Shown here in pieces: positions 1 to 44,430 of a stretch of DNA of 44,430 nucleotides. Origin of the DNA: Fusobacterium sp. DD2 (lineage in GTDB: Bacteria > Fusobacteriota > Fusobacteriia > Fusobacteriales > Fusobacteriaceae); assembly GCF_018205345.1 (NCBI RefSeq), contig NZ_JADRHM010000012.1:1-44430 (forward strand), read 5' to 3'. How positions within the stretch are numbered: the stretch's first letter is position 1; every line of letters begins with the position of its first letter. Below the pieces are notes generated by a model. It saw nothing but the letters and a program-made list of their open reading frames with translations. It searched no databases and was not told the origin of the DNA. The translations under genes were made by a program, and so were the position numbers.

Positions 1-686
1 CGGTTGTCAAAAACATTTATTTCCGTAAAATTTGCATTTGGACTGGTCAATTGTGACCCACTGTATGCTTTTACGCATTTATAAAATTTCTCATTAGGTT
101 GGCAATAATAAACTTTACCCTCTGCCGCTGATGAAAGAGGGAATGCCCCGTCAAATTTTCCTAATATGGCCTTATCAAAGTCTTTCATTTTCTTTTCAAT
201 GCTTGCAGTTGTTTCTTTAACCTGCAGATCCATATCGTTCTTTGTCAGATATAAGTCTTTACCGTCATTATGCACTATCACTGATTCTGAATTTGATACT
301 ATAAGATTGATTTTAACTTCAATCTTAAACGGTCCGTCTTTCTCAGGTGGAACCCATGAAGTTTCATCCCCATCATTTATATAGTAGTATAGTTTTTCTT
401 GGCCACTGTCGTTTATATACACTCCTATTTCTCTAGGATAATACCCGGTCTCCAATTTTACGTTATCCAAATAAGTTGTCAGAGTGGCAGTCTCTCCCTT
501 CTGTTCTTTTCTCAGAATTGTCTTTTCGACCTTTAAGTTTTGTAACTTAGTTAATTCAGCAGGGTTATCATAATCATCCAGCTTTCCATCTCCAAATTTA
601 ATCTTTGTAAATTCTACTGGTTTATTAGCTGCCAATTGCTTAGCTAGATATTCTTGTCCTACTTTAGTTATTCCATTAAATTTCAT
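1..686 (-). CDS. Tail fibre / tail-collar protein, N-terminal part (gpH-like), cut by window edge
   Basis: Open frame of about 228 codons that runs off the left edge. It starts at the ATG at 686-684 after a good GGAGG site 9 bases upstream, and overlaps the end of the gpI gene. The start MKFNGITKVGQEYLAK, the IKFGDGKLD stretch, and the YYPREIGVYI motif near residue 90 resemble the N-terminal domain of phage tail-collar fibre proteins (DUF3751 type), which fixes the fibre to the baseplate. Position directly after gpI matches P2 gene H. The receptor-binding C-terminus is outside the window, so host range cannot be judged. Confidence 0.8.
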   Translation of the reverse strand, partial: MKFNGITKVGQEYLAKQLAANKPVEFTKIKFGDGKLDDYDNPAELTKLQNLKVEKTILRKEQKGETATLTTYLDNVKLETGYYPREIGVYINDSGQEKLYYYINDGDETSWVPPEKDGPFKIEVKINLIVSNSESVIVHNDGKDLYLTKNDMDLQVKETTASIEKKMKDFDKAILGKFDGAFPLSSAAEGKVYYCQPNEKFYKCVKAYSGSQLTSPNANFTEINVFDN

Positions 687-1324
687 TTGCTAACCTCCTG
701 TATAATTTGCTTATATGCTTTAATATTAATAGGTGCTTTAGTATCAATATCTCCGACCCTTTTTTCCTTAGTAGTCACTACATTAAATACTTTATAACCT
801 CCAACGTATAATTTACTTCCACCATACTGGTGTAACTCCACCACATCCAGATGGCTTCGCACATTTTTATTTTTATTAATAATCTGAATAAGTCTTTTAT
901 ACTCCTCTGGATCCACAACCCTCTTATCGGTTGTTATTCTGAAAGTTCCTCTTTTCTCTTTTCCTTCTGGATCATACTCAGGCCATTCTGACACTTTAAA
1001 TCCCTTGTACAACATTGAGCACATATCTTCCAGCACTCCAATAGTTCCTTTAGTTGCTCTAAAAAGAACAGCTTTTCGAACTATTTCCCTCTTTTCTGCT
1101 GTGGATACTCCAAACCTGAAATCAGAAAATCCCCACAACATCAAGTTTAATTCTTCATCTGTCATGTTGTCTATTCTATCCCACACGCCTAGACGCTTAC
1201 GCACTTTAGTATCTGAGTACTTAAGCATTTCGTCAATAGCCATGAACATCAATCTAGTTCTTTCATCAGAAAGAGTTGATTCTGCTGCGATATCAGTAAG
1301 CTTTAAATCCTTATTTTTTATCAT
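683..1324 (-). CDS. I: Baseplate protein gpI (phage tail protein I family)
   Basis: 213 aa. The tail protein I family builds the baseplate wedge/periphery with gpJ. The N-terminal half contains the family-like pattern LMFMAIDEMLKYSD and LNLMLWGFSDFRFGVSTAEKR, followed by GTIGVLEDMCSMLY. Length is close to P2 gpI. The start ATG overlaps the stop of the gpJ gene by 4 bases, and the fibre gene overlaps its end, so J-I-H are translationally coupled as in P2. Confidence 0.85.
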   Translation of the reverse strand: MIKNKDLKLTDIAAESTLSDERTRLMFMAIDEMLKYSDTKVRKRLGVWDRIDNMTDEELNLMLWGFSDFRFGVSTAEKREIVRKAVLFRATKGTIGVLEDMCSMLYKGFKVSEWPEYDPEGKEKRGTFRITTDKRVVDPEEYKRLIQIINKNKNVRSHLDVVELHQYGGSKLYVGGYKVFNVVTTKEKRVGDIDTKAPINIKAYKQIIQEVSK

Positions 1325-2436
1325 AAGTCTTCAACTCCTGCATAATTCAGATTAATTGACTTTGCAACAGTATACTGGTTCTTAGCTATTTTTTTAAATG
1401 CTGGTTCTGATATTACAACTCTTTTAACTCCTACTGACTTTAATGCGTGAATTATGTCGTCCGGAACTATATCCAGGCCTAGCTTCTTACGTTGCTCAAG
1501 AACATACTTATCAATTATATCTTGTGCCTTCTTTTTTATTTGCCCAGCATTGAATCCACTCTCTGAAGCTATATAGTAATCTAGTTTTATATTGTACTGA
1601 ACTTCCTCAGGATCCAACACGTTAACTTTATCAGTCAATGGCCTTATGTATCTTCCATTTACAACTTTTTCTATTTCTTTTTTTAACTCCTGGCTCGGTT
1701 TTCCCTTGGCTGTTAATGGATATATATCCACTTCACAAGGTTTATTACTTCCTACTTCTACGTCAGTAATTTCAGGAGATACTGTAAATGTCCAAAACTT
1801 ATATGCGCCATCTGGTCCTGCAACTGAAAAACTATCAGGAACCATTCTGATACGTTCCCTATATGAGTCATCGGACTCCATATCAGTACCACCATTAGTG
1901 GCAGTTGTGTTTTTTACATCTTTATAATAAAGGTATAAATCCACCATAGTAGTTATTGCTCCTGGTTCTATTCCATTCGCGTCAGCTCCTGGAGTTGTAC
2001 ACTTTGCTATTCCTTCAACACTGGTAGCTCCTATTGGGACTCTATACTCTTCTATAGTACTGAAATATAAATTGTTATACTTTATAAGGCTGCCCTTTGG
2101 TATAATAATCTCCTTTTGTTTTTCTGATAATATACTGAACTCAAACGTTGCACTGGCATGATGTGGCATTACTCTATCTCCACGTTCTCCATAAACTTCC
2201 GCTTGCAGATCTAATCTTTCATCACGCGCAAACCTTAAATAATTCTGTTTTATTTTGTCATTATATTCCTCTTCTCTAAGTGCTAACGCATATGCCACAC
2301 TTGAAAAAATAAGGAATTCAGGACTTGCTTCTGTCAGTTTTAGCCCGGTCTTTTTCTCATAGTAATCAATTGCTATTTGCCTATTCTTAATCGCATCGAC
2401 TTCTATAGCTTGATAATCATCTCCTATTTTCATCAC
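1321..2436 (-). CDS. J: Baseplate assembly protein gpJ
   Basis: 371 aa, the usual length of baseplate J proteins of P2/Mu-type contractile tails. Seen motifs: an N-terminal region with SVAYALALREEEYNDKIKQ, a central GTDMESDDSYRERIRM (the conserved 'TDxESDxxYRxRI' signature of the J family), a GPDGAYKFWTF segment and a C-terminal region with DDIIHALKSVGVKRVVI. It forms the baseplate wedge with gpI and gpW. Starts overlap those of the neighbouring W and I genes, fitting one operon. Confidence 0.92.
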   Translation of the reverse strand: MMKIGDDYQAIEVDAIKNRQIAIDYYEKKTGLKLTEASPEFLIFSSVAYALALREEEYNDKIKQNYLRFARDERLDLQAEVYGERGDRVMPHHASATFEFSILSEKQKEIIIPKGSLIKYNNLYFSTIEEYRVPIGATSVEGIAKCTTPGADANGIEPGAITTMVDLYLYYKDVKNTTATNGGTDMESDDSYRERIRMVPDSFSVAGPDGAYKFWTFTVSPEITDVEVGSNKPCEVDIYPLTAKGKPSQELKKEIEKVVNGRYIRPLTDKVNVLDPEEVQYNIKLDYYIASESGFNAGQIKKKAQDIIDKYVLEQRKKLGLDIVPDDIIHALKSVGVKRVVISEPAFKKIAKNQYTVAKSINLNYAGVEDL

Positions 2437-2735
2437 TGCATCACCTCCAGGTCTAGTATTATGTTAAAATTATTATCTTGCTCCAGCTCCACGTCTACAT
2501 TCTTTAAAATAACTCTTGGTTCGTACTTCCGTACTGATGATAATAAGTCATTAAAAATTTTGTGCCTCACGACGTTGATATTTTTATCGATTACATCACT
2601 GTCAATTGAGAAGTTACGCATTAGAGGCTGCTCATATTTGTAAACTCTTAAAATCATGTGAACTTTCCTCAATATATCATCTATCTGATTCTTAGGATTG
2701 TAATTTATACAGTCATTCGATTTAATTCTATACAC
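2433..2735 (-). CDS. W: Baseplate wedge protein gpW / gp25-like
   Basis: 100 aa protein between gpU and gpJ, the place of gene W in P2-type baseplate clusters. The sequence is all small polar and beta-type (REPRV-like stretch KYEPRVILKNVDVELEQ near residue 75, LDLEVMQ end), which fits the gp25-like fold where a basic/acidic 'EPR' motif is conserved. It overlaps the gpJ start. The family assignment rests on gene order and the EPRV motif. Confidence 0.75.
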   Translation of the reverse strand: MYRIKSNDCINYNPKNQIDDILRKVHMILRVYKYEQPLMRNFSIDSDVIDKNINVVRHKIFNDLLSSVRKYEPRVILKNVDVELEQDNNFNIILDLEVMQ

Positions 2736-3284
2736 TTACTTCACCTTCTTTTGCTGTGCTATGATTTTATCCTTGTCTTCTTCTTTCAGTAAATTCTCGG
2801 CATACTCATTCTGACCTACTCTACTTAGTCTTTCTGCCTTATTTTTAAAGTACTCATCATACGACTGATAGTACTCAGGAATATCCACATACTCCTTCAA
2901 ATTTACTTCCAGTTTTATATTATCAAAATCGCCAATAAGAGGATTATAATGTCTTGCTATTTTAGTAACCTCAGTAATTACAAATGGATACTGTCCCATT
3001 ACCTGCATCCCTATAACTAACGGAGCATATTTCCCTGAATACATAAAATCTTCTAACTGTTTCAACTGGATGGAAGGAGTCAAAAGACTAAGGCTTGAAA
3101 TTAATTCAATTTCAAATTTAATTTCTACTGGATCTCTTCCCTGGTGTCTGAGCTGGGTAATACCATATACTGGAGTATGCTCAGTTATCCGTGCTCTTAC
3201 TGTTTTTTCTATTTCATTAGATATAGAAAAAACATCCATGGAACTGACTCTAAATATTATATTTCCTAGGCTTCCAATCATCAT
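2736..3284 (-). CDS. U: Tail completion/assembly protein gpU
   Basis: 182 aa. The N-terminal part MMIGSLGNIIFRVSS and the 'TPVYG...LRHQGRDPVEIKFEIEL' region (residues about 37-60) are typical of P2 GpU-family proteins, which help complete the tail. A predicted helical C-terminal tail (residues 135-182) is rich in Lys and Glu and may be family-variable. It sits between gpV and gpW; the gpV stop overlaps its start by 4 bases. Confidence 0.85.
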   Translation of the reverse strand: MMIGSLGNIIFRVSSMDVFSISNEIEKTVRARITEHTPVYGITQLRHQGRDPVEIKFEIELISSLSLLTPSIQLKQLEDFMYSGKYAPLVIGMQVMGQYPFVITEVTKIARHYNPLIGDFDNIKLEVNLKEYVDIPEYYQSYDEYFKNKAERLSRVGQNEYAENLLKEEDKDKIIAQQKKVK

Positions 3285-3769
3285 TGTAAACCACCGGTTC
3301 TGTCAGAACCTTTAGCAACTCCACCATGTGTATGACTGTCAATTAATTGTGATCCACTTGTAGTAGTTGTTCCCATGGTAAGTGTATTACCTCCAACTTT
3401 TAAATTTTTAGTTATTTCAACGTCTGCTGTTATAACTACCTTAGCTATTGGAGAAAGTGTAAGAGTACCATTGTCGTATTTGTATAGTCCTCCATCAGAA
3501 AATGTTCTTCTTACCTCACTATCTGATATATCAGACGCTCGCATTGGACAGCCTAAAATGTATCCTTCTTCCAACATATCTGGAAGCTGTAAAACCACTA
3601 CTGTCTGTCCCACTTTCAATGCATAATTATCCTTGTGTGACTCTGAAAAAGGGACTAATATATTCAACCATCCTGATATTTTATAGTCCCTATCAGGAAA
3701 TATCACTCTCGCCTTCCCCGCTTTCACGTCCACCGAGTTTATTTCGCCTTGCTTCAAGATATCCACCAT
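3281..3769 (-). CDS. V: Baseplate spike protein gpV
   Basis: 162 aa. N-terminal OB-fold-like region (GEINSVDVKAGKARVIFPD, GWLNILVPFSE, VGQTVVVLQLPDMLEEGYILG) followed by a C-terminal beta-rich tip with a TMGTTTTSGSQLIDSHTHGG ending. The DSHTHGG motif is a usual tip/metal-binding signature in gpV-type membrane-piercing spikes. Its start lies 77 bases inside the preceding gpD C-terminal-domain gene, in another frame. Confidence 0.87.
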   Translation of the reverse strand: MVDILKQGEINSVDVKAGKARVIFPDRDYKISGWLNILVPFSESHKDNYALKVGQTVVVLQLPDMLEEGYILGCPMRASDISDSEVRRTFSDGGLYKYDNGTLTLSPIAKVVITADVEITKNLKVGGNTLTMGTTTTSGSQLIDSHTHGGVAKGSDRTGGLQ

Positions 3770-4202
3770 TTCCTTTTACACCTCCAGTTTTTTCAGACTC
3801 TAATTTTTTATCAGTTTCTTTATTCTTAAGTTTTTCCTTTTCATCATTAATAACCCTTTGTTTTGCTCTTTCTAGGGCATTTAATCTGTAAGCCTCTATA
3901 TCGCATACATAATCACCATCCACAGTGTGTACGACCCTGTTAATCTCGTATTTACCTGCAAATTTACCCCATGTGCTATCTAATTCTATTATGCAGCCAG
4001 CACAATATTTAGTATCTCCATCAACTGTTAGATTAATTGTATATTCCTGTTTTAAACTTTCTCTTAATGCTTTTGTAGCTACTTTTCTTGCGCTACTTTT
4101 TCCTTTTGTCTTTATTTTTTTAGTTCTATCTTTCTTAGTTCTGTCTTTCTTAGATTTTTCAGCATACTTTTTCTTATAATCTAGATATCCTCCATCACTC
4201 AT
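3693..4202 (-). CDS. gpD-like late control protein, separate C-terminal domain
   Basis: 169 aa. A Lys-rich N-terminal linker (residues 10-40, with a 15-bp tandem repeat coding KKDRTKKDRT) precedes a domain with YTINLTVDGDTKYCAG, IIELDSTWGKFAGKYEINRV and HTVDGDY, which resembles the last domain of gpD/XkdQ tail hub proteins. The tail after residue 120 is charged and probably disordered. The ATG overlaps the stop of the upstream gpD N-terminal gene (ATGA), so the two parts look like a hub protein made as two chains. Confidence 0.65.
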   Translation of the reverse strand: MSDGGYLDYKKKYAEKSKKDRTKKDRTKKIKTKGKSSARKVATKALRESLKQEYTINLTVDGDTKYCAGCIIELDSTWGKFAGKYEINRVVHTVDGDYVCDIEAYRLNALERAKQRVINDEKEKLKNKETDKKLESEKTGGVKGNGGYLEARRNKLGGRESGEGESDIS

Positions 4203-4921
4203 TGTACAGTCACCTCATTCCGCTCCTGTAATTCTTCTTTGGTTATTACCTCAACAATATGCTGCTTTTTATCTGCATCATAATAGCTTACTTCAACACG
4301 ATCATATATATCTCTATTCTTTTTTCTAAGTGTATAGTCCCTAATTCTGTAATCATTCATCGTAAATACAGCTGTAACTTCTTTTTCAGCGCCATTATTA
4401 TATTGTTTCTCATCGTCAAATATTATCAATGAATCATTAGCTATTTTTAAATTAAGCCCATTTTCATCTAATATACGTTTTAAAAATCCTATATCTGTTT
4501 CTCTATCCTGGTCTAGTCGTTCAAAATATATATCATCAGCATAAAACTCCACATTCAATTGATGTTTTATCGCCAGTTGAGCAACTAATTCATTCAATGT
4601 TATTTTCTCCCAGGAAGAACTGTTTTCCTGTTGCCTGATGTTCTGGTCTAACGGTAGCGCTAAGCATTTTAAACTTAATTGATTAGGAGAAAATGTAGGT
4701 TCATCAACATAAAAAGTGCCTAAATCTAAAAACTTAGGCACTCCATTATCAATTTGTAATAATCCTACTAACAGCCTTGCATTTTCATCAGGATACCAAG
4801 GCCCCAACCATCTTCCGTCAAAATTCTCAAGCTCGAGAGTTAAATCATCAATTGCATTTCTGGAATTATCCGTATAGGAAAGAGATGATATTGAATTTTG
4901 AATTTCAGTAGTTATATCCAC
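4199..4921 (-). CDS. D: gpD-like tail hub protein, N-terminal domains (start uncertain)
   Basis: 240 aa from a GTG at 4921. Sequence such as DDLTLELENFDGRW, FLDLGTFYVDEP, KITLNELVAQLAIKH and REDTDIGFLKRIL-like ESD motif fits the late control D / VgrG-like hub family. The GTG has no ribosome binding site. Open frame continues upstream (23 codons, coding LARNIRIIVYYAGV) up to the gpX stop, and these residues fit the expected N-terminus. A GAGGTG site lies 5 bases before an ATG at 4961-4959 that is in the wrong frame and stops after two codons; one extra G would restore MGLARNIRI. The gene is thus either frameshifted at its start or misread. Confidence 0.72.
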   Translation of the reverse strand: MDITTEIQNSISSLSYTDNSRNAIDDLTLELENFDGRWLGPWYPDENARLLVGLLQIDNGVPKFLDLGTFYVDEPTFSPNQLSLKCLALPLDQNIRQQENSSSWEKITLNELVAQLAIKHQLNVEFYADDIYFERLDQDRETDIGFLKRILDENGLNLKIANDSLIIFDDEKQYNNGAEKEVTAVFTMNDYRIRDYTLRKKNRDIYDRVEVSYYDADKKQHIVEVITKEELQERNEVTVQ

Positions 4922-4969
4922 TCCAGCATAATAAACTATAATTCTTATATTCCTAGCTAGCCCATCAAA

Positions 4970-5182
4970 TCACCTCTTCCATGGTGGCAATGTATCTGAC
5001 TGATATGTTTCTAACGGGATATCTGGAACTATTATCGAAATTCCCGAGTCAAATATTGCTATTCCTATCAGTGCAGGATTAGCACGGATAAGATTAGTGA
5101 AATATTTTTCTGAGCCATACACCTTGTAACTGATTAAATCCCAGGTATCGCCGCTTATAGTTGTGTATACTTTAACTTTCAT
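4970..5182 (-). CDS. X: Tail protein gpX (LysM-type)
   Basis: 70 aa from the ATG that overlaps the tape measure stop (TGATG). Contains the LysM-like pattern YTTISGDTWDLISYKVYGSEKY and a C-terminal IIVPDIPLET, typical of P2 GpX family proteins that sit in the tail hub near gpD. Its TGA stop is in frame with the following gpD coding sequence. Confidence 0.87.
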   Translation of the reverse strand: MKVKVYTTISGDTWDLISYKVYGSEKYFTNLIRANPALIGIAIFDSGISIIVPDIPLETYQSDTLPPWKR

Positions 5183-7935
5183 CAAATAATCGCCGTCCTT
5201 TTCTTTTTATTCTCCATTTCAGCTATTGCTTTTTTAACAGCATTAGCTATATCATTAGGATCTCCTCCGTTAGCAGTTATATTTATAGTGAACTGATTGT
5301 TATCCTTGGATACTATATTTGTTGGAGAAGATGCAACTTGAGTATTTAATTTAGCAGCTGTAACAGCCAGTTTTGTTCCTTTCATAGTGTCAGCTGGTCC
5401 CGGTAAAATATTTCTATTACTTCCAGCAATACTGATACTTCTTGAAGTAGCTAAATTTTTAAATTCTTCCGCTGGGACTGTAGTTTTTACATTCTCTGCG
5501 GCATTCTTTAACTGCTCCGTCTTTTCGTCAGTATCATCAAATAGTCCAGTTATTTTATTCCATACCCCTGTAACTATGTCTACTAAGCCGTCAAACATCT
5601 TCTTTATGCCACCTATTAAGTCCTCAAACCCTTTCTTTACAAGTTCAAAGTTTCCAGTAAATATTCCTATTACTATTTCCCAAAATCCTCTGAAGTAATC
5701 AAATAGGCCGCCAAAAATCTTCTTAATACTCTCCAGTAAAGACTGAATTCTTTCGGTTATACCTGGAAACATTGATTCTAAAAACCCAAGTATTCTATCC
5801 CAAACATTTGAGATTATATCAAATAGGCCACCAAATATATCACCATATCCATCCACCATATCTCCGAAGCCTTCTTTTATAAGTCCAAAATTTAAAGTAA
5901 ATACTCCTTTGATTACTTTCCAGATTCCAGTGAAATACTGTTTAAGGCCATTAAATATCCGTATTACTCCAGCTCTAAACCAGTCTACTTTTTTATACAA
6001 CACTACAAAAATAGCAATAGCAGCAACTACTGCTAGAATGATTAGTCCCACAGGATTACTTATAAATGCAGCTTTAAGGGCTAACCCAACTATTTTTATA
6101 ATCTTTACAAACTTCATTAGTCCCACAGGATTACTTATAAATGCAGCTTTAAGGGCTAACCCAACTATTTTTATAATCTTTACAAACTTCATTAGTCCAC
6201 CAAATAAGAACGAAAACGTTTTAGATAATAATGGAAACATAGTACGCAGGGCATTACTAATACCACCAAGTTTAAATGCTGCAATTCCTTTATTCAACCA
6301 ACTGAACATTGGTATCACATTACCAATCATTTTATTGGTAGCTCCTACCGTAATACTAAATAGTGCAAATGCTCCAACTGCTTTCATTATGCCCATTGTT
6401 AATTTAGGGTTTTCCTTTACAAAATTTGCAATCTTAGAAAGTGTAACTGTAAAACTTTTCAAGCTTTCCTTTATCTCAGGAGCTAAGCTCTTACCCATAT
6501 CTGCTAATATATTAGAGATTGAGTTAAATGCTTGCTTGAAAGTGTTTGTAAGGGTGTTCATTCTATTAGCATACTCAGTATCTACTGAGCCTTCTGTCAT
6601 CTCTGATTTTGCAAGTTTAAGATTTTCCTTTACCTTGTCAACGTTTGTAGCTAATGTTGCTACAGAGTTGATTGCTTGCTCGCCAAATATATCATTAATC
6701 ACTGCTGCTTTATCTTCCGCCTTTAGTTGATTAATTTTTTCAAGCACTCTTATTATTGTTCCTTCTGCGTCTTTTGCCATATCCTTATGTACCTGATCTG
6801 GATTTAATCCTAAGTACTCGAAAGCGATTGCTTTTTTCTGTGAATCGGCTCCCTTTCCAAGCTGTAAATACAATTGTTTTAATCCAGTACTTGCTACTTC
6901 TGCACTTGTACCCATTGACAGTAATGTAGCACCAAATGCCACGTTTGCTTCTTTAGATACATTTTGTGTCCTTGCTAGACCTCCTACCCGGTTAGATATT
7001 TCTACCAGCTGGTCAGCATGTGCAGCTGTATTATCTGCCATATAGTTAATTACATCAGCAAAAGCAAATGTTTGTTTTTGTGTAAGACCTAATTGATTTT
7101 TACTCTTCGCTATAAATTCTCCAGCAGCTTCAGTACTCATATCAAAAGCCACTTTTAATTTCATAGCTCTTTCAGTAAAGGCCACTATATCCTCCTTAGC
7201 CACACCGGATTGTGCTGCAGCTCCGGCTATCTCATAAACTTCTGTTTGCTTAAGAGGCGAATTCTCTGATAGCTTTCTGATTTGAGCAAAATAGGCTTCC
7301 TCTTCGGCCTTATCTTTAAAATCAATCATTTTTTTCAAGTCTGCTTGGGACTCTTCCAGATCCGCATAAAGTTTGACAGGTATAAGGAGAGTTGCTCCAA
7401 TTTTAAGACCTCGGGCTATTTGCTTACCACCTTTATCTGAAAATTGTTTAGCCAAATCATTGTTTTTCTTTATTCTCGTCAATGTTTTTTCATATTCCTG
7501 TTGTTTTGCCAGTTGCTTATTTACATCAGCTAGTTTACTCTTGTAATTTTCAAGAGTATATCCTTCTTTCTCTAATGCTGAACGTGCAGCTTCAAACACG
7601 TGTCTTTGACGTTCTTTCTGTTTATTTAATCTATCAACATACTTTTCTGCGTCCTTTACATGCTTAGCAAATTGGGCGTTCTGTCCGCCTGTTCTTTCGT
7701 ACTCAGTCTTTAACTTTTTCAGATTGCTACAAGCATTAAGATACTCCTTATTTAGCCCTTCATAATTCTTCTTTACTTTGTCTAAATTCTCAAGTTTTTT
7801 CTGCGTCTTTGATAAAACCTTATTTTGCTCAGCCATATCTTTAGTTGTACTACTTACTTTTTTAAAGCTATCTACTACCTCAGCAACTCCAGCAACTCCC
7901 ATAATCCATTGCAAATCCATCTGTTTAGCCATCAA
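5182..7935 (-). CDS. T: Tail tape measure protein (TP901 type)
   Basis: 917 aa, the longest tail gene, sitting between the E/E' chaperone and gpX as in P2. Residues about 30-160 are coiled coil; about 190-480 hold the TP901-type core (ESQADLKKMIDF, YEIAGAAAQSGV, STGLKQLYLQLGKG). The centre has hydrophobic segments. A 25-residue block beginning GLMKFVKIIKIVG is repeated exactly in tandem (DNA 6041-6190). Farther on, two diverged copies of a 'FTGIWKVIKGVFT...GLIKEGF' unit lie about 110 residues apart. The first codon is TTG followed by ATG; the ATG at 7932 with GGGAGGTGAG upstream is the likely start. It sets tail length and may reach the host membrane. Confidence 0.93.
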   Translation of the reverse strand: MMAKQMDLQWIMGVAGVAEVVDSFKKVSSTTKDMAEQNKVLSKTQKKLENLDKVKKNYEGLNKEYLNACSNLKKLKTEYERTGGQNAQFAKHVKDAEKYVDRLNKQKERQRHVFEAARSALEKEGYTLENYKSKLADVNKQLAKQQEYEKTLTRIKKNNDLAKQFSDKGGKQIARGLKIGATLLIPVKLYADLEESQADLKKMIDFKDKAEEEAYFAQIRKLSENSPLKQTEVYEIAGAAAQSGVAKEDIVAFTERAMKLKVAFDMSTEAAGEFIAKSKNQLGLTQKQTFAFADVINYMADNTAAHADQLVEISNRVGGLARTQNVSKEANVAFGATLLSMGTSAEVASTGLKQLYLQLGKGADSQKKAIAFEYLGLNPDQVHKDMAKDAEGTIIRVLEKINQLKAEDKAAVINDIFGEQAINSVATLATNVDKVKENLKLAKSEMTEGSVDTEYANRMNTLTNTFKQAFNSISNILADMGKSLAPEIKESLKSFTVTLSKIANFVKENPKLTMGIMKAVGAFALFSITVGATNKMIGNVIPMFSWLNKGIAAFKLGGISNALRTMFPLLSKTFSFLFGGLMKFVKIIKIVGLALKAAFISNPVGLMKFVKIIKIVGLALKAAFISNPVGLIILAVVAAIAIFVVLYKKVDWFRAGVIRIFNGLKQYFTGIWKVIKGVFTLNFGLIKEGFGDMVDGYGDIFGGLFDIISNVWDRILGFLESMFPGITERIQSLLESIKKIFGGLFDYFRGFWEIVIGIFTGNFELVKKGFEDLIGGIKKMFDGLVDIVTGVWNKITGLFDDTDEKTEQLKNAAENVKTTVPAEEFKNLATSRSISIAGSNRNILPGPADTMKGTKLAVTAAKLNTQVASSPTNIVSKDNNQFTINITANGGDPNDIANAVKKAIAEMENKKKRTAII
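6041..6199. repeat. Perfect 75-bp tandem duplication inside the tape measure gene
   Basis: Bases 6041-6115 are repeated without a change at 6116-6190, followed by 9 bases of a third copy (to 6199). The unit is a multiple of three and keeps the frame, adding 25 residues to a hydrophobic segment of the tape measure protein. No mismatch between copies means it is recent, or is an assembly artefact. Confidence 0.95.
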
Positions 7936-7944
7936 CTCACCTCC

Positions 7945-8163
7945 CTATTTATTTTTTATTCGCTCCTGCTCTTCCTGAACTAAGGTTTGAGCTCTATCTA
8001 CCCAATAATCAAGCTCGTACAGGCTGCATTCCTGTAAATCATTGCAGCCTATATTCAGCTTGAAGTGATTTAATACTTGTGTTAAATCAACTATCAAATC
8101 CTGGTATACTATGCTCCAGTAACTTCTGTTCCAGAATTTGTTTTCGGTTTCTGGTCTGCCCAA
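7945..8163 (-). CDS. E'-like extension of the tail assembly chaperone (reached by -1 frameshift)
   Basis: A 72-codon frame that overlaps the end of the 110-aa tail assembly gene and lies in its -1 frame. The TTG at 8163 has no properly spaced ribosome binding site. The same frame is open back to the slippery run at 8172-8178, so it is probably translated only as an extension. Sequence is Trp/Tyr and Glu-rich at the end (LDYWVDRAQTLVQEEQERIKNK starts about residue 50). In P2 the E+E' product is made this way and acts as chaperone for the tape measure. Confidence 0.75.
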   Translation of the reverse strand: MGRPETENKFWNRSYWSIVYQDLIVDLTQVLNHFKLNIGCNDLQECSLYELDYWVDRAQTLVQEEQERIKNK

Positions 8164-8441
8164 CCTTTGCTCAAAAAAAGACGTGTTTTACCAACCACTT
8201 GTAAATAGTCTTCTGCTTTTAAAGTTAGTAAATCTCCATACTTTACACCTAATGCAAAGGCTGCAACTGTAACTGCCCAAGTATCTTCCAACTCTTTCAC
8301 AGCAGCAGTTTCCCTGTTTCTAAGTTTAAACTCTTTTTCACACTGAACTAAATCCTTACCTGTAAGCTGATCCAGATCCAAATTAAATTCCTCGAATTCT
8401 TTTCCACCTAAATTATACTTTTGAGTCAATTTTATTATCAT
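8109..8441 (-). CDS. E: Tail assembly chaperone, gpE-like
   Basis: 110 aa between the tube gene and the tape measure, where P2 has gene E. Features fit phage tail assembly chaperones: short, acidic N-terminal half with FNLDLDQLTGKDLVQCEKEF, a central helix AVTVAAFALGVKYGDLL and an end with DYLQVVGKTRLFLSKG. The C-terminal 20 residues are replaced by the E'-like frame if ribosomes slip at the run of seven T near codon 90, giving a 165-aa product. Confidence 0.8.
   Translation of the reverse strand: MIIKLTQKYNLGGKEFEEFNLDLDQLTGKDLVQCEKEFKLRNRETAAVKELEDTWAVTVAAFALGVKYGDLLTLKAEDYLQVVGKTRLFLSKGWADQKPKTNSGTEVTGA
8172..8178 (-). promoter_or_regulatory. Slippery heptamer T TTT TTG for -1 frameshift
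   Basis: On the minus strand the chaperone frame reads CTT TTT TTG at codons 88-90, giving the heptamer T TTT TTG in the correct phase for a -1 slip (TTT stays Phe, TTG becomes TTT). After the slip the frame is open without a stop to 7945. Position and direction match the E/E+E' arrangement of P2-type tail operons. Confidence 0.75.
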
Positions 8442-8464
8442 ATTTTACTCCTCCTCTATAAATG

Positions 8465-8989
8465 CTATAATCCCATTAATCTTCTAAGTTCATCATTCTT
8501 TGTACCTAATGCCGTAGATTTATTATTTAGTACATCTATTTCAATTATTGTCTTATTTCCAATTGTTAATTTGTAGTAACTTACAGCCATTTCAATTGTT
8601 GTTTCTAGTTTTCCAGTAGGCTTTAGCTTTGGCCCTTCCATCTTTTTTATCAGTCCTTTAATAGTTGCGTCAATTCCGTATAATTTAGGACCTTGCGAAG
8701 CTTTATCCATTGCCTGAGCTCCACCCTTGCATTCTACTAGAATTGCTTTAGTAGTATCAATTGACTCCATTGAATCATCTATACTGTCCATTTTTATCTT
8801 AGCATCCAACTTTTTATAATGCCCCATGAGTGGCGCTTCTAATTCAGCAGTCATTCCCATCTGCTCAATATTTACAGTTACCATTTCCACAACGGGTAAT
8901 TCCACTTCTGCTACTCCTGCTAGAGAATTTGACCCATTCAAATATACTTCAGCGTCAACTAATGCCGCTGGTATTTTATCTTTTGCCAT
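8465..8989 (-). CDS. FII: Major tail tube protein FII
   Basis: 174 aa, same length class as P2 FII. The N-terminus KIPAALVDAEVYLNGSNSLAGVAEVELP and the segment MTAELEAPLMGHYKKLDAKI match the major tail tube family; YKLTIGNKTIIEIDVLNN near the end is also usual. It polymerises inside the sheath. Directly follows the sheath gene with a strong ribosome binding site. Confidence 0.92.
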   Translation of the reverse strand: MAKDKIPAALVDAEVYLNGSNSLAGVAEVELPVVEMVTVNIEQMGMTAELEAPLMGHYKKLDAKIKMDSIDDSMESIDTTKAILVECKGGAQAMDKASQGPKLYGIDATIKGLIKKMEGPKLKPTGKLETTIEMAVSYYKLTIGNKTIIEIDVLNNKSTALGTKNDELRRLMGL

Positions 8990-9005
8990 TTACTATCCCT
9001 CCTTA

Positions 9006-10445
9006 TTAAGCTGCTAAGCTGTTTGCAAAGGCCATAAGTGCTTCCACATCGTAAACCTTTTTAAATGTGATTGATTTAGCTCCTGGAATAATTCCTAATT
9101 GAATTGTCCAAGTTATATCGCCATTTATAATATCAATTAAACTATTATCATCTGCATAGAATGCAACTTTTCCTGATAATAAGTTATCAGATGCCACTAA
9201 GGCATTAAGTCTTAAGTTCATAGACTTCTCCATTGTTTCAGCTAATTTTAAAGTGAATTTTTTATCTACATTATTGAAGTAAGAAAGAACTAATTCATTT
9301 CCTATGTATTTAAACATTCTTCTTCCATAGATATACTTATCTTTTGGATCCGTAGCTAATGGATTTTTAGCTGTCTCTGAACCCCAGCATCTCCATCCCT
9401 TGAAATTAATCGCAGTTACGACTCCATTTTTATTTAAAAAGTTCGCCTGCTGCTCTTTATCAAGTCTAACTTCTTCATACTCTTTTCCTTTTTTCCATAC
9501 AAATGCGTCCATTTTGTATGAATAATTTGAAGGCCCTTGACTAGGTACTCCATTATTTTCCCCGTCTACCTTCAATGATAAAGCCGCATAATGAATTGAC
9601 TGGTGATATACTTCCCCAGCTAATTTAATTCCCCCGTATAGAATTATCTGGTCATTCCCTATGATATTATTAGTATCTTTCCACTCCGATAACTCATCGT
9701 ATTTTTTAGTTATATCGGCATTAATAAGTGCCATTGATTCAAACATTCCACCATTAAGTGTTTTAGCTTTGGTTTCCATGATTGCTGCTACATCGCTTTC
9801 ACCTGAGAAGTCAGGAATATCAATAAATGCTGGAAGCTCTGAATATTTTAAAAATACTTCATTAACTAGCTCAAGCCCTGTTCTCTTCATACTGTCGGCA
9901 TCATATCCACCTATTGCGTCTGATTTCTTAACTTTTGATAAATCTACTTCGTAATATTCTATATCTACTGTCCCTTGTTCATCCAGTTTGACACTTAATT
10001 CAAGCCCTTCCGACGTGAATTGCATTTGAACATCTGACACTGTTTGTTTTCCTGATGTCTTTTGTACAACTACTGTTTCTGGAATAACTTTCTGAGATGG
10101 AATAACTATCTTACCTCTTACGAGATTCTGCGCTGATAATGTTTTCTTTTCTCCTTTATGTTTTTCTGGATCCAAAATATTTACAATATAAAGTGGAGCC
10201 ACTGCATACAATTCAAAGAAACATTTTATCGCTTGAGATATCGAGAAATCCATATCATGTGTATTTCCAAAATACTCTAATGCTTCTTTATATGTCCCTA
10301 CTCTAACTACATCATTAATCTTTCTATTTTCCTTTTTTACTTGATTAATTGGTGCCATCCCTACTATAAAGTGTCCGTAATCAAGTACAACAGGTAGCTG
10401 TAACGGAGTAGCGCCTTCAACTTGATATGTACCATGTTTATACAT
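9006..10445 (-). CDS. FI: Contractile tail sheath protein FI
   Basis: 479 aa. The gene order sheath-tube-chaperone-tape measure and motifs such as LPAFIDIPDFSGESD, the GRRMFKYIGNELVLSYF segment and WTIQLGIIPGAKSITFKKVYD at the C-terminus identify a P2-type sheath. A central insertion (about residues 105-170, beta-rich, with SGKQTVSDVQMQF) is probably an outer domain on the sheath surface. The presence of a sheath makes this phage a myovirus although its head genes are lambda-like. Confidence 0.93.
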   Translation of the reverse strand: MYKHGTYQVEGATPLQLPVVLDYGHFIVGMAPINQVKKENRKINDVVRVGTYKEALEYFGNTHDMDFSISQAIKCFFELYAVAPLYIVNILDPEKHKGEKKTLSAQNLVRGKIVIPSQKVIPETVVVQKTSGKQTVSDVQMQFTSEGLELSVKLDEQGTVDIEYYEVDLSKVKKSDAIGGYDADSMKRTGLELVNEVFLKYSELPAFIDIPDFSGESDVAAIMETKAKTLNGGMFESMALINADITKKYDELSEWKDTNNIIGNDQIILYGGIKLAGEVYHQSIHYAALSLKVDGENNGVPSQGPSNYSYKMDAFVWKKGKEYEEVRLDKEQQANFLNKNGVVTAINFKGWRCWGSETAKNPLATDPKDKYIYGRRMFKYIGNELVLSYFNNVDKKFTLKLAETMEKSMNLRLNALVASDNLLSGKVAFYADDNSLIDIINGDITWTIQLGIIPGAKSITFKKVYDVEALMAFANSLAA

Positions 10446-10662
10446 TTTTTATACCTCCTATTTCATTTACTATCTCATCATAAAATGCCTTATTTTCTGC
10501 TATGTCTGAGAATTTATACTCTTCTACTGGAATCAATATCCTTGTTAGTAACGGATACTTACTAATAAGATTATCTATTTTTATTCCTTTGTACACTACT
10601 CCTCTGACTAACATAAATTCGGGCAATATTAAATTCTTACCAACATAAATATATGCTTTCAT
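10438..10662 (-). CDS. Small phage protein before the tail sheath, function unknown
   Basis: 74 aa, not recognised. Mixed beta/helical sequence beginning MKAYIYVGKNLILPEF, overlapping the sheath start by 8 bases. Lies between the tail terminator-like gene and the sheath, where many such phages encode a small head-tail joining or tail completion protein. Confidence 0.7.
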   Translation of the reverse strand: MKAYIYVGKNLILPEFMLVRGVVYKGIKIDNLISKYPLLTRILIPVEEYKFSDIAENKAFYDEIVNEIGGIKNV

Positions 10663-10669
10663 TCATCTC

Positions 10670-11143
10670 TCACCGTCCTATTAATCTATTCAATTCTTTA
10701 TTTATTATTTCTGACTGAGTAGCTGGGCACGATACTCTAAATCTAGCAGTCGAGAAATAAAAAGGCTCTTTATCATCTGCATAGAAGTCAACAGAAAAAG
10801 GTATCTCTTGCTTAACAGCATACTTTCCATCAATAGTACTTGTCTCCAGGAACTTACCCCTTAAGTAATCTCCCAGCTCTAAATGCTCTAAATAGTCTTG
10901 TTCTTTTGTACCAATCCAAAGTTCTATATCTGCAAAAGCATCGTATACGTCTATACCACTCCTAGACTGTTCAAAGTGTGATATTCTAATCAGGACAAAA
11001 GGAAAATACTCATTTGTTTTCTTTCCATTTTCTCTATCCAGATGATTATTATCTGGCAGTACTCCTCTATACACATTCACACCTTTATCAGTCAATATAC
11101 CTTTTAAAAATTGAAATAGACTCTTTTCAACATCCGATATCAT
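10670..11143 (-). CDS. Putative tail terminator / head-tail joining protein
   Basis: 157 aa. Contains YFPFVLIRISHFEQSRSGIDVYDA and IELWIGTKEQDYLEHLELGDYLRGKF, an alternation of strands and a helix that resembles gpU/neck tail terminator proteins of siphoviruses and myoviruses. Position between gpZ-like protein and the sheath supports a neck or tail-terminator role. Not assigned to a named family with certainty. Overlaps the preceding gene by 4 bases. Confidence 0.6.
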   Translation of the reverse strand: MISDVEKSLFQFLKGILTDKGVNVYRGVLPDNNHLDRENGKKTNEYFPFVLIRISHFEQSRSGIDVYDAFADIELWIGTKEQDYLEHLELGDYLRGKFLETSTIDGKYAVKQEIPFSVDFYADDKEPFYFSTARFRVSCPATQSEIINKELNRLIGR

Positions 11144-11721
11144 TTAATCACCCTATCCAATTCATGCTCCAGTCTCTCAGTGAATTTTTCATCTGCATAC
11201 CCTTGTAAATAATTAATTATATTAGTATTTCCTAACATCTGAGGCTCTGAAGCTGAATATAATCTTCTAATTATCTCCCGTTGTATACTTCCTTTTTTTC
11301 CTGGAATTGTTTTAAACCTTCCAGTTCTTGAAAATGCACCCAGTTTGCCGTCTTTATAAGCTATAAAGCTATGGGGAAGTGATTTCAACTCCCCCTTTTT
11401 TACTTCAATCATTAGTGTTCTAGGCCTTTTAAGTCTTTTTTTTGGAGATAATTTGAAATGATCAAGACCTATCGGCCTCCCGGAACTGATTAACTTAGCT
11501 TTTAAATTATTGCTATTGGATGTAAATAGATTTATAGAATTCCGAAGCTTAGTGGCGCTAATGGTATAATTTTCTCTAGTTTGTCTAATCTGCTCCGCTC
11601 TGGTTGATGTTAATGTCCTATTTAACGCCCTTGAAATACACTTCCTAACTTCTTTAGTTGTTAAATCCATTGCTTCTGCGGTTTTTTCAAGTGTTGTAAC
11701 ATCCATCTCCAGCTTAACCAT
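11140..11721 (-). CDS. Z: Minor tail protein Z-like (gpZ family)
   Basis: 193 aa, very basic. The N-terminal part (VRKCISRALNRTLTSTRAEQIRQTRENYTISATKL) and the middle LSPKKRLKRPRTLMIEVKKG with HSFIAYKDGKLGAFSRTGR are typical of prophage minor tail protein Z / HK97 gp10-like neck proteins that link head and tail. Located after the head completion gene, as in lambda (FII-Z). Confidence 0.8.
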   Translation of the reverse strand: MVKLEMDVTTLEKTAEAMDLTTKEVRKCISRALNRTLTSTRAEQIRQTRENYTISATKLRNSINLFTSNSNNLKAKLISSGRPIGLDHFKLSPKKRLKRPRTLMIEVKKGELKSLPHSFIAYKDGKLGAFSRTGRFKTIPGKKGSIQREIIRRLYSASEPQMLGNTNIINYLQGYADEKFTERLEHELDRVIK

Positions 11722-11726
11722 TACAC

Positions 11727-12059
11727 TTACACCTCCGAATAATTAACTAAATCTATTTCAGCTATGCCCATATCTGATTTACAAGAAATTACAGTATATT
11801 TTTTATTATCCAGTAAAATAATTTCACCAGCATGCGGAAGACAATTAAAAAAGGAACTTGCTATAAACATAGTAAGTCCCTCCAGGTAAACACCTTCATC
11901 TGTTAATGAATTAATACGATTATTCTGTTTAGTCTGAAATCTCTCTTCATCCAATACGCACTTTGTAATTTTATCCCCTACAATATGATCATCAGCAAAT
12001 TCTAATTCATTTATAAAGACAGCATCTATGTCACTTTGTAAAATTTTTTTAAAATCCAT
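11727..12059 (-). CDS. Head-tail joining protein, FII (lambda)-like
   Basis: 110 aa with MDFKKILQSDIDAVFINELEFAD at the start and GEIILLDNKKYTVISCKSDMGIAEIDL at the end, a beta-rich pattern seen in lambda gpFII-type head-tail connectors. Placed between the capsid and gpZ-like genes, as expected. The match is by length, order and pattern, not by a unique motif. Confidence 0.65.
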   Translation of the reverse strand: MDFKKILQSDIDAVFINELEFADDHIVGDKITKCVLDEERFQTKQNNRINSLTDEGVYLEGLTMFIASSFFNCLPHAGEIILLDNKKYTVISCKSDMGIAEIDLVNYSEV

Positions 12060-12073
12060 AGTGCACCCCTTAA

Positions 12074-12325
12074 TTATCTTTTTCCACCTTTACCGTTACC
12101 GTTACTTTTTCCTTTGGTAGTCCCATCTTCAGTAATCTCCTCTTTCTTCTCCTCTGCAGGTGCTGCAATTTCATCTACTGTTGGAACTACTGGAATCTTT
12201 TCTATTTCTATAAGATTCTTGCCTATACTCTCTTCTGCTATTTTGCTCTCCAGGATTTCTACTTTCTCTCCTGGATTATATATCTTACCAGCATATAGTA
12301 TTGGCTTAAGAACTTTATACTCCAT
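12074..12325 (-). CDS. Small protein after major capsid gene, function unknown
   Basis: 83 aa. A short beta-type start (VLKPILYAGKIYNPGEKVEI) is followed by a Glu-rich, then Gly/Lys-rich disordered tail ending in SNGNGKGGKR. Small proteins of this build occur between capsid and head-tail connector genes in lambda-like heads. Function not known; a head accessory role is inferred from position only. Confidence 0.65.
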   Translation of the reverse strand: MEYKVLKPILYAGKIYNPGEKVEILESKIAEESIGKNLIEIEKIPVVPTVDEIAAPAEEKKEEITEDGTTKGKSNGNGKGGKR

Positions 12326-12336
12326 TTATCTCCCTC

Positions 12337-13350
12337 CTATTTAACTTTTAATACTCTGATTGCGTCAATATCAAACGGAACAGGTAGCGGTCTTGATTCT
12401 GTTCTTACTTCAACTGTATTAGCTTTTGAATCAGTATCTTCAAATGGTACTCTTTCAGCTTGAATAATTCCTTTTGTAACGTCGACAGCTGCTCCGTAGT
12501 GCAGTACATTCTTTGATGGCGCAAATAATACTGAACCTTCTGGTATTTTTTTCTCAACTTTATATGTTTTTCCGTCTTCATTTAATATCTGTACTTGTGT
12601 TTGGTATGAGTATATTGGGATATTATGTGGAGCTAATGCACCAACATAAGTTGCTCCAGCTGGAAGGTCTTTTGGTGCTATTTTTCCAGCTTCAAAATTT
12701 CTAATATCTAATAGCTTTTGTATTTTTTCATTGTCTGCGAATAATCTAGCCGCCACCGGATCCATAACTATCAGTTCTACTTTTTGTCCTGTAGTTTCTC
12801 CTATTTCACTTATTGTTGATGAAATATCAGCTGCAATAGTAGCTTTATCAGTGTTCCATTTATTTGTAACTGACACTTCTTTAATTTTTCCATAATTGAT
12901 TTCATCTTCTACGCCTTCACCTTTTACTACTACTTTTCCAGTATATAGCACGTCTATACACATCAGTTCTTCTCTTCTTGTAATTTGGTCTTCAAACTCA
13001 GCGTATGATTCTCCTAATAACTTTGCTTTTTTCTCTTCTGGAGAATATCCACCATAAATAGTTTCCCCTGGGATCTTATCAAAGAATAGTTCGTGTCCTG
13101 TAAATGTTCTTTTTGGTGCAACCTTTGGCGCCTTGTAGTATCTGCTTTCATAACTTCTTTTTATCATTTCAGTACCCGGAATAAGCTCAGATACGAATGG
13201 TGCAACTAATTGCCCACCTTTTTTGTATTCAATTTCAAATTTTTGTTTCTCGTGAGCCTTGTGTGTAGCGAAAAACATATCTTTTATAAAGCTCGTAGGT
13301 TTAATAACCTGTTGATCATAAACTCCTAAAAATTCAATTACTGCTGGCAT
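12337..13350 (-). CDS. E: Major capsid protein (lambda gpE type)
   Basis: 337 aa, the length of lambda gpE. Motifs typical of the family: an N-terminal FLGVYDQQVIKPTSFIKDMFF, FVSELIPGTEMIKRSYESRYY, APKRTFTGHELFFD and the C-terminal TESRPLPVPFDIDAIRVLKVK. It directly follows the decoration protein, sharing the last base of one gene with the first of the next. Confidence 0.93.
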   Translation of the reverse strand: MPAVIEFLGVYDQQVIKPTSFIKDMFFATHKAHEKQKFEIEYKKGGQLVAPFVSELIPGTEMIKRSYESRYYKAPKVAPKRTFTGHELFFDKIPGETIYGGYSPEEKKAKLLGESYAEFEDQITRREELMCIDVLYTGKVVVKGEGVEDEINYGKIKEVSVTNKWNTDKATIAADISSTISEIGETTGQKVELIVMDPVAARLFADNEKIQKLLDIRNFEAGKIAPKDLPAGATYVGALAPHNIPIYSYQTQVQILNEDGKTYKVEKKIPEGSVLFAPSKNVLHYGAAVDVTKGIIQAERVPFEDTDSKANTVEVRTESRPLPVPFDIDAIRVLKVK

Positions 13351-13685
13351 TAATATCTACCTCCTAATTTTTTAACATAAATTCCAATTTTTCTAAGATT
13401 TTGTATCACTGTTGCGTCAATTGTGCCCCCTGTAACTTTTAGCCCCTCTGCTATAACTTCTCCAGCTACTACTACAGTAGTTTTTCCAGTTCCAGATGAA
13501 GCGTCAACAGTTTCTAAAACTACGCCAAATGCGTCAGATGCGTCAGTAGTCATAGAACCGTCTGCAGTAACTACCTGCCCTCTTTCAACTTTTTTGTTAC
13601 TAATTGCTAATTCCATTACCTTATGACCAGTACCAGACAATAACTGGTCATACTCATATACATTCCCTTTTTCTACAAATGCCAT
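13350..13685 (-). CDS. Head decoration protein (lambda gpD type)
   Basis: 111 aa. The pattern 'GxVxxxDGSMTTDASDAFGVVLETVDA...GTGKTTVVVAGEVI' followed by a helix and 'RKIGIYVKKL' fits the HDPD / lambda gpD family, which stabilises expanded capsids. Its order (protease, decoration, capsid) is that of lambda C-Nu3-D-E. Confidence 0.87.
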   Translation of the reverse strand: MAFVEKGNVYEYDQLLSGTGHKVMELAISNKKVERGQVVTADGSMTTDASDAFGVVLETVDASSGTGKTTVVVAGEVIAEGLKVTGGTIDATVIQNLRKIGIYVKKLGGRY

Positions 13686-13686
13686 A

Positions 13687-14712
13687 CTATTTGACCTCCT
13701 TTAATTTTTTATTCATAAATGCCACAATTGCATTGACTTGCGAATTTTCATTCTTTGGGTCTTTCATTCCAAAGTTTAAATTATCGTCTCCTAACATTTT
13801 TGCTTTTTCTTCATTCTCTTTCTGTTGAAGTTTAACCAGCTCTACTGATAGCGATTCAATAGTTTGTATACTGTTGTATTTCGCGTCAAACACTAAGTCT
13901 GCATGATTTTTTATATTAATTTCATCGATAGCCTTTAATCTATTTCTTTCTGCTTGAACACCTTCATTCTTAACAGCTTCGTACACATCTTTATATTTAT
14001 CTTTCAGCATATCTACTGTAATAGTATCTGTTTGTGATTGTGTTGGCGCCGGTGCCGGCTCCTCTGGTTTATAATTATCAAATTTACTCAAATCAAATGC
14101 CATATTATTTACAATTAAATAATTACTTACATTCTTTATATCCTCATCAGACTCAAGTATTTCATCCACAAATCCATTGTTTTTAGCTTCAACCGCTGTC
14201 ATCCACGTTTCTTCATCCATCAGCTGTGATAACTCGTCCTTAGTTTTTCCTGTTTTCTTTGTGTAGGTTGCCACTATACACTCTTTCACTTTATCAAGCA
14301 TGTCTGCTGCTTTTTGTAAGTCCTGAGAACTTCCAGCAGCAAAAATCCAAGGGTTGTGTATCATAAATAAAGCATTTTTAGGCATTTTTACATTATCACA
14401 AGCTGAAGTAATTATTGTTGCAGCACTTGCAGCTAGTCCATCAATATAAGCAGTAACATTCGCCTTATGTGATTTTAAAGTATTAGCTATTGCCACAGCT
14501 GCAAATGCATTTCCTCCTGGACTATTGATGTGCAGATTAATCTCTTCCACATCTCCAAGCCCCTCAATATCTGATTTAAACTTTTTGTCTGTAATATCAT
14601 CCCAAAAGTCATCACTACCAATAGAACCATACAGTGTCATTTCAGCGGTTTTCCCGTCTTCATTCTTCACTAGGTTCCAGAACTTTTTCTTCTGATTCAT
14701 CATTTTTGGCAT
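13687..14712 (-). CDS. ClpP-like head maturation protease with C-terminal scaffold
   Basis: 341 aa. Residues 30-200 are a ClpP/S49-type serine protease: LHINSPGGNAFAA (residues 60-72), catalytic Ser96 in DGLAASAAT and His119 in MIHNPW. A Pro-rich linker (EEPAPAPTQSQTD) leads to a helical Lys/Glu-rich C-terminus (residues 225-341) that probably acts as the scaffold, as in lambda C/Nu3 where both functions share one gene. The start overlaps the portal gene end by 53 bases; the ATG three codons in (14703) has a better spaced AGGA. Confidence 0.9.
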   Translation of the reverse strand: MPKMMNQKKKFWNLVKNEDGKTAEMTLYGSIGSDDFWDDITDKKFKSDIEGLGDVEEINLHINSPGGNAFAAVAIANTLKSHKANVTAYIDGLAASAATIITSACDNVKMPKNALFMIHNPWIFAAGSSQDLQKAADMLDKVKECIVATYTKKTGKTKDELSQLMDEETWMTAVEAKNNGFVDEILESDEDIKNVSNYLIVNNMAFDLSKFDNYKPEEPAPAPTQSQTDTITVDMLKDKYKDVYEAVKNEGVQAERNRLKAIDEINIKNHADLVFDAKYNSIQTIESLSVELVKLQQKENEEKAKMLGDDNLNFGMKDPKNENSQVNAIVAFMNKKLKEVK

Positions 14713-16255
14713 TTCCTAACGTCACTCCTTTTTCTTTTAATATTTTTTGTTCCTTTGCTAATATTCTTACATTCTGCTCAAAATCTCCACCGTTCAATTC
14801 AACAGATTCCCGTGAACGTGTGGATAGTCCTTCCTGAATTTTCAACGCACTTGCTTTAGCTTCCTTGAGTGGATCTATTTGTCCTTGACTTGGGCCATTC
14901 CATTGGGCTGTACTCCAAGCCTTATCATATAAAGGATCAGTTCCAAAATTATATAATTCAATTCTACCCCTTAAAACTGCTTCTCTTAGCCACTCCTGGT
15001 ATATCAATTGTGTAAAATTGGATGCAAACCAGTCACGGCGTTTCCTAAACATCTTCCATGCCTCCAGCAAGGCTGCTCGAGATGCTGAGTAACTTGCACT
15101 GAAATGTTTCACAAGAAGCTCATAAGGTACTTCCAATGCTGCCCCTATCTGGCGTAATATTGCAGTTACAAATGGGTCAAACTGAGCATTAGGTCTTCCT
15201 GGGTTATTTGGATTAGCTCTTTCTCCTGGTCTAAACCCTACTATCATTCCTGGAGTCATTTCTATATCCAGTGCTCCTGTATCATCGTCATCATATGATG
15301 ATGAGACAACAGACTCTTCTGGACTAACTATAGATTGCTCTCCTATGTCTGCTGGTGTTACATTGTCTTTATCGGATTCTATAAATACCGCATACATTCC
15401 TGAAATAACTGCTGCCATTAACTCGGCATCTGTATATCTATCAAGTTGCTTAAGTGCCTCGATAACAGGTGAAAGCAGTGGAACTCCTCTAAGCTGCTCA
15501 GGTCGTTCCGGATTAATCAAATGTATAATATTACGTTGATTAGATTTTCCATAGACTGGTACATACACAGTATCAGTCGAGCCGCTATAAGTATCCAATG
15601 GATGTTCTTTAGCAACGTAGTATCCAGTTATCCAATTAGTTTTTTTATCAAGCTGAACTCCACAAATAACACTCTTGTCGTTAGTCTTATCATTTGGAGT
15701 TAAAACCCTATCAGGTTCTATCACTAGTAACTTCAAATGATATGGATTCCGAGGTGTTTCAAAATAATTAAGTTTAATAAAGCATTCTCCACTAAGTAAC
15801 ACAGTTAAAAATACAAGATCCTGCACTTGATAAAAATCTAGCAATCCATTTTGGTCAATTTTACTCTCTGACCATAGTCTAAATTCTCTTTCAATTTGTG
15901 TTTCTATCTCTTCTGCTGTGTTTTCGTCGAGCCCTAATAATTCATAATCAATAGCGGACTTAAGACGTAATCCACTCCCAACTGTATTTGATACAATCGT
16001 TTTAATTACTCCAGTTGCAGTTGGTGCTCCCATGTATAAGTCCCTGGAACGTTCCACAAGCCTATCTCTATTCTTGTATATGTCGTTTTTAACTCCACCA
16101 CCACGGCTTAACCACCCGAGCATAGAACTTTTAGTTGTTGAAGCCCCATGGTTACTATACCCGGTGTTTAATACAGCTAAATGTTGTCGAGCAAGTTGCC
16201 TTTTTAAAGCCCAGCTGGGACTTATCTGCACGATTGCTTTTTCTAATAACTTCAA
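14660..16255 (-). CDS. B: Portal protein (lambda gpB type)
   Basis: 531 aa, the length of lambda gpB. Motifs include SRDLYMGAPTATGVIKTIVSNTVGSG-type start region (residues 65-95), the LRGVPLLSPVIEALKQLDRYTDAELMAA segment near residue 255 and the SYSASRAALLEAWKMFRKRRDWF region near residue 400, all conserved in gpB portals. Located after the HsdS-like gene and before the protease. Forms the dodecamer at the DNA entry vertex. Confidence 0.93.
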   Translation of the reverse strand: MKLLEKAIVQISPSWALKRQLARQHLAVLNTGYSNHGASTTKSSMLGWLSRGGGVKNDIYKNRDRLVERSRDLYMGAPTATGVIKTIVSNTVGSGLRLKSAIDYELLGLDENTAEEIETQIEREFRLWSESKIDQNGLLDFYQVQDLVFLTVLLSGECFIKLNYFETPRNPYHLKLLVIEPDRVLTPNDKTNDKSVICGVQLDKKTNWITGYYVAKEHPLDTYSGSTDTVYVPVYGKSNQRNIIHLINPERPEQLRGVPLLSPVIEALKQLDRYTDAELMAAVISGMYAVFIESDKDNVTPADIGEQSIVSPEESVVSSSYDDDDTGALDIEMTPGMIVGFRPGERANPNNPGRPNAQFDPFVTAILRQIGAALEVPYELLVKHFSASYSASRAALLEAWKMFRKRRDWFASNFTQLIYQEWLREAVLRGRIELYNFGTDPLYDKAWSTAQWNGPSQGQIDPLKEAKASALKIQEGLSTRSRESVELNGGDFEQNVRILAKEQKILKEKGVTLGNAKNDESEEKVLEPSEE

Positions 16256-16276
16256 TCTTATTTCTCACCTCCTCCT

Positions 16277-16729
16277 TTATGATACAAACATATCATTTAG
16301 TAAATGCTTTTTCACAATAGTTGTCCTCTCTATTAGTTTTTTTTCCTTCTCCAGTGCTGTATCTATTAAATTTATTCTGTAAGCTATATAATCTTGAGTT
16401 GGCTTATCATGGACTGGAATTATAAAATTTTTTAATGCGTCAAATTGCAGGTTTATCGTAGTCGCATATTTAGTTATAAATCTATTCCAATCACGTTCCA
16501 TACTTGTAAATATGTATTTAGGATTATGATCCTCCGCAACAACTAATACTGCATACTTAGTTTCGACCTCTCCTGAATTTTCAAGTATTTCCATAGGTGT
16601 ACTTATCATCGCTGATAGTGGTATAAGTATGCTCTTTGCGGGGTATGTCTTGCCTTTAATAGCTCTTTCCACATCGCCAATATCAAGTATTGATTTCCAA
16701 CTGCATTTGTTCAAGTTTATCTTTTCCAT
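16277..16729 (-). CDS. Half-size type I specificity (HsdS-like) subunit
   Basis: 150 aa. The N-terminal 90 residues are a short possible target recognition domain; the rest shows the S-subunit layout: YIFTSMERDWNRFI, TTINLQFDALKNFIIPVHD, Gln-Asp-Tyr-Ile as in 'EEQxxI', and a coiled coil LIDTALEKEKKLIERTTIVKKHLLNDMF. Normal HsdS has two TRDs and about 400 residues; this one has a single domain, so two copies would have to pair, as known for half-S proteins. Its start lies 47 bases inside hsdM. Together they should make a modification enzyme. The recognition site cannot be read from sequence. Confidence 0.7.
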   Translation of the reverse strand: MEKINLNKCSWKSILDIGDVERAIKGKTYPAKSILIPLSAMISTPMEILENSGEVETKYAVLVVAEDHNPKYIFTSMERDWNRFITKYATTINLQFDALKNFIIPVHDKPTQDYIAYRINLIDTALEKEKKLIERTTIVKKHLLNDMFVS

Positions 16730-17957
16730 TTTCCACTAATTCCTCCATCTGATTTGTTACTGTTTCTATTTCCCGTCTTTTTTCTACTGTTCCAGCTGTT
16801 AAATCTTTCATCATATTTACTAACTCTATTTCGGTATCAAGAATCTCTTTATCTAATACAGCCAGTCCTTCTATAGCTTCTTCAAGTGTATAAGGTAGAA
16901 CTTCAGGCTCAAAAGTATCCACATATCGGGGAATATTTAAGTTATAATCATTTCTTTCAACTTCATTAATCAGGCATACAGCTGCATACTTATCAATAAA
17001 CTTTCTTTGTTCCACTGATTCTATGAGTCTATTGATATGGATATCAGTCATAAAATTAGTAGCACCGTCTTTTTCATAGTCCTTAGAACAATCCACAAAT
17101 AGTATGTCTTTCCTTGTTCGATTCTTTTTTAGAATCATTATTAAAACTGGTATTCCAGTGTTTAAAAATAACTTGTCCGGTAGTCCTATTATGGTGTCTA
17201 TTAGATTATTTTGAATTAACCTAGTTCTGATTTTCTCTTCTGTTCCACCACGAAATAATACTCCGTGTGGTAATATTGCGACCAGTGTCCCGGTTTCTTC
17301 TAATCTATCCAACGAATCTAACAGAAATGCATAGTCAGCTTTACTCTTTGGAGCTAGTCCATAGTCTTTAAACCTATTTTCTTCCTGTCTTTCCTTAGCA
17401 GCATCCCATTTTAACGAATACGGTGGATTAGATATTATAGTATCCATCTTCATCTCTGGAACTTCTGTAAGAACTTCAATGTCACTATATTTATCAGTTT
17501 TAGTTAACTTATAGCAATTAAAAACCTCTCTTGTTAAGGCGTCCCCGTGTATTATAATTGCGTTGGTATTTCTTATACACATATTAAATAGGAGAATAGG
17601 AATTGCACGACCCGAATATTCAAGACAATAGAAATTATCAGCTCCTTTTTGCCATTGCTTCAACGTCAGACCTCCAGTACCAGCACAAATATCGCCAGTC
17701 AATCCCTGCTGATCCGTAAGCCTTGATACAATTTCACAGACACAATCTGGTGTAAAATCCTGTTTTAGTCGGTCTCTATCAGAATGCTCCGACTGATAGT
17801 ATTCAGTAAACCAATCATGGTCAAGTGGTTCTCCCAACTCCATGAATTTATTAAGAAGTGTTTCCTTTTCCTCACTTAATAATTTACTTAACAGAGTATC
17901 CGGCATTTTATAAGAGTCCTTTATTCCTAATATCTCATTTACTTTTTCACTGGTCAT
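16683..17957 (-). CDS. hsdM: Type I-like N6-adenine DNA methyltransferase (HsdM-like), phage-borne
   Basis: 424 aa. SAM motif I DICAGTGG at residues 89-96, after the family start RLKQDFTPDCVCEIV; catalytic motif IV NPPY at 177-180; then KADYAFLLDSLDRL and LVAILPHGVLFRGGTEEKIR, all features of type I M subunits. The C-terminus (from residue 355) is a long coiled coil that should bind the S subunit. No HsdR gene is present. The gene has a good GGAGGTGAG site and lies in the packaging operon between terminase and portal, so expression is late. Self-methylation of phage DNA before packaging is the likely role (inference). Confidence 0.9.
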   Translation of the reverse strand: MTSEKVNEILGIKDSYKMPDTLLSKLLSEEKETLLNKFMELGEPLDHDWFTEYYQSEHSDRDRLKQDFTPDCVCEIVSRLTDQQGLTGDICAGTGGLTLKQWQKGADNFYCLEYSGRAIPILLFNMCIRNTNAIIIHGDALTREVFNCYKLTKTDKYSDIEVLTEVPEMKMDTIISNPPYSLKWDAAKERQEENRFKDYGLAPKSKADYAFLLDSLDRLEETGTLVAILPHGVLFRGGTEEKIRTRLIQNNLIDTIIGLPDKLFLNTGIPVLIMILKKNRTRKDILFVDCSKDYEKDGATNFMTDIHINRLIESVEQRKFIDKYAAVCLINEVERNDYNLNIPRYVDTFEPEVLPYTLEEAIEGLAVLDKEILDTEIELVNMMKDLTAGTVEKRREIETVTNQMEELVENGKDKLEQMQLEINT

Positions 17958-17990
17958 GTTCTCACCTCCTATACTGGTATGGTTCCACTA

Positions 17991-18254
17991 TTATATCTTT
18001 ACGCACACATTTTCCCATTTTTTATAGGCATCTAAATAAAGTTCTTGTTTATCTCCATTCAGAGTCACTTCGTAGTACATCCCATCGCTTACTGTAGTAG
18101 ATAGTAGTGCCTTGTTATTCTGCAGTACTTTGCAGCTCCATACCACGAAAACATCATCCATAGTTAATTTCTTATTATCTGTTTTCTCTACTCTGCTGTT
18201 AAAATAATCAACTATTTCTTTTTTACTTAACTCAATAAATTTTTTACTGTCCAT
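17991..18254 (-). CDS. DUF6275-like phage protein
   Basis: 87 aa from the ATG at 18254, which has GGAGG with good spacing (an upstream ATG at 18266 is less likely because it overlaps this site). The motifs VFVVWSCKVLQNNKALLSTT and YLDAYKKWENV resemble the DUF6275 family found in phages; I know of no function. It lies just before hsdM and may belong to the same inserted block. Confidence 0.7.
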   Translation of the reverse strand: MDSKKFIELSKKEIVDYFNSRVEKTDNKKLTMDDVFVVWSCKVLQNNKALLSTTVSDGMYYEVTLNGDKQELYLDAYKKWENVCVKI

Positions 18255-18271
18255 ACTAACCTCCATACTTT

Positions 18272-18496
18272 TTATAAATCTCTAGGTATTACCCTTCTTG
18301 CTCCTCTTCTTCTTTTGCCTCTTACTTTAAGTAGCTCATTTTCCCAATAAGCTCTCCCTTTTTGAATCTCAGCTAAATCTGCTCTTTCAAGTTCTCTAGT
18401 TCCAATTCTATATCTTTGGCCTGATAAGACTTTTATTTCTGCTTCTCTGTATAGTCCTATCATCTCAAGACATTGTTTTTCTGTATGATTAGCCAT
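18272..18496 (-). CDS. gpW-like head-tail joining protein (DUF6148-like)
   Basis: 74 aa, strongly basic C-terminus (KRRRGARRVIPRD). The helical pattern 'EMIGLYREAEIKVLSGQRYRIGTRELERADLAEIQKGRAYWENEL' is the usual form of gpW/DUF6148 proteins next to large terminase genes; lambda gpW stabilises packaged heads. Its start overlaps the terL stop by one base. Confidence 0.75.
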   Translation of the reverse strand: MANHTEKQCLEMIGLYREAEIKVLSGQRYRIGTRELERADLAEIQKGRAYWENELLKVRGKRRRGARRVIPRDL

Positions 18497-20340
18497 TATA
18501 TTTTCACTCCTTTCGATATAACCCTTACTCGTGGTCTTTGCACTGGTTTTGCAGCATTCTCTATCTTCCCAACTGTATAAGTCTGTGTTAAGTCAGGATT
18601 TGCTATCTTTAATGCTGCGTATGCATAGTTTCTCAAGTCTAATGGTTCATTACGTTTAGTTCCTATAAGTTTCCATACAGTCTTTTTAACTCCTTTTTGC
18701 CAAACTGTAGTTTTTACTTCTGATGTCAATCCTTTAAAGTATGCATCATCATACCCACGTTCTGGATTTTTAGGGAAGTGCATATAAGCAGGATTATCTT
18801 CATTAAGCTTCAATCTTGATATGATTGTTTCCTTTCCAGTATTTACTCCAATTGTAAATAAAGGTATACGCATCCTATTGGTCCGTGATGGTCTTGAAAT
18901 GAATGCCACTCCATCACCTCCACGACCCTTTATCCCAAATACTCTCCACAGCTCTCTTGGTTTTACAAACTGATAAGCTTCCTGAGTATAGTGCCCACCT
19001 GTATCTACACATGTGCACAGAATTTTTATTTTTTCACCATCTGCATACTTAAACTCAGTATCCAAATATCTAGCAAGTTGATTCCACACATCCTGCGAAG
19101 CTGGTGATCCAAAGAACTGTTTATAATAGACACCCCAGCTTTCTTCTCCTTCACCCCAACCGACTACTTCAATCTCCAGTCTGTCATCCTGTACGTCAAC
19201 TCCTGCTGTAAGTACTTTAACTCCGTCTGGTATTTCAGCAGTATATTCTTCTCTTCTATTTGCAACATCAAGAAAGTTTATTTTCTCTGTACGTTCTTCC
19301 CAGGTTTCACCCAAAGATGTATTTGTAAATACCTTCATCAGTTGTACATTTCCTTTTGCTTCCTTGAATTTCTTTATTATTGAATCCCATGTAGTAAATG
19401 GGCTGTATAGCTCTGATATATGAAATCCTCTAATACTATAGTCCTGAAGATTCTCCAGTTCTGTCTGCCAAACTCCAAATCTTAAATTTTTCTTCCACTC
19501 ATACTCATTAGATACTTCCATACATTCTTCGCATTTATGCCCTACTGGGTCAAATATGATATTTTTCCATTGTAGCTTTTGTAATGCGCCGCATTTTGGG
19601 CACGGAACATAATACTCCTCTTGAGTTGAATTTAAGTACTCCATCTCAATACGACTTTCGCCCTTAACTGTAGGCGTGCTCGTAACGACTATTTTTTTAT
19701 TCCAGAAGGTTTTAGTTCTTTCCATTGCTAATTTCAACGGATCTCCTTCTCCCTGGACATCTCCTACAAATCTGTCAATTTCATCTGCAAGTAATATCCT
19801 GATTGGTCTACTTGATAACTCAGTTGCAGAATTTGAACCGGTCAACTTTATATATCCGCCCGGAAATTCTTTCTGAAGTACTGTATTTCTACCATCATCG
19901 CTTTGAATTTTATCGCGAAGTTGTGGAGTACTTTGAATCATATCATCCAGTCTTGTACTAGAAAAATCTTCTGCCATGCTTTGCGTTGGCAGTAAAAACA
20001 TAATTGGCGCCGGGTCGTAATCAGTATAGTATCCAAAGGCATTCAACAGTATATCTGTTTTAGATAGCTGTGCTCCGTACATCATTACAACTTTTTCAGT
20101 TTTCTTGTCGGATATAGCTCTCATTACTTCCCTTTGGTATGGTACCCTATCAGTGCTCCAGCGTCCTGGCTCAGCAGAACTTTTTGAGCTAAGGATTCTA
20201 TACTGATCCGCCCAGGTGTCAATTGTCAATTTTGGCGGTGGCTTGAGAACTTGAAAGATTTTAGCAAACAAATCAACGGTCTTTTTTTCTCCGCTTAGAC
20301 TTAGCTGTCTTGTTACTTCGGCTTTTTTCTTTTCCGTCAT
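18496..20340 (-). CDS. terL: Terminase large subunit (lambda gpA type)
   Basis: 614 aa from the ATG at 20340, chosen because GGAGG lies 9 bases upstream (an ATG 3 codons earlier lies within this site). Walker A-like GAQLSKTD near residue 90, Walker B ILLADEID near 183-190, and a four-cysteine zinc motif (CPKCG...CEEC) near residue 245-275. The nuclease domain begins with the acidic AGVDVQDDRLEIEVVGWG. It cuts and packages DNA with TerS, and in the lambda family acts at cos sites. Overlaps terS by 68 bases. Confidence 0.93.
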   Translation of the reverse strand: MTEKKKAEVTRQLSLSGEKKTVDLFAKIFQVLKPPPKLTIDTWADQYRILSSKSSAEPGRWSTDRVPYQREVMRAISDKKTEKVVMMYGAQLSKTDILLNAFGYYTDYDPAPIMFLLPTQSMAEDFSSTRLDDMIQSTPQLRDKIQSDDGRNTVLQKEFPGGYIKLTGSNSATELSSRPIRILLADEIDRFVGDVQGEGDPLKLAMERTKTFWNKKIVVTSTPTVKGESRIEMEYLNSTQEEYYVPCPKCGALQKLQWKNIIFDPVGHKCEECMEVSNEYEWKKNLRFGVWQTELENLQDYSIRGFHISELYSPFTTWDSIIKKFKEAKGNVQLMKVFTNTSLGETWEERTEKINFLDVANRREEYTAEIPDGVKVLTAGVDVQDDRLEIEVVGWGEGEESWGVYYKQFFGSPASQDVWNQLARYLDTEFKYADGEKIKILCTCVDTGGHYTQEAYQFVKPRELWRVFGIKGRGGDGVAFISRPSRTNRMRIPLFTIGVNTGKETIISRLKLNEDNPAYMHFPKNPERGYDDAYFKGLTSEVKTTVWQKGVKKTVWKLIGTKRNEPLDLRNYAYAALKIANPDLTQTYTVGKIENAAKPVQRPRVRVISKGVKI

Positions 20341-20848
20341 CTTCATCATCCTCCAGTACCAAATTTGTATTCATAAACATTTCTTTAGAGTATGCGCTTA
20401 ATTCCAGCAATGCATCCTCTATACTGTTCATAACTATACTTTGTATGTCTCCCAAGTTTTCACATCCAACAACCAGTGGAGCTACCTTATTTGGTATTGA
20501 AAGCAATTTTCCTTTCAGATTGAGCAGCATGCCAGTCATAACCTTTTCTACTATGGCCGCTTCATGAAGTTCATTTCTTAATTCTGCTATCTTTATGCTC
20601 TTAAGTTCAATGTCCTTATCAAGCTTTTCAGTTTCCTTCTTAAGCTTGAGTTCTTTCAGGTCTCCATTTCCGTTATTCGACAATTTTTGATACTCCACAT
20701 AAGCTTGAACATTTTCCAGGAAATAATACTTGTTTCCTTTCTTTGTAAATGTTCCTTCCTGTGCTAACTGTCTGACATATCGGTCTGTTATGCCTAAAAT
20801 TTTAGCCAACTCTACTCCCCTGATTAATACCCCTTCTTTAATCTCCAT
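20273..20848 (-). CDS. terS: Terminase small subunit (Nu1 type)
   Basis: 191 aa from the ATG at 20848 with AGGAGGTGACC upstream. The N-terminal winged helix-turn-helix (VELAKILGITDRYVRQLAQEG) resembles Nu1 of lambda; residues 75-110 form a coiled coil, followed by a helical region and a basic C-terminus (SRSNKTAKSKRRKK) for contact with TerL. The frame is open 33 codons farther to a GTG at 20947, but that extension covers the GC-richer possible cos region and is less likely coding. Confidence 0.85.
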   Translation of the reverse strand: MEIKEGVLIRGVELAKILGITDRYVRQLAQEGTFTKKGNKYYFLENVQAYVEYQKLSNNGNGDLKELKLKKETEKLDKDIELKSIKIAELRNELHEAAIVEKVMTGMLLNLKGKLLSIPNKVAPLVVGCENLGDIQSIVMNSIEDALLELSAYSKEMFMNTNLVLEDDEDDGKEKSRSNKTAKSKRRKKDR

Positions 20849-20950
20849 CTGGTCACCTCCTTTGGAACGGAACTCGGATTTTTTTGTTCTGAAATCGGTC
20901 GCTTGTTTGGGACTCGCAAGACCCGCAAGCTTTTTAGTTCCTCTCACAGT
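20849..20950. other. Possible cos / packaging region upstream of terS
   Basis: Stretch directly before terS with higher GC than its surroundings and a 9-bp near-perfect tandem repeat CTTGCGRGT (minus strand, 20913-20930 area). Lambda-type terminases cut at cos just upstream of the small subunit gene, so this is the expected place. No cut site can be assigned. Confidence 0.3.
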
Positions 20951-20970
20951 ACCTTTTTCCCTCCAGGTAT

Positions 20971-21092
20971 ATAAAAAGAGTCAGCGACTACCCCTAGCAA
21001 CTGACTCTTTTTATTATACCCTTCACATTCTTTAAACATAAAAGTGGAGGATTATTATGAATGGGTAGTACGTCTTCCCTCGCACTGCCCAT
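20971..21092 (-). ncRNA. Late-operon leader RNA with 5' hairpin and possible leaderless ORF
   Basis: Predicted transcript from the promoter at 21099-21127 to the terminator: about 120 nt. The first 32 nt fold into ATGGGCAGT...ACTACCCAT (9 bp). An ATG at 21092 near the predicted start opens 32 codons that end at TAG within the terminator loop (20994-20996). Such a layout could be an antiterminator target as at lambda pR', or an attenuator. No database family recognised. Confidence 0.5.
20973..21012 (-). terminator. Intrinsic terminator inside the late leader
   Basis: A 12-bp perfect stem (AAAAAGAGTCAG / CTGACTCTTTTT) with a 16-base loop, ending in a T run on both strands. It lies between the late promoter and terS, so it would stop the late operon unless bypassed. 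It can also work on the plus strand, but nothing is known to be transcribed from there. Confidence 0.85.
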
Positions 21093-21098
21093 ACTATC

Positions 21099-21127
21099 AT
21101 TATACTTATATGTAATGTAACAAACAA
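21099..21127 (-). promoter_or_regulatory. Promoter for packaging/late operon
   Basis: Minus-strand -35 TTGTTT (21122-21127), 17-base spacer and perfect -10 TATAAT (21099-21104), between the RinA/ArpU-like gene and terS. A second TATAAT on the minus strand at 21013-21018 has no good -35; used with an activator it would start inside the terminator stem and bypass it. Confidence 0.65.
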
Positions 21128-21148
21128 TAACATTTTTCCCAAAACTTT

Positions 21149-21541
21149 TTATTCTGCTTTTTTTAGCTCCTTCACTGCTCTTTTAAACTTTCTATATACA
21201 TCCATTCTACTGCATTGCATTTCTTCAGCTATCCTTTCATAAGTATAGCCTTTTACTAATCTGTATCTGCATATAGCTCTCCAAGTTGGCGAAGGTAATT
21301 TTTCTATTTTCTCCATCAGATTAATACGGGCATTTATCAGATTACTTATTTTCTCCTCCTGATCCATAATCCATTTAATCTTAGAAGTCAGTCCGTTGTC
21401 AGTAGATACAGGCCCTTCACCTGTCAGTCCTTTAGTATACCGAATAGCTTTAAGTCCATCCAGAGTACTCTTCACCTCCTCTACAGCTTCTATGAGACTG
21501 CTGATTTCAACGTCGTATTCATATACCGATTTAAAATGCAT
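21149..21541 (-). CDS. RinA/ArpU-like late transcription regulator
   Basis: 130 aa from the ATG that overlaps the helicase stop (TGATG). The N-terminal 90 residues are helical; the C-terminus has a sigma-70 region 4-like helix-turn-helix: WRAICRYRLVKGYTYERIA followed by MQCSRMDVYRKFKRAVKEL. This build and its place just before terminase match phage late regulators of the RinA/ArpU type. It probably acts on the promoter immediately downstream. Confidence 0.8.
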   Translation of the reverse strand: MHFKSVYEYDVEISSLIEAVEEVKSTLDGLKAIRYTKGLTGEGPVSTDNGLTSKIKWIMDQEEKISNLINARINLMEKIEKLPSPTWRAICRYRLVKGYTYERIAEEMQCSRMDVYRKFKRAVKELKKAE

Positions 21542-22923
21542 CAGCATCTTCCCCCTTTTTTATACTTATCTATTCTAACTTTTAAACTATTAAGCAGTGC
21601 TTCCTGGACATCTCCTTTACACTCCAGCGCCTCCATCACATCATCGTCCCTGGTATTCTTAGTTACCAAATGATGTATGATAACTTTCTCCTGCTGTCCT
21701 TGTCTGTGTAATCTCTTATTGGCTTGCTGATATAACTCAAGACTCCAGTTTAATCCAAACCAAACAACGTGATTTCCTCCAGCTTGGAGATTCAACCCAT
21801 AAGCTGCACTGGCAGGATGTGCAAGTAGTACATCTATTTTTCTATTATTCCAATCCTGCTGGTCTTGAACCGACTCCAATAATCTGACTTTTAAGTCTGT
21901 CTTTTTCAAGGCCTTTTGTAATTTTATAAGGTCGTGTTTAAAATTATAGAAAACTAAAGCCGGCTTGCCATTAAGCTCCTCCATAAGTTCTAAAAATCTA
22001 TCAATTTTACAGTTGTGTATATCAACAATATTTTTATTGTCATCGTACAACGCACCATTCGCTAATTGCTGTAATTTATTAGACAGTGCTGCAGCATTGG
22101 CCACATTTATTTCCTGATCTGCTACCTCCAACACCATCTCTTTTTCAAGTTCATCATATGCTTTTTGTGCTTTGGTGTCTAAAACTACTGGAATCTTCTC
22201 GTAAGTTATATCAGGAAGTTCCAAATAGTCTTGTGCGCTCATTGATATGCATACATCTGATATTTTTCTTCTGATAGCTTCATCTGCTCCTGTTTTTGGT
22301 TCATAATTAAAAATTACCATCTGGTTACGTCTTCCTGGAACAAAATATCTTTCCCGATACCTTGAAATAGTCTTTTCTAATCTCGCACCTTGGTCAAGTA
22401 GATACATCTGTGCCCATAAATCCATGAGTCCATTCGGCGTGGGAGTTCCTGTCAATCCCACTATTCTTTTTATTTTTGGTCGTACGACTTTCAATGCCCG
22501 AAAACGTTTAGCCCGTGGATTCTTGAAGCTGCTCCACTCGTCCATAATTACCATGTCAAAGGGCCATTCAGTCTTGTAGTGCTCCACTAACCACACTACA
22601 TTCTCACGATTGATAATATAAACATCTGCATTGACTGATAAAGCTTCAAGCCTTTTCTTTTCGCTACCAAGAACTAATGAAGTTCTTAATAATTTTAGAT
22701 GGTCCCATTTTTCTACTTCATCTGACCATGTTGCCTCTGCCACCTTTTTAGGTGCTATAACTAAAACTTTACTGACTTCAAAACGATTATAAATTAAATC
22801 CTGTACAGCTGTAAGTGTAATAATAGTTTTACCCAGCCCCATATCAAGTAGCAGCCCCAACTTATCGTCATGGATCATACGCTCAATGCAATATTTCTGA
22901 TAGTTATGTGGTTTAAATTCCAA
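21541..22923 (-). CDS. SNF2-type DEAD-box helicase
   Basis: 460 aa from a TTG start overlapping the VRR-NUC gene. Walker A GLGKT at residues 29-33, Walker B-like MDEW at 127-130 (DEAH replaced by DEWS), motif III LTGTPTPNG and a C-terminal helicase domain ending in ANKRLHRQGQQEKV. Phage SNF2-like helicases of this size usually stand beside a VRR-NUC nuclease, as here, and take part in replication or recombination. Confidence 0.92.
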   Translation of the reverse strand: MEFKPHNYQKYCIERMIHDDKLGLLLDMGLGKTIITLTAVQDLIYNRFEVSKVLVIAPKKVAEATWSDEVEKWDHLKLLRTSLVLGSEKKRLEALSVNADVYIINRENVVWLVEHYKTEWPFDMVIMDEWSSFKNPRAKRFRALKVVRPKIKRIVGLTGTPTPNGLMDLWAQMYLLDQGARLEKTISRYRERYFVPGRRNQMVIFNYEPKTGADEAIRRKISDVCISMSAQDYLELPDITYEKIPVVLDTKAQKAYDELEKEMVLEVADQEINVANAAALSNKLQQLANGALYDDNKNIVDIHNCKIDRFLELMEELNGKPALVFYNFKHDLIKLQKALKKTDLKVRLLESVQDQQDWNNRKIDVLLAHPASAAYGLNLQAGGNHVVWFGLNWSLELYQQANKRLHRQGQQEKVIIHHLVTKNTRDDDVMEALECKGDVQEALLNSLKVRIDKYKKGGRC

Positions 22924-23215
22924 TTACATCACCTGCCAAGGTTTCAATAAAGTTGTCTATCTCTTCATAAGTTGCCAAAATATACACATCCACTCCGCAT
23001 TTTCTTATTTTATTAATAACAGCTTTCTGAAGTTTTGAAAGATTATTCCTCTTATCTGGTGCTTTCAACTCCACAAATCTGACTTTTTTATTTAAAATTA
23101 CTATCCTATCAGGTACTCCAGCTGTTCCCGGACTGGTCCATTTTATGCACAGGCCTCCCGAGTCCTTTACCTTTTTTTTCAAGTAATCTTCTATCTGCTT
23201 TTCTGAAATTCTCAT
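22913..23215 (-). CDS. VRR-NUC domain nuclease
   Basis: 100 aa, the whole protein being one VRR-NUC domain of the PD-(D/E)XK type: N-terminal EKQIEDYLKKKVKD, catalytic GVPDRIVI (Asp) and FVELKAP (Glu-x-Lys), then LSKLQKAVINKIRKCGVDVYIL. Probably resolves branched DNA with the adjacent SNF2 helicase. Confidence 0.92.
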   Translation of the reverse strand: MRISEKQIEDYLKKKVKDSGGLCIKWTSPGTAGVPDRIVILNKKVRFVELKAPDKRNNLSKLQKAVINKIRKCGVDVYILATYEEIDNFIETLAGDVIGI

Positions 23216-23342
23216 TAGGTCCTCCTTCGCCCTTGTAAATATAAACCCTCTCTATATATATCTATATACAGGCGTATTAGGCGTATAGGTATTACTATAT
23301 ATTCCCCTATTATATCTATATTTATACTCTATATACATATTA

Positions 23343-23466
23343 GTTTACATAGTATACAAATTAATTTAAGACTGCTATAATTGATACTTACATGTATAAA
23401 CTAATTTATAAACTAGTGCGTAAACTGGAGAAAAGGGTTTACATTTGCTTGGTTTACAAATTTACA
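23343..23466. other. AT-rich iteron-like region, candidate replication origin
   Basis: The 246-bp gap between VapE and VRR-NUC genes is non-coding and rich in TATATA runs (23250-23340). Near its left-gene end, TATAAACTA occurs at 23395 and 23407, and CGTAAACTG follows so that the AAACT core falls at 23398, 23410 and 23422, exactly 12 bp apart. The inverted form TTTACA occurs at 23344, 23438, 23453 and 23461. Phased iterons beside a primase gene suggest an origin. Confidence 0.5.
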
Positions 23467-25915
23467 CGTCCGGTTTGCACTTTTTAAATCCTTTTTGTAT
23501 GCCATAACTTCCAAATCTAGCTGTGCTTTTTATGCGCTCCCAGTCCTTTAGGTTAGACATGATGGCAGTAATCTCACGACTGTCCATAGGTTTTATGAAT
23601 CTCTTATCATTTTTTAAAGCTTCTTCCCATATCTCAGCTACGCATACCCTATCACGTTCCACCCAGGTATCCTGAACACGCTCGTCATATTCATCAAGTA
23701 TTAGCCTCCTTGTATACAGGTCCAGCTTGTACCAATTCTCTGGAAGTTTCTTATCCAGATAATCCAGGATTAAACCTTTTTTCATATTACCTTCTTTATG
23801 TTCTTCCTGTTCTATTCTAGCTAATTCACTTGCCTCTTCTCCTAATAATAGACTTATATCATTATCCAATGCCTTATTATATGCCTCAGCCCACAACTGT
23901 TCTACTTCGTCATCCAGGTCATCAAATATAGATTTTTTAGTTTTACCAGTAAATGCATCAATCGGCCAAAAACGTCTTCCTCCAGATTCATCATTTAAAA
24001 ATTCAGCATCGTTCGAAGTCCCGATGAATACACATCTTCTTGGATATATATTAGTACGTCTTCCGTAAGCTTCACGGAATATATCTTCCTGCCTACTTAA
24101 AAACTGTTTAGCCGCGTTCTTCTCTGACTTCCTCAATCCTGTTAGTTCTCCAACCTCTACGATCCAACTCCCTTGGATAATCTCACATGCTTCTTTACCC
24201 TCAAAGGTTACCAACGAATCATTGTACCAGTTTCCACCAAGTTTCCGTAAGAATGTTGATTTACCTTTACCCTGAGGTCCTATTACTACGGGCATGGTAT
24301 CCCACTTGATACTCTTATTTGATACAGCTCTTTTTACAGCTGCAATCATTGTTTTCTCAGCAACTTCACGGGTATAAGCATTATCTGCACATCCTAAATA
24401 ATCCACAAACATAGTTGGAAGTCTTTCAACTCCGTCCCACGCAAGTGATTTCAGATACTCCTCCACAGAGTTTCTTGCGTTGTTCTTAGCTGTAAGATTT
24501 ACTGCGTCCTCGATTTTGCTTTTTCCTGTTATATCAAAAATCTTTTCAAGATACCAACGTATACCAGCATCATCAGTATCTGTCCATAATCTCTCTTCGG
24601 TGTTATTATCCCAAGGTAATGCACCTTCAACCATCATTCTATTGGAGAAGGTATCGGTGAATATTTTACCCTTTAATTCAGGAGAGTTTGCCAATATGAT
24701 TAATAAATTAGGAAGTGTAGGAGCAACTGTTCCATCAGCTCCAGCATCTAACTGTTTCATCCATTCAGTATCGTGTACAACCTCTCCTTCTTGTACCACT
24801 TCAGCTGTATCAATCCCGCCGTTTATAAACTCCATACTCTCAGCAAATTCCTCTTGCGCTGTTTTTATATTCTCAACTAATAAGTCATCTGCCACATTTG
24901 TATTCTTTCTTATGAAGTCCATGGTAGCCTTCCAGCTTGGCAAACGATTAACTGGAGTATTCGGATCTGCTTCCTCATCAAGATGTCCAAATTTGTGCAG
25001 CCTTAATAAATCAAAAGAGTTAACTAACTTCTGTGAGCATGGATCCGTTGCGTGATGAGAGTATAAAAATAAACCGTCACCATAGATTACAGCTCCAGCT
25101 GATGTGGATCCACCTGAATAAGTTAGTCTGTCAGGTATATCAGTTTCTGTATACGCATCAGGTAGGAATTCAGCTATAGTCTCTCTTATGTCGTATCTTC
25201 GGCAAAATGCTCCAATCAATCCGGATTTTTCAGTTGGATTCTCTTGTTTTTTCAGCATATTCTCGTAAAGCTTTTCACATCCAGGAATTACTGACCAAGA
25301 AGTTATATCTTTCCAATCTGCGTACATTTTTAAAATACCCTTACCATCTACCATAGGCTTATCTTCGTAAGTAAAAACATAATCAGAGTCTTTGGAATGG
25401 CTCGGCCAATACATTAACCGATCCGCTTGGAAAGTAGTTGGGTCACAATACTTTATTCCTATTATTTCAGCAATTTTTCTTGCTATTGGCTCATACTCAT
25501 CTGGAGTAACATCATAAGCCAATGGAAGTATTACTCTCAATCTTGGCTTAATTTTGCTGTGCTTTCTAGTACTATAGACTGCATATCCACAACCTAGTGC
25601 ATTTAAAGTTTTCAGGACTGCAGTATCATCTCCCAGACACATATTATCCATATCTAAAGTTATTAAGCTTCTTGAGTGTACGGCTTCTTTAATTCTGTTA
25701 GGGCCTGATAAGTTACCCCCGACAAATCCGCCCACATCTTTCAGATTGTCCTGGTCTTTTTTAGAAAGACGCATATAAGTTGTAATTGTTTCTTCTGTAA
25801 CTATAGGTTTGCTTATTCTATCCACAAAACTTGCCCAGCTCATTTCAATAGTTTTCCAGCTCTTGCTGAATCTGTTAGTAGCTAGTGCTAGTTTCAGCAG
25901 TCTATTATTTACCAT
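23462..25915 (-). CDS. VapE-family primase/helicase
   Basis: 817 aa from the ATG at 25915, which has AAGGAGG 11 bases upstream (the frame extends to a GTG at 25939). The N-terminal half holds a primase-polymerase-like region with LDMDN (residues 87-91) and STRKHSKIKPRLRVILPL; the C-terminal half is a virulence-associated E ATPase, with Walker A GPQGKGKST near 546-554, EVGELTGLRKSE and FIGTSNDAEFL downstream. It would prime and unwind DNA at the phage origin. Length is usual for such phage proteins. Confidence 0.9.
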   Translation of the reverse strand: MVNNRLLKLALATNRFSKSWKTIEMSWASFVDRISKPIVTEETITTYMRLSKKDQDNLKDVGGFVGGNLSGPNRIKEAVHSRSLITLDMDNMCLGDDTAVLKTLNALGCGYAVYSTRKHSKIKPRLRVILPLAYDVTPDEYEPIARKIAEIIGIKYCDPTTFQADRLMYWPSHSKDSDYVFTYEDKPMVDGKGILKMYADWKDITSWSVIPGCEKLYENMLKKQENPTEKSGLIGAFCRRYDIRETIAEFLPDAYTETDIPDRLTYSGGSTSAGAVIYGDGLFLYSHHATDPCSQKLVNSFDLLRLHKFGHLDEEADPNTPVNRLPSWKATMDFIRKNTNVADDLLVENIKTAQEEFAESMEFINGGIDTAEVVQEGEVVHDTEWMKQLDAGADGTVAPTLPNLLIILANSPELKGKIFTDTFSNRMMVEGALPWDNNTEERLWTDTDDAGIRWYLEKIFDITGKSKIEDAVNLTAKNNARNSVEEYLKSLAWDGVERLPTMFVDYLGCADNAYTREVAEKTMIAAVKRAVSNKSIKWDTMPVVIGPQGKGKSTFLRKLGGNWYNDSLVTFEGKEACEIIQGSWIVEVGELTGLRKSEKNAAKQFLSRQEDIFREAYGRRTNIYPRRCVFIGTSNDAEFLNDESGGRRFWPIDAFTGKTKKSIFDDLDDEVEQLWAEAYNKALDNDISLLLGEEASELARIEQEEHKEGNMKKGLILDYLDKKLPENWYKLDLYTRRLILDEYDERVQDTWVERDRVCVAEIWEEALKNDKRFIKPMDSREITAIMSNLKDWERIKSTARFGSYGIQKGFKKCKPDV

Positions 25916-25931
25916 ATTTTTTATGTCCTCC

Positions 25932-26276
25932 TTAATCACATAATGGTGCTGCAGGCATTAGTACAAATTCATATATACCATCAGATTGATTTTCTTCTGC
26001 ATATACAAATTGGCTCGATGTAGTGAAGTACAATCTTATATTTCTACATTTTTTTACTCGTTCCATGTACTTGAGTATATATTTATTTGTGAATGAAATC
26101 TTAAGTGGCCGTGTCGATGCACATAAGACTTCAACTGGTCCTTCAATTATTTTAGTGTTTTCATCATTCACAGCCTCCAGTGCTCCTCCTGATCTGTCTA
26201 CACATAATCTAACTATGCCGGACACTTTTGAAAATTCTTTTAGTACCTTTATGAATCCGTCCGGTTGGATATCCAT
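25932..26276 (-). CDS. Sliding-clamp-like protein, C-terminal domain (after in-frame amber)
   Basis: 114 codons from the first ATG after a TAG. The pattern VRLCVDRSGGALEAVNDEN, LKISFTNKYILKYMERVK, NIRLYFTTSSQFV and the end YEFVLMPAAPL aligns well by eye with the third domain of bacterial beta clamps (E. coli DnaN: VRLYV..., GFNVSYVLDVLNAL, YVVMPMRL). No ribosome binding site precedes the ATG, and the frame is continuous with the upstream ORF apart from one TAG at 26310-26312. Expression would need read-through, or the gene is broken. Confidence 0.65.
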   Translation of the reverse strand: MDIQPDGFIKVLKEFSKVSGIVRLCVDRSGGALEAVNDENTKIIEGPVEVLCASTRPLKISFTNKYILKYMERVKKCRNIRLYFTTSSQFVYAEENQSDGIYEFVLMPAAPLCD

Positions 26277-26309
26277 ATAGTCTGTATAATTTGCTTTTGC
26301 TTTCTCCAG

Positions 26310-26657
26310 CTAATCCAACTTTAATACCGGGCAGTCTATAGATGTTTTTATAGTTGTAAAAATACTATTTTCTTTCATTAGTTCAATTGTTATATCTTTA
26401 TCTACTGTAATCTTAATCCACTCAGGATTTATCACTTTAATTGCTTTTACTATTCTATAATGAATACTTATATCAGTATCGAAGTAAAAACCATGATACC
26501 ATGCCAGTCTGTAACCATCACTTGTGTACATTCCTTTATATCCTAAAACTATATTTCCTGCTGCTCTGACAGTGTCTACGGCTTTTCTATTCTCAGCAAT
26601 ATCGACTAAAGTATATAATTTTTTCAGTTCTGATTTATTTAAGATTTTTGATTCCAT
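26310..26657 (-). CDS. Sliding-clamp-like protein, N-terminal part (middle clamp domain), ends at amber TAG
   Basis: 115 aa with a start GGGAGAG site. ELKKLYTLVDI, AAGNIVLGYKGMYTSDGYRLAW and IFTTIKTSIDCPVL match the second beta-clamp domain (E. coli DnaN region with ATDGHRLAV and FTSKLVDGRFPDY). The first clamp domain is absent. Without the TAG, this and the next ORF would be one 241-residue, two-domain protein, the size of T4 gp45, which forms a trimer. The assignment is my own alignment by eye; the functional state is uncertain. Confidence 0.65.
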   Translation of the reverse strand: MESKILNKSELKKLYTLVDIAENRKAVDTVRAAGNIVLGYKGMYTSDGYRLAWYHGFYFDTDISIHYRIVKAIKVINPEWIKITVDKDITIELMKENSIFTTIKTSIDCPVLKLD

Positions 26658-27228
26658 TATTCTCTCCCTTCAAGCTCCAATCCCCATCAATTCGGCCTGT
26701 ATTATTTCGCCAGTTCGATAGGTAAGTACTGACAATTAATTCACAACTAAATCCCCTATACTCAGCTATTAACATGTAAAGTCTTAATATCTCCATTAAA
26801 TACTTAAATCTATCATTTATAGGAGCATACAATGTCTTCTTCAATTGGAAAACAAGTTCCATTATCAATTTGTATTTATCTTCTTTTTTTAAGTAATCGA
26901 CTTCCTGATATAGTACTGCATCCTGGCGTCTCCATAATTCAAGTAAATCATTAACTGGTGTCATGTTAAATTTATTAAATAGCTGGAGTATAAAAAATAA
27001 TATGTCAGCAAATTCTTTTACCTCATCATCATATGAATACTCTTTCTCCTTCCAATTCTTAAAATTTAAAGCCTCTGGAACTTCCTTAAGCCATTCCTGA
27101 AGTTCGTCATCAAGTCCTAAGATTATATCTTTAGTATCTCGTTTTCGTGGAGTAAATCCGTTATTCCGCTCTGATTCTATTATTATTTCTAAATCACTTT
27201 GTAATTTAAGTAATCCTATAAATGTCAT
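26635..27228 (-). CDS. Dimeric dUTPase / MazG-like NTP pyrophosphatase
   Basis: 197 aa, helical. DDELQEWLKE (residues 39-48) with NFKNWK and DEVKEFADILFFILQLF carries the two acidic metal-binding helices of the all-alpha NTP pyrophosphatases (dUTPase_2 type). It would remove dUTP or another nucleotide during phage replication. Overlaps the clamp-like gene by 23 bases and follows ssb. Confidence 0.75.
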   Translation of the reverse strand: MTFIGLLKLQSDLEIIIESERNNGFTPRKRDTKDIILGLDDELQEWLKEVPEALNFKNWKEKEYSYDDEVKEFADILFFILQLFNKFNMTPVNDLLELWRRQDAVLYQEVDYLKKEDKYKLIMELVFQLKKTLYAPINDRFKYLMEILRLYMLIAEYRGFSCELIVSTYLSNWRNNTGRIDGDWSLKGENNGIKNLK

Positions 27229-27244
27229 TTTTTACCTCCTAACA

Positions 27245-27613
27245 CTATAAAAATGGAAAGTCCTCATCGTCCCAGCTATCATTATTAGTTTGAGCTATTT
27301 CCTTATTTTTAGGGCTTAATAATTCTATCGCTTCAACTACAACACTGTAAGTTATTCTGGTTTCATCTTTGATTTTATATCTTCCCATCTGTAACCTTCC
27401 ACTTACACCAACACGATCTCCTTTATGGACATATTTCTTTATAATATCCGCCTTAACTCCAAAAGCTACACACTTTATAAAATCAGCTTCGTCTGTTTTA
27501 AAAGGCCTATTTACAGCAATTGAAAATTTACAATAGTCAGATCCACTTTGTGACATATTAAACTCTGGATCCCAAGTAAGTCTCCCGATTAAATTTACAT
27601 TATTCAATTTCAT
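27245..27613 (-). CDS. ssb: Single-stranded DNA-binding protein
   Basis: 122 aa. OB-fold of the bacterial SSB family: MKLNNVNLIGRLTWDPEF, CKFSIAVNRPF, FIKCVAFGVKADIIKKYVHKGDRVGVSGRLQ, and the acidic C-terminal tail DDEDFPFL used for protein contacts. Short, as usual for phage SSBs. Overlaps the membrane protein gene by 14 bases. Confidence 0.95.
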   Translation of the reverse strand: MKLNNVNLIGRLTWDPEFNMSQSGSDYCKFSIAVNRPFKTDEADFIKCVAFGVKADIIKKYVHKGDRVGVSGRLQMGRYKIKDETRITYSVVVEAIELLSPKNKEIAQTNNDSWDDEDFPFL

Positions 27614-28241
27614 TCCTCCTCAGTAACTTATCTATTTCCTTTTTTTCTACGAAGCTACACACTAAATCAATTATTTTAGTGGTAGCATAGAAACAGCAAA
27701 AGAAATAATAAATTTCAATCTCATTCACACCTAATTTAAAACCTGTATAATAAATTAGGGCATTAACAAGCGCTCCAACGATAGCTGCTTGATTTGCTAC
27801 TTTATCCAGTCTTGCATAAAACTCTGTTCTGTTATTTGCTTTTCTACCTGTAATTGCATCATCTACTAGAGTACTGTAAGCTACGAAGTATGCTCTGGTA
27901 ATAGCGTTTAATGCATTACTTAGTAAGATAAGTACTAATCCAAATTCTAAATTCCAAAGTAATATTATATAGGCAAATACTGTTGTCACTGTTTCAATAC
28001 ATTGGATAGTCAAGTACTTATGATTTAAAAATTGAATCTTATGGTGTGCCAGTTGCTCCTGTAATTTACATCTATATAAATCAGATAAGTAATTAACTAA
28101 CTTCAGTATGCTAGTCCATAGAGGTAAGGCAAACACACCGAGTAGCAAATATAACACGGCTCCAGAACATGCCGTATTAAAGCTAGTTATTGCGCAATTT
28201 GTTTTTATTATTGTGAATAGTTGCTTATATCTTTTATCCAT
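27600..28241 (-). CDS. Multi-pass membrane protein, unknown
   Basis: 213 aa with about four to five predicted membrane segments (near residues 20-50, 80-100, 100-120, 150-165 and 175-195) and short charged loops (REFYARLDK-like NNRTEFYARLDKVANQ). Not recognised. Its end overlaps ssb and it forms a run with two smaller membrane proteins (28254-28755). A role in superinfection exclusion is possible but unsupported. Confidence 0.7.
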   Translation of the reverse strand: MDKRYKQLFTIIKTNCAITSFNTACSGAVLYLLLGVFALPLWTSILKLVNYLSDLYRCKLQEQLAHHKIQFLNHKYLTIQCIETVTTVFAYIILLWNLEFGLVLILLSNALNAITRAYFVAYSTLVDDAITGRKANNRTEFYARLDKVANQAAIVGALVNALIYYTGFKLGVNEIEIYYFFCCFYATTKIIDLVCSFVEKKEIDKLLRRNEIE

Positions 28242-28253
28242 TTAATCCTTCCA

Positions 28254-28457
28254 TCATAATAAGATAGCCCCTAATACTCCACATGCAATAAGGGCTATTG
28301 CGAGTATTACTAGGCTTCCTAACCCATTGCGCCACATCTCCAAGAAAAAATCGAAAGCACAGACTAAAGCGTAACCAATTTCAAATACAACTACTCCTAT
28401 AAATATTCCAATTAAGAATTTCATCACCATTCTACTGATCCCCCTCTTCAGGTTCAA
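28254..28457 (-). CDS. Small membrane protein, unknown
   Basis: 67 aa, two predicted membrane helices (KFLIGIFIGVVVFEIGYALV and LVILAIALIACGVLGAILL). The internal ATG (MVMKF) may be the real start. Its start overlaps the end of the next upstream gene. Confidence 0.65.
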   Translation of the reverse strand: MNLKRGISRMVMKFLIGIFIGVVVFEIGYALVCAFDFFLEMWRNGLGSLVILAIALIACGVLGAILL

Positions 28458-28755
28458 ACTTTGAAAAAATTAATCTATATGTTTTATCAGTAAGTTTACG
28501 TATTTTCTCATCCATAAACCAAAACATTTTTTCAAATAGATCATTTATCATTTCTGCAACTGCTGCAATCACAGCTATCTCGATTAGGAATATAATTAAA
28601 TAAAAAGCATTAATTTTTCCAGTTGTTTTCTTGTAGTATTTCAGATACATTGTCATACCTTTATAGTTTTGTTTATTAATATCTTTGAAGCATATACAAA
28701 TAAAAAAAATTCTTAAGATAATCATTATTAGTATAATAAGTTGCCATATTTTCAT
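28432..28755 (-). CDS. Small membrane protein with charged C-terminus, unknown
   Basis: 107 aa. Membrane segments near residues 3-22 and 50-70, then an amphipathic Lys/Glu-rich tail ending in FEPEEGDQ. Not recognised. A 10-bp hairpin lies between this gene and its upstream neighbour. Confidence 0.65.
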   Translation of the reverse strand: MKIWQLIILIMIILRIFFICICFKDINKQNYKGMTMYLKYYKKTTGKINAFYLIIFLIEIAVIAAVAEMINDLFEKMFWFMDEKIRKLTDKTYRLIFSKFEPEEGDQ

Positions 28756-28773
28756 GCTTAATCCTCCCTATAT

Positions 28774-28804
28774 GGTGGTAGTAATCTATTAGTTTACTAC
28801 CACC
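28774..28804. other. Perfect 10-bp inverted repeat between early genes
   Basis: GGTGGTAGTA at 28774-28783 and TACTACCACC at 28795-28804 with an 11-base loop. No T run follows on the minus strand, so it is not an ordinary terminator; an RNA processing or stability hairpin is possible. Confidence 0.55.
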
Positions 28805-28832
28805 TAACCATTTTATTTAGTAGTAAATCCTG

Positions 28833-29078
28833 CTATTTCAGTAACTTTGTAGGTCTTACCTGATATCCAGCATCGTGATAATAATTCAGTACTAACTCGA
28901 GTTCATCTATATCATCACATTCTTCAACAACATAGTAATCTCCATAACTTTTTACAAAACTAAGTACAACTTCATCAGTAAAGAAATGGTCCTGCTGCTT
29001 TATACATGTGTATCCTTTTTGAGTTTCTCTCTCAATTATTGATTCGGCATTACTTTTAACTGTTTTTATTTGCCTCAT
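28833..29078 (-). CDS. Small phage protein, unknown
   Basis: 81 aa, not recognised. Contains QKGYTCIKQQDHFFTDEVVLSF and an acidic centre (EECDDIDELELV), with mixed alpha/beta pattern. Lies close after the 68-aa gene and in the same operon. Confidence 0.65.
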   Translation of the reverse strand: MRQIKTVKSNAESIIERETQKGYTCIKQQDHFFTDEVVLSFVKSYGDYYVVEECDDIDELELVLNYYHDAGYQVRPTKLLK

Positions 29079-29080
29079 GC

Positions 29081-29287
29081 CTATTCAACTCCCTGGATTA
29101 GCTTTAAGATTTGGCTCTTCACTTCATCAAAGTTAAGCACATATCCAGACTTTAAAACTGAAGTTACACAATCTGAGCCTTTTAACATATCCAATTTTAT
29201 TTCTTTTTCAGCTATAAATATTTCAGCGCATTGGTTCAGGTTGAAAATTCTCAAATTTCCATTCATAAAAATACATTTCAGTAACAT
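29081..29287 (-). CDS. Small phage protein, unknown
   Basis: 68 aa, not recognised. The GGAGGAG ribosome binding site overlaps the stop of the small membrane protein upstream. An internal ATG at residue 8 is an alternative start. Hydrophobic/charged alternation with no clear motif. Confidence 0.6.
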   Translation of the reverse strand: MLLKCIFMNGNLRIFNLNQCAEIFIAEKEIKLDMLKGSDCVTSVLKSGYVLNFDEVKSQILKLIQGVE

Positions 29288-29297
29288 TTTGCTCCTC

Positions 29298-29441
29298 CTA
29301 TAATAGAAAATATTTCAGTGCAGCGGCTGCAAGAACAACCGCATACACTTGATAAAAATTTAAGTTTATATCATTCACATAGCATAAGTAACAAATCAGA
29401 TATGTGAGTGCAATAATAAATATCAGGTATTCCATATACAT
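29298..29441 (-). CDS. Short membrane peptide, unknown
   Basis: 47 codons, ATG at 29441 after AGGAG, ending in TAG at 29298-29300 within the ribosome binding site of the next gene. Two hydrophobic segments: YLIFIIALTYLICYLCYV and VYAVVLAAAALKYFLL. Tight fit between neighbours and good signals make it a likely real gene. Confidence 0.65.
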   Translation of the reverse strand: MYMEYLIFIIALTYLICYLCYVNDINLNFYQVYAVVLAAAALKYFLL

Positions 29442-29474
29442 CAATCTCCTAAACTTTCTTATATGGTTTCTGTC

Positions 29475-30773
29475 TTATTTGAATGATAAAACGTCCTGTA
29501 TTCTCTTCTTAGCATCCTCTAATCTACCAGTCATTATGCATTCAAATACTTCGTTAAGGGCTAATGCTTGTCCACCTTGCATATCCTCGGCTATTCCATA
29601 CATAACGCTAAACCAGCTCTTACCATATTCTTTTTCAAATTCTTCTCTGAAGTTTTCAGCCATGATGAGCTCTTCTCTCCAATAATCTGTATTTAAAATC
29701 ATATTTATATATTCCTGTGCCTTCTGATAGTCTATAGCTCCTGCTTTCTTTTCTGCTCTGACTAAGTATTTTATTACAGTTCCTAGCTTCCAAGCAGTTC
29801 TACCTTTACAGTCTTTAATAGTGAATTCAATTACATCTCCAGCAGTCAACCCGTTAGCTAGTACATAATGGCTTGGTTTAACAGGATCATCGCAATTTTT
29901 AATTTTTTCAACAGATTTAACATCATTTTTAATAGTTTTAACGGTTTTTTCTTCGGATTTAACGTTTTTTATATCTTTTTCAACAGCTTTTTCTTCCATT
30001 TTAAGCTCCTCTACTTTTCTGTTTTTGTTTTGTTTTTCCAGATCATCAAGTTCCTTCATATCGTTTTTAAAAATCTTTTCCAAAAATTCTTCTCCCTTTG
30101 ATTTTTTTGGTTTTGTTTTAACCATTTCAAAATCCTTGTCTAAGGTTCTTCCTTTCTCAAACTTTCTTCCCATATTTGCCTCCCAACTTTTAATCATTTC
30201 TTCTTTAAACATGATATCTCTTGCTAGATAGCACATATACTTGACTGATAGGTCTATTATCTTCGCAAGTTCTTCTTCTTTCTTTCTTTTAATAAAATAA
30301 GGATATAACCTATTATCACTTAGTAGGCTAATCAGTTTAGCCCACACGGATATACTTCCCATAAATCCAGCTGGTAATCTTTGTGCTCGGTCATCCTTAC
30401 TTTCAGGAATAGGATTCCCAAAAGCTGGAGCACACACAGACACATAATTAACCATCAGTGCAGAGATATATGGAGTTACTTCAACATCGTCATCATCTGA
30501 ATCCGGATATAACTCCTCGTATAATTTATCAGTCAGGTTTTTAACTCTGCCAATTAAGCCGCGATAGTAAGGATTTAAGTATCCATCGTGTTCTTTTATT
30601 TCTTTATCCCAGATAGCTTTGTGTTTTCCAGTCACTACACTTAAATTCATTAAATGAGTTCTTGCTTCTAGTTCCTGAACCTCTGCTTGTGATGGTATAG
30701 GTGCTGGTTTAACTTTTTTTGTTTCATTTATTTTTATTTCTCTAGGCTTACGGGGTTTGATTTTTCGCACCAT
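29475..30773 (-). CDS. DUF3310-containing phage protein with long unknown N-terminus
   Basis: 432 aa. Residues about 296-365 match DUF3310 (DPVKPSHYVLANG, then LGTVIKYLVRAEKKAGAIDYQKAQEYI), a small domain seen in phage nucleotide-metabolism proteins. Residues 235-290 are a Lys/Glu-rich, partly repeated linker (KSVEK, KTIKN and similar). The N-terminal 1-215 is not recognised; it begins basic and Pro-rich. Usual DUF3310 proteins are much shorter, so this is a composite protein. Confidence 0.75.
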   Translation of the reverse strand: MVRKIKPRKPREIKINETKKVKPAPIPSQAEVQELEARTHLMNLSVVTGKHKAIWDKEIKEHDGYLNPYYRGLIGRVKNLTDKLYEELYPDSDDDDVEVTPYISALMVNYVSVCAPAFGNPIPESKDDRAQRLPAGFMGSISVWAKLISLLSDNRLYPYFIKRKKEEELAKIIDLSVKYMCYLARDIMFKEEMIKSWEANMGRKFEKGRTLDKDFEMVKTKPKKSKGEEFLEKIFKNDMKELDDLEKQNKNRKVEELKMEEKAVEKDIKNVKSEEKTVKTIKNDVKSVEKIKNCDDPVKPSHYVLANGLTAGDVIEFTIKDCKGRTAWKLGTVIKYLVRAEKKAGAIDYQKAQEYINMILNTDYWREELIMAENFREEFEKEYGKSWFSVMYGIAEDMQGGQALALNEVFECIMTGRLEDAKKRIQDVLSFK

Positions 30774-30782
30774 AATCTCCTC

Positions 30783-32753
30783 CTAATCCTTCATATAATA
30801 GTTACCGGTAAATCCGGCAGCGTTTAATACTAATCCTGGAGCCCATTCAACAGGCTGACTCATGAGGTTAACAACATCATCCAGTTTTACAGTGTCAGGC
30901 ACATCTAAAATAACTTCATCATGTACATGGAATACAATATCCCACTTTTTATCTTTTAACCTTTTTAAAGTAACAGCCAGACAGTCCCGAGCTATAGCTT
31001 GCACAACGTTCTCCACAAGCTTTCCACCATACATATCAATCTGTTCCCACTTTTTCGTATTTTGATTTACTCCATAATAACAAAACTGTTGTCCGAATTT
31101 TCCTTCGTGTAGGGAAGGCTTTGGATAATATAATTTCCGTCCTGATGGAAGCTCAACAGTTAAAAATATTTGACCAGTAGGAAGATTAACTTCTTTTTTT
31201 AAAACTAGGCACTTAAGATTTACAGTTGTACCATTCTCAACTACATCCAGCGCAGCATTTTCAAGGTCATACCACAGTTGCACTATATTAGGTGAACTCT
31301 TTCTCCAGAGATTAACAATGTCTTTAAGTTCTGAATCTGTTAGACCCATTTTATCGGCTCCCATTGCTTTTAATGCTCCAACAGATCCTTGATACCCTAA
31401 TGCCAGTTCTGCTACTTTTCCTTTTGCCCTCAAAGCATAATTCTCATGCCCTTTTACAATTGTATTCAGTGGGACATTAAACATTTGGGCAGCTGATGCT
31501 TCATAGATTTTCCCGTGGGACTTGAAAACTTCCATCCGCCACTTTTCTCCAGCTAGCCAAGCTATTACACGGGCTTCAATTGCGCTGAAGTCAGATACAA
31601 CAAACACATGCCCAGTGGATGGAATGAAAGCTGTACGAATTAGTTGTGACAAGGTGTCAGGAACATTCCCGTATATCATTTCAATTCCTTTATAGTCCGC
31701 TTTTTCTATAAGATGTCTTGCCATGTCCAGGGTCTCGATGTAATTTCTAGGTAGGTTCTGTACCTGTACCAGTCTTCCAGCCCATCTACCAGTCCGGTTA
31801 GCGCCGTAGAACTGCAGCAGCCCACGAATTCTATTATCTTCACAGATTGCATCCGCCATGGCTTGATATTTTTTTACGGATGTTTTGGCAAGCTCTTGTC
31901 TGATCTCCAGTGCTCTCCTTACATCTCCATCTAATTTATCTTGAAGTAGGGCTTTAACAGTTGCTTTCCTTAGGTTGTCCACCTCTTCTCCTTTTCCATT
32001 CAGCCAGTTAATCATTTGCTGTGTAGAATTTGGATTCTCTAGTCCAGTTAACCGTTTTGCCTCTTCCATCAACTCAGATTTACTCATGTCATCAATCATC
32101 AAAGCACCTCTTACAAGGTCTGTGTCTATTTTGACTCCTCTGGCATTCATTTCTGTGTTCATATGCCACTGTTCCCATTCGCTATCAGGAACTGGAAAAG
32201 GTGCAAGTGTCTTAGCTATTTCCATCTCCGTTACAACGTCCTGCACACAGTACTCTTTAAATAGATCCCACTTCTCTGGCTCGTGTTCGGGAAGATTTCT
32301 CGTTCTCTTTCCATTGCTCTTAGTAGGTTTACAAGGTATAGAAAAATATCTAATCAACGCAAGTCCTGTATTTAGCTTCTGTTTATCTTCTGCTAATCCT
32401 AGTGCCTTACCAGTTGCACCCAGTCCTGCACAATATCCGCAATACAGCCCGTGAATCATAGTACACTGCCATTGTTCTAATGGTGTTTCGTATCCTGCCT
32501 GATTCAGACACCACCATTCAAATGCAGCGTTATAAGCATGTTTTACATAGCTTTCATCTTTCAGGAAGTTAAGTACCTCCGTTGGAATCTTTTCTCCTTG
32601 TGCAAGATCTACTATCTGTACTTCGTTATTATCAATACTGTAGGCGAATAATAGGATTTCAAAATCATCAGATAACGCATATTTATATGCTCCTGCGCTT
32701 TTAATGTCAATGCTGCTGTAGGTTTCTATATCTATGTTTAAATGATGTAGCAT
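30783..32753 (-). CDS. polA: Family A DNA polymerase (phage Pol I type)
   Basis: 656 aa. 3'-5' exonuclease start IDIETYSSID (residues 7-16, DIE catalytic residues), motif A VVSDFSAIEARV (386-396), motif B RAKGKVAELALGYQG (442-456) and motif C VHDEV (610-614). The 'YGANRTGRWAGRLVQVQNLPR' part of the active site lies at 316-336. All key residues are present, so it should be active. Typical length for phage family A enzymes without a 5' nuclease domain. Confidence 0.95.
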   Translation of the reverse strand: MLHHLNIDIETYSSIDIKSAGAYKYALSDDFEILLFAYSIDNNEVQIVDLAQGEKIPTEVLNFLKDESYVKHAYNAAFEWWCLNQAGYETPLEQWQCTMIHGLYCGYCAGLGATGKALGLAEDKQKLNTGLALIRYFSIPCKPTKSNGKRTRNLPEHEPEKWDLFKEYCVQDVVTEMEIAKTLAPFPVPDSEWEQWHMNTEMNARGVKIDTDLVRGALMIDDMSKSELMEEAKRLTGLENPNSTQQMINWLNGKGEEVDNLRKATVKALLQDKLDGDVRRALEIRQELAKTSVKKYQAMADAICEDNRIRGLLQFYGANRTGRWAGRLVQVQNLPRNYIETLDMARHLIEKADYKGIEMIYGNVPDTLSQLIRTAFIPSTGHVFVVSDFSAIEARVIAWLAGEKWRMEVFKSHGKIYEASAAQMFNVPLNTIVKGHENYALRAKGKVAELALGYQGSVGALKAMGADKMGLTDSELKDIVNLWRKSSPNIVQLWYDLENAALDVVENGTTVNLKCLVLKKEVNLPTGQIFLTVELPSGRKLYYPKPSLHEGKFGQQFCYYGVNQNTKKWEQIDMYGGKLVENVVQAIARDCLAVTLKRLKDKKWDIVFHVHDEVILDVPDTVKLDDVVNLMSQPVEWAPGLVLNAAGFTGNYYMKD

Positions 32754-32777
32754 TCATATTCCTCCTCTTAATAAAGA

Positions 32778-32801
32778 AAGGGCAGTATTTAAACTGCCCT
32801 T
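32778..32801 (-). terminator. Hairpin between DUF2815 gene and polA
   Basis: 9-bp perfect stem AAGGGCAGT / ACTGCCCTT with 6-base loop, followed on the minus strand by TTTCTTTATT. Would partly terminate or moderate transcription into polA. Confidence 0.6.
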
Positions 32802-32805
32802 AAAG

Positions 32806-33390
32806 TTATGCTTTTATAATCTCTCCTGTGATAGGGTCAATCTCAACAGATGAGAATTCGTTTTCAGCTTTGATTCCTGCGCTTGATAATGGTTCTCCGT
32901 CGGCAAGCTTTTGTATGTTTCCAAGACCGCATCCTATCCCTTTTTTGCCGCCTACGGCATATGGGAAGAAGTTTATTGTTACTCTAGCATACATTCCACT
33001 GTATACTTCTGTTTGGTCGATTATTGGGTTGCATAGATTGTCTACTATGCCAGGTTTTCTATCAGCTTTTGAGCTTGCAGTTATAACCCAATGACCTTTA
33101 CATTCCTCACCATATTCCATCCCATCACTTGGTCTTGTCCCGTCACCGTCATGTAGTGGGTTGGCAACCTTTGGTGGTCTCTTTCCGCCCCATTGCTTTT
33201 GTTCTCCCTGTTTAGTTGCTTCCTCTATTGCGCTTTGAATTTTACCCATGGTAACTGTGTCTGATTTAGGTATTAAAATAGTAGTGCTAAATTTAGCTTC
33301 CTGCCCTTCAGTAGGCGCGTAAGGTTCAAACAAATGTACATAACTTAAACGTACTTTCCCGGTCATAATTCTAGTATCTGCCATATTCAA
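32806..33390 (-). CDS. DUF2815 protein (probable ssDNA-binding)
   Basis: 194 aa. The pattern RIMTGKVRLSYVHLFEPYAP, KFSTTILIPKSD, MYARVTINFFPYAVGGKKGIGCGLGNIQKL is that of DUF2815, which has an OB-like fold and is regularly encoded between a DUF2800 nuclease and a family A polymerase in phages. Likely protects ssDNA in recombination or replication. Confidence 0.88.
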   Translation of the reverse strand: MNMADTRIMTGKVRLSYVHLFEPYAPTEGQEAKFSTTILIPKSDTVTMGKIQSAIEEATKQGEQKQWGGKRPPKVANPLHDGDGTRPSDGMEYGEECKGHWVITASSKADRKPGIVDNLCNPIIDQTEVYSGMYARVTINFFPYAVGGKKGIGCGLGNIQKLADGEPLSSAGIKAENEFSSVEIDPITGEIIKA

Positions 33391-33396
33391 TTCCTC

Positions 33397-34545
33397 CTAT
33401 TTATTTACAGCTGAGAATTCATCAACTGCATTAATCACATTACTAATAGCTTGTCTTTTATCTGACACAGCTACCAAAGTTGGTTTACCTGGATTCTTGA
33501 TAATTAAATCACCAACTAAATCATTGAACGGTTTTTTCCCAATGACCTTCTCCATCTGAGCAAGTGTCAAAGTTGTTCTTTTATAAAGTAGTGCTTCATC
33601 AATTCCATTCGAAGTAAGCACTTTTATAGCATCATCTGTATTTTTAAATTCTCTTACTGATCTTCCATTAACTGCCTTCCATCCTGGAACCTCTTTTCCA
33701 TTCAGGCACTCTTGTAATGCCCAGTCTTGTAGTCCCTTAATCCAGTCTTGAAGTTGTTTCCCTTGTTCAAGTATCGCCCCAACTTCTTCTGGTGTAAGCT
33801 CTGGTGGTTTTCTGAATTCAAATTTAGCTAGCTCCATATTCTTATCGGCTAGTGCCCTACATGTTGCTTTAGCTTTACAGAATTTACAGTGTTCGCCTGG
33901 ATTAAATTCTCCTTCTCCTTTTACCGCTAGTGCTGCTTTTTTCTTAGCCTCTTCTGCAAATTGGAGTAAATATTCTAGGTCGCATTCCCAAGTTTCAATA
34001 TTGCCAATACGAGGTTGCACAATGCTCATCTTTATGTGTTTTATATCGTAAAATAGATTTATAGACAGCCATGCTCCTAATGCATATAGAAGCATTTGCT
34101 TATTCTCCACAGGACTTACCTCAACACCTTTACCATATTTGAAATCAATTACTTGAAGTGTTTGACCTCCTACCAGAAGGCAGTCAGCAGTTCCAAAACC
34201 ATCAGGAACGTAGTCGGCAAATTTAATCTTTTGCTCCACTGCCACAAATGGATTAGTGTAAGCATATACCTGTTCCATTACAAAATCAGTATAAGTTTCT
34301 GCGTGATCCAGCATTTCCTTGTCATAAAGACGGTGTTTTTTAAGTTTTTCAATTTCACTATTGCATTGCTTTTCTGTTATTTTGCCTAATAGAGATAGAA
34401 GTTTATTCTCACATACTGCGTGGGCAACAGTCCCTTCCAGTGCGAAATCACTAGTTTCATTAGGCATGTCCTTTGTCAGTAATACAGAAGGTGGACAGGC
34501 CATCCACCTTTCTGCACTTGAAGGACCTAGGAGCGCGTGAGCCAT
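33397..34545 (-). CDS. DUF2800 nuclease (Cas4/RecB-like)
   Basis: 382 aa. Start ALLGPSSAERWMACPPSVLL with a first Cys, LEGTVAHAVCE (His), GTADCLLV (Asp) and LQVIDFKYGKG (Asp-x-Lys), then a terminal cluster HCKFCKAKATCRAL. This is the PD-(D/E)XK nuclease with an iron-sulphur cluster arrangement (one upstream and three clustered Cys), as in Cas4/AddB-like DUF2800 proteins. Works with DUF2815 in phage DNA processing. Confidence 0.88.
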   Translation of the reverse strand: MAHALLGPSSAERWMACPPSVLLTKDMPNETSDFALEGTVAHAVCENKLLSLLGKITEKQCNSEIEKLKKHRLYDKEMLDHAETYTDFVMEQVYAYTNPFVAVEQKIKFADYVPDGFGTADCLLVGGQTLQVIDFKYGKGVEVSPVENKQMLLYALGAWLSINLFYDIKHIKMSIVQPRIGNIETWECDLEYLLQFAEEAKKKAALAVKGEGEFNPGEHCKFCKAKATCRALADKNMELAKFEFRKPPELTPEEVGAILEQGKQLQDWIKGLQDWALQECLNGKEVPGWKAVNGRSVREFKNTDDAIKVLTSNGIDEALLYKRTTLTLAQMEKVIGKKPFNDLVGDLIIKNPGKPTLVAVSDKRQAISNVINAVDEFSAVNK

Positions 34546-34961
34546 TACGCATCAGCTCCTAACGCTTTAAGTTCTTCCGCTACCTGACCCAACTGTTCTC
34601 CTTCTAGTTTAGTTAGTGCTGCAACATTGTACTTTACAAGAATCTCTTTCACGATTTCTCTTGTCTTATCTCCGCCTAATTTTGCCATAAGTTGTTGAGC
34701 CATCTTCTGTAAGTCCTCTACGCTATAAGCTTTGGATACTGTAGGTATTATAGGTGTTACCGGTTTAGATTCTACTGTTGGAGCCTTTAAATCTGCTTCT
34801 ACTTTCTGTGCTGGTACTATAGTCTTGTGTTCTTCTGTATGTACTTCCAAGTCAGTAGGTTTAGATATTTCCGATACCTTTATCTTTTCAATATCTAATA
34901 AGGTTCTTAATTCAGCTTTTACTTCTCCAGCAGTGATTCCAGTTATTTCGATTTTAATCAT
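34545..34961 (-). CDS. Phage protein, unknown (early operon)
   Basis: 138 aa. N-terminal short domain (IEITGITAGEVKAELRTLLD), a Pro/Lys/Thr-rich linker and a helical C-terminus (VEDLQKMAQQLMAKLGGDK, then NVAALTKLEGEQLGQVAEEL). Small proteins of this form stand before DUF2800 in related gene clusters, but no function is known to me. Confidence 0.7.
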   Translation of the reverse strand: MIKIEITGITAGEVKAELRTLLDIEKIKVSEISKPTDLEVHTEEHKTIVPAQKVEADLKAPTVESKPVTPIIPTVSKAYSVEDLQKMAQQLMAKLGGDKTREIVKEILVKYNVAALTKLEGEQLGQVAEELKALGADA

Positions 34962-35231
34962 TTATAAATCCTCCTTTTTAGTATTTTCTATTTTCAATTG
35001 ATATGTATCTAACAACTCAATAAGTACTAACTTATAATGTTCCCAATCTTTTTCTTCTTTCGCAAATTCAGGGATTGCGGCTAAACTTGTTCCGACTCCT
35101 ATGAATACCATCATGTTTTTACCTGATATTTCTTCGGTACAAATATTTCACATTATTTCAATTAAAGACTTAACAAAATTTACTGCTTCCTTAGAAGTTG
35201 TTACTTCAAATCCTCCAAATGTGAATTCCAT
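34962..35231 (-). pseudogene. Small phage ORF interrupted by one in-frame TGA
   Basis: Frame from ATG at 35231 (with AGGAGGAAAATTAGT upstream) to TAA at 34962-34964. It would encode 89 codons but has TGA at codon 28 (35148-35150). Before it: MEFTFGGFEVTTSKEAVNFV; after it: a Gly/Ile stretch MMVFIGVGTSLAAI and a charged end. The stretch after TGA has an ATG pair but no good ribosome binding site. Not recognised. Either a nonsense mutation, a sequence error, or read-through. Confidence 0.6.
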
Positions 35232-35232
35232 A

Positions 35233-35493
35233 CTAATTTTCCTCCTCTTTAAATATCAATTCATGATCTGATAACACTAAGACATTCAGCATCTTAACTA
35301 CTAATTTAAGCACTTCATCACTGGCAAGTTCCTTTTCAGTGCCCCAGCTAAGACAGTTGCAAGGTGTGCCATTCAAATAAAGTGAATTGTTATATATTTC
35401 ATCGCAGTTCAGAAATATTCCATTGTTATAAGTAAAACTATAAAATTCAGCCAGATCTTCCCGAGTTACTTCGATTACTTTTTTCGCTTTCAT
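35233..35493 (-). CDS. Small phage protein, unknown
   Basis: 86 aa, not recognised. Start MKAKKVIEVTREDLAEF with GGAGG upstream; Asn/Cys-rich centre (NCDEIYNNSLYLNGTPCNCL); helical and acidic end. Lies in the early operon in tight packing. Confidence 0.65.
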   Translation of the reverse strand: MKAKKVIEVTREDLAEFYSFTYNNGIFLNCDEIYNNSLYLNGTPCNCLSWGTEKELASDEVLKLVVKMLNVLVLSDHELIFKEEEN

Positions 35494-35507
35494 TTTTATC
35501 CTCCAAA

Positions 35508-35575
35508 TGGTATAATTAAAGTGTGTTATTTGCTACGAGCCTGATTGCTTCCCCAAGCAGAAGGCTCATTTTTTT
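35508..35575 (+). ncRNA. Candidate small RNA with extended -10 promoter and terminator, opposite to early operon
   Basis: On the plus strand, an extended -10 TGGTATAAT (35508-35516) lies 21 bases upstream of a strong terminator: GAGCCT at 35537 and AGGCTC at 35562 with an inner TGCTT/AAGCA stem and seven T (35569-35575). The predicted RNA is about 50 nt and is antisense to the end of the 98-aa gene. No known family recognised. Confidence 0.5.
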
Positions 35576-35823
35576 ATTACTGATTTTGTGATTTTACAGT
35601 CCTCATCTAAGTACCCTATAAATTCATTCACGAAGGATTCACTGTACCCTAGTTTTTCTGATATGGCATGAAGCATAATATTCCTAAATTCTTTTGCTTG
35701 ATTGTCAGTGGATTCTATGTCGCCACCCGCTCCAAAATTTACATTGAGAGTCCCGTCTTTAACTAGAATGGTAAGTTTTAATTCTGTTTTAAATTCCTTT
35801 TTCATTTCATGTGTCTTATTCAC
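35566..35823 (-). CDS. Small phage protein, unknown
   Basis: 85 aa from the GTG at 35823, after GGAGGAGG; the longer frame lacks such a site. Beta-type middle (LTILVKDGTLNVNFGAGGDIES) and helical end with FVNEFIGYLDEDCK. Not recognised. Confidence 0.65.
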   Translation of the reverse strand: MNKTHEMKKEFKTELKLTILVKDGTLNVNFGAGGDIESTDNQAKEFRNIMLHAISEKLGYSESFVNEFIGYLDEDCKITKSVIKK

Positions 35824-36058
35824 ATATATCCTCCTCCAGTTGCATATTTTGTATTTCACCAATCATGTCCAGTAATGTATCTTCTGTAGTTTTTAGTAGG
35901 TCTCCAGTCATCAGATAGTATGCGTTTGGATCCGCCCCGATGCTAAAGTATCCCTTCCAGGTATTAGTCTTACGGTCTATGCTCCAGTCACTAATAATCC
36001 CAGAGTCTTCAAATGTTAAGATAGCATTTACTGTTCTCATAATTTTTAATCCTTCCAT
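35816..36058 (-). CDS. Small phage protein, unknown
   Basis: 80 aa from the ATG at 36058 with GGAGGATTAAAA upstream; the frame extends farther but overlaps the previous gene. Contains TFEDSGIISDWSIDRKTNTWKG and an acidic tail. Not recognised. Confidence 0.65.
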   Translation of the reverse strand: MEGLKIMRTVNAILTFEDSGIISDWSIDRKTNTWKGYFSIGADPNAYYLMTGDLLKTTEDTLLDMIGEIQNMQLEEDICE

Positions 36059-36060
36059 TT

Positions 36061-36648
36061 TTAATCCTCCTTTGATTTTATATCGCTTATAAGTTGACTC
36101 CATTCGATTGATGTGGATGGGCGTCTGATTAAGTCGAGAGTCGCAGTCTTAAACTCGTGGAGTATCTTATCACCTGCAGCTCCATCACAGCGTTCCATCC
36201 AGCTAAAAAATTCTTTTCTAGATATGGCCAGTTCATTAAATATCAAATATTCATATAAAAAACTAAATATGTGCTCTTTCAATCTGAAGATATTAACGCC
36301 ATTTTCTAATAAATTTAGGTCAATCTCAGAGTAATTAAAATACCAATTCATGCCATCTTTTTGCACATTTTCGTGCCTGAATCCCAGTTTCAGCATTGCC
36401 CCTTTAAACGTCCCGTTAGTTATGTAGAATCCATCTCTAGATCTTTCGAATACGTGTTTTAAGCCATAAGAATGGTGCTGCCTATTCATATTATGCGTTT
36501 TGCCTAACTGACTACACCAATCTAGCAATATCGCCTTTTCCTCACAGTTTAAGTATTCAAAATCTTGAGGGTCATCATGATTAACCCCTTCTGGATATTC
36601 GGGTATAATATCATAGCCTTTTGAGGTATTAGAATTTTTATATCTCAT
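36061..36648 (-). CDS. Phage protein, unknown, His-rich centre
   Basis: 195 aa. Central motif CSQLGKTHNMNRQHHSYGLKH followed by ERSRDGFYITNGTFKGAML; the C-terminal part has a second helical region with FFSWMERCDGAAGDK. I have no family name. Possibly a small DNA-binding protein, but this is a guess. Confidence 0.65.
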   Translation of the reverse strand: MRYKNSNTSKGYDIIPEYPEGVNHDDPQDFEYLNCEEKAILLDWCSQLGKTHNMNRQHHSYGLKHVFERSRDGFYITNGTFKGAMLKLGFRHENVQKDGMNWYFNYSEIDLNLLENGVNIFRLKEHIFSFLYEYLIFNELAISRKEFFSWMERCDGAAGDKILHEFKTATLDLIRRPSTSIEWSQLISDIKSKED

Positions 36649-36667
36649 TTTTTTTATTTCCCCCTTC

Positions 36668-36790
36668 CTATTTCAAGTCTTCAGCAATTTGCCAGGCAAG
36701 TGCCAAGGCTTCATTAAAGTCATCGGCACTGTAAGTAAATATTTCTCCTCTTATGTTTACTTGCCATCTTCCGTCTGATAATTGTTTCAT
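36668..36790 (-). CDS. Short phage protein, 40 aa
   Basis: ATG at 36790 with AGGAGGGACTTG upstream; TAG at 36668-36670. Sequence MKQLSDGRWQVNIRGEIFTY then SADDFNEALALAWQIAEDLK: one small alpha/beta unit with regular codon use. Placed between two operon genes with tight spacing. Function unknown. Confidence 0.6.
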   Translation of the reverse strand: MKQLSDGRWQVNIRGEIFTYSADDFNEALALAWQIAEDLK

Positions 36791-36823
36791 TCAAGTCCCT
36801 CCTTCCTAAGTGATTTCAAGTTC

Positions 36824-37027
36824 TTAGACTTCAACTGCTTTTACAGCATATTTTTTTTCAATTTCATCTTTTAGGTCTTCCCACAATTCAATACTTTCTA
36901 TTCTGAATTGCATGCCAGGGTGCTCATTTTTCAATTTAGTTAGATACTCTTCTGCTTTTTTTCCGTCCTGAAAACCCATTAAACAGTGTGTCACATATCC
37001 ATAATCCGATAGAATTATATAGATCAT
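36824..37027 (-). CDS. Small phage protein, unknown
   Basis: 67 aa. MIYIILSDYGYVTHCLMGFQ followed by a helix and a Glu/Lys-rich end. Ferredoxin-like small fold possible. Directly follows the excisionase-like gene. Not recognised. Confidence 0.65.
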   Translation of the reverse strand: MIYIILSDYGYVTHCLMGFQDGKKAEEYLTKLKNEHPGMQFRIESIELWEDLKDEIEKKYAVKAVEV

Positions 37028-37029
37028 TT

Positions 37030-37245
37030 TTAATCCTCCTTTTTAAGTTTCAAATGGTCTAGAAGTGCTTCCTTTAGCACATAATATGTATTCCGTTTTT
37101 CTCCCAACACACAAAGACTTATATCTGCTAACCAGCGATTTTCTGTGCTGCCCCGATGAGCTCGACACAGCATTTCTTTAAATGTGTCGGCAGGAATGTT
37201 AATTATTTCAGCGGCTTCTTTTATGCTTATTATTGTCGCTTTCAT
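37030..37245 (-). CDS. Small helix-turn-helix protein, excisionase-like
   Basis: 71 aa. IISIKEAAEIINIPADTFKEML is a typical MerR/Xis-type winged helix start, followed by a basic segment (CRAHRGSTENRW). Could be an excisionase or a small regulator; the position just after the antirepressor in the early operon fits both. Not proven. Confidence 0.55.
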   Translation of the reverse strand: MKATIISIKEAAEIINIPADTFKEMLCRAHRGSTENRWLADISLCVLGEKRNTYYVLKEALLDHLKLKKED

Positions 37246-37257
37246 CTAGTCACCTTC

Positions 37258-38013
37258 CTATCTTTCAATCATTGGAACTATTCCTTGGCCTTTTAGAAAT
37301 TCATATAAGAATAATCTTCCTTTTTGTGTCCAATACATGTGAGTTGCTACTCCCTGAGTTCCGTCAGGTCTGTTGTAGTTTTGAGTTTTGGTCTGTGTGT
37401 ATCCATAGCTTGCATACTTTTGATATAAGAACCAAACTCCTGACTGCTTAAACTGCACTCCTAACTCATGTAGCTTTTTATTAAAGGTCATAGCGCTCAT
37501 TCCATAGTCTTTAGCTATCTCAGTTACTGACAGCAAATCTTTACATTGTAATATCAAGTCATAATAAGTTGCCTTTGGTTTCAGCTCCTGGATCTGCTGG
37601 TCTTTTATTTTGTTGTCAAGTTTCAAAGTTTCAATTTCATTTTTATAAGAATCAAGCATTCTATTTGAAATTTGAGTAGCTCTCACTAAAATCATTTCAG
37701 GACTATTCCAAGCCTCTTCACATTTGATAAAATATTCTCTTGCCTGTTTGCCCTTTTCATTTCTTTGAATCATTGATATTTCTTTCGCCATTGCTATTTT
37801 CAAAAAGTGTTCAATGTAAGTAGTTTCGTTACCTTGAGCTGTTAGTCTTTTTTGACTAATAGCTATATAATCTATATTTTCAGAAAAACCATATTCACGC
37901 ATTCTTTCAAACCATTTAGAATATTGTGTCCCAACTTCTAAAAATGCGTGTAATTCTCTACCGCTTACTAGCTGTTCTCCGTTTTTTTCCTCGATTTTAA
38001 TTAATTGATTCAT
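37258..38013 (-). CDS. Phage antirepressor (AntA/AntB plus KilAC)
   Basis: 251 aa. N-terminal AntA/AntB-type domain (LVSGRELHAFLEVGTQYSKWF, IEHFLKIAMAKEISMIQRNEKG) and C-terminal KilAC DNA-binding domain (YYDLILQCKDLLSVTEIAKDYGM, then MTFNKKLHELGVQFKQSG). Such proteins counteract the phage repressor. Placed just downstream of the Cro-like gene in the leftward operon; an operator copy lies between the two. Confidence 0.9.
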   Translation of the reverse strand: MNQLIKIEEKNGEQLVSGRELHAFLEVGTQYSKWFERMREYGFSENIDYIAISQKRLTAQGNETTYIEHFLKIAMAKEISMIQRNEKGKQAREYFIKCEEAWNSPEMILVRATQISNRMLDSYKNEIETLKLDNKIKDQQIQELKPKATYYDLILQCKDLLSVTEIAKDYGMSAMTFNKKLHELGVQFKQSGVWFLYQKYASYGYTQTKTQNYNRPDGTQGVATHMYWTQKGRLFLYEFLKGQGIVPMIER

Positions 38014-38039
38014 TCAATCACTCTCCTTAATTCTTTTTC

Positions 38040-38053
38040 TTGAGTTTCCTCAA
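38040..38053. promoter_or_regulatory. Operator copy O1 (TTGAGTTTCCTCAA)
   Basis: Identical to O2 at 38294; spans the stop of the Cro-like gene and the gap to the antirepressor. Forms part of a TTGA-N6-TCAA set. Could control antirepressor expression. No promoter was found next to it. Confidence 0.65.
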
Positions 38054-38268
38054 GTTAGTTGGCAAAAAAAATATAAGTCAACCTCGTCATTTGATATATT
38101 AAGTATCTCCTTTAACTTACAAGCTTCTTCAACTGTCATATATTCACCTTTTACGTCATTAATTTTCTTATTGAATGTAGAAGGGTTGATACCTAATAAT
38201 CTTGCAGTTGCCTCTTGTGTTAAATTTTGCTCCTTTAATTTAGCCTTCAATTTAAGCACATTAATCAT
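38050..38268 (-). CDS. Cro-like helix-turn-helix regulator
   Basis: 72 aa. LTQEATARLLGINPSTFNKKI is a helix-turn-helix of the Xre type; divergent from the repressor and first gene of the leftward operon, the position of cro. Start ATG follows GAGGTGAGG. Its own end overlaps an operator copy. Confidence 0.8.
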   Translation of the reverse strand: MINVLKLKAKLKEQNLTQEATARLLGINPSTFNKKINDVKGEYMTVEEACKLKEILNISNDEVDLYFFCQLT

Positions 38269-38293
38269 GTCCTCACCTCGTTTTTATTCTTTC

Positions 38294-38307
38294 TTGAGTT
38301 TCCTCAA
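38294..38307. promoter_or_regulatory. Operator copy O2 (TTGAGTTTCCTCAA)
   Basis: 14-bp palindrome just downstream of the predicted leftward start point (about 38309). A protein bound here would block the early operon. Same sequence as O1. Confidence 0.7.
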
Positions 38308-38315
38308 GTAAGTTA

Positions 38316-38344
38316 ATCATAACATTTAAAAAATTCTTTGTCAA
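38316..38344 (-). promoter_or_regulatory. Leftward early promoter
   Basis: Minus-strand -35 TTGACA (38339-38344, full consensus), 17-base spacer, -10 TATGAT (38316-38321). Drives the Cro-like gene and the early operon. Flanked by operators at 38294 and 38353. Confidence 0.85.
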
Positions 38345-38352
38345 CGGCTTTT

Positions 38353-38366
38353 TTGAAAATACTCAA
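38353..38366. promoter_or_regulatory. Operator copy O3 (TTGAAAATACTCAA)
   Basis: Shares the TTGA-N6-TCAA frame of O1 and O2 and has an 8-bp arm (TTTTTTGA/TCAAAAAA, 38349-38370). Lies just upstream of the early promoter's -35. Confidence 0.6.
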
Positions 38367-38389
38367 AAAATATTATAAAATCGCATAAA

Positions 38390-38423
38390 AAAACTTGCAT
38401 ATTTGCAAGTTTTATAATATAAT
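38390..38423 (+). promoter_or_regulatory. Repressor promoter with 10-bp palindrome
   Basis: Plus-strand -35 TTGCAT (38395-38400), 17-base spacer, -10 TATAAT (38418-38423), upstream of the repressor ATG at 38458. A perfect 10-bp inverted repeat AAAACTTGCA/TGCAAGTTTT (38390-38413) covers the -35 and may be a further regulator site with a different consensus from O1-O3. Confidence 0.7.
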
Positions 38424-38457
38424 TATTATGAGGGAATGAGATCATAAAGGAGGAATT

Positions 38458-38988
38458 ATGAAGGTCAACGAGTTGATTAGACACAGGCGAAAACAGCTAG
38501 GTTTAACACTAAAAGATGTGGCCAAGGAGTTGGGAGTTTCTGAGAGTTTAATTTCAAGATACGAATCCAATGACGTCAAAAATATGGGAATCGATAAAAT
38601 AGTACCATTAGCAAAAGTACTAAAATGTTCCCCAAAATATCTGATGGGTTGGGATGCAGATCCTGAGGATGGACACTCAAAATTATTAAACAAAGCAATT
38701 GACAAGATTAAATCTTTAGGACTAGGAATCGAGGAAATTAATCAATCTGGAAACTACATAATCACAAAAGATGGTATGGAGGTGAGAACACTGCATGAGC
38801 AGGACATAATAGATCTTTACAATAAAAAAGGTGACACACTTGAATTGTTAGACTTTAAACCTGCTTCACAGCGTTTCAGATGGGTTGCAAGAAACGCAAG
38901 AAAGATGTCAGATGATGATTTACAACTATTACAGAATCTAATGAGAAGAGCTTTCAATGACATCGATTTTGACGATGACGACGATTAG
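38458..38988 (+). CDS. CI-like repressor (Xre HTH, no peptidase domain)
   Basis: 176 aa. N-terminal helix-turn-helix (LGLTLKDVAKELGVSESLISRYESN, residues 15-37) and a variable C-terminus with an acidic end (DIDFDDDDD). There is no S24 self-cleavage domain. The next gene encodes an ImmA-like protease, so inactivation probably occurs by that protease, as known for the ImmR/ImmA pair of ICEBs1. RBS AAGGAGG is 5 bases upstream. Confidence 0.9.
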   Translation: MKVNELIRHRRKQLGLTLKDVAKELGVSESLISRYESNDVKNMGIDKIVPLAKVLKCSPKYLMGWDADPEDGHSKLLNKAIDKIKSLGLGIEEINQSGNYIITKDGMEVRTLHEQDIIDLYNKKGDTLELLDFKPASQRFRWVARNARKMSDDDLQLLQNLMRRAFNDIDFDDDDD

Positions 38989-39000
38989 GAGGAACTGATA

Positions 39001-39675
39001 TTGATTTACTCATTCAATCCTGATTATCGAGGGGCCACACAGTTGGCCCACTTGATAATTACGATAATGCACAATGATACTTTACCAATTGACATTGATG
39101 GTATCATAAAAAAATTCTCTGATATTAAGACTATGAGTTTTAAAAAATTCAGTAAAAAAATGGGGATGACTTACCAACAAATAGCTGAGAATTTCGGTTC
39201 TGCTGAGGCATTTACTATTTATGATGATCTTTTGAAAAAATATCTGATAGTTTATAACGAAACATTAGATGAGAGATCTCAAAGATGGTGTAAAGGGCAT
39301 GAATTAGGTCACATATTAATGATGCATCTTGAAAAGGAGGACTACGATATAATCCACTATAATAGTGGCCAACATCCGTATGAAAAGGAGGCCAATGCAT
39401 TTGCGAAAAATTTATTATGCCCATTCCCTGTGATAACAGCATTAAAAGAAATAAAAGGAGATGATGTAATAAACCCTTTTAACATTTCAGAAATATTCAA
39501 TATAAATTTAAAGCCGGCAACATATATCTATAATCATTACAGTAAACTATATTACGCACCAAAAGATAAATTTATAGAAGGCCAGTTTAAAGATTATATT
39601 GAAAATCACTATATTGGTGTTTTCGGTCTTTTAATGGAGAAGATAGACGAGAATCATCATGAATTGTATAATTAA
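39001..39675 (+). CDS. ImmA/IrrE-family metalloprotease
   Basis: 224 aa from a TTG start with TTAGGAGGAACTG. Zinc motif HELGH at residues 100-104 (CKGHELGHILMMHL) and a third ligand Glu in EKEANAFAKNLLCP near 128-133. This is the DUF955/ImmA fold. It should cleave the upstream repressor to induce the prophage. The two genes are 12 bases apart. Confidence 0.92.
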   Translation: MIYSFNPDYRGATQLAHLIITIMHNDTLPIDIDGIIKKFSDIKTMSFKKFSKKMGMTYQQIAENFGSAEAFTIYDDLLKKYLIVYNETLDERSQRWCKGHELGHILMMHLEKEDYDIIHYNSGQHPYEKEANAFAKNLLCPFPVITALKEIKGDDVINPFNISEIFNINLKPATYIYNHYSKLYYAPKDKFIEGQFKDYIENHYIGVFGLLMEKIDENHHELYN

Positions 39676-39682
39676 TTAACAA

Positions 39683-39763
39683 TTAATAAAAAAGCCCTCC
39701 AGCACTGTTGCCGCAGTACTGGAAGGCAGGTGAGTGTGATACATAATATACCACGTTTTGCAT
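39683..39763 (-). ncRNA. Candidate minus-strand small RNA upstream of integrase
   Basis: Predicted from a promoter at 39770-39798 (minus) to a terminator at 39688-39727. An ATG falls at the predicted start (39763) and opens 26 codons ending in the T run (MQNVVYYV...AGGLFY). No ribosome binding site for this ORF. It is transcribed against the leading part of the integrase upstream region. Confidence 0.45.
39688..39727 (-). terminator. Intrinsic terminator, minus strand
   Basis: Imperfect 14-bp stem GCCTTCCAGTACTG / CAGTGCTGGAGGGC (minus) with loop CGGCAA and a T6 run. On the plus strand it has no T run and is a plain hairpin, so it would mainly stop minus-strand transcription before the ImmA gene end. 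Confidence 0.75.
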
Positions 39764-39769
39764 ATGTAT

Positions 39770-39798
39770 ATTTTACCACACTCTTTATTTTAACACAA
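39770..39798 (-). promoter_or_regulatory. Minus-strand promoter upstream of integrase
   Basis: -35 TTGTGT (39793-39798), 17-base spacer, -10 TAAAAT (39770-39775). Points away from integrase, toward the small terminator. Confidence 0.5.
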
Positions 39799-39819
39799 TA
39801 AAAAAGGAGTTGGTGAGCT

Positions 39820-40827
39820 ATGAGAAATCCGAACGGATTTGGATGCGTTTATAAATTCAATCCTAAATTTAAAAAATTAAGAAAACCCTGGGTGGCAAAA
39901 GCAAGTGTAAATATTCAGGGTGAACGACAGAAACAAAAGACAATTGGCTATTATGCCACAAAAGCTGAGGCACTGGAAGCACTTATCGCATATCAGAAGG
40001 ATCCTGCTATGCTGGACAACGCAAAGATTACAGTGGATGATGTTTATAAGCTATATATGAAAGAACAGGAAATGAAGGTATCAGAAAGCAGATATAAAAA
40101 TATTGGATACCAGTACAACCATTTTGAACCTATCAAAAATCTTCCGATTACTTCTTTGACACCTATGCAGCTGCAAGCATTTATGGATGGGATAAAACGT
40201 AGTACAGCAACTAAGAGTATGTGTAAGAGTATTCTTAAAGGAATTTATAAACAGGCTATGAAAATGCAGATAGTAACAGAGGATCCAACCAATTTGCTGG
40301 AGATAGGAAAGCACGAAGATGTAATACAAAGAAAAGTATTTTCATACAAAGAAAGGGAGTATTTATGGAATAACTTAGACACTCCAATTGCTAAACACCT
40401 GATAGTGTTGATATACACAGGAATGAGAATACAGGAGTATCTGAAATTAAGACTGAAAGACTATGATCAGACTGAGAACACAATCAGGACCGGAAGTAAA
40501 ACCGAAGCAGGAAAGAACAGACTAATCCCAGTCCATTCTAAAATAAGAACATTACTACTTAATATTCTGATTAATAGAGAGAATGAAGTATCGTATGCTA
40601 TCTTCAGACGACGTTTAATAGCCTTTTGTAAGGATAACAATACAATTATGCAGGAACATACCATACATGATACCCGTCACACGTTTGCAAGCATGTTAAG
40701 TGCTGCCGGAGCAAATGAAGTGGCTGTGACTCGTATCATAGGTCATACAGATATTGCTACTACGAATAAAGTATATGTACATAAAGAACTGGAGGATTTA
40801 AAAAATGCTGTTGAATTGCTTAATTAA
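39820..40827 (+). CDS. int: Tyrosine recombinase (integrase)
   Basis: 335 aa. SAM-like N-terminal core-binding domain, then catalytic domain: Arg203 in YTGMRIQEYL, HDTRH with His283 and Arg286, His309 in GHTDIATT and Tyr319. The lysine is probably near 228-232. An N-terminal arm-binding domain (GFGCVYKFNP, KQKTIGYYATKAEA) is present. Length and order match phage integrases. The gene lies directly at the prophage/host boundary with a good AAGGAG site. Confidence 0.94.
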   Translation: MRNPNGFGCVYKFNPKFKKLRKPWVAKASVNIQGERQKQKTIGYYATKAEALEALIAYQKDPAMLDNAKITVDDVYKLYMKEQEMKVSESRYKNIGYQYNHFEPIKNLPITSLTPMQLQAFMDGIKRSTATKSMCKSILKGIYKQAMKMQIVTEDPTNLLEIGKHEDVIQRKVFSYKEREYLWNNLDTPIAKHLIVLIYTGMRIQEYLKLRLKDYDQTENTIRTGSKTEAGKNRLIPVHSKIRTLLLNILINRENEVSYAIFRRRLIAFCKDNNTIMQEHTIHDTRHTFASMLSAAGANEVAVTRIIGHTDIATTNKVYVHKELEDLKNAVELLN

Positions 40828-40838
40828 ATAATCTCTTC

Positions 40839-40885
40839 GGTAATCTTATGGTAATCTTACGGAGAAGTATTTAAGGGCAATCTTA
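40839..40885. repeat. Possible integrase arm-type sites near attR
   Basis: GGTAATCTTA at 40839-40848 and 40850-40859 (11 bp apart) and a variant GGCAATCTTA at 40876-40885, right after int. Repeats like these are common arm sites of phage integrases. The core site is expected between here and 41119, but the second copy lies outside the window so it cannot be placed. Confidence 0.5.
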
Positions 40886-40931
40886 CAAGTATCTAACAGA
40901 TTTATCTAAAATAATACAGTAACAAAAAATG

Positions 40932-40976
40932 AAAAAAGCTAGTAGAATAGGGCATTTGCTCTATACCTACTAGCTT
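40932..40976 (-). terminator. Probable hslU terminator
   Basis: Minus strand: 10-bp stem AAGCTAGTAG / CTACTAGCTT with an inner imperfect stem, followed by TTTTTT. It is 144 bases after the hslU stop. Confidence 0.75.
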
Positions 40977-41119
40977 CTCTACTATATAAAACATCTTGGG
41001 GAAAGATTTTATGCTCTTATAGTAACATCTAAATGTGACGCCCATGTGATATTTTTCAGAAAAATATAATTTATTTAAATTTATTTTAGATTAGTGAAAT
41101 TATTTTTCAAAAATACAAT

Positions 41120-42439
41120 TTATAAAATAAATTTATCTATATTTTCTTCCTGAATTTCATCCTTAAATATCTTTCTTATATACTTAGGATCTATAACAAT
41201 TTTCTTAGGCTCATCATATGGAGCTTCATACATAACCTCTCTCAATATTTCCTCAACAATAGTTGCGAGTCTTCTTGCTCCTATATTTTCTATCTTATCA
41301 TTCATCTCAGCAGTAAGTTCAGCAATCTTTTCAATTCCTGCCTTTGTAAATGAAAGATCCACGTTATCAGTTGCAAGCATAGCTTTGTATTGATCTAAAA
41401 GACTATATTCTACATCTGTTAATATTTTTATAAAATCTTTTTTCTCAAGTTTTTTAAGTTTTACTCTAATTGGAAATCTTCCTTGAAGTTCTGGCATCAA
41501 ATCAGATGGTGAACTTTGAGAAAATGCTCCTGCTGCAATAAAAAGAATATGCTCAGTTTTTACAGGGCCATATTTAGTCATTACAGTAGTTCCCTCTACT
41601 ATTGGTAAAATATCTCTTTGTACACCTTGACGAGACACATCTCCCTTACTGTTTCCGTCAGACTCAGCTATCTTATCTATCTCATCTATAAATATAATTC
41701 CATTACTTTCAACATTTTCTATAGCATCTTGAACTAAAGTATCATAATCAAGCTTTTTCTCCATCTCTTCTTCTAAGAATATTGAGATTGCTTTTTTTAC
41801 TGTTGTATAAAGTTTCTTATTTTTTCCAGCTAAGTTTGCCATCTGATCTAAGAAACTGTCAAAGGCGTTTTCATCGTCTCCACCAGACACTACCTCTACC
41901 ATTGGAAAATCAAGGTCTTTTCTTACAGCTTCTATCTCTATTTCCATATCGTCGCATTTTCCACTTTTTATTTTTTCCTTAGCCTCTTCAAATTTCTTAT
42001 CTGAAATCTTATCCAGTGGATTTATTATCTTTGCAACTTTTTCAATTACTGAATCATATACTGTCTCTTTTAGCTCTTCAAATTTTGCATCTTTCATCTT
42101 TGTAATAGTAACTGCTAGCAGATCCTTTATAATGCTTTCTACATCTTTTCCAACATACCCAACTTCAGTATATTTTGTAGCTTCCACTTTAATAAAAGGT
42201 GCATCTGCGATTTTTGCTATTCTTCTTGCTATCTCTGTCTTTCCCACTCCAGTTGATCCAATCAAAATGATATTTTTAGGAGTTATCTCCCTTCTCATAT
42301 TTTCATCTTCTATCATTTTTCTTCTATCTCTGTTACGTAGAGATATAGCAACATTTTTCTTAGCCTCATCCTGAGATACAATGTATTTATCTAATTCTTC
42401 TACAATTTTTTTAGGTGTTAAATGTTTATTTATCTCCAT
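41120..42439 (-). CDS. hslU: HslU ATPase (ClpY) of the HslUV protease
   Basis: 439 aa from ATG at 42439 with AAGGAGAAAATT upstream; E. coli HslU has 443. Walker A GSTGVGKT (61-68), GYVG pore loop (94-97), an I-domain rich in Glu/Lys, Walker B with FIDEIDKI, and the SPSDLMPELQGRFPIRV segment. The C-terminal DKFIL is the tail that docks HslV in other species. No hslV gene lies within the window on either side. It has its own promoter. Confidence 0.95.
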   Translation of the reverse strand: MEINKHLTPKKIVEELDKYIVSQDEAKKNVAISLRNRDRRKMIEDENMRREITPKNIILIGSTGVGKTEIARRIAKIADAPFIKVEATKYTEVGYVGKDVESIIKDLLAVTITKMKDAKFEELKETVYDSVIEKVAKIINPLDKISDKKFEEAKEKIKSGKCDDMEIEIEAVRKDLDFPMVEVVSGGDDENAFDSFLDQMANLAGKNKKLYTTVKKAISIFLEEEMEKKLDYDTLVQDAIENVESNGIIFIDEIDKIAESDGNSKGDVSRQGVQRDILPIVEGTTVMTKYGPVKTEHILFIAAGAFSQSSPSDLMPELQGRFPIRVKLKKLEKKDFIKILTDVEYSLLDQYKAMLATDNVDLSFTKAGIEKIAELTAEMNDKIENIGARRLATIVEEILREVMYEAPYDEPKKIVIDPKYIRKIFKDEIQEENIDKFIL

Positions 42440-42515
42440 AATTTTCTCCTTCTTGAATCTATTCATTCAAAACTATTATTTTCTTCTCTCTATTTTTCTC
42501 TACATATATTATACC

Positions 42516-42544
42516 ATTATAAGATAATTTAAATTATTCATCAA
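42516..42544 (-). promoter_or_regulatory. hslU promoter
   Basis: Minus strand: -35 TTGATG (42539-42544), 17-base spacer, -10 TATAAT (42516-42521). About 80 bases upstream of the start codon. A second TATAAT follows closely. Confidence 0.65.
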
Positions 42545-42599
42545 ACAATAGCATATTTTACATCAAAAATCAATATTTTACTACCCTATATAATAACAC

Positions 42600-42629
42600 A
42601 AAAAAGGGATTCTTCATACAGAATCCCTT
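42600..42629 (-). terminator. brnQ terminator
   Basis: 9-bp stem AAGGGATTC / GAATCCCTT with 8-base loop, followed on the minus strand by a T run. Sits 7 bases after the brnQ stop and separates it from hslU. Confidence 0.85.
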
Positions 42630-42635
42630 CTAAAA

Positions 42636-43988
42636 TTATCTATCTACTTTACAAACTACCTGAACCTTTTTGAATCTGGCTCCTATTTTAAAAATAATTG
42701 CAAATAAAATACTTGGGAAAACCCATGCAAGTCCATAATCTTCTAAAGGAAGAACTGCATATATAGCTTCCATTGCAGCTATAATTTCAGCTACAAGATC
42801 ACTATTTTGAAGTACTCCTATACTTGGAGCAAATCCCACTGTCATTTCAATAAATCCAACTATTCCTGCACCTATTACTCCACCAATAAACACTGCTCTT
42901 TCTTCTATATGCTTTCTAAAGAAGTTTAAGAAGATAAGCACAATAGCTATTGGATATAGGAATGTAAGAATTGGAGCTGCTATCTTAACAATACTGTCTA
43001 CACCAAAAGTAGCAAAGGCAAAGCTCACTGCCACATTTACAATTACAACTTTTTTATAGCTTACTTTAAGCATGTTCTTGAAATAATCTCCGACTGTTGC
43101 TGTAAGTCCAATTGCTGTAGTCAGACATGCTCCAGCTACACAGATACCAAGAATTGCATTTCCTTTTACTCCTAAAAGCTGTCTTACTATTGCATTTAGA
43201 AGCTGTGTAGTTCCATGATTTTCAAGTACTCCTGTCGCAGTAGCACCAATATATAATATTCCACAATACACTATTGCAAGTCCACATACTGCTATTCCAC
43301 TTGCCTTTAATAAAAATGTAAACTGTTCTTTTCTACTAAGTTTGTTTTTTGAATTGATACTCTTTAAAATGATACTTGCAAATATTATTGCAGCTAAAGT
43401 ATCCATAGTCTGATATCCGCTGTAAAATCCAAATCTGAAATTGTTAACTGTATTTAGATCTGCTATCTCTCCCATTGGAGTCATAACTCCCTTACAGATT
43501 ATTATAGCAAGAACTATTAGCAGAATAGGTGTCAGTATCTTTCCTATTCTTTCAATTACACTACTTTCCTTTAAGCAGAAAAGCAGAACAAATCCAAAAT
43601 ATATAATTAAAAATAGATATTTTATCCAATGATTGTCAGCAACTACATGTGGTGTTACCATGATTTCAAAGGCAGTTGCTCCTGTTCTCGGTATAGCAAG
43701 ACAAGGACCTATAGCCAAAATCAAAACTGTATTAAATATTTTACTGAACATTGGTGATACCTTATCTGAAAAGTGATCCAGTTTGGTTCCAGCAAATCCA
43801 GAAGCGATTATTCCCATGAGCGGAAAACCAATCCCTGTAATGCAAAATCCTAAAGCTGCCAGCTTCCAACTGTCTCCCACTGCATAACCAACTGATGGTG
43901 GAAATATTAAGTTTCCAGCTCCAAATAGCATTGCAAATAGGGCAAATCCCGTCAATACAACATCTTTTGTCTTATAAATTGTTCTCAC
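42636..43988 (-). CDS. brnQ: Branched-chain amino acid transporter BrnQ (LIVCS family)
   Basis: 450 aa from a GTG, with an AAAGGA site at 9 bases. Starts MRTIYKTKDVVLTGFALFAM then FGAGNLIFPPSVGYAVGD, the signature at the start of LIVCS carriers. About 12 predicted membrane segments with typical ends (VAFAEMTV-like VGFIEMTVGFAPSIG). Imports Leu, Ile and Val with Na+ or H+. Host gene, not phage. Confidence 0.94.
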   Translation of the reverse strand: MRTIYKTKDVVLTGFALFAMLFGAGNLIFPPSVGYAVGDSWKLAALGFCITGIGFPLMGIIASGFAGTKLDHFSDKVSPMFSKIFNTVLILAIGPCLAIPRTGATAFEIMVTPHVVADNHWIKYLFLIIYFGFVLLFCLKESSVIERIGKILTPILLIVLAIIICKGVMTPMGEIADLNTVNNFRFGFYSGYQTMDTLAAIIFASIILKSINSKNKLSRKEQFTFLLKASGIAVCGLAIVYCGILYIGATATGVLENHGTTQLLNAIVRQLLGVKGNAILGICVAGACLTTAIGLTATVGDYFKNMLKVSYKKVVIVNVAVSFAFATFGVDSIVKIAAPILTFLYPIAIVLIFLNFFRKHIEERAVFIGGVIGAGIVGFIEMTVGFAPSIGVLQNSDLVAEIIAAMEAIYAVLPLEDYGLAWVFPSILFAIIFKIGARFKKVQVVCKVDR

Positions 43989-44060
43989 TTCCTTTTTTCC
44001 TTTGATTTACTTATCTCCTCTATGCACTATACCAATTTTTTATACATATAAGATTGATAA

Positions 44061-44089
44061 ATTATACCACCTTTTACTGACCCAGTCAA
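44061..44089 (-). promoter_or_regulatory. brnQ promoter
   Basis: Minus strand: -35 TTGACT (44084-44089), 17-base spacer, extended -10 TGGTATAAT (44061-44069). About 70 bases upstream of the GTG. The further upstream stretch to 44270 is AT-rich and I see nothing more in it. Confidence 0.8.
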
Positions 44090-44295
44090 TCCCAAAATCA
44101 TATAAATTGATATTTTATGGCCGTTTTCAATATCTTTCATACATAATTAACACTTCATATAAAATAGTCCTAAATTTTTGTACTGAAATTTAATATTTTT
44201 TTGTCTTTTTCAATTTATATACACCAATAAATTTTTTTATTTCATTTTTCTCTTGAAAAGCCTTTCATATTTAAAGGTTATTTCTCTCTCTTATA

Positions 44296-44369
44296 GTGAA
44301 CTACTCACCACCTAAAGAGGTGAGAGCTTCGTAATTACTCATCAGAGTAATTCTAAAGAAGTTTGATAG
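44296..44369 (-). ncRNA. omega-RNA-like 3' end of an IS200/IS605 element
   Basis: On the minus strand, the sequence GAAGCTCTCACCTCTTTAGG and the end GTAGTTCAC (44296-44330) form the hairpin at the right end of IS605-type tnpB elements, whose RNA guides TnpB. A second hairpin AATTACTC/GAGTAATT is at 44333-44352. The guide would be the flanking bases from 44295 down to about 44276. Identification is by recall of the motif and needs checking. Confidence 0.6.
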
Positions 44370-44430
44370 TTAAGCTATCCTTATTCTTGCAGGTGTGTCC
44401 ACTACACCCCTACTGTATAGGACTTCTAAA
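44370..44430 (-). CDS. TnpB C-terminus (partial, cut by window edge)
   Basis: Open frame of 19 codons plus TAA (44370-44372) on the minus strand, continuing past the right edge: ...LEVLYSRGVVDTPARIRIA. Placed directly upstream of the omega-RNA-like hairpin, as tnpB is. Too short for a firm family call; the context gives most of the support. Confidence 0.5.
   Translation of the reverse strand, partial: LEVLYSRGVVDTPARIRIA

What the first reader, a model, noticed from the sequence alone, without database searches (positions are those of the whole stretch)
16277..17957. HsdM plus half-size HsdS, without HsdR, inside the packaging operon
A type I-like methyltransferase (motifs DICAGTGG and NPPY) and a single-TRD S-like subunit sit between terminase and portal genes, where lambda-type phages normally have none. 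No restriction subunit is present. Late expression would methylate phage DNA as it is packaged, protecting it from type I restriction in the next host. A half-S that pairs to read a symmetric site would be an unusual specificity. The 87-aa DUF6275-like gene may be part of the same block.
Basis: partly seen in the sequence, partly recalled or inferred. Interest (0 to 1): 0.78.

Follow-up and report, generated by a model that had tools for sequence, protein, structure and literature searches.

The report
Phage-borne compact type I-like methyltransferase pair
This prophage carries a small two-gene DNA-methylating enzyme, with no cutting partner, right beside its DNA-packaging genes; the same gene pair recurs in dozens of phages of Gram-positive bacteria and most likely marks phage DNA so that host restriction enzymes leave it alone, and in most relatives it also carries a short tail resembling the signal that docks proteins onto the replication clamp.

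Summary
The window encodes a 424-aa type I-like adenine methyltransferase, M (16683-17957, minus strand), overlapped by a 150-aa single-TRD S-like protein (16277-16729). They lie between the gpW-like adaptor and the portal gene, with no HsdR in the prophage. S alone misses Pfam's cut-off, but its family profile, PADLOC specificity models and a confident AlphaFold model (pLDDT 92) all match HsdS.

It is not a one-off. The same M plus mini-S pair (143-162 aa) occurs in dozens of Firmicutes phages, usually near the terminase genes. Two metagenomic phages have it in the same gpW-portal slot. Fusobacterium phage JD-Fnp2 has the slot empty. In architecture it is a compact, orphan, phage-borne 'Type 1½' methyltransferase (like M.AhdI, M2S2). 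A symmetric split site is therefore expected, but was not shown.

One unexpected feature: 14 of 25 non-redundant relatives end in a beta-clamp-binding-like motif (QLSLL, QLTLF, QISFF), against 0.05 expected by shuffling and 0 of 34 ordinary HsdMs. One relative has it at the N-terminus; a natural M-S fusion has it after S. The window's own tail (EQMQLEINT) is degenerate. DUF6275 is a separate phage gene. Anti-restriction by self-methylation remains inference.

The parts
16683..17957 (-). M: compact type I-like N6-adenine DNA methyltransferase subunit, 424 aa
   Evidence: PF02384 E 1e-63; phrog_6380 E 1.8e-105; profile hits HsdM structures 3LKD, EcoR124I M; no HsdM_N hit
17670..17693 (-). M motif I (SAM binding) DICAGTGG, aa 89-96
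   Evidence: sequence; GTG of the motif invariant in 25 relatives
17418..17429 (-). M motif IV (catalytic) NPPY, aa 177-180
   Evidence: sequence; NPP invariant, Y/F last, in 25 relatives
16686..16712 (-). M C-terminal tail EQMQLEINT, at the place where most relatives carry a beta-clamp-binding-like motif (QLSLL/QLTLW/QLTLF); degenerate here
16277..16729 (-). S: single-TRD 'mini-S' specificity protein, 150 aa
   Evidence: PADLOC Specificity_I E 1.4e-10; profile vs 1YF2 3.8e-16; AF2 pLDDT 91.9 and Foldseek to HsdS
16406..16702 (-). S target-recognition domain (aa 10-108): family motifs ERA..(K)xYP.G...Q.SAT and TGINxQ
   Evidence: alignments A3/A5; DSSP of model
16289..16405 (-). S conserved-region long helix (aa 109-147) ending LLNDM, the presumed dimerisation/M-binding helix
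   Evidence: AF2 helix H109-147; K140, L144, M147 conserved
16683..16729 (-). 47-nt out-of-frame overlap of the end of M and the start of S
   Evidence: similar overlaps in relatives
17991..18266 (-). DUF6275 protein (91 aa), neighbour only
   Evidence: PF19791 E 1.6e-34; free-standing in other phages
18272..18496 (-). gpW-like head-tail adaptor / DUF6148, upstream border of the insertion
   Evidence: phrog_118 E 1.3e-21; adjacent to portal in JD-Fnp2
14660..16255 (-). Portal gene, downstream border of the insertion
   Evidence: the query 14660-18496 matches JD-Fnp2 portal/adaptor at 68% DNA identity over 44% of its length
18496..20349 (-). Terminase large subunit
   Evidence: same gene order as the annotated terminase in JD-Fnp2; homologues in L045, L109, L110

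Best explanation
The pair is a phage-encoded orphan DNA methyltransferase of the 'Type 1 1/2' architecture. One compact M and one single-TRD S form a heterodimer that pairs through the S helices into M2S2, recognises an interrupted palindrome, and puts N6-methyladenine in each half-site. Transcribed with the packaging operon, it would methylate newly made phage DNA before packaging, so the virion's DNA resists host enzymes that cut the unmethylated site. In most relatives the M tail probably docks on the host sliding clamp, so that methylation follows replication; in this prophage that tail has decayed and docking is doubtful. Shown: the homologies, intact motifs, constant pairing, the natural fusion, absence of R in the prophage, position, and enrichment of the tail motif. 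Inferred: activity, M2S2, the symmetric site, late timing, clamp binding and protection.
For: M has intact motif I and NPPY and matches solved HsdM structures. S is HsdS-like by profile, PADLOC and fold. In nearly every full-length relative M is followed at once by a 143-162 aa S, usually with overlapping stop and start, and L105 is a natural M-S fusion. S. suis phages with M about 90% identical carry two TRD alleles: DNA identity drops to 52-66% in parts of the TRD, with 72-100% in the rest of S; this is expected if the TRD sets specificity. No HsdR in the prophage; host HsdRs are elsewhere. All genes from TerL to portal are co-directional with gaps of 33 nt or less. The insertion lies at a slot empty in JD-Fnp2 and filled alike in L050/L051. 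M.AhdI is the M2S2 precedent. Tail motif 14/25 against 0.047 by shuffle and 0/34 ordinary HsdM.
Against: No methylation or binding data. Both subunits are smaller than in M.AhdI (S about 25 kDa, M about 60 kDa), so the TRD may read little sequence. The mini-S TRD scaffold is more conserved across the family than its helix, unlike what is usual for HsdS, so target diversity may be limited. The AF2 model of the M-S fusion gives no reliable domain arrangement (pTM 0.55). L040, L042 and L180 carry M without an adjacent S. The window's own tail lacks the clamp motif.
Confidence: 0.72

Rival explanations
1. The methyl mark serves packaging rather than anti-restriction: M-S methylates the phage pac/cos region and so times or licenses terminase cutting, as known for Dam sites at pac of phage P1 (P1 from general knowledge).
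For: The cassette repeatedly sits within about 0.5-4 kb of TerS/TerL or between gpW and portal, with different terminase families.
Against: Other members lie by replication or tail genes (L039, L043), and a close relative such as JD-Fnp2 packages without it. The boundary next to the terminase is also a common site for accessory genes.
Confidence: 0.1
2. The S-like protein acts mainly on its own as a DNA- or protein-binding regulator, like the protein Esub1 that was co-crystallised with phage paratox.
For: The model matches Esub1 (8VSR, 8VSQ) with TM-score about 0.67 normalised by query.
Against: S is almost always beside M, overlaps it, and is fused to it in L105; the HsdS match 1YF2 is stronger.
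Confidence: 0.06
3. M-S borrows a host HsdR and becomes a full restriction enzyme against superinfecting phages.
For: The host has two HsdR genes, and EcoR124I-type half-S enzymes keep type I architecture.
Against: M lacks the N-terminal HsdM domain and shares only 31-39% identity with host Ms over part of its length. Relatives occur in many unrelated hosts. Interchangeable subunits are normally confined to one type I family.
Confidence: 0.05
4. The pair is a decaying, inactive remnant.
For: The M tail is degenerate, and S scores below the Pfam cut-off on its own.
Against: Both frames are open, catalytic motifs are intact, the conserved S residues Y29, N93 and K140 are kept, and S folds confidently.
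Confidence: 0.07

Closest known systems
'Type 1 1/2' MTases M.AhdI, M.BsaBI, M.PshAI (PMC3874165, PMC2878638)
   Same: separate M and single-TRD S genes; gamma-type N6-adenine MTase fold; pairing of two half-S expected
   Different: those belong to bacterial R-M systems with a type II endonuclease; AhdI S is about 25 kDa and M about 60 kDa, against 150 aa and 424 aa here; here phage-borne, orphan, in a packaging operon
Type IC enzymes with truncated S (EcoR124I delta50, EcoDXXI::Tn5, NgoAV)
   Same: single-TRD S proteins forming homodimers that read palindromes
   Different: those are truncated forms of full-length S with full-length M; the mini-S here is a stable family, not a recent truncation
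Phage orphan DNA MTases (Murphy et al. 2013, cited in PMC8637289 and PMC10286901)
   Same: phage-encoded methylation without a nuclease, thought to evade restriction
   Different: those named in the sources read (SPR, phi50, MM1, VO1) are described as MTase genes without a separate specificity subunit; here specificity is in a separate S protein
phrog_6380 / phrog_1071 'DNA methyltransferase' phage families
   Same: M belongs to phrog_6380 (E 1.8e-105); phrog_1071 matches its N-terminal part
   Different: the phrog names carry no two-subunit or clamp-motif description; the N-half-only proteins lack NPPY
DNMT1-PCNA coupling (eukaryotes; PMC9690074)
   Same: a maintenance MTase carrying a clamp-binding motif, the functional analogue suggested by the tails of most relatives
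   Different: unrelated enzyme, 5mC, PCNA; clamp binding unproven here and the motif is degenerate in the window's copy

Membership tests
Type I restriction-modification system | HsdR motor/nuclease encoded with M and S | tested here: not met
   no HsdR in the window; host HsdR only at C4 and C8
Type I restriction-modification system | S with two TRDs | tested here: not met
   S is 150 aa with one TRD and one long helix
Type I restriction-modification system | M with N6_Mtase domain, motif I and NPPY | tested here: met
   PF02384 E 1e-63; DICAGTGG, NPPY; below the TIGR00497 hsdM equivalog cut-off, 163.9 vs 242.75
Type I restriction-modification system | HsdM N-terminal domain | tested here: not met
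   only about 65 aa precede the N6_Mtase domain; no HsdM_N hit
'Type 1 1/2' (M2S2) methyltransferase | separate M gene and single-TRD S gene | tested here: met
'Type 1 1/2' (M2S2) methyltransferase | M2S2 assembly | not testable with these tools
   no complex prediction available; the M-S fusion L105 supports 1:1 M:S only
'Type 1 1/2' (M2S2) methyltransferase | methylates a symmetric bipartite site | not testable with these tools
   needs methylome data
'Type 1 1/2' (M2S2) methyltransferase | partner type II endonuclease | tested here: not met
   neighbours are gpW, DUF6275 and portal; an orphan variant
Phage orphan DNA methyltransferase | MTase in a phage genome without cognate nuclease | tested here: met
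   prophage context, no HsdR in the window
Phage orphan DNA methyltransferase | active methylation that protects phage DNA | not testable with these tools
   needs experiment
Beta-clamp-binding proteins | QL(S/D)LF-type motif at a terminus | tested here: not met
   window M ends EQMQLEINT; 14/25 relatives meet a strict motif at the C-terminus

The most novel reading that the evidence does not exclude
The family to which this pair belongs is a clamp-tethered phage methyltransferase. M binds the host DnaN clamp through a terminal QLxLF-type motif, so the two-subunit MTase travels with the replication fork and methylates nascent phage DNA before host restriction can act, a bacterial counterpart of DNMT1-PCNA. 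The copy in this window has lost the canonical motif and may rely on its place in the late operon instead.
Probability: 0.4. Interest if true: 0.75.

Novelty: new variant of a known kind. Interest (0 to 1): 0.48.

Why it matters
The cassette is a very small natural M plus S methyltransferase, easy to express and to use for learning how half-S subunits read DNA; phages with two natural TRD alleles on about 90% identical Ms give a ready experiment. It suggests a recurrent phage route to restriction evasion by a two-subunit orphan enzyme placed near the packaging genes. If the terminal motifs of the relatives do bind the sliding clamp, they would show replication-coupled DNA methylation in phages; I found no report of it in the papers searched.

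Tried and rejected
Finding S relatives directly: a single-protein scan found none and the S alignment was too diverse for pattern search; S was found through M instead. A scan for relatives of the M-S fusion L105 found none. Mini-S in other Fusobacteriales: only the own genome of 96 has a full-length mini-S hit; the strongest others lie mostly in larger HsdS frames, so the pair looks newly acquired in this lineage. I considered that loss of the clamp motif goes with lying next to packaging genes, since early members seemed to fit. I dropped it when L034, L067, L111 and L036 proved to have both the motif and a nearby terminase. AF2 of L105 to see how S docks on M: both domains fold, the arrangement is not reliable. 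DUF6275 as a partner: rejected. VRR-NUC and SNF2 genes as a disguised R: rejected, they are typical phage replication-region genes that also occur near the cassette in L045 and L109. A promoter or terminator inside the operon: counts did not exceed shuffles.

Full report
What is there. On the minus strand the packaging operon reads TerS - TerL - gpW/DUF6148 - DUF6275 - M - S - portal - ClpP protease/scaffold. M (16683-17957) is 424 aa, matches N6_Mtase (PF02384, E 1e-63) over residues 66-350 and phrog_6380 (E 1.8e-105), and has DICAGTGG (aa 89-96) and NPPY (aa 177-180). S (16277-16729) is 150 aa and starts 47 nt before M ends, in another frame. Gaps from TerL to portal are -1, 5, 33, -47 and 21 nt, and most starts have a Shine-Dalgarno-like sequence, so the genes look like one transcription unit; promoter-like and terminator-like counts did not exceed shuffles. 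The prophage side includes an integrase and repressor-like genes, with host genes (hslU-like, brnQ-like; by my reading of the translations) beyond.

Is the small protein S-like? A profile of 23 relatives finds the S subunit structures 1YF2 (3.8e-16), 1YDX and EcoR124I S. PADLOC specificity models align its residues 30-149 with the C-terminal end of S (1.4e-10). Its AlphaFold2 model has mean pLDDT 91.9, with a small TRD and one 39-residue helix. Foldseek ranks 1YF2 first (TM 0.80 by query), then other HsdS structures. It is a genuine single-TRD S protein, smaller than the 25-kDa S of M.AhdI.

A recurrent cassette. Scans of viral contigs, phage records, plasmids and genomes gave dozens of loci with M directly followed by a 143-162 aa S, mostly from Firmicutes where a host is named: Enterococcus, Streptococcus, Limosilactobacillus, Veillonella, Lachnospiraceae, Vagococcus. 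L105 is a natural M-S fusion in an Anaeroplasma assembly. M identities to the window are 36-51% for full-length members. Exceptions are L040 and L042 (M followed by an integrase) and a Lactobacillus johnsonii plasmid. Among 96 Fusobacteriales genomes only the window's own has a full-length mini-S match; the others with a hit are mostly two-TRD-sized HsdS frames. So the window's copy is isolated in its order.

Position. L050 and L051 carry TerS-TerL-gpW-M-S-portal, the same slot. L045, L058, L109, L110, L034, L067, L038, L111, L036, L037, L103, L069 and a Vagococcus phage-like plasmid have the pair within about 4 kb upstream of terminase genes. The F. nucleatum phage JD-Fnp2, with 68% DNA identity in this region, has adaptor and portal 40 nt apart with nothing between: an empty site. 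DUF6275 is not tied to the pair: it stands beside lysis genes in FNU_1P and FNU4 and touches the cassette in one other locus, L035.

Does the TRD set specificity? Among S. suis phages M is about 90% identical at DNA level, while parts of the TRD fall to 52-66% between two allele groups, against 72-100% in the rest of S. L108 and L059 share one allele despite 89% identical Ms. This resembles TRD exchange in classical S genes. Yet across the whole family the TRD motifs (ERA, YP.G, SAT, TGINxQ) are more conserved than the long helix, so the scaffold, and possibly part of the target, is held constant.

Clamp-like tails. While reading the tails of relatives I saw EQLTLW, VQLTLF, EQLSLL, SQISFF, QMSLFD and QQLSLFDY. 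A strict pattern Q[LIM][STDE][LF][FLW] occurs in the last 30 residues of 14 of 25 non-redundant Ms; shuffled tails give 0.047 on average and never more than 2. In the remaining 9,877 residues it occurs once, at the N-terminus of L064. None of 34 ordinary HsdM-type proteins has even a looser form: 19 from the host and relatives, 15 from the genomes that carry the cassette. In the tree L064 (motif at the N-terminus) and L105 (motif after the fused S) are sisters with 100/97 support, so the motif moved while being kept. Bacterial clamp-binding proteins carry QL(S/D)LF, often at the C-terminus (PMC9690074). Clamp binding is therefore a reasonable inference for the family, but not shown. The window's tail, EQMQLEINT, aligns with EQLQIRLFE of L038 but lacks the final aromatic residue; clamp binding is doubtful here. 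The pattern was chosen after seeing some tails, and relatives are not independent.

How it probably works. By homology with M.AhdI (2M+2S, GACN5GTC), two mini-S would pair through their long helices and each hold one M, giving a symmetric split site. Transcription with the head genes suggests late expression. The likeliest benefit is virion DNA already methylated at sites that future hosts restrict. The host has two type I loci with HsdR, so restriction pressure exists, but whether its sites are those methylated by M-S cannot be told. The main rival with its own appeal is a role of the mark in packaging itself, given the recurring terminase neighbourhood.

Verdict. Observation confirmed; interpretation partly supported. 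It is a new, compact, orphan, phage-borne variant of a known kind (Type 1 1/2 methyltransferase). The most interesting lead is the clamp-like tail of the family, which this particular copy has nearly lost.

Noticed in passing
L071-L102, e.g. L087:6992-7660, L093:1756-2418: Many Lactobacillales phages carry a roughly 206-242 aa protein equal to only the N-terminal part of this M family (SAM motif I kept, no NPPY; cf. phrog_1071). It cannot be a complete methyltransferase, yet it is widely conserved.
   Followed up: partly
L066:6905-8291, L067:6971-8267, L081:6890-8369, L093:6887-8372: In several phages M is split into two ORFs between motif I and NPPY with both halves kept; in L066 and L067 the mini-S follows.
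   Followed up: partly
L041:8211-8476, L043:5970-6106, window 16683-16729: The M tail often overlaps the start of S out of frame, by 32 to 266 nt in these and in L050, so the tail is partly overprinted on the S gene.
   Followed up: partly
L212:2657-7114 (host contig C8): A host type I locus reads as M (862 aa) followed by one 1485-aa frame holding two S domains and HsdR in frame, an apparent S-R fusion, then a further S gene. It could be an assembly artefact.
   Followed up: partly
L213:1607-4869 (host contig C4): The second host type I locus has several S genes in both orientations around a tyrosine recombinase, the layout of a phase-variable invertible hsdS system, with a shortened M ORF.
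   Followed up: no
window 16277-16729 (model): The mini-S model also matches Esub1, the protein solved in complex with phage paratox (8VSR, 8VSQ), suggesting that other phage S-like proteins have partners beyond M.
   Followed up: partly
L035:8248-8977: The one other place where DUF6275 touches the cassette: it overlaps the end of S by 8 nt.
   Followed up: no

Follow-up and report, generated by a model that had tools for sequence, protein, structure and literature searches.

A candidate two-domain sliding clamp derived from bacterial DnaN, cut by one in-frame TAG, in the replication module of a Fusobacterium prophage

The replication module of a prophage in Fusobacterium sp. DD2 contains a gene that appears to encode a phage sliding clamp derived from DnaN (bacterial beta), with domain I lost, domains II and III kept, and the reading frame cut by one TAG that would fall in the interdomain linker. 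The gene lies in the window, by which we mean the whole stretch of 44,430 nucleotides that was analysed, which is contig C12 of the source genome (a draft of 2.36 Mb in 155 contigs). The explanation that we favour, held at about even confidence and drawn from a two-domain family known from two members, one of them broken, is that the protein is a phage clamp formed from DnaN minus domain I, that its intact form is a DNA-encircling trimer, and that the window copy is broken. Of this explanation, ring closure, the trimeric state, the partner protein and the loss of function are what we infer. The intact form, found in another genome of the same genus (G001), would most likely close around DNA as a ring of three, like T4 gp45 and PCNA, and would tether, via the pocket between domains II and III, a protein of phage replication, for which the module's own family A polymerase is a candidate. 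With its own copy broken, the window prophage would rely on one of the two full-length clamps of the host, or work without a clamp.

The joined frame runs from 26657 to 25932 on the minus strand and on translation comprises 241 codons, with exactly one internal stop and then a terminal TAA; a preliminary description of two same-frame ORFs split only by a TAG at 26310-26312 was correct in this respect. The N-terminal ORF (26310..26657, minus strand; 115 aa), identified from the ORF list, its Shine-Dalgarno sequence and a profile match made with the G001 relative, corresponds to DnaN domain II and ends at the TAG. Its Shine-Dalgarno sequence is a good one (GAAGGGAGAGAATA-ATG). The TAG itself (26310..26312, minus strand) is placed by alignment with the intact G001 protein just past the end of domain II, in the linker between domains II and III. 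It is followed by 11 in-frame codons (26277..26309, minus strand), which contain a GGAG and no in-frame ATG, GTG or TTG, and the next ATG lies 33 bases past the TAG. There the C-terminal ORF begins (25932..26276, minus strand; 114 aa; stop TAA), which was assigned to DnaN domain III by PF02768 and by a profile match with the G001 relative. The absence of a ribosome binding site for this part, also described earlier, was confirmed: no Shine-Dalgarno sequence was found in the 22 bases preceding the ATG at 26276 (AAAAGCAAATTATACAGACTAT), and the nearest GGAG, counted on the sequence, occupies 26307-26304, 27 bases ahead of that ATG.

Domain III was the sole Pfam match in the window protein (PF02768, E = 2.9e-05, 24.3 bits, under the 27-bit cut-off; search at E up to 10), and PF02767 was not reported by Pfam for either the window or the G001 protein. 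Because Pfam finds only domain III, the domain II call in the window protein rests on profile comparisons made with the relative. When the alignment of the window and G001 proteins was split at the TAG and compared with DnaN domains profile to profile, the first half matched domain II at 97.2% (domain I, 0.3%; domain III, 0.1%) and the second half matched domain III at 98.7% (domain I, 10.6%; domain II, 1.9%). The window read-through protein also matched phrog_947 (DNA polymerase processivity factor) in the PHROGs database over positions 151-362 of 368 (E = 7.3e-06). A domain I profile found nothing better than E = 0.33 in window open frames of at least 50 aa, that match being frame 12340-13356, and nothing in open frames of this minimum length across the 20 kb around the G001 copy; its sole match in the G001 protein's own frame falls over domain III. 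A PDB search with the two-protein profile (E up to 1) returned 28 sequences, comprising 24 beta clamps and 4 unrelated chains, with no gp45 or PCNA chain among them. The best match, 1vpk, was covered over residues 179-376 (domains II-III; E = 1.5e-07) in the same register as the domain comparison, and many weaker matches covered domain III only. The earlier claims that the joined sequence consists of clamp domains II and III with domain I missing, and that it derives from a beta clamp, were both upheld by these comparisons, which support descent of the window and G001 proteins from bacterial beta rather than from gp45 or PCNA.

Other assignments of the window protein were less informative. Family phrog_13987 ("radical SAM") matched the read-through protein at E = 7.4e-05, a match rejected as chance, since matches to this family also turned up in 96 of the 98 phylum genomes and in all 14 controls; a phiKSUM protein annotated as radical SAM is a radical SAM enzyme by Pfam, with no clamp similarity and no listed phrog_13987 membership. 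A weaker match of the read-through protein, to phrog_6615 (E = 0.097), had no counterpart in the source genome, whereas 8 of 14 controls matched that family at E up to 1. AlphaFold modelling of the read-through window protein gave a pLDDT of 34.0 alone and 30.0 with three DnaN relatives, the second alignment placing the window domain III poorly.

With the C-terminal ORF as the query, 5 of 149 related genomes showed a match, the window's own genome included. One of them, G001, has a 231-aa open frame, within which lies an intact protein of 227 aa (P0001). Residues 2-223 of P0001 align with the window read-through frame at 32% identity, with one TAG inside the alignment. Since an independent intact protein aligns along it, the joined window frame is more than chance, and the two-domain form is real and not produced by the stop. 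A check of related prophages for a sense codon at the place of the TAG had been proposed, and G001 has an uncut version there. The G001 protein matched phrog_947 at E = 6.1e-18 (positions 152-365 of 368) and PF02768 at 35.8 bits, above the cut-off, and its gene has the ribosome site AGGAGG and is flanked by open genes.

By alignment, the window and G001 copies start at the same place in the clamp, though they are 32% identical, and in a maximum-likelihood tree of 28 clamps they group together (support, 92/90), both on long branches whose placement is unsure according to the program; this grouping may be a long-branch artefact. The shared start at this identity, together with the tree grouping on long branches, suggests that the two-domain form is persistent. 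Both observations also speak against a decaying remnant of a three-domain clamp, functionless in any phage, with the loss of domain I as part of the decay, as do the intactness of the G001 copy, its strong ribosome site, its retained pocket motif and its position between open genes. The broken window copy and three related modules without a detected clamp are what such decay would leave, and we regard it as the least probable of the readings considered.

Setting aside two short frames, G055 C126 (302 aa) and G032 C3 (68 aa, from the family search), the two-domain form was found among 98 phylum genomes (E up to 1e-3) only in the window genome and G001. Besides the G055 frame, the phylum search gave two other frames shorter than 310 aa, in G023 C67 (85 aa, at a contig end) and G067 C1 (290 aa). 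The latter (L061, 1184921-1188427) was rejected as a short clamp, being a three-domain gene frameshifted inside domain I and short only in its open frames. No further member of the window/G001 type was found in IMG/VR viral contigs, where the matches were three phrog_36605 loci (L125-L127) and one three-domain clamp (L137). GTDB genome contigs yielded two ordinary 367-aa DnaN genes and no further two-domain member, in a scan that also missed G001. With the G001 protein as the query, plasmids gave no match and the phage collection gave no two-domain member, its one weak match (E = 0.9) being a 399-aa DnaN; with the window protein as the query, the phage collection gave no match. No near-identical window copy was found in the collections searched, which may omit records very near the window's own genome. 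Titles and abstract openings in the literature searched, in which few subscription journals are covered, described no two-domain beta-derived phage clamp.

The clamp gene is embedded in a phage replication module (all genes on the minus strand). Directly upstream of it, and overlapping its start, is a dUTPase_2 (MazG-like) gene (26635..27228; PF08761, E = 7.6e-09), and its stop codon, as read from the sequence, is overlapped by the ribosome site AAGGAGG of a VapE-type helicase/primase gene (23462..25939; PF05272, E = 2.1e-72), for which ATG 25915 is the likely start and 25934-25928 its own Shine-Dalgarno sequence. The module further includes genes for an SSB (27245..27613; PF00436, E = 4.8e-26), a VRR-NUC nuclease (22913..23215; PF08774, E = 3.6e-06), an SNF2-type helicase (21541..22923; PF00176, E = 8.2e-22), a DUF3310 protein (29475..30773; PF11753, E = 1.3e-09), a phage family A DNA polymerase (PolA; 30783..32753; PF00476, E = 3.5e-18), an Enc34-type single-stranded DNA (ssDNA)-binding protein (DUF2815; 32806..33390; PF10991, E = 1.8e-62) and a DUF2800/PD-(D/E)XK nuclease (33397..34545; PF10926, E = 1.1e-141). 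Relatives of the window PolA (E up to 1e-40) were found in 8 of the 98 phylum genomes, the window's own included. As judged by comparison with the window's genes (BLAST and profile), their surroundings comprised the DUF2800 nuclease, the ssDNA-binding protein and the polymerase, with VapE, VRR-NUC and the SNF2 helicase everywhere except in G026.

The place of the clamp in this module varies, lying between the dUTPase and VapE genes in the window and after the SNF2 gene in G001. Full three-domain clamps are present in the related modules of G070 (385 aa) and G074 (368 aa), and the G028 module has a 257-aa phrog_36605 protein. No clamp was detected in the 19 kb around PolA in G079, G026 and G087 (three of the eight PolA-bearing genomes), and some relatives of the PolA module may do without one. 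On IMG/VR contig L137, a 376-aa clamp lies near genes that by eye are DUF2800 and DUF2815 like. In a pattern scan, the window PolA showed no clamp-binding motif and the G001 PolA showed one match (QILLFA at 31), which may be chance. As a separate observation, the phage PolA of G087 (L124, C1:1489193-1491158) is contained in two overlapping frames, representing a frameshift or a split gene. The source genome itself carries two full-length DnaN paralogs (L001, C46:2818-3552, and L002, C49:17830-18549; open frames of 385 and 369 aa, respectively), which the tree places in two distinct groups, and each group is represented in several genomes of the family.

In E. coli beta, the pocket for partner motifs sits between domains II and III, as described in PMC11139829. 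Pocket positions were mapped onto E. coli numbers by motif, an assignment of our own, with the central residues compared rather than the whole pocket list. According to the alignment, the window protein keeps SDGYRL, P110, Y193 and an MP near the C terminus, and the G001 protein keeps SDSYRL, P109, N181, Y184 and an MP near the C terminus. Changes were seen at N320, which is T190 in the window, and at M364 and R365, both altered in the two two-domain proteins.

Pocket retention of this kind would also be expected of a clamp mimic, an open or monomeric two-domain protein whose pocket captures host clamp-binding proteins, such as the delta subunit of the clamp loader or a polymerase, and so redirects or inhibits host replication. 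A conserved pocket centre in a protein that lacks domain I, and with it half of the beta dimer interface, agrees with this reading, as does the roughly 50-fold stronger binding of delta to a monomeric beta variant than to the dimer, described in PMC11139829. Nevertheless, a replicative role is suggested by the neighbours of the gene in the phage module (PolA, helicases and ssDNA-binding proteins) and by the full-length clamp that the related modules of G070 and G074 carry; the second helices are also more basic, a property needless in a decoy. A mimic is, on balance, unlikely.

The charge of these helices bears on the favoured reading of a DNA-encircling clamp. Summed over both domains, the second helices, which by homology we take to line the channel, have a net charge of +6 in both two-domain proteins, and each of the 14 three-domain rows lies between -2 and +4. 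No charge excess was seen in the first helix of domain III (+1 in both versus -2 to +3). Such basic second helices fit a ring that encircles DNA. Contacts of the beta dimer lie where the first helix of domain III ends. The G001 protein has 7 fewer columns in this stretch than 12 of 14 three-domain rows, and the window row is aligned differently there; with this site shortened in G001, closure of a ring would need another interface. In beta, two residues of the dimer contact, Ile78 and Phe106, belong to domain I (PMC11139829), and because that domain is absent, the known interface between domains I and III cannot form.

Compared with DnaN (PF00712, PF02767 and PF02768; phrog_947), the two-domain proteins have domains II and III and the pocket centre in common, whereas DnaN has three domains in about 370 residues and they have 227-241 residues with no domain I found. 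DnaN forms a head-to-tail dimer (domain I with domain III), and the two-domain proteins are without that domain I. Sliding clamps are rings of six domains, built from three two-domain protomers (gp45 and PCNA) or from two three-domain protomers (bacterial beta). The architecture of the gp45/PCNA type, in which three two-domain protomers make up a six-domain ring, is described in PMC4858162. The window and G001 proteins resemble T4 gp45 and PCNA in having two clamp domains per protomer but show no sequence match to them, their descent being apparently from the bacterial clamp. A ring of three two-domain protomers would be the simplest closed form.

TAG is an ordinary stop in the window, terminating 14 of 58 other ORFs (picked by eye), including those for PolA and DUF2800. 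The tRNA complement of the source genome comprised 62 Rfam matches over the cut-off, with 150 of 193 first-look candidates scored by Rfam, and 60 of these had an anticodon given by ARAGORN. No CTA anticodon (CUA tRNA) was found among the 60 tRNA genes with a readable anticodon; the two remaining matches are very similar 60-base remnants without an anticodon arm (C51:11948-12007 and C6:262-321). The RNA around the TAG showed no unusual fold (z = -0.82). The source genome also has a selenocysteine tRNA with anticodon TCA near a contig end (C14:33-120).

The preliminary description had raised amber read-through and loss of function as alternatives and had proposed looking for a suppressor tRNA in the host, which is the tRNA survey above. 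Read-through as the normal state is not borne out by the ordinary use of TAG, the tRNA survey, which found no CUA tRNA, and the unremarkable RNA fold; neither a suppressor tRNA nor recoding of TAG throughout was seen, and amber recoding of the phage gene is not supported. Loss of function is instead favoured: since no suppressor tRNA was found and the second half has no Shine-Dalgarno sequence, the window clamp copy is most likely inactivated and non-functional. The TAG is the only lesion seen in the gene, so the break would be recent. A single lesion would also be left by a sequencing or assembly error, with the gene intact in the real phage, and the other window replication genes compared with relatives are open frames in a genome that is a 155-contig draft; an error of this kind is rather improbable in our judgment.

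Lower still in probability, and doubtful in our view, is a split clamp, in which domains II and III would be made as two polypeptides, by re-initiation past the TAG, or with a little read-through product, and would still assemble. The stop does fall in a short linker, each ORF is almost exactly one domain, the joined frame has no other stop, and just 33 bases separate the TAG from the next ATG. Against this, the second start has no Shine-Dalgarno sequence, the RNA fold is not unusual, no CUA tRNA was found, TAG also ends this phage's PolA and DUF2800 frames, and the only relative found is unsplit.

A possible second short family is phrog_36605, annotated as "hypothetical protein," with members of 257-267 aa in the Fusobacterium phages phiPaco (WPH65482.1), phiFN37 (WPH65310.1) and phiKSUM (WPH65651.1). 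The protein in the module of G028, a genome of the same family as the source, is a member (E = 1.1e-121); relatives also occur in the three IMG/VR contigs L125-L127. G028 carries a protein 89.9% identical to one of phiPaco, on which ground the host was taken to belong to the Fusobacteriaceae. The G028 and phiPaco members sit in the same polymerase module, and the phiFN37 and phiKSUM genes are in other surroundings. Separately, the phrog_36605 gene on L127 (6087-6860; IMGVR_UViG_2513237330_000001) is frameshifted, a second broken short clamp-like gene.

Clamp matches of phrog_36605 in single-profile searches were weak and within domain III (E = 2.4e-06 to 7.4e-04), including the DnaN of G048 (E = 2.4e-06) and the G001 protein P0001 (E = 6.2e-05). 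Profile-profile comparison with DnaN gave 9.4%, below significance, and Pfam found no match in the G028, phiFN37 or phiKSUM members. A spaced pocket motif, in a pattern written after the members had been seen, was present in five of six intact members (phiKSUM lacked the full motif) and, with the same reservation, in 74 of 100,000 shuffles of the G028 member. Scanned against 514 distinct frames of at least 150 aa, the pattern matched 58, and 57 of these were read as clamps or phrog_36605 by locus and length; the false positive was window frame 16686-17987, a DNA methylase by eye. Control scans matched 6 of 10,280 shuffled sequences and 0 reversed ones, and the window clamp was missed because its frame is cut. 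Among G028, L125 and phiPaco, dN/dS was about 0.23 to 0.32 (our own division of computed values), indicating proteins under selection. The motif with its spacing and the short length resemble the window/G001 type, and the sequence is very divergent; phrog_36605 is likely a clamp homologue, on evidence that is only suggestive.

Taken more widely, Fusobacteria phages may have turned the dimeric three-domain beta into a trimer-closing two-domain protomer, possibly in two families (window/G001 and phrog_36605), a proposal made tentatively, at somewhat less than even confidence. That the window phage then took a further step, splitting the protomer into single-domain polypeptides, is very improbable. 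A natural two-domain protein recognisable as bacterial beta would show conversion between clamp architectures and, if the trimer reading is true, a route to the gp45/PCNA architecture starting from DnaN; if the G001 protein closes no ring, it would be a phage-made clamp mimic instead. This protein is small (227 aa) and would allow direct tests of whether it closes into a ring, is loaded by the bacterial clamp loader and binds polymerase, and either outcome would aid the annotation of "hypothetical" genes in Fusobacterium phage replication modules.

Two other features of the window were observed. At 16277-17957, two ORFs that by eye are DNA methylase-like and (the shorter one) HsdS-like lie between portal-like and terminase-like prophage genes. 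At 5182-7935, a tape-measure-like ORF contains a direct repeat of about 25 residues (LMKFVKIIKIVGLALKAAFISNPVG).
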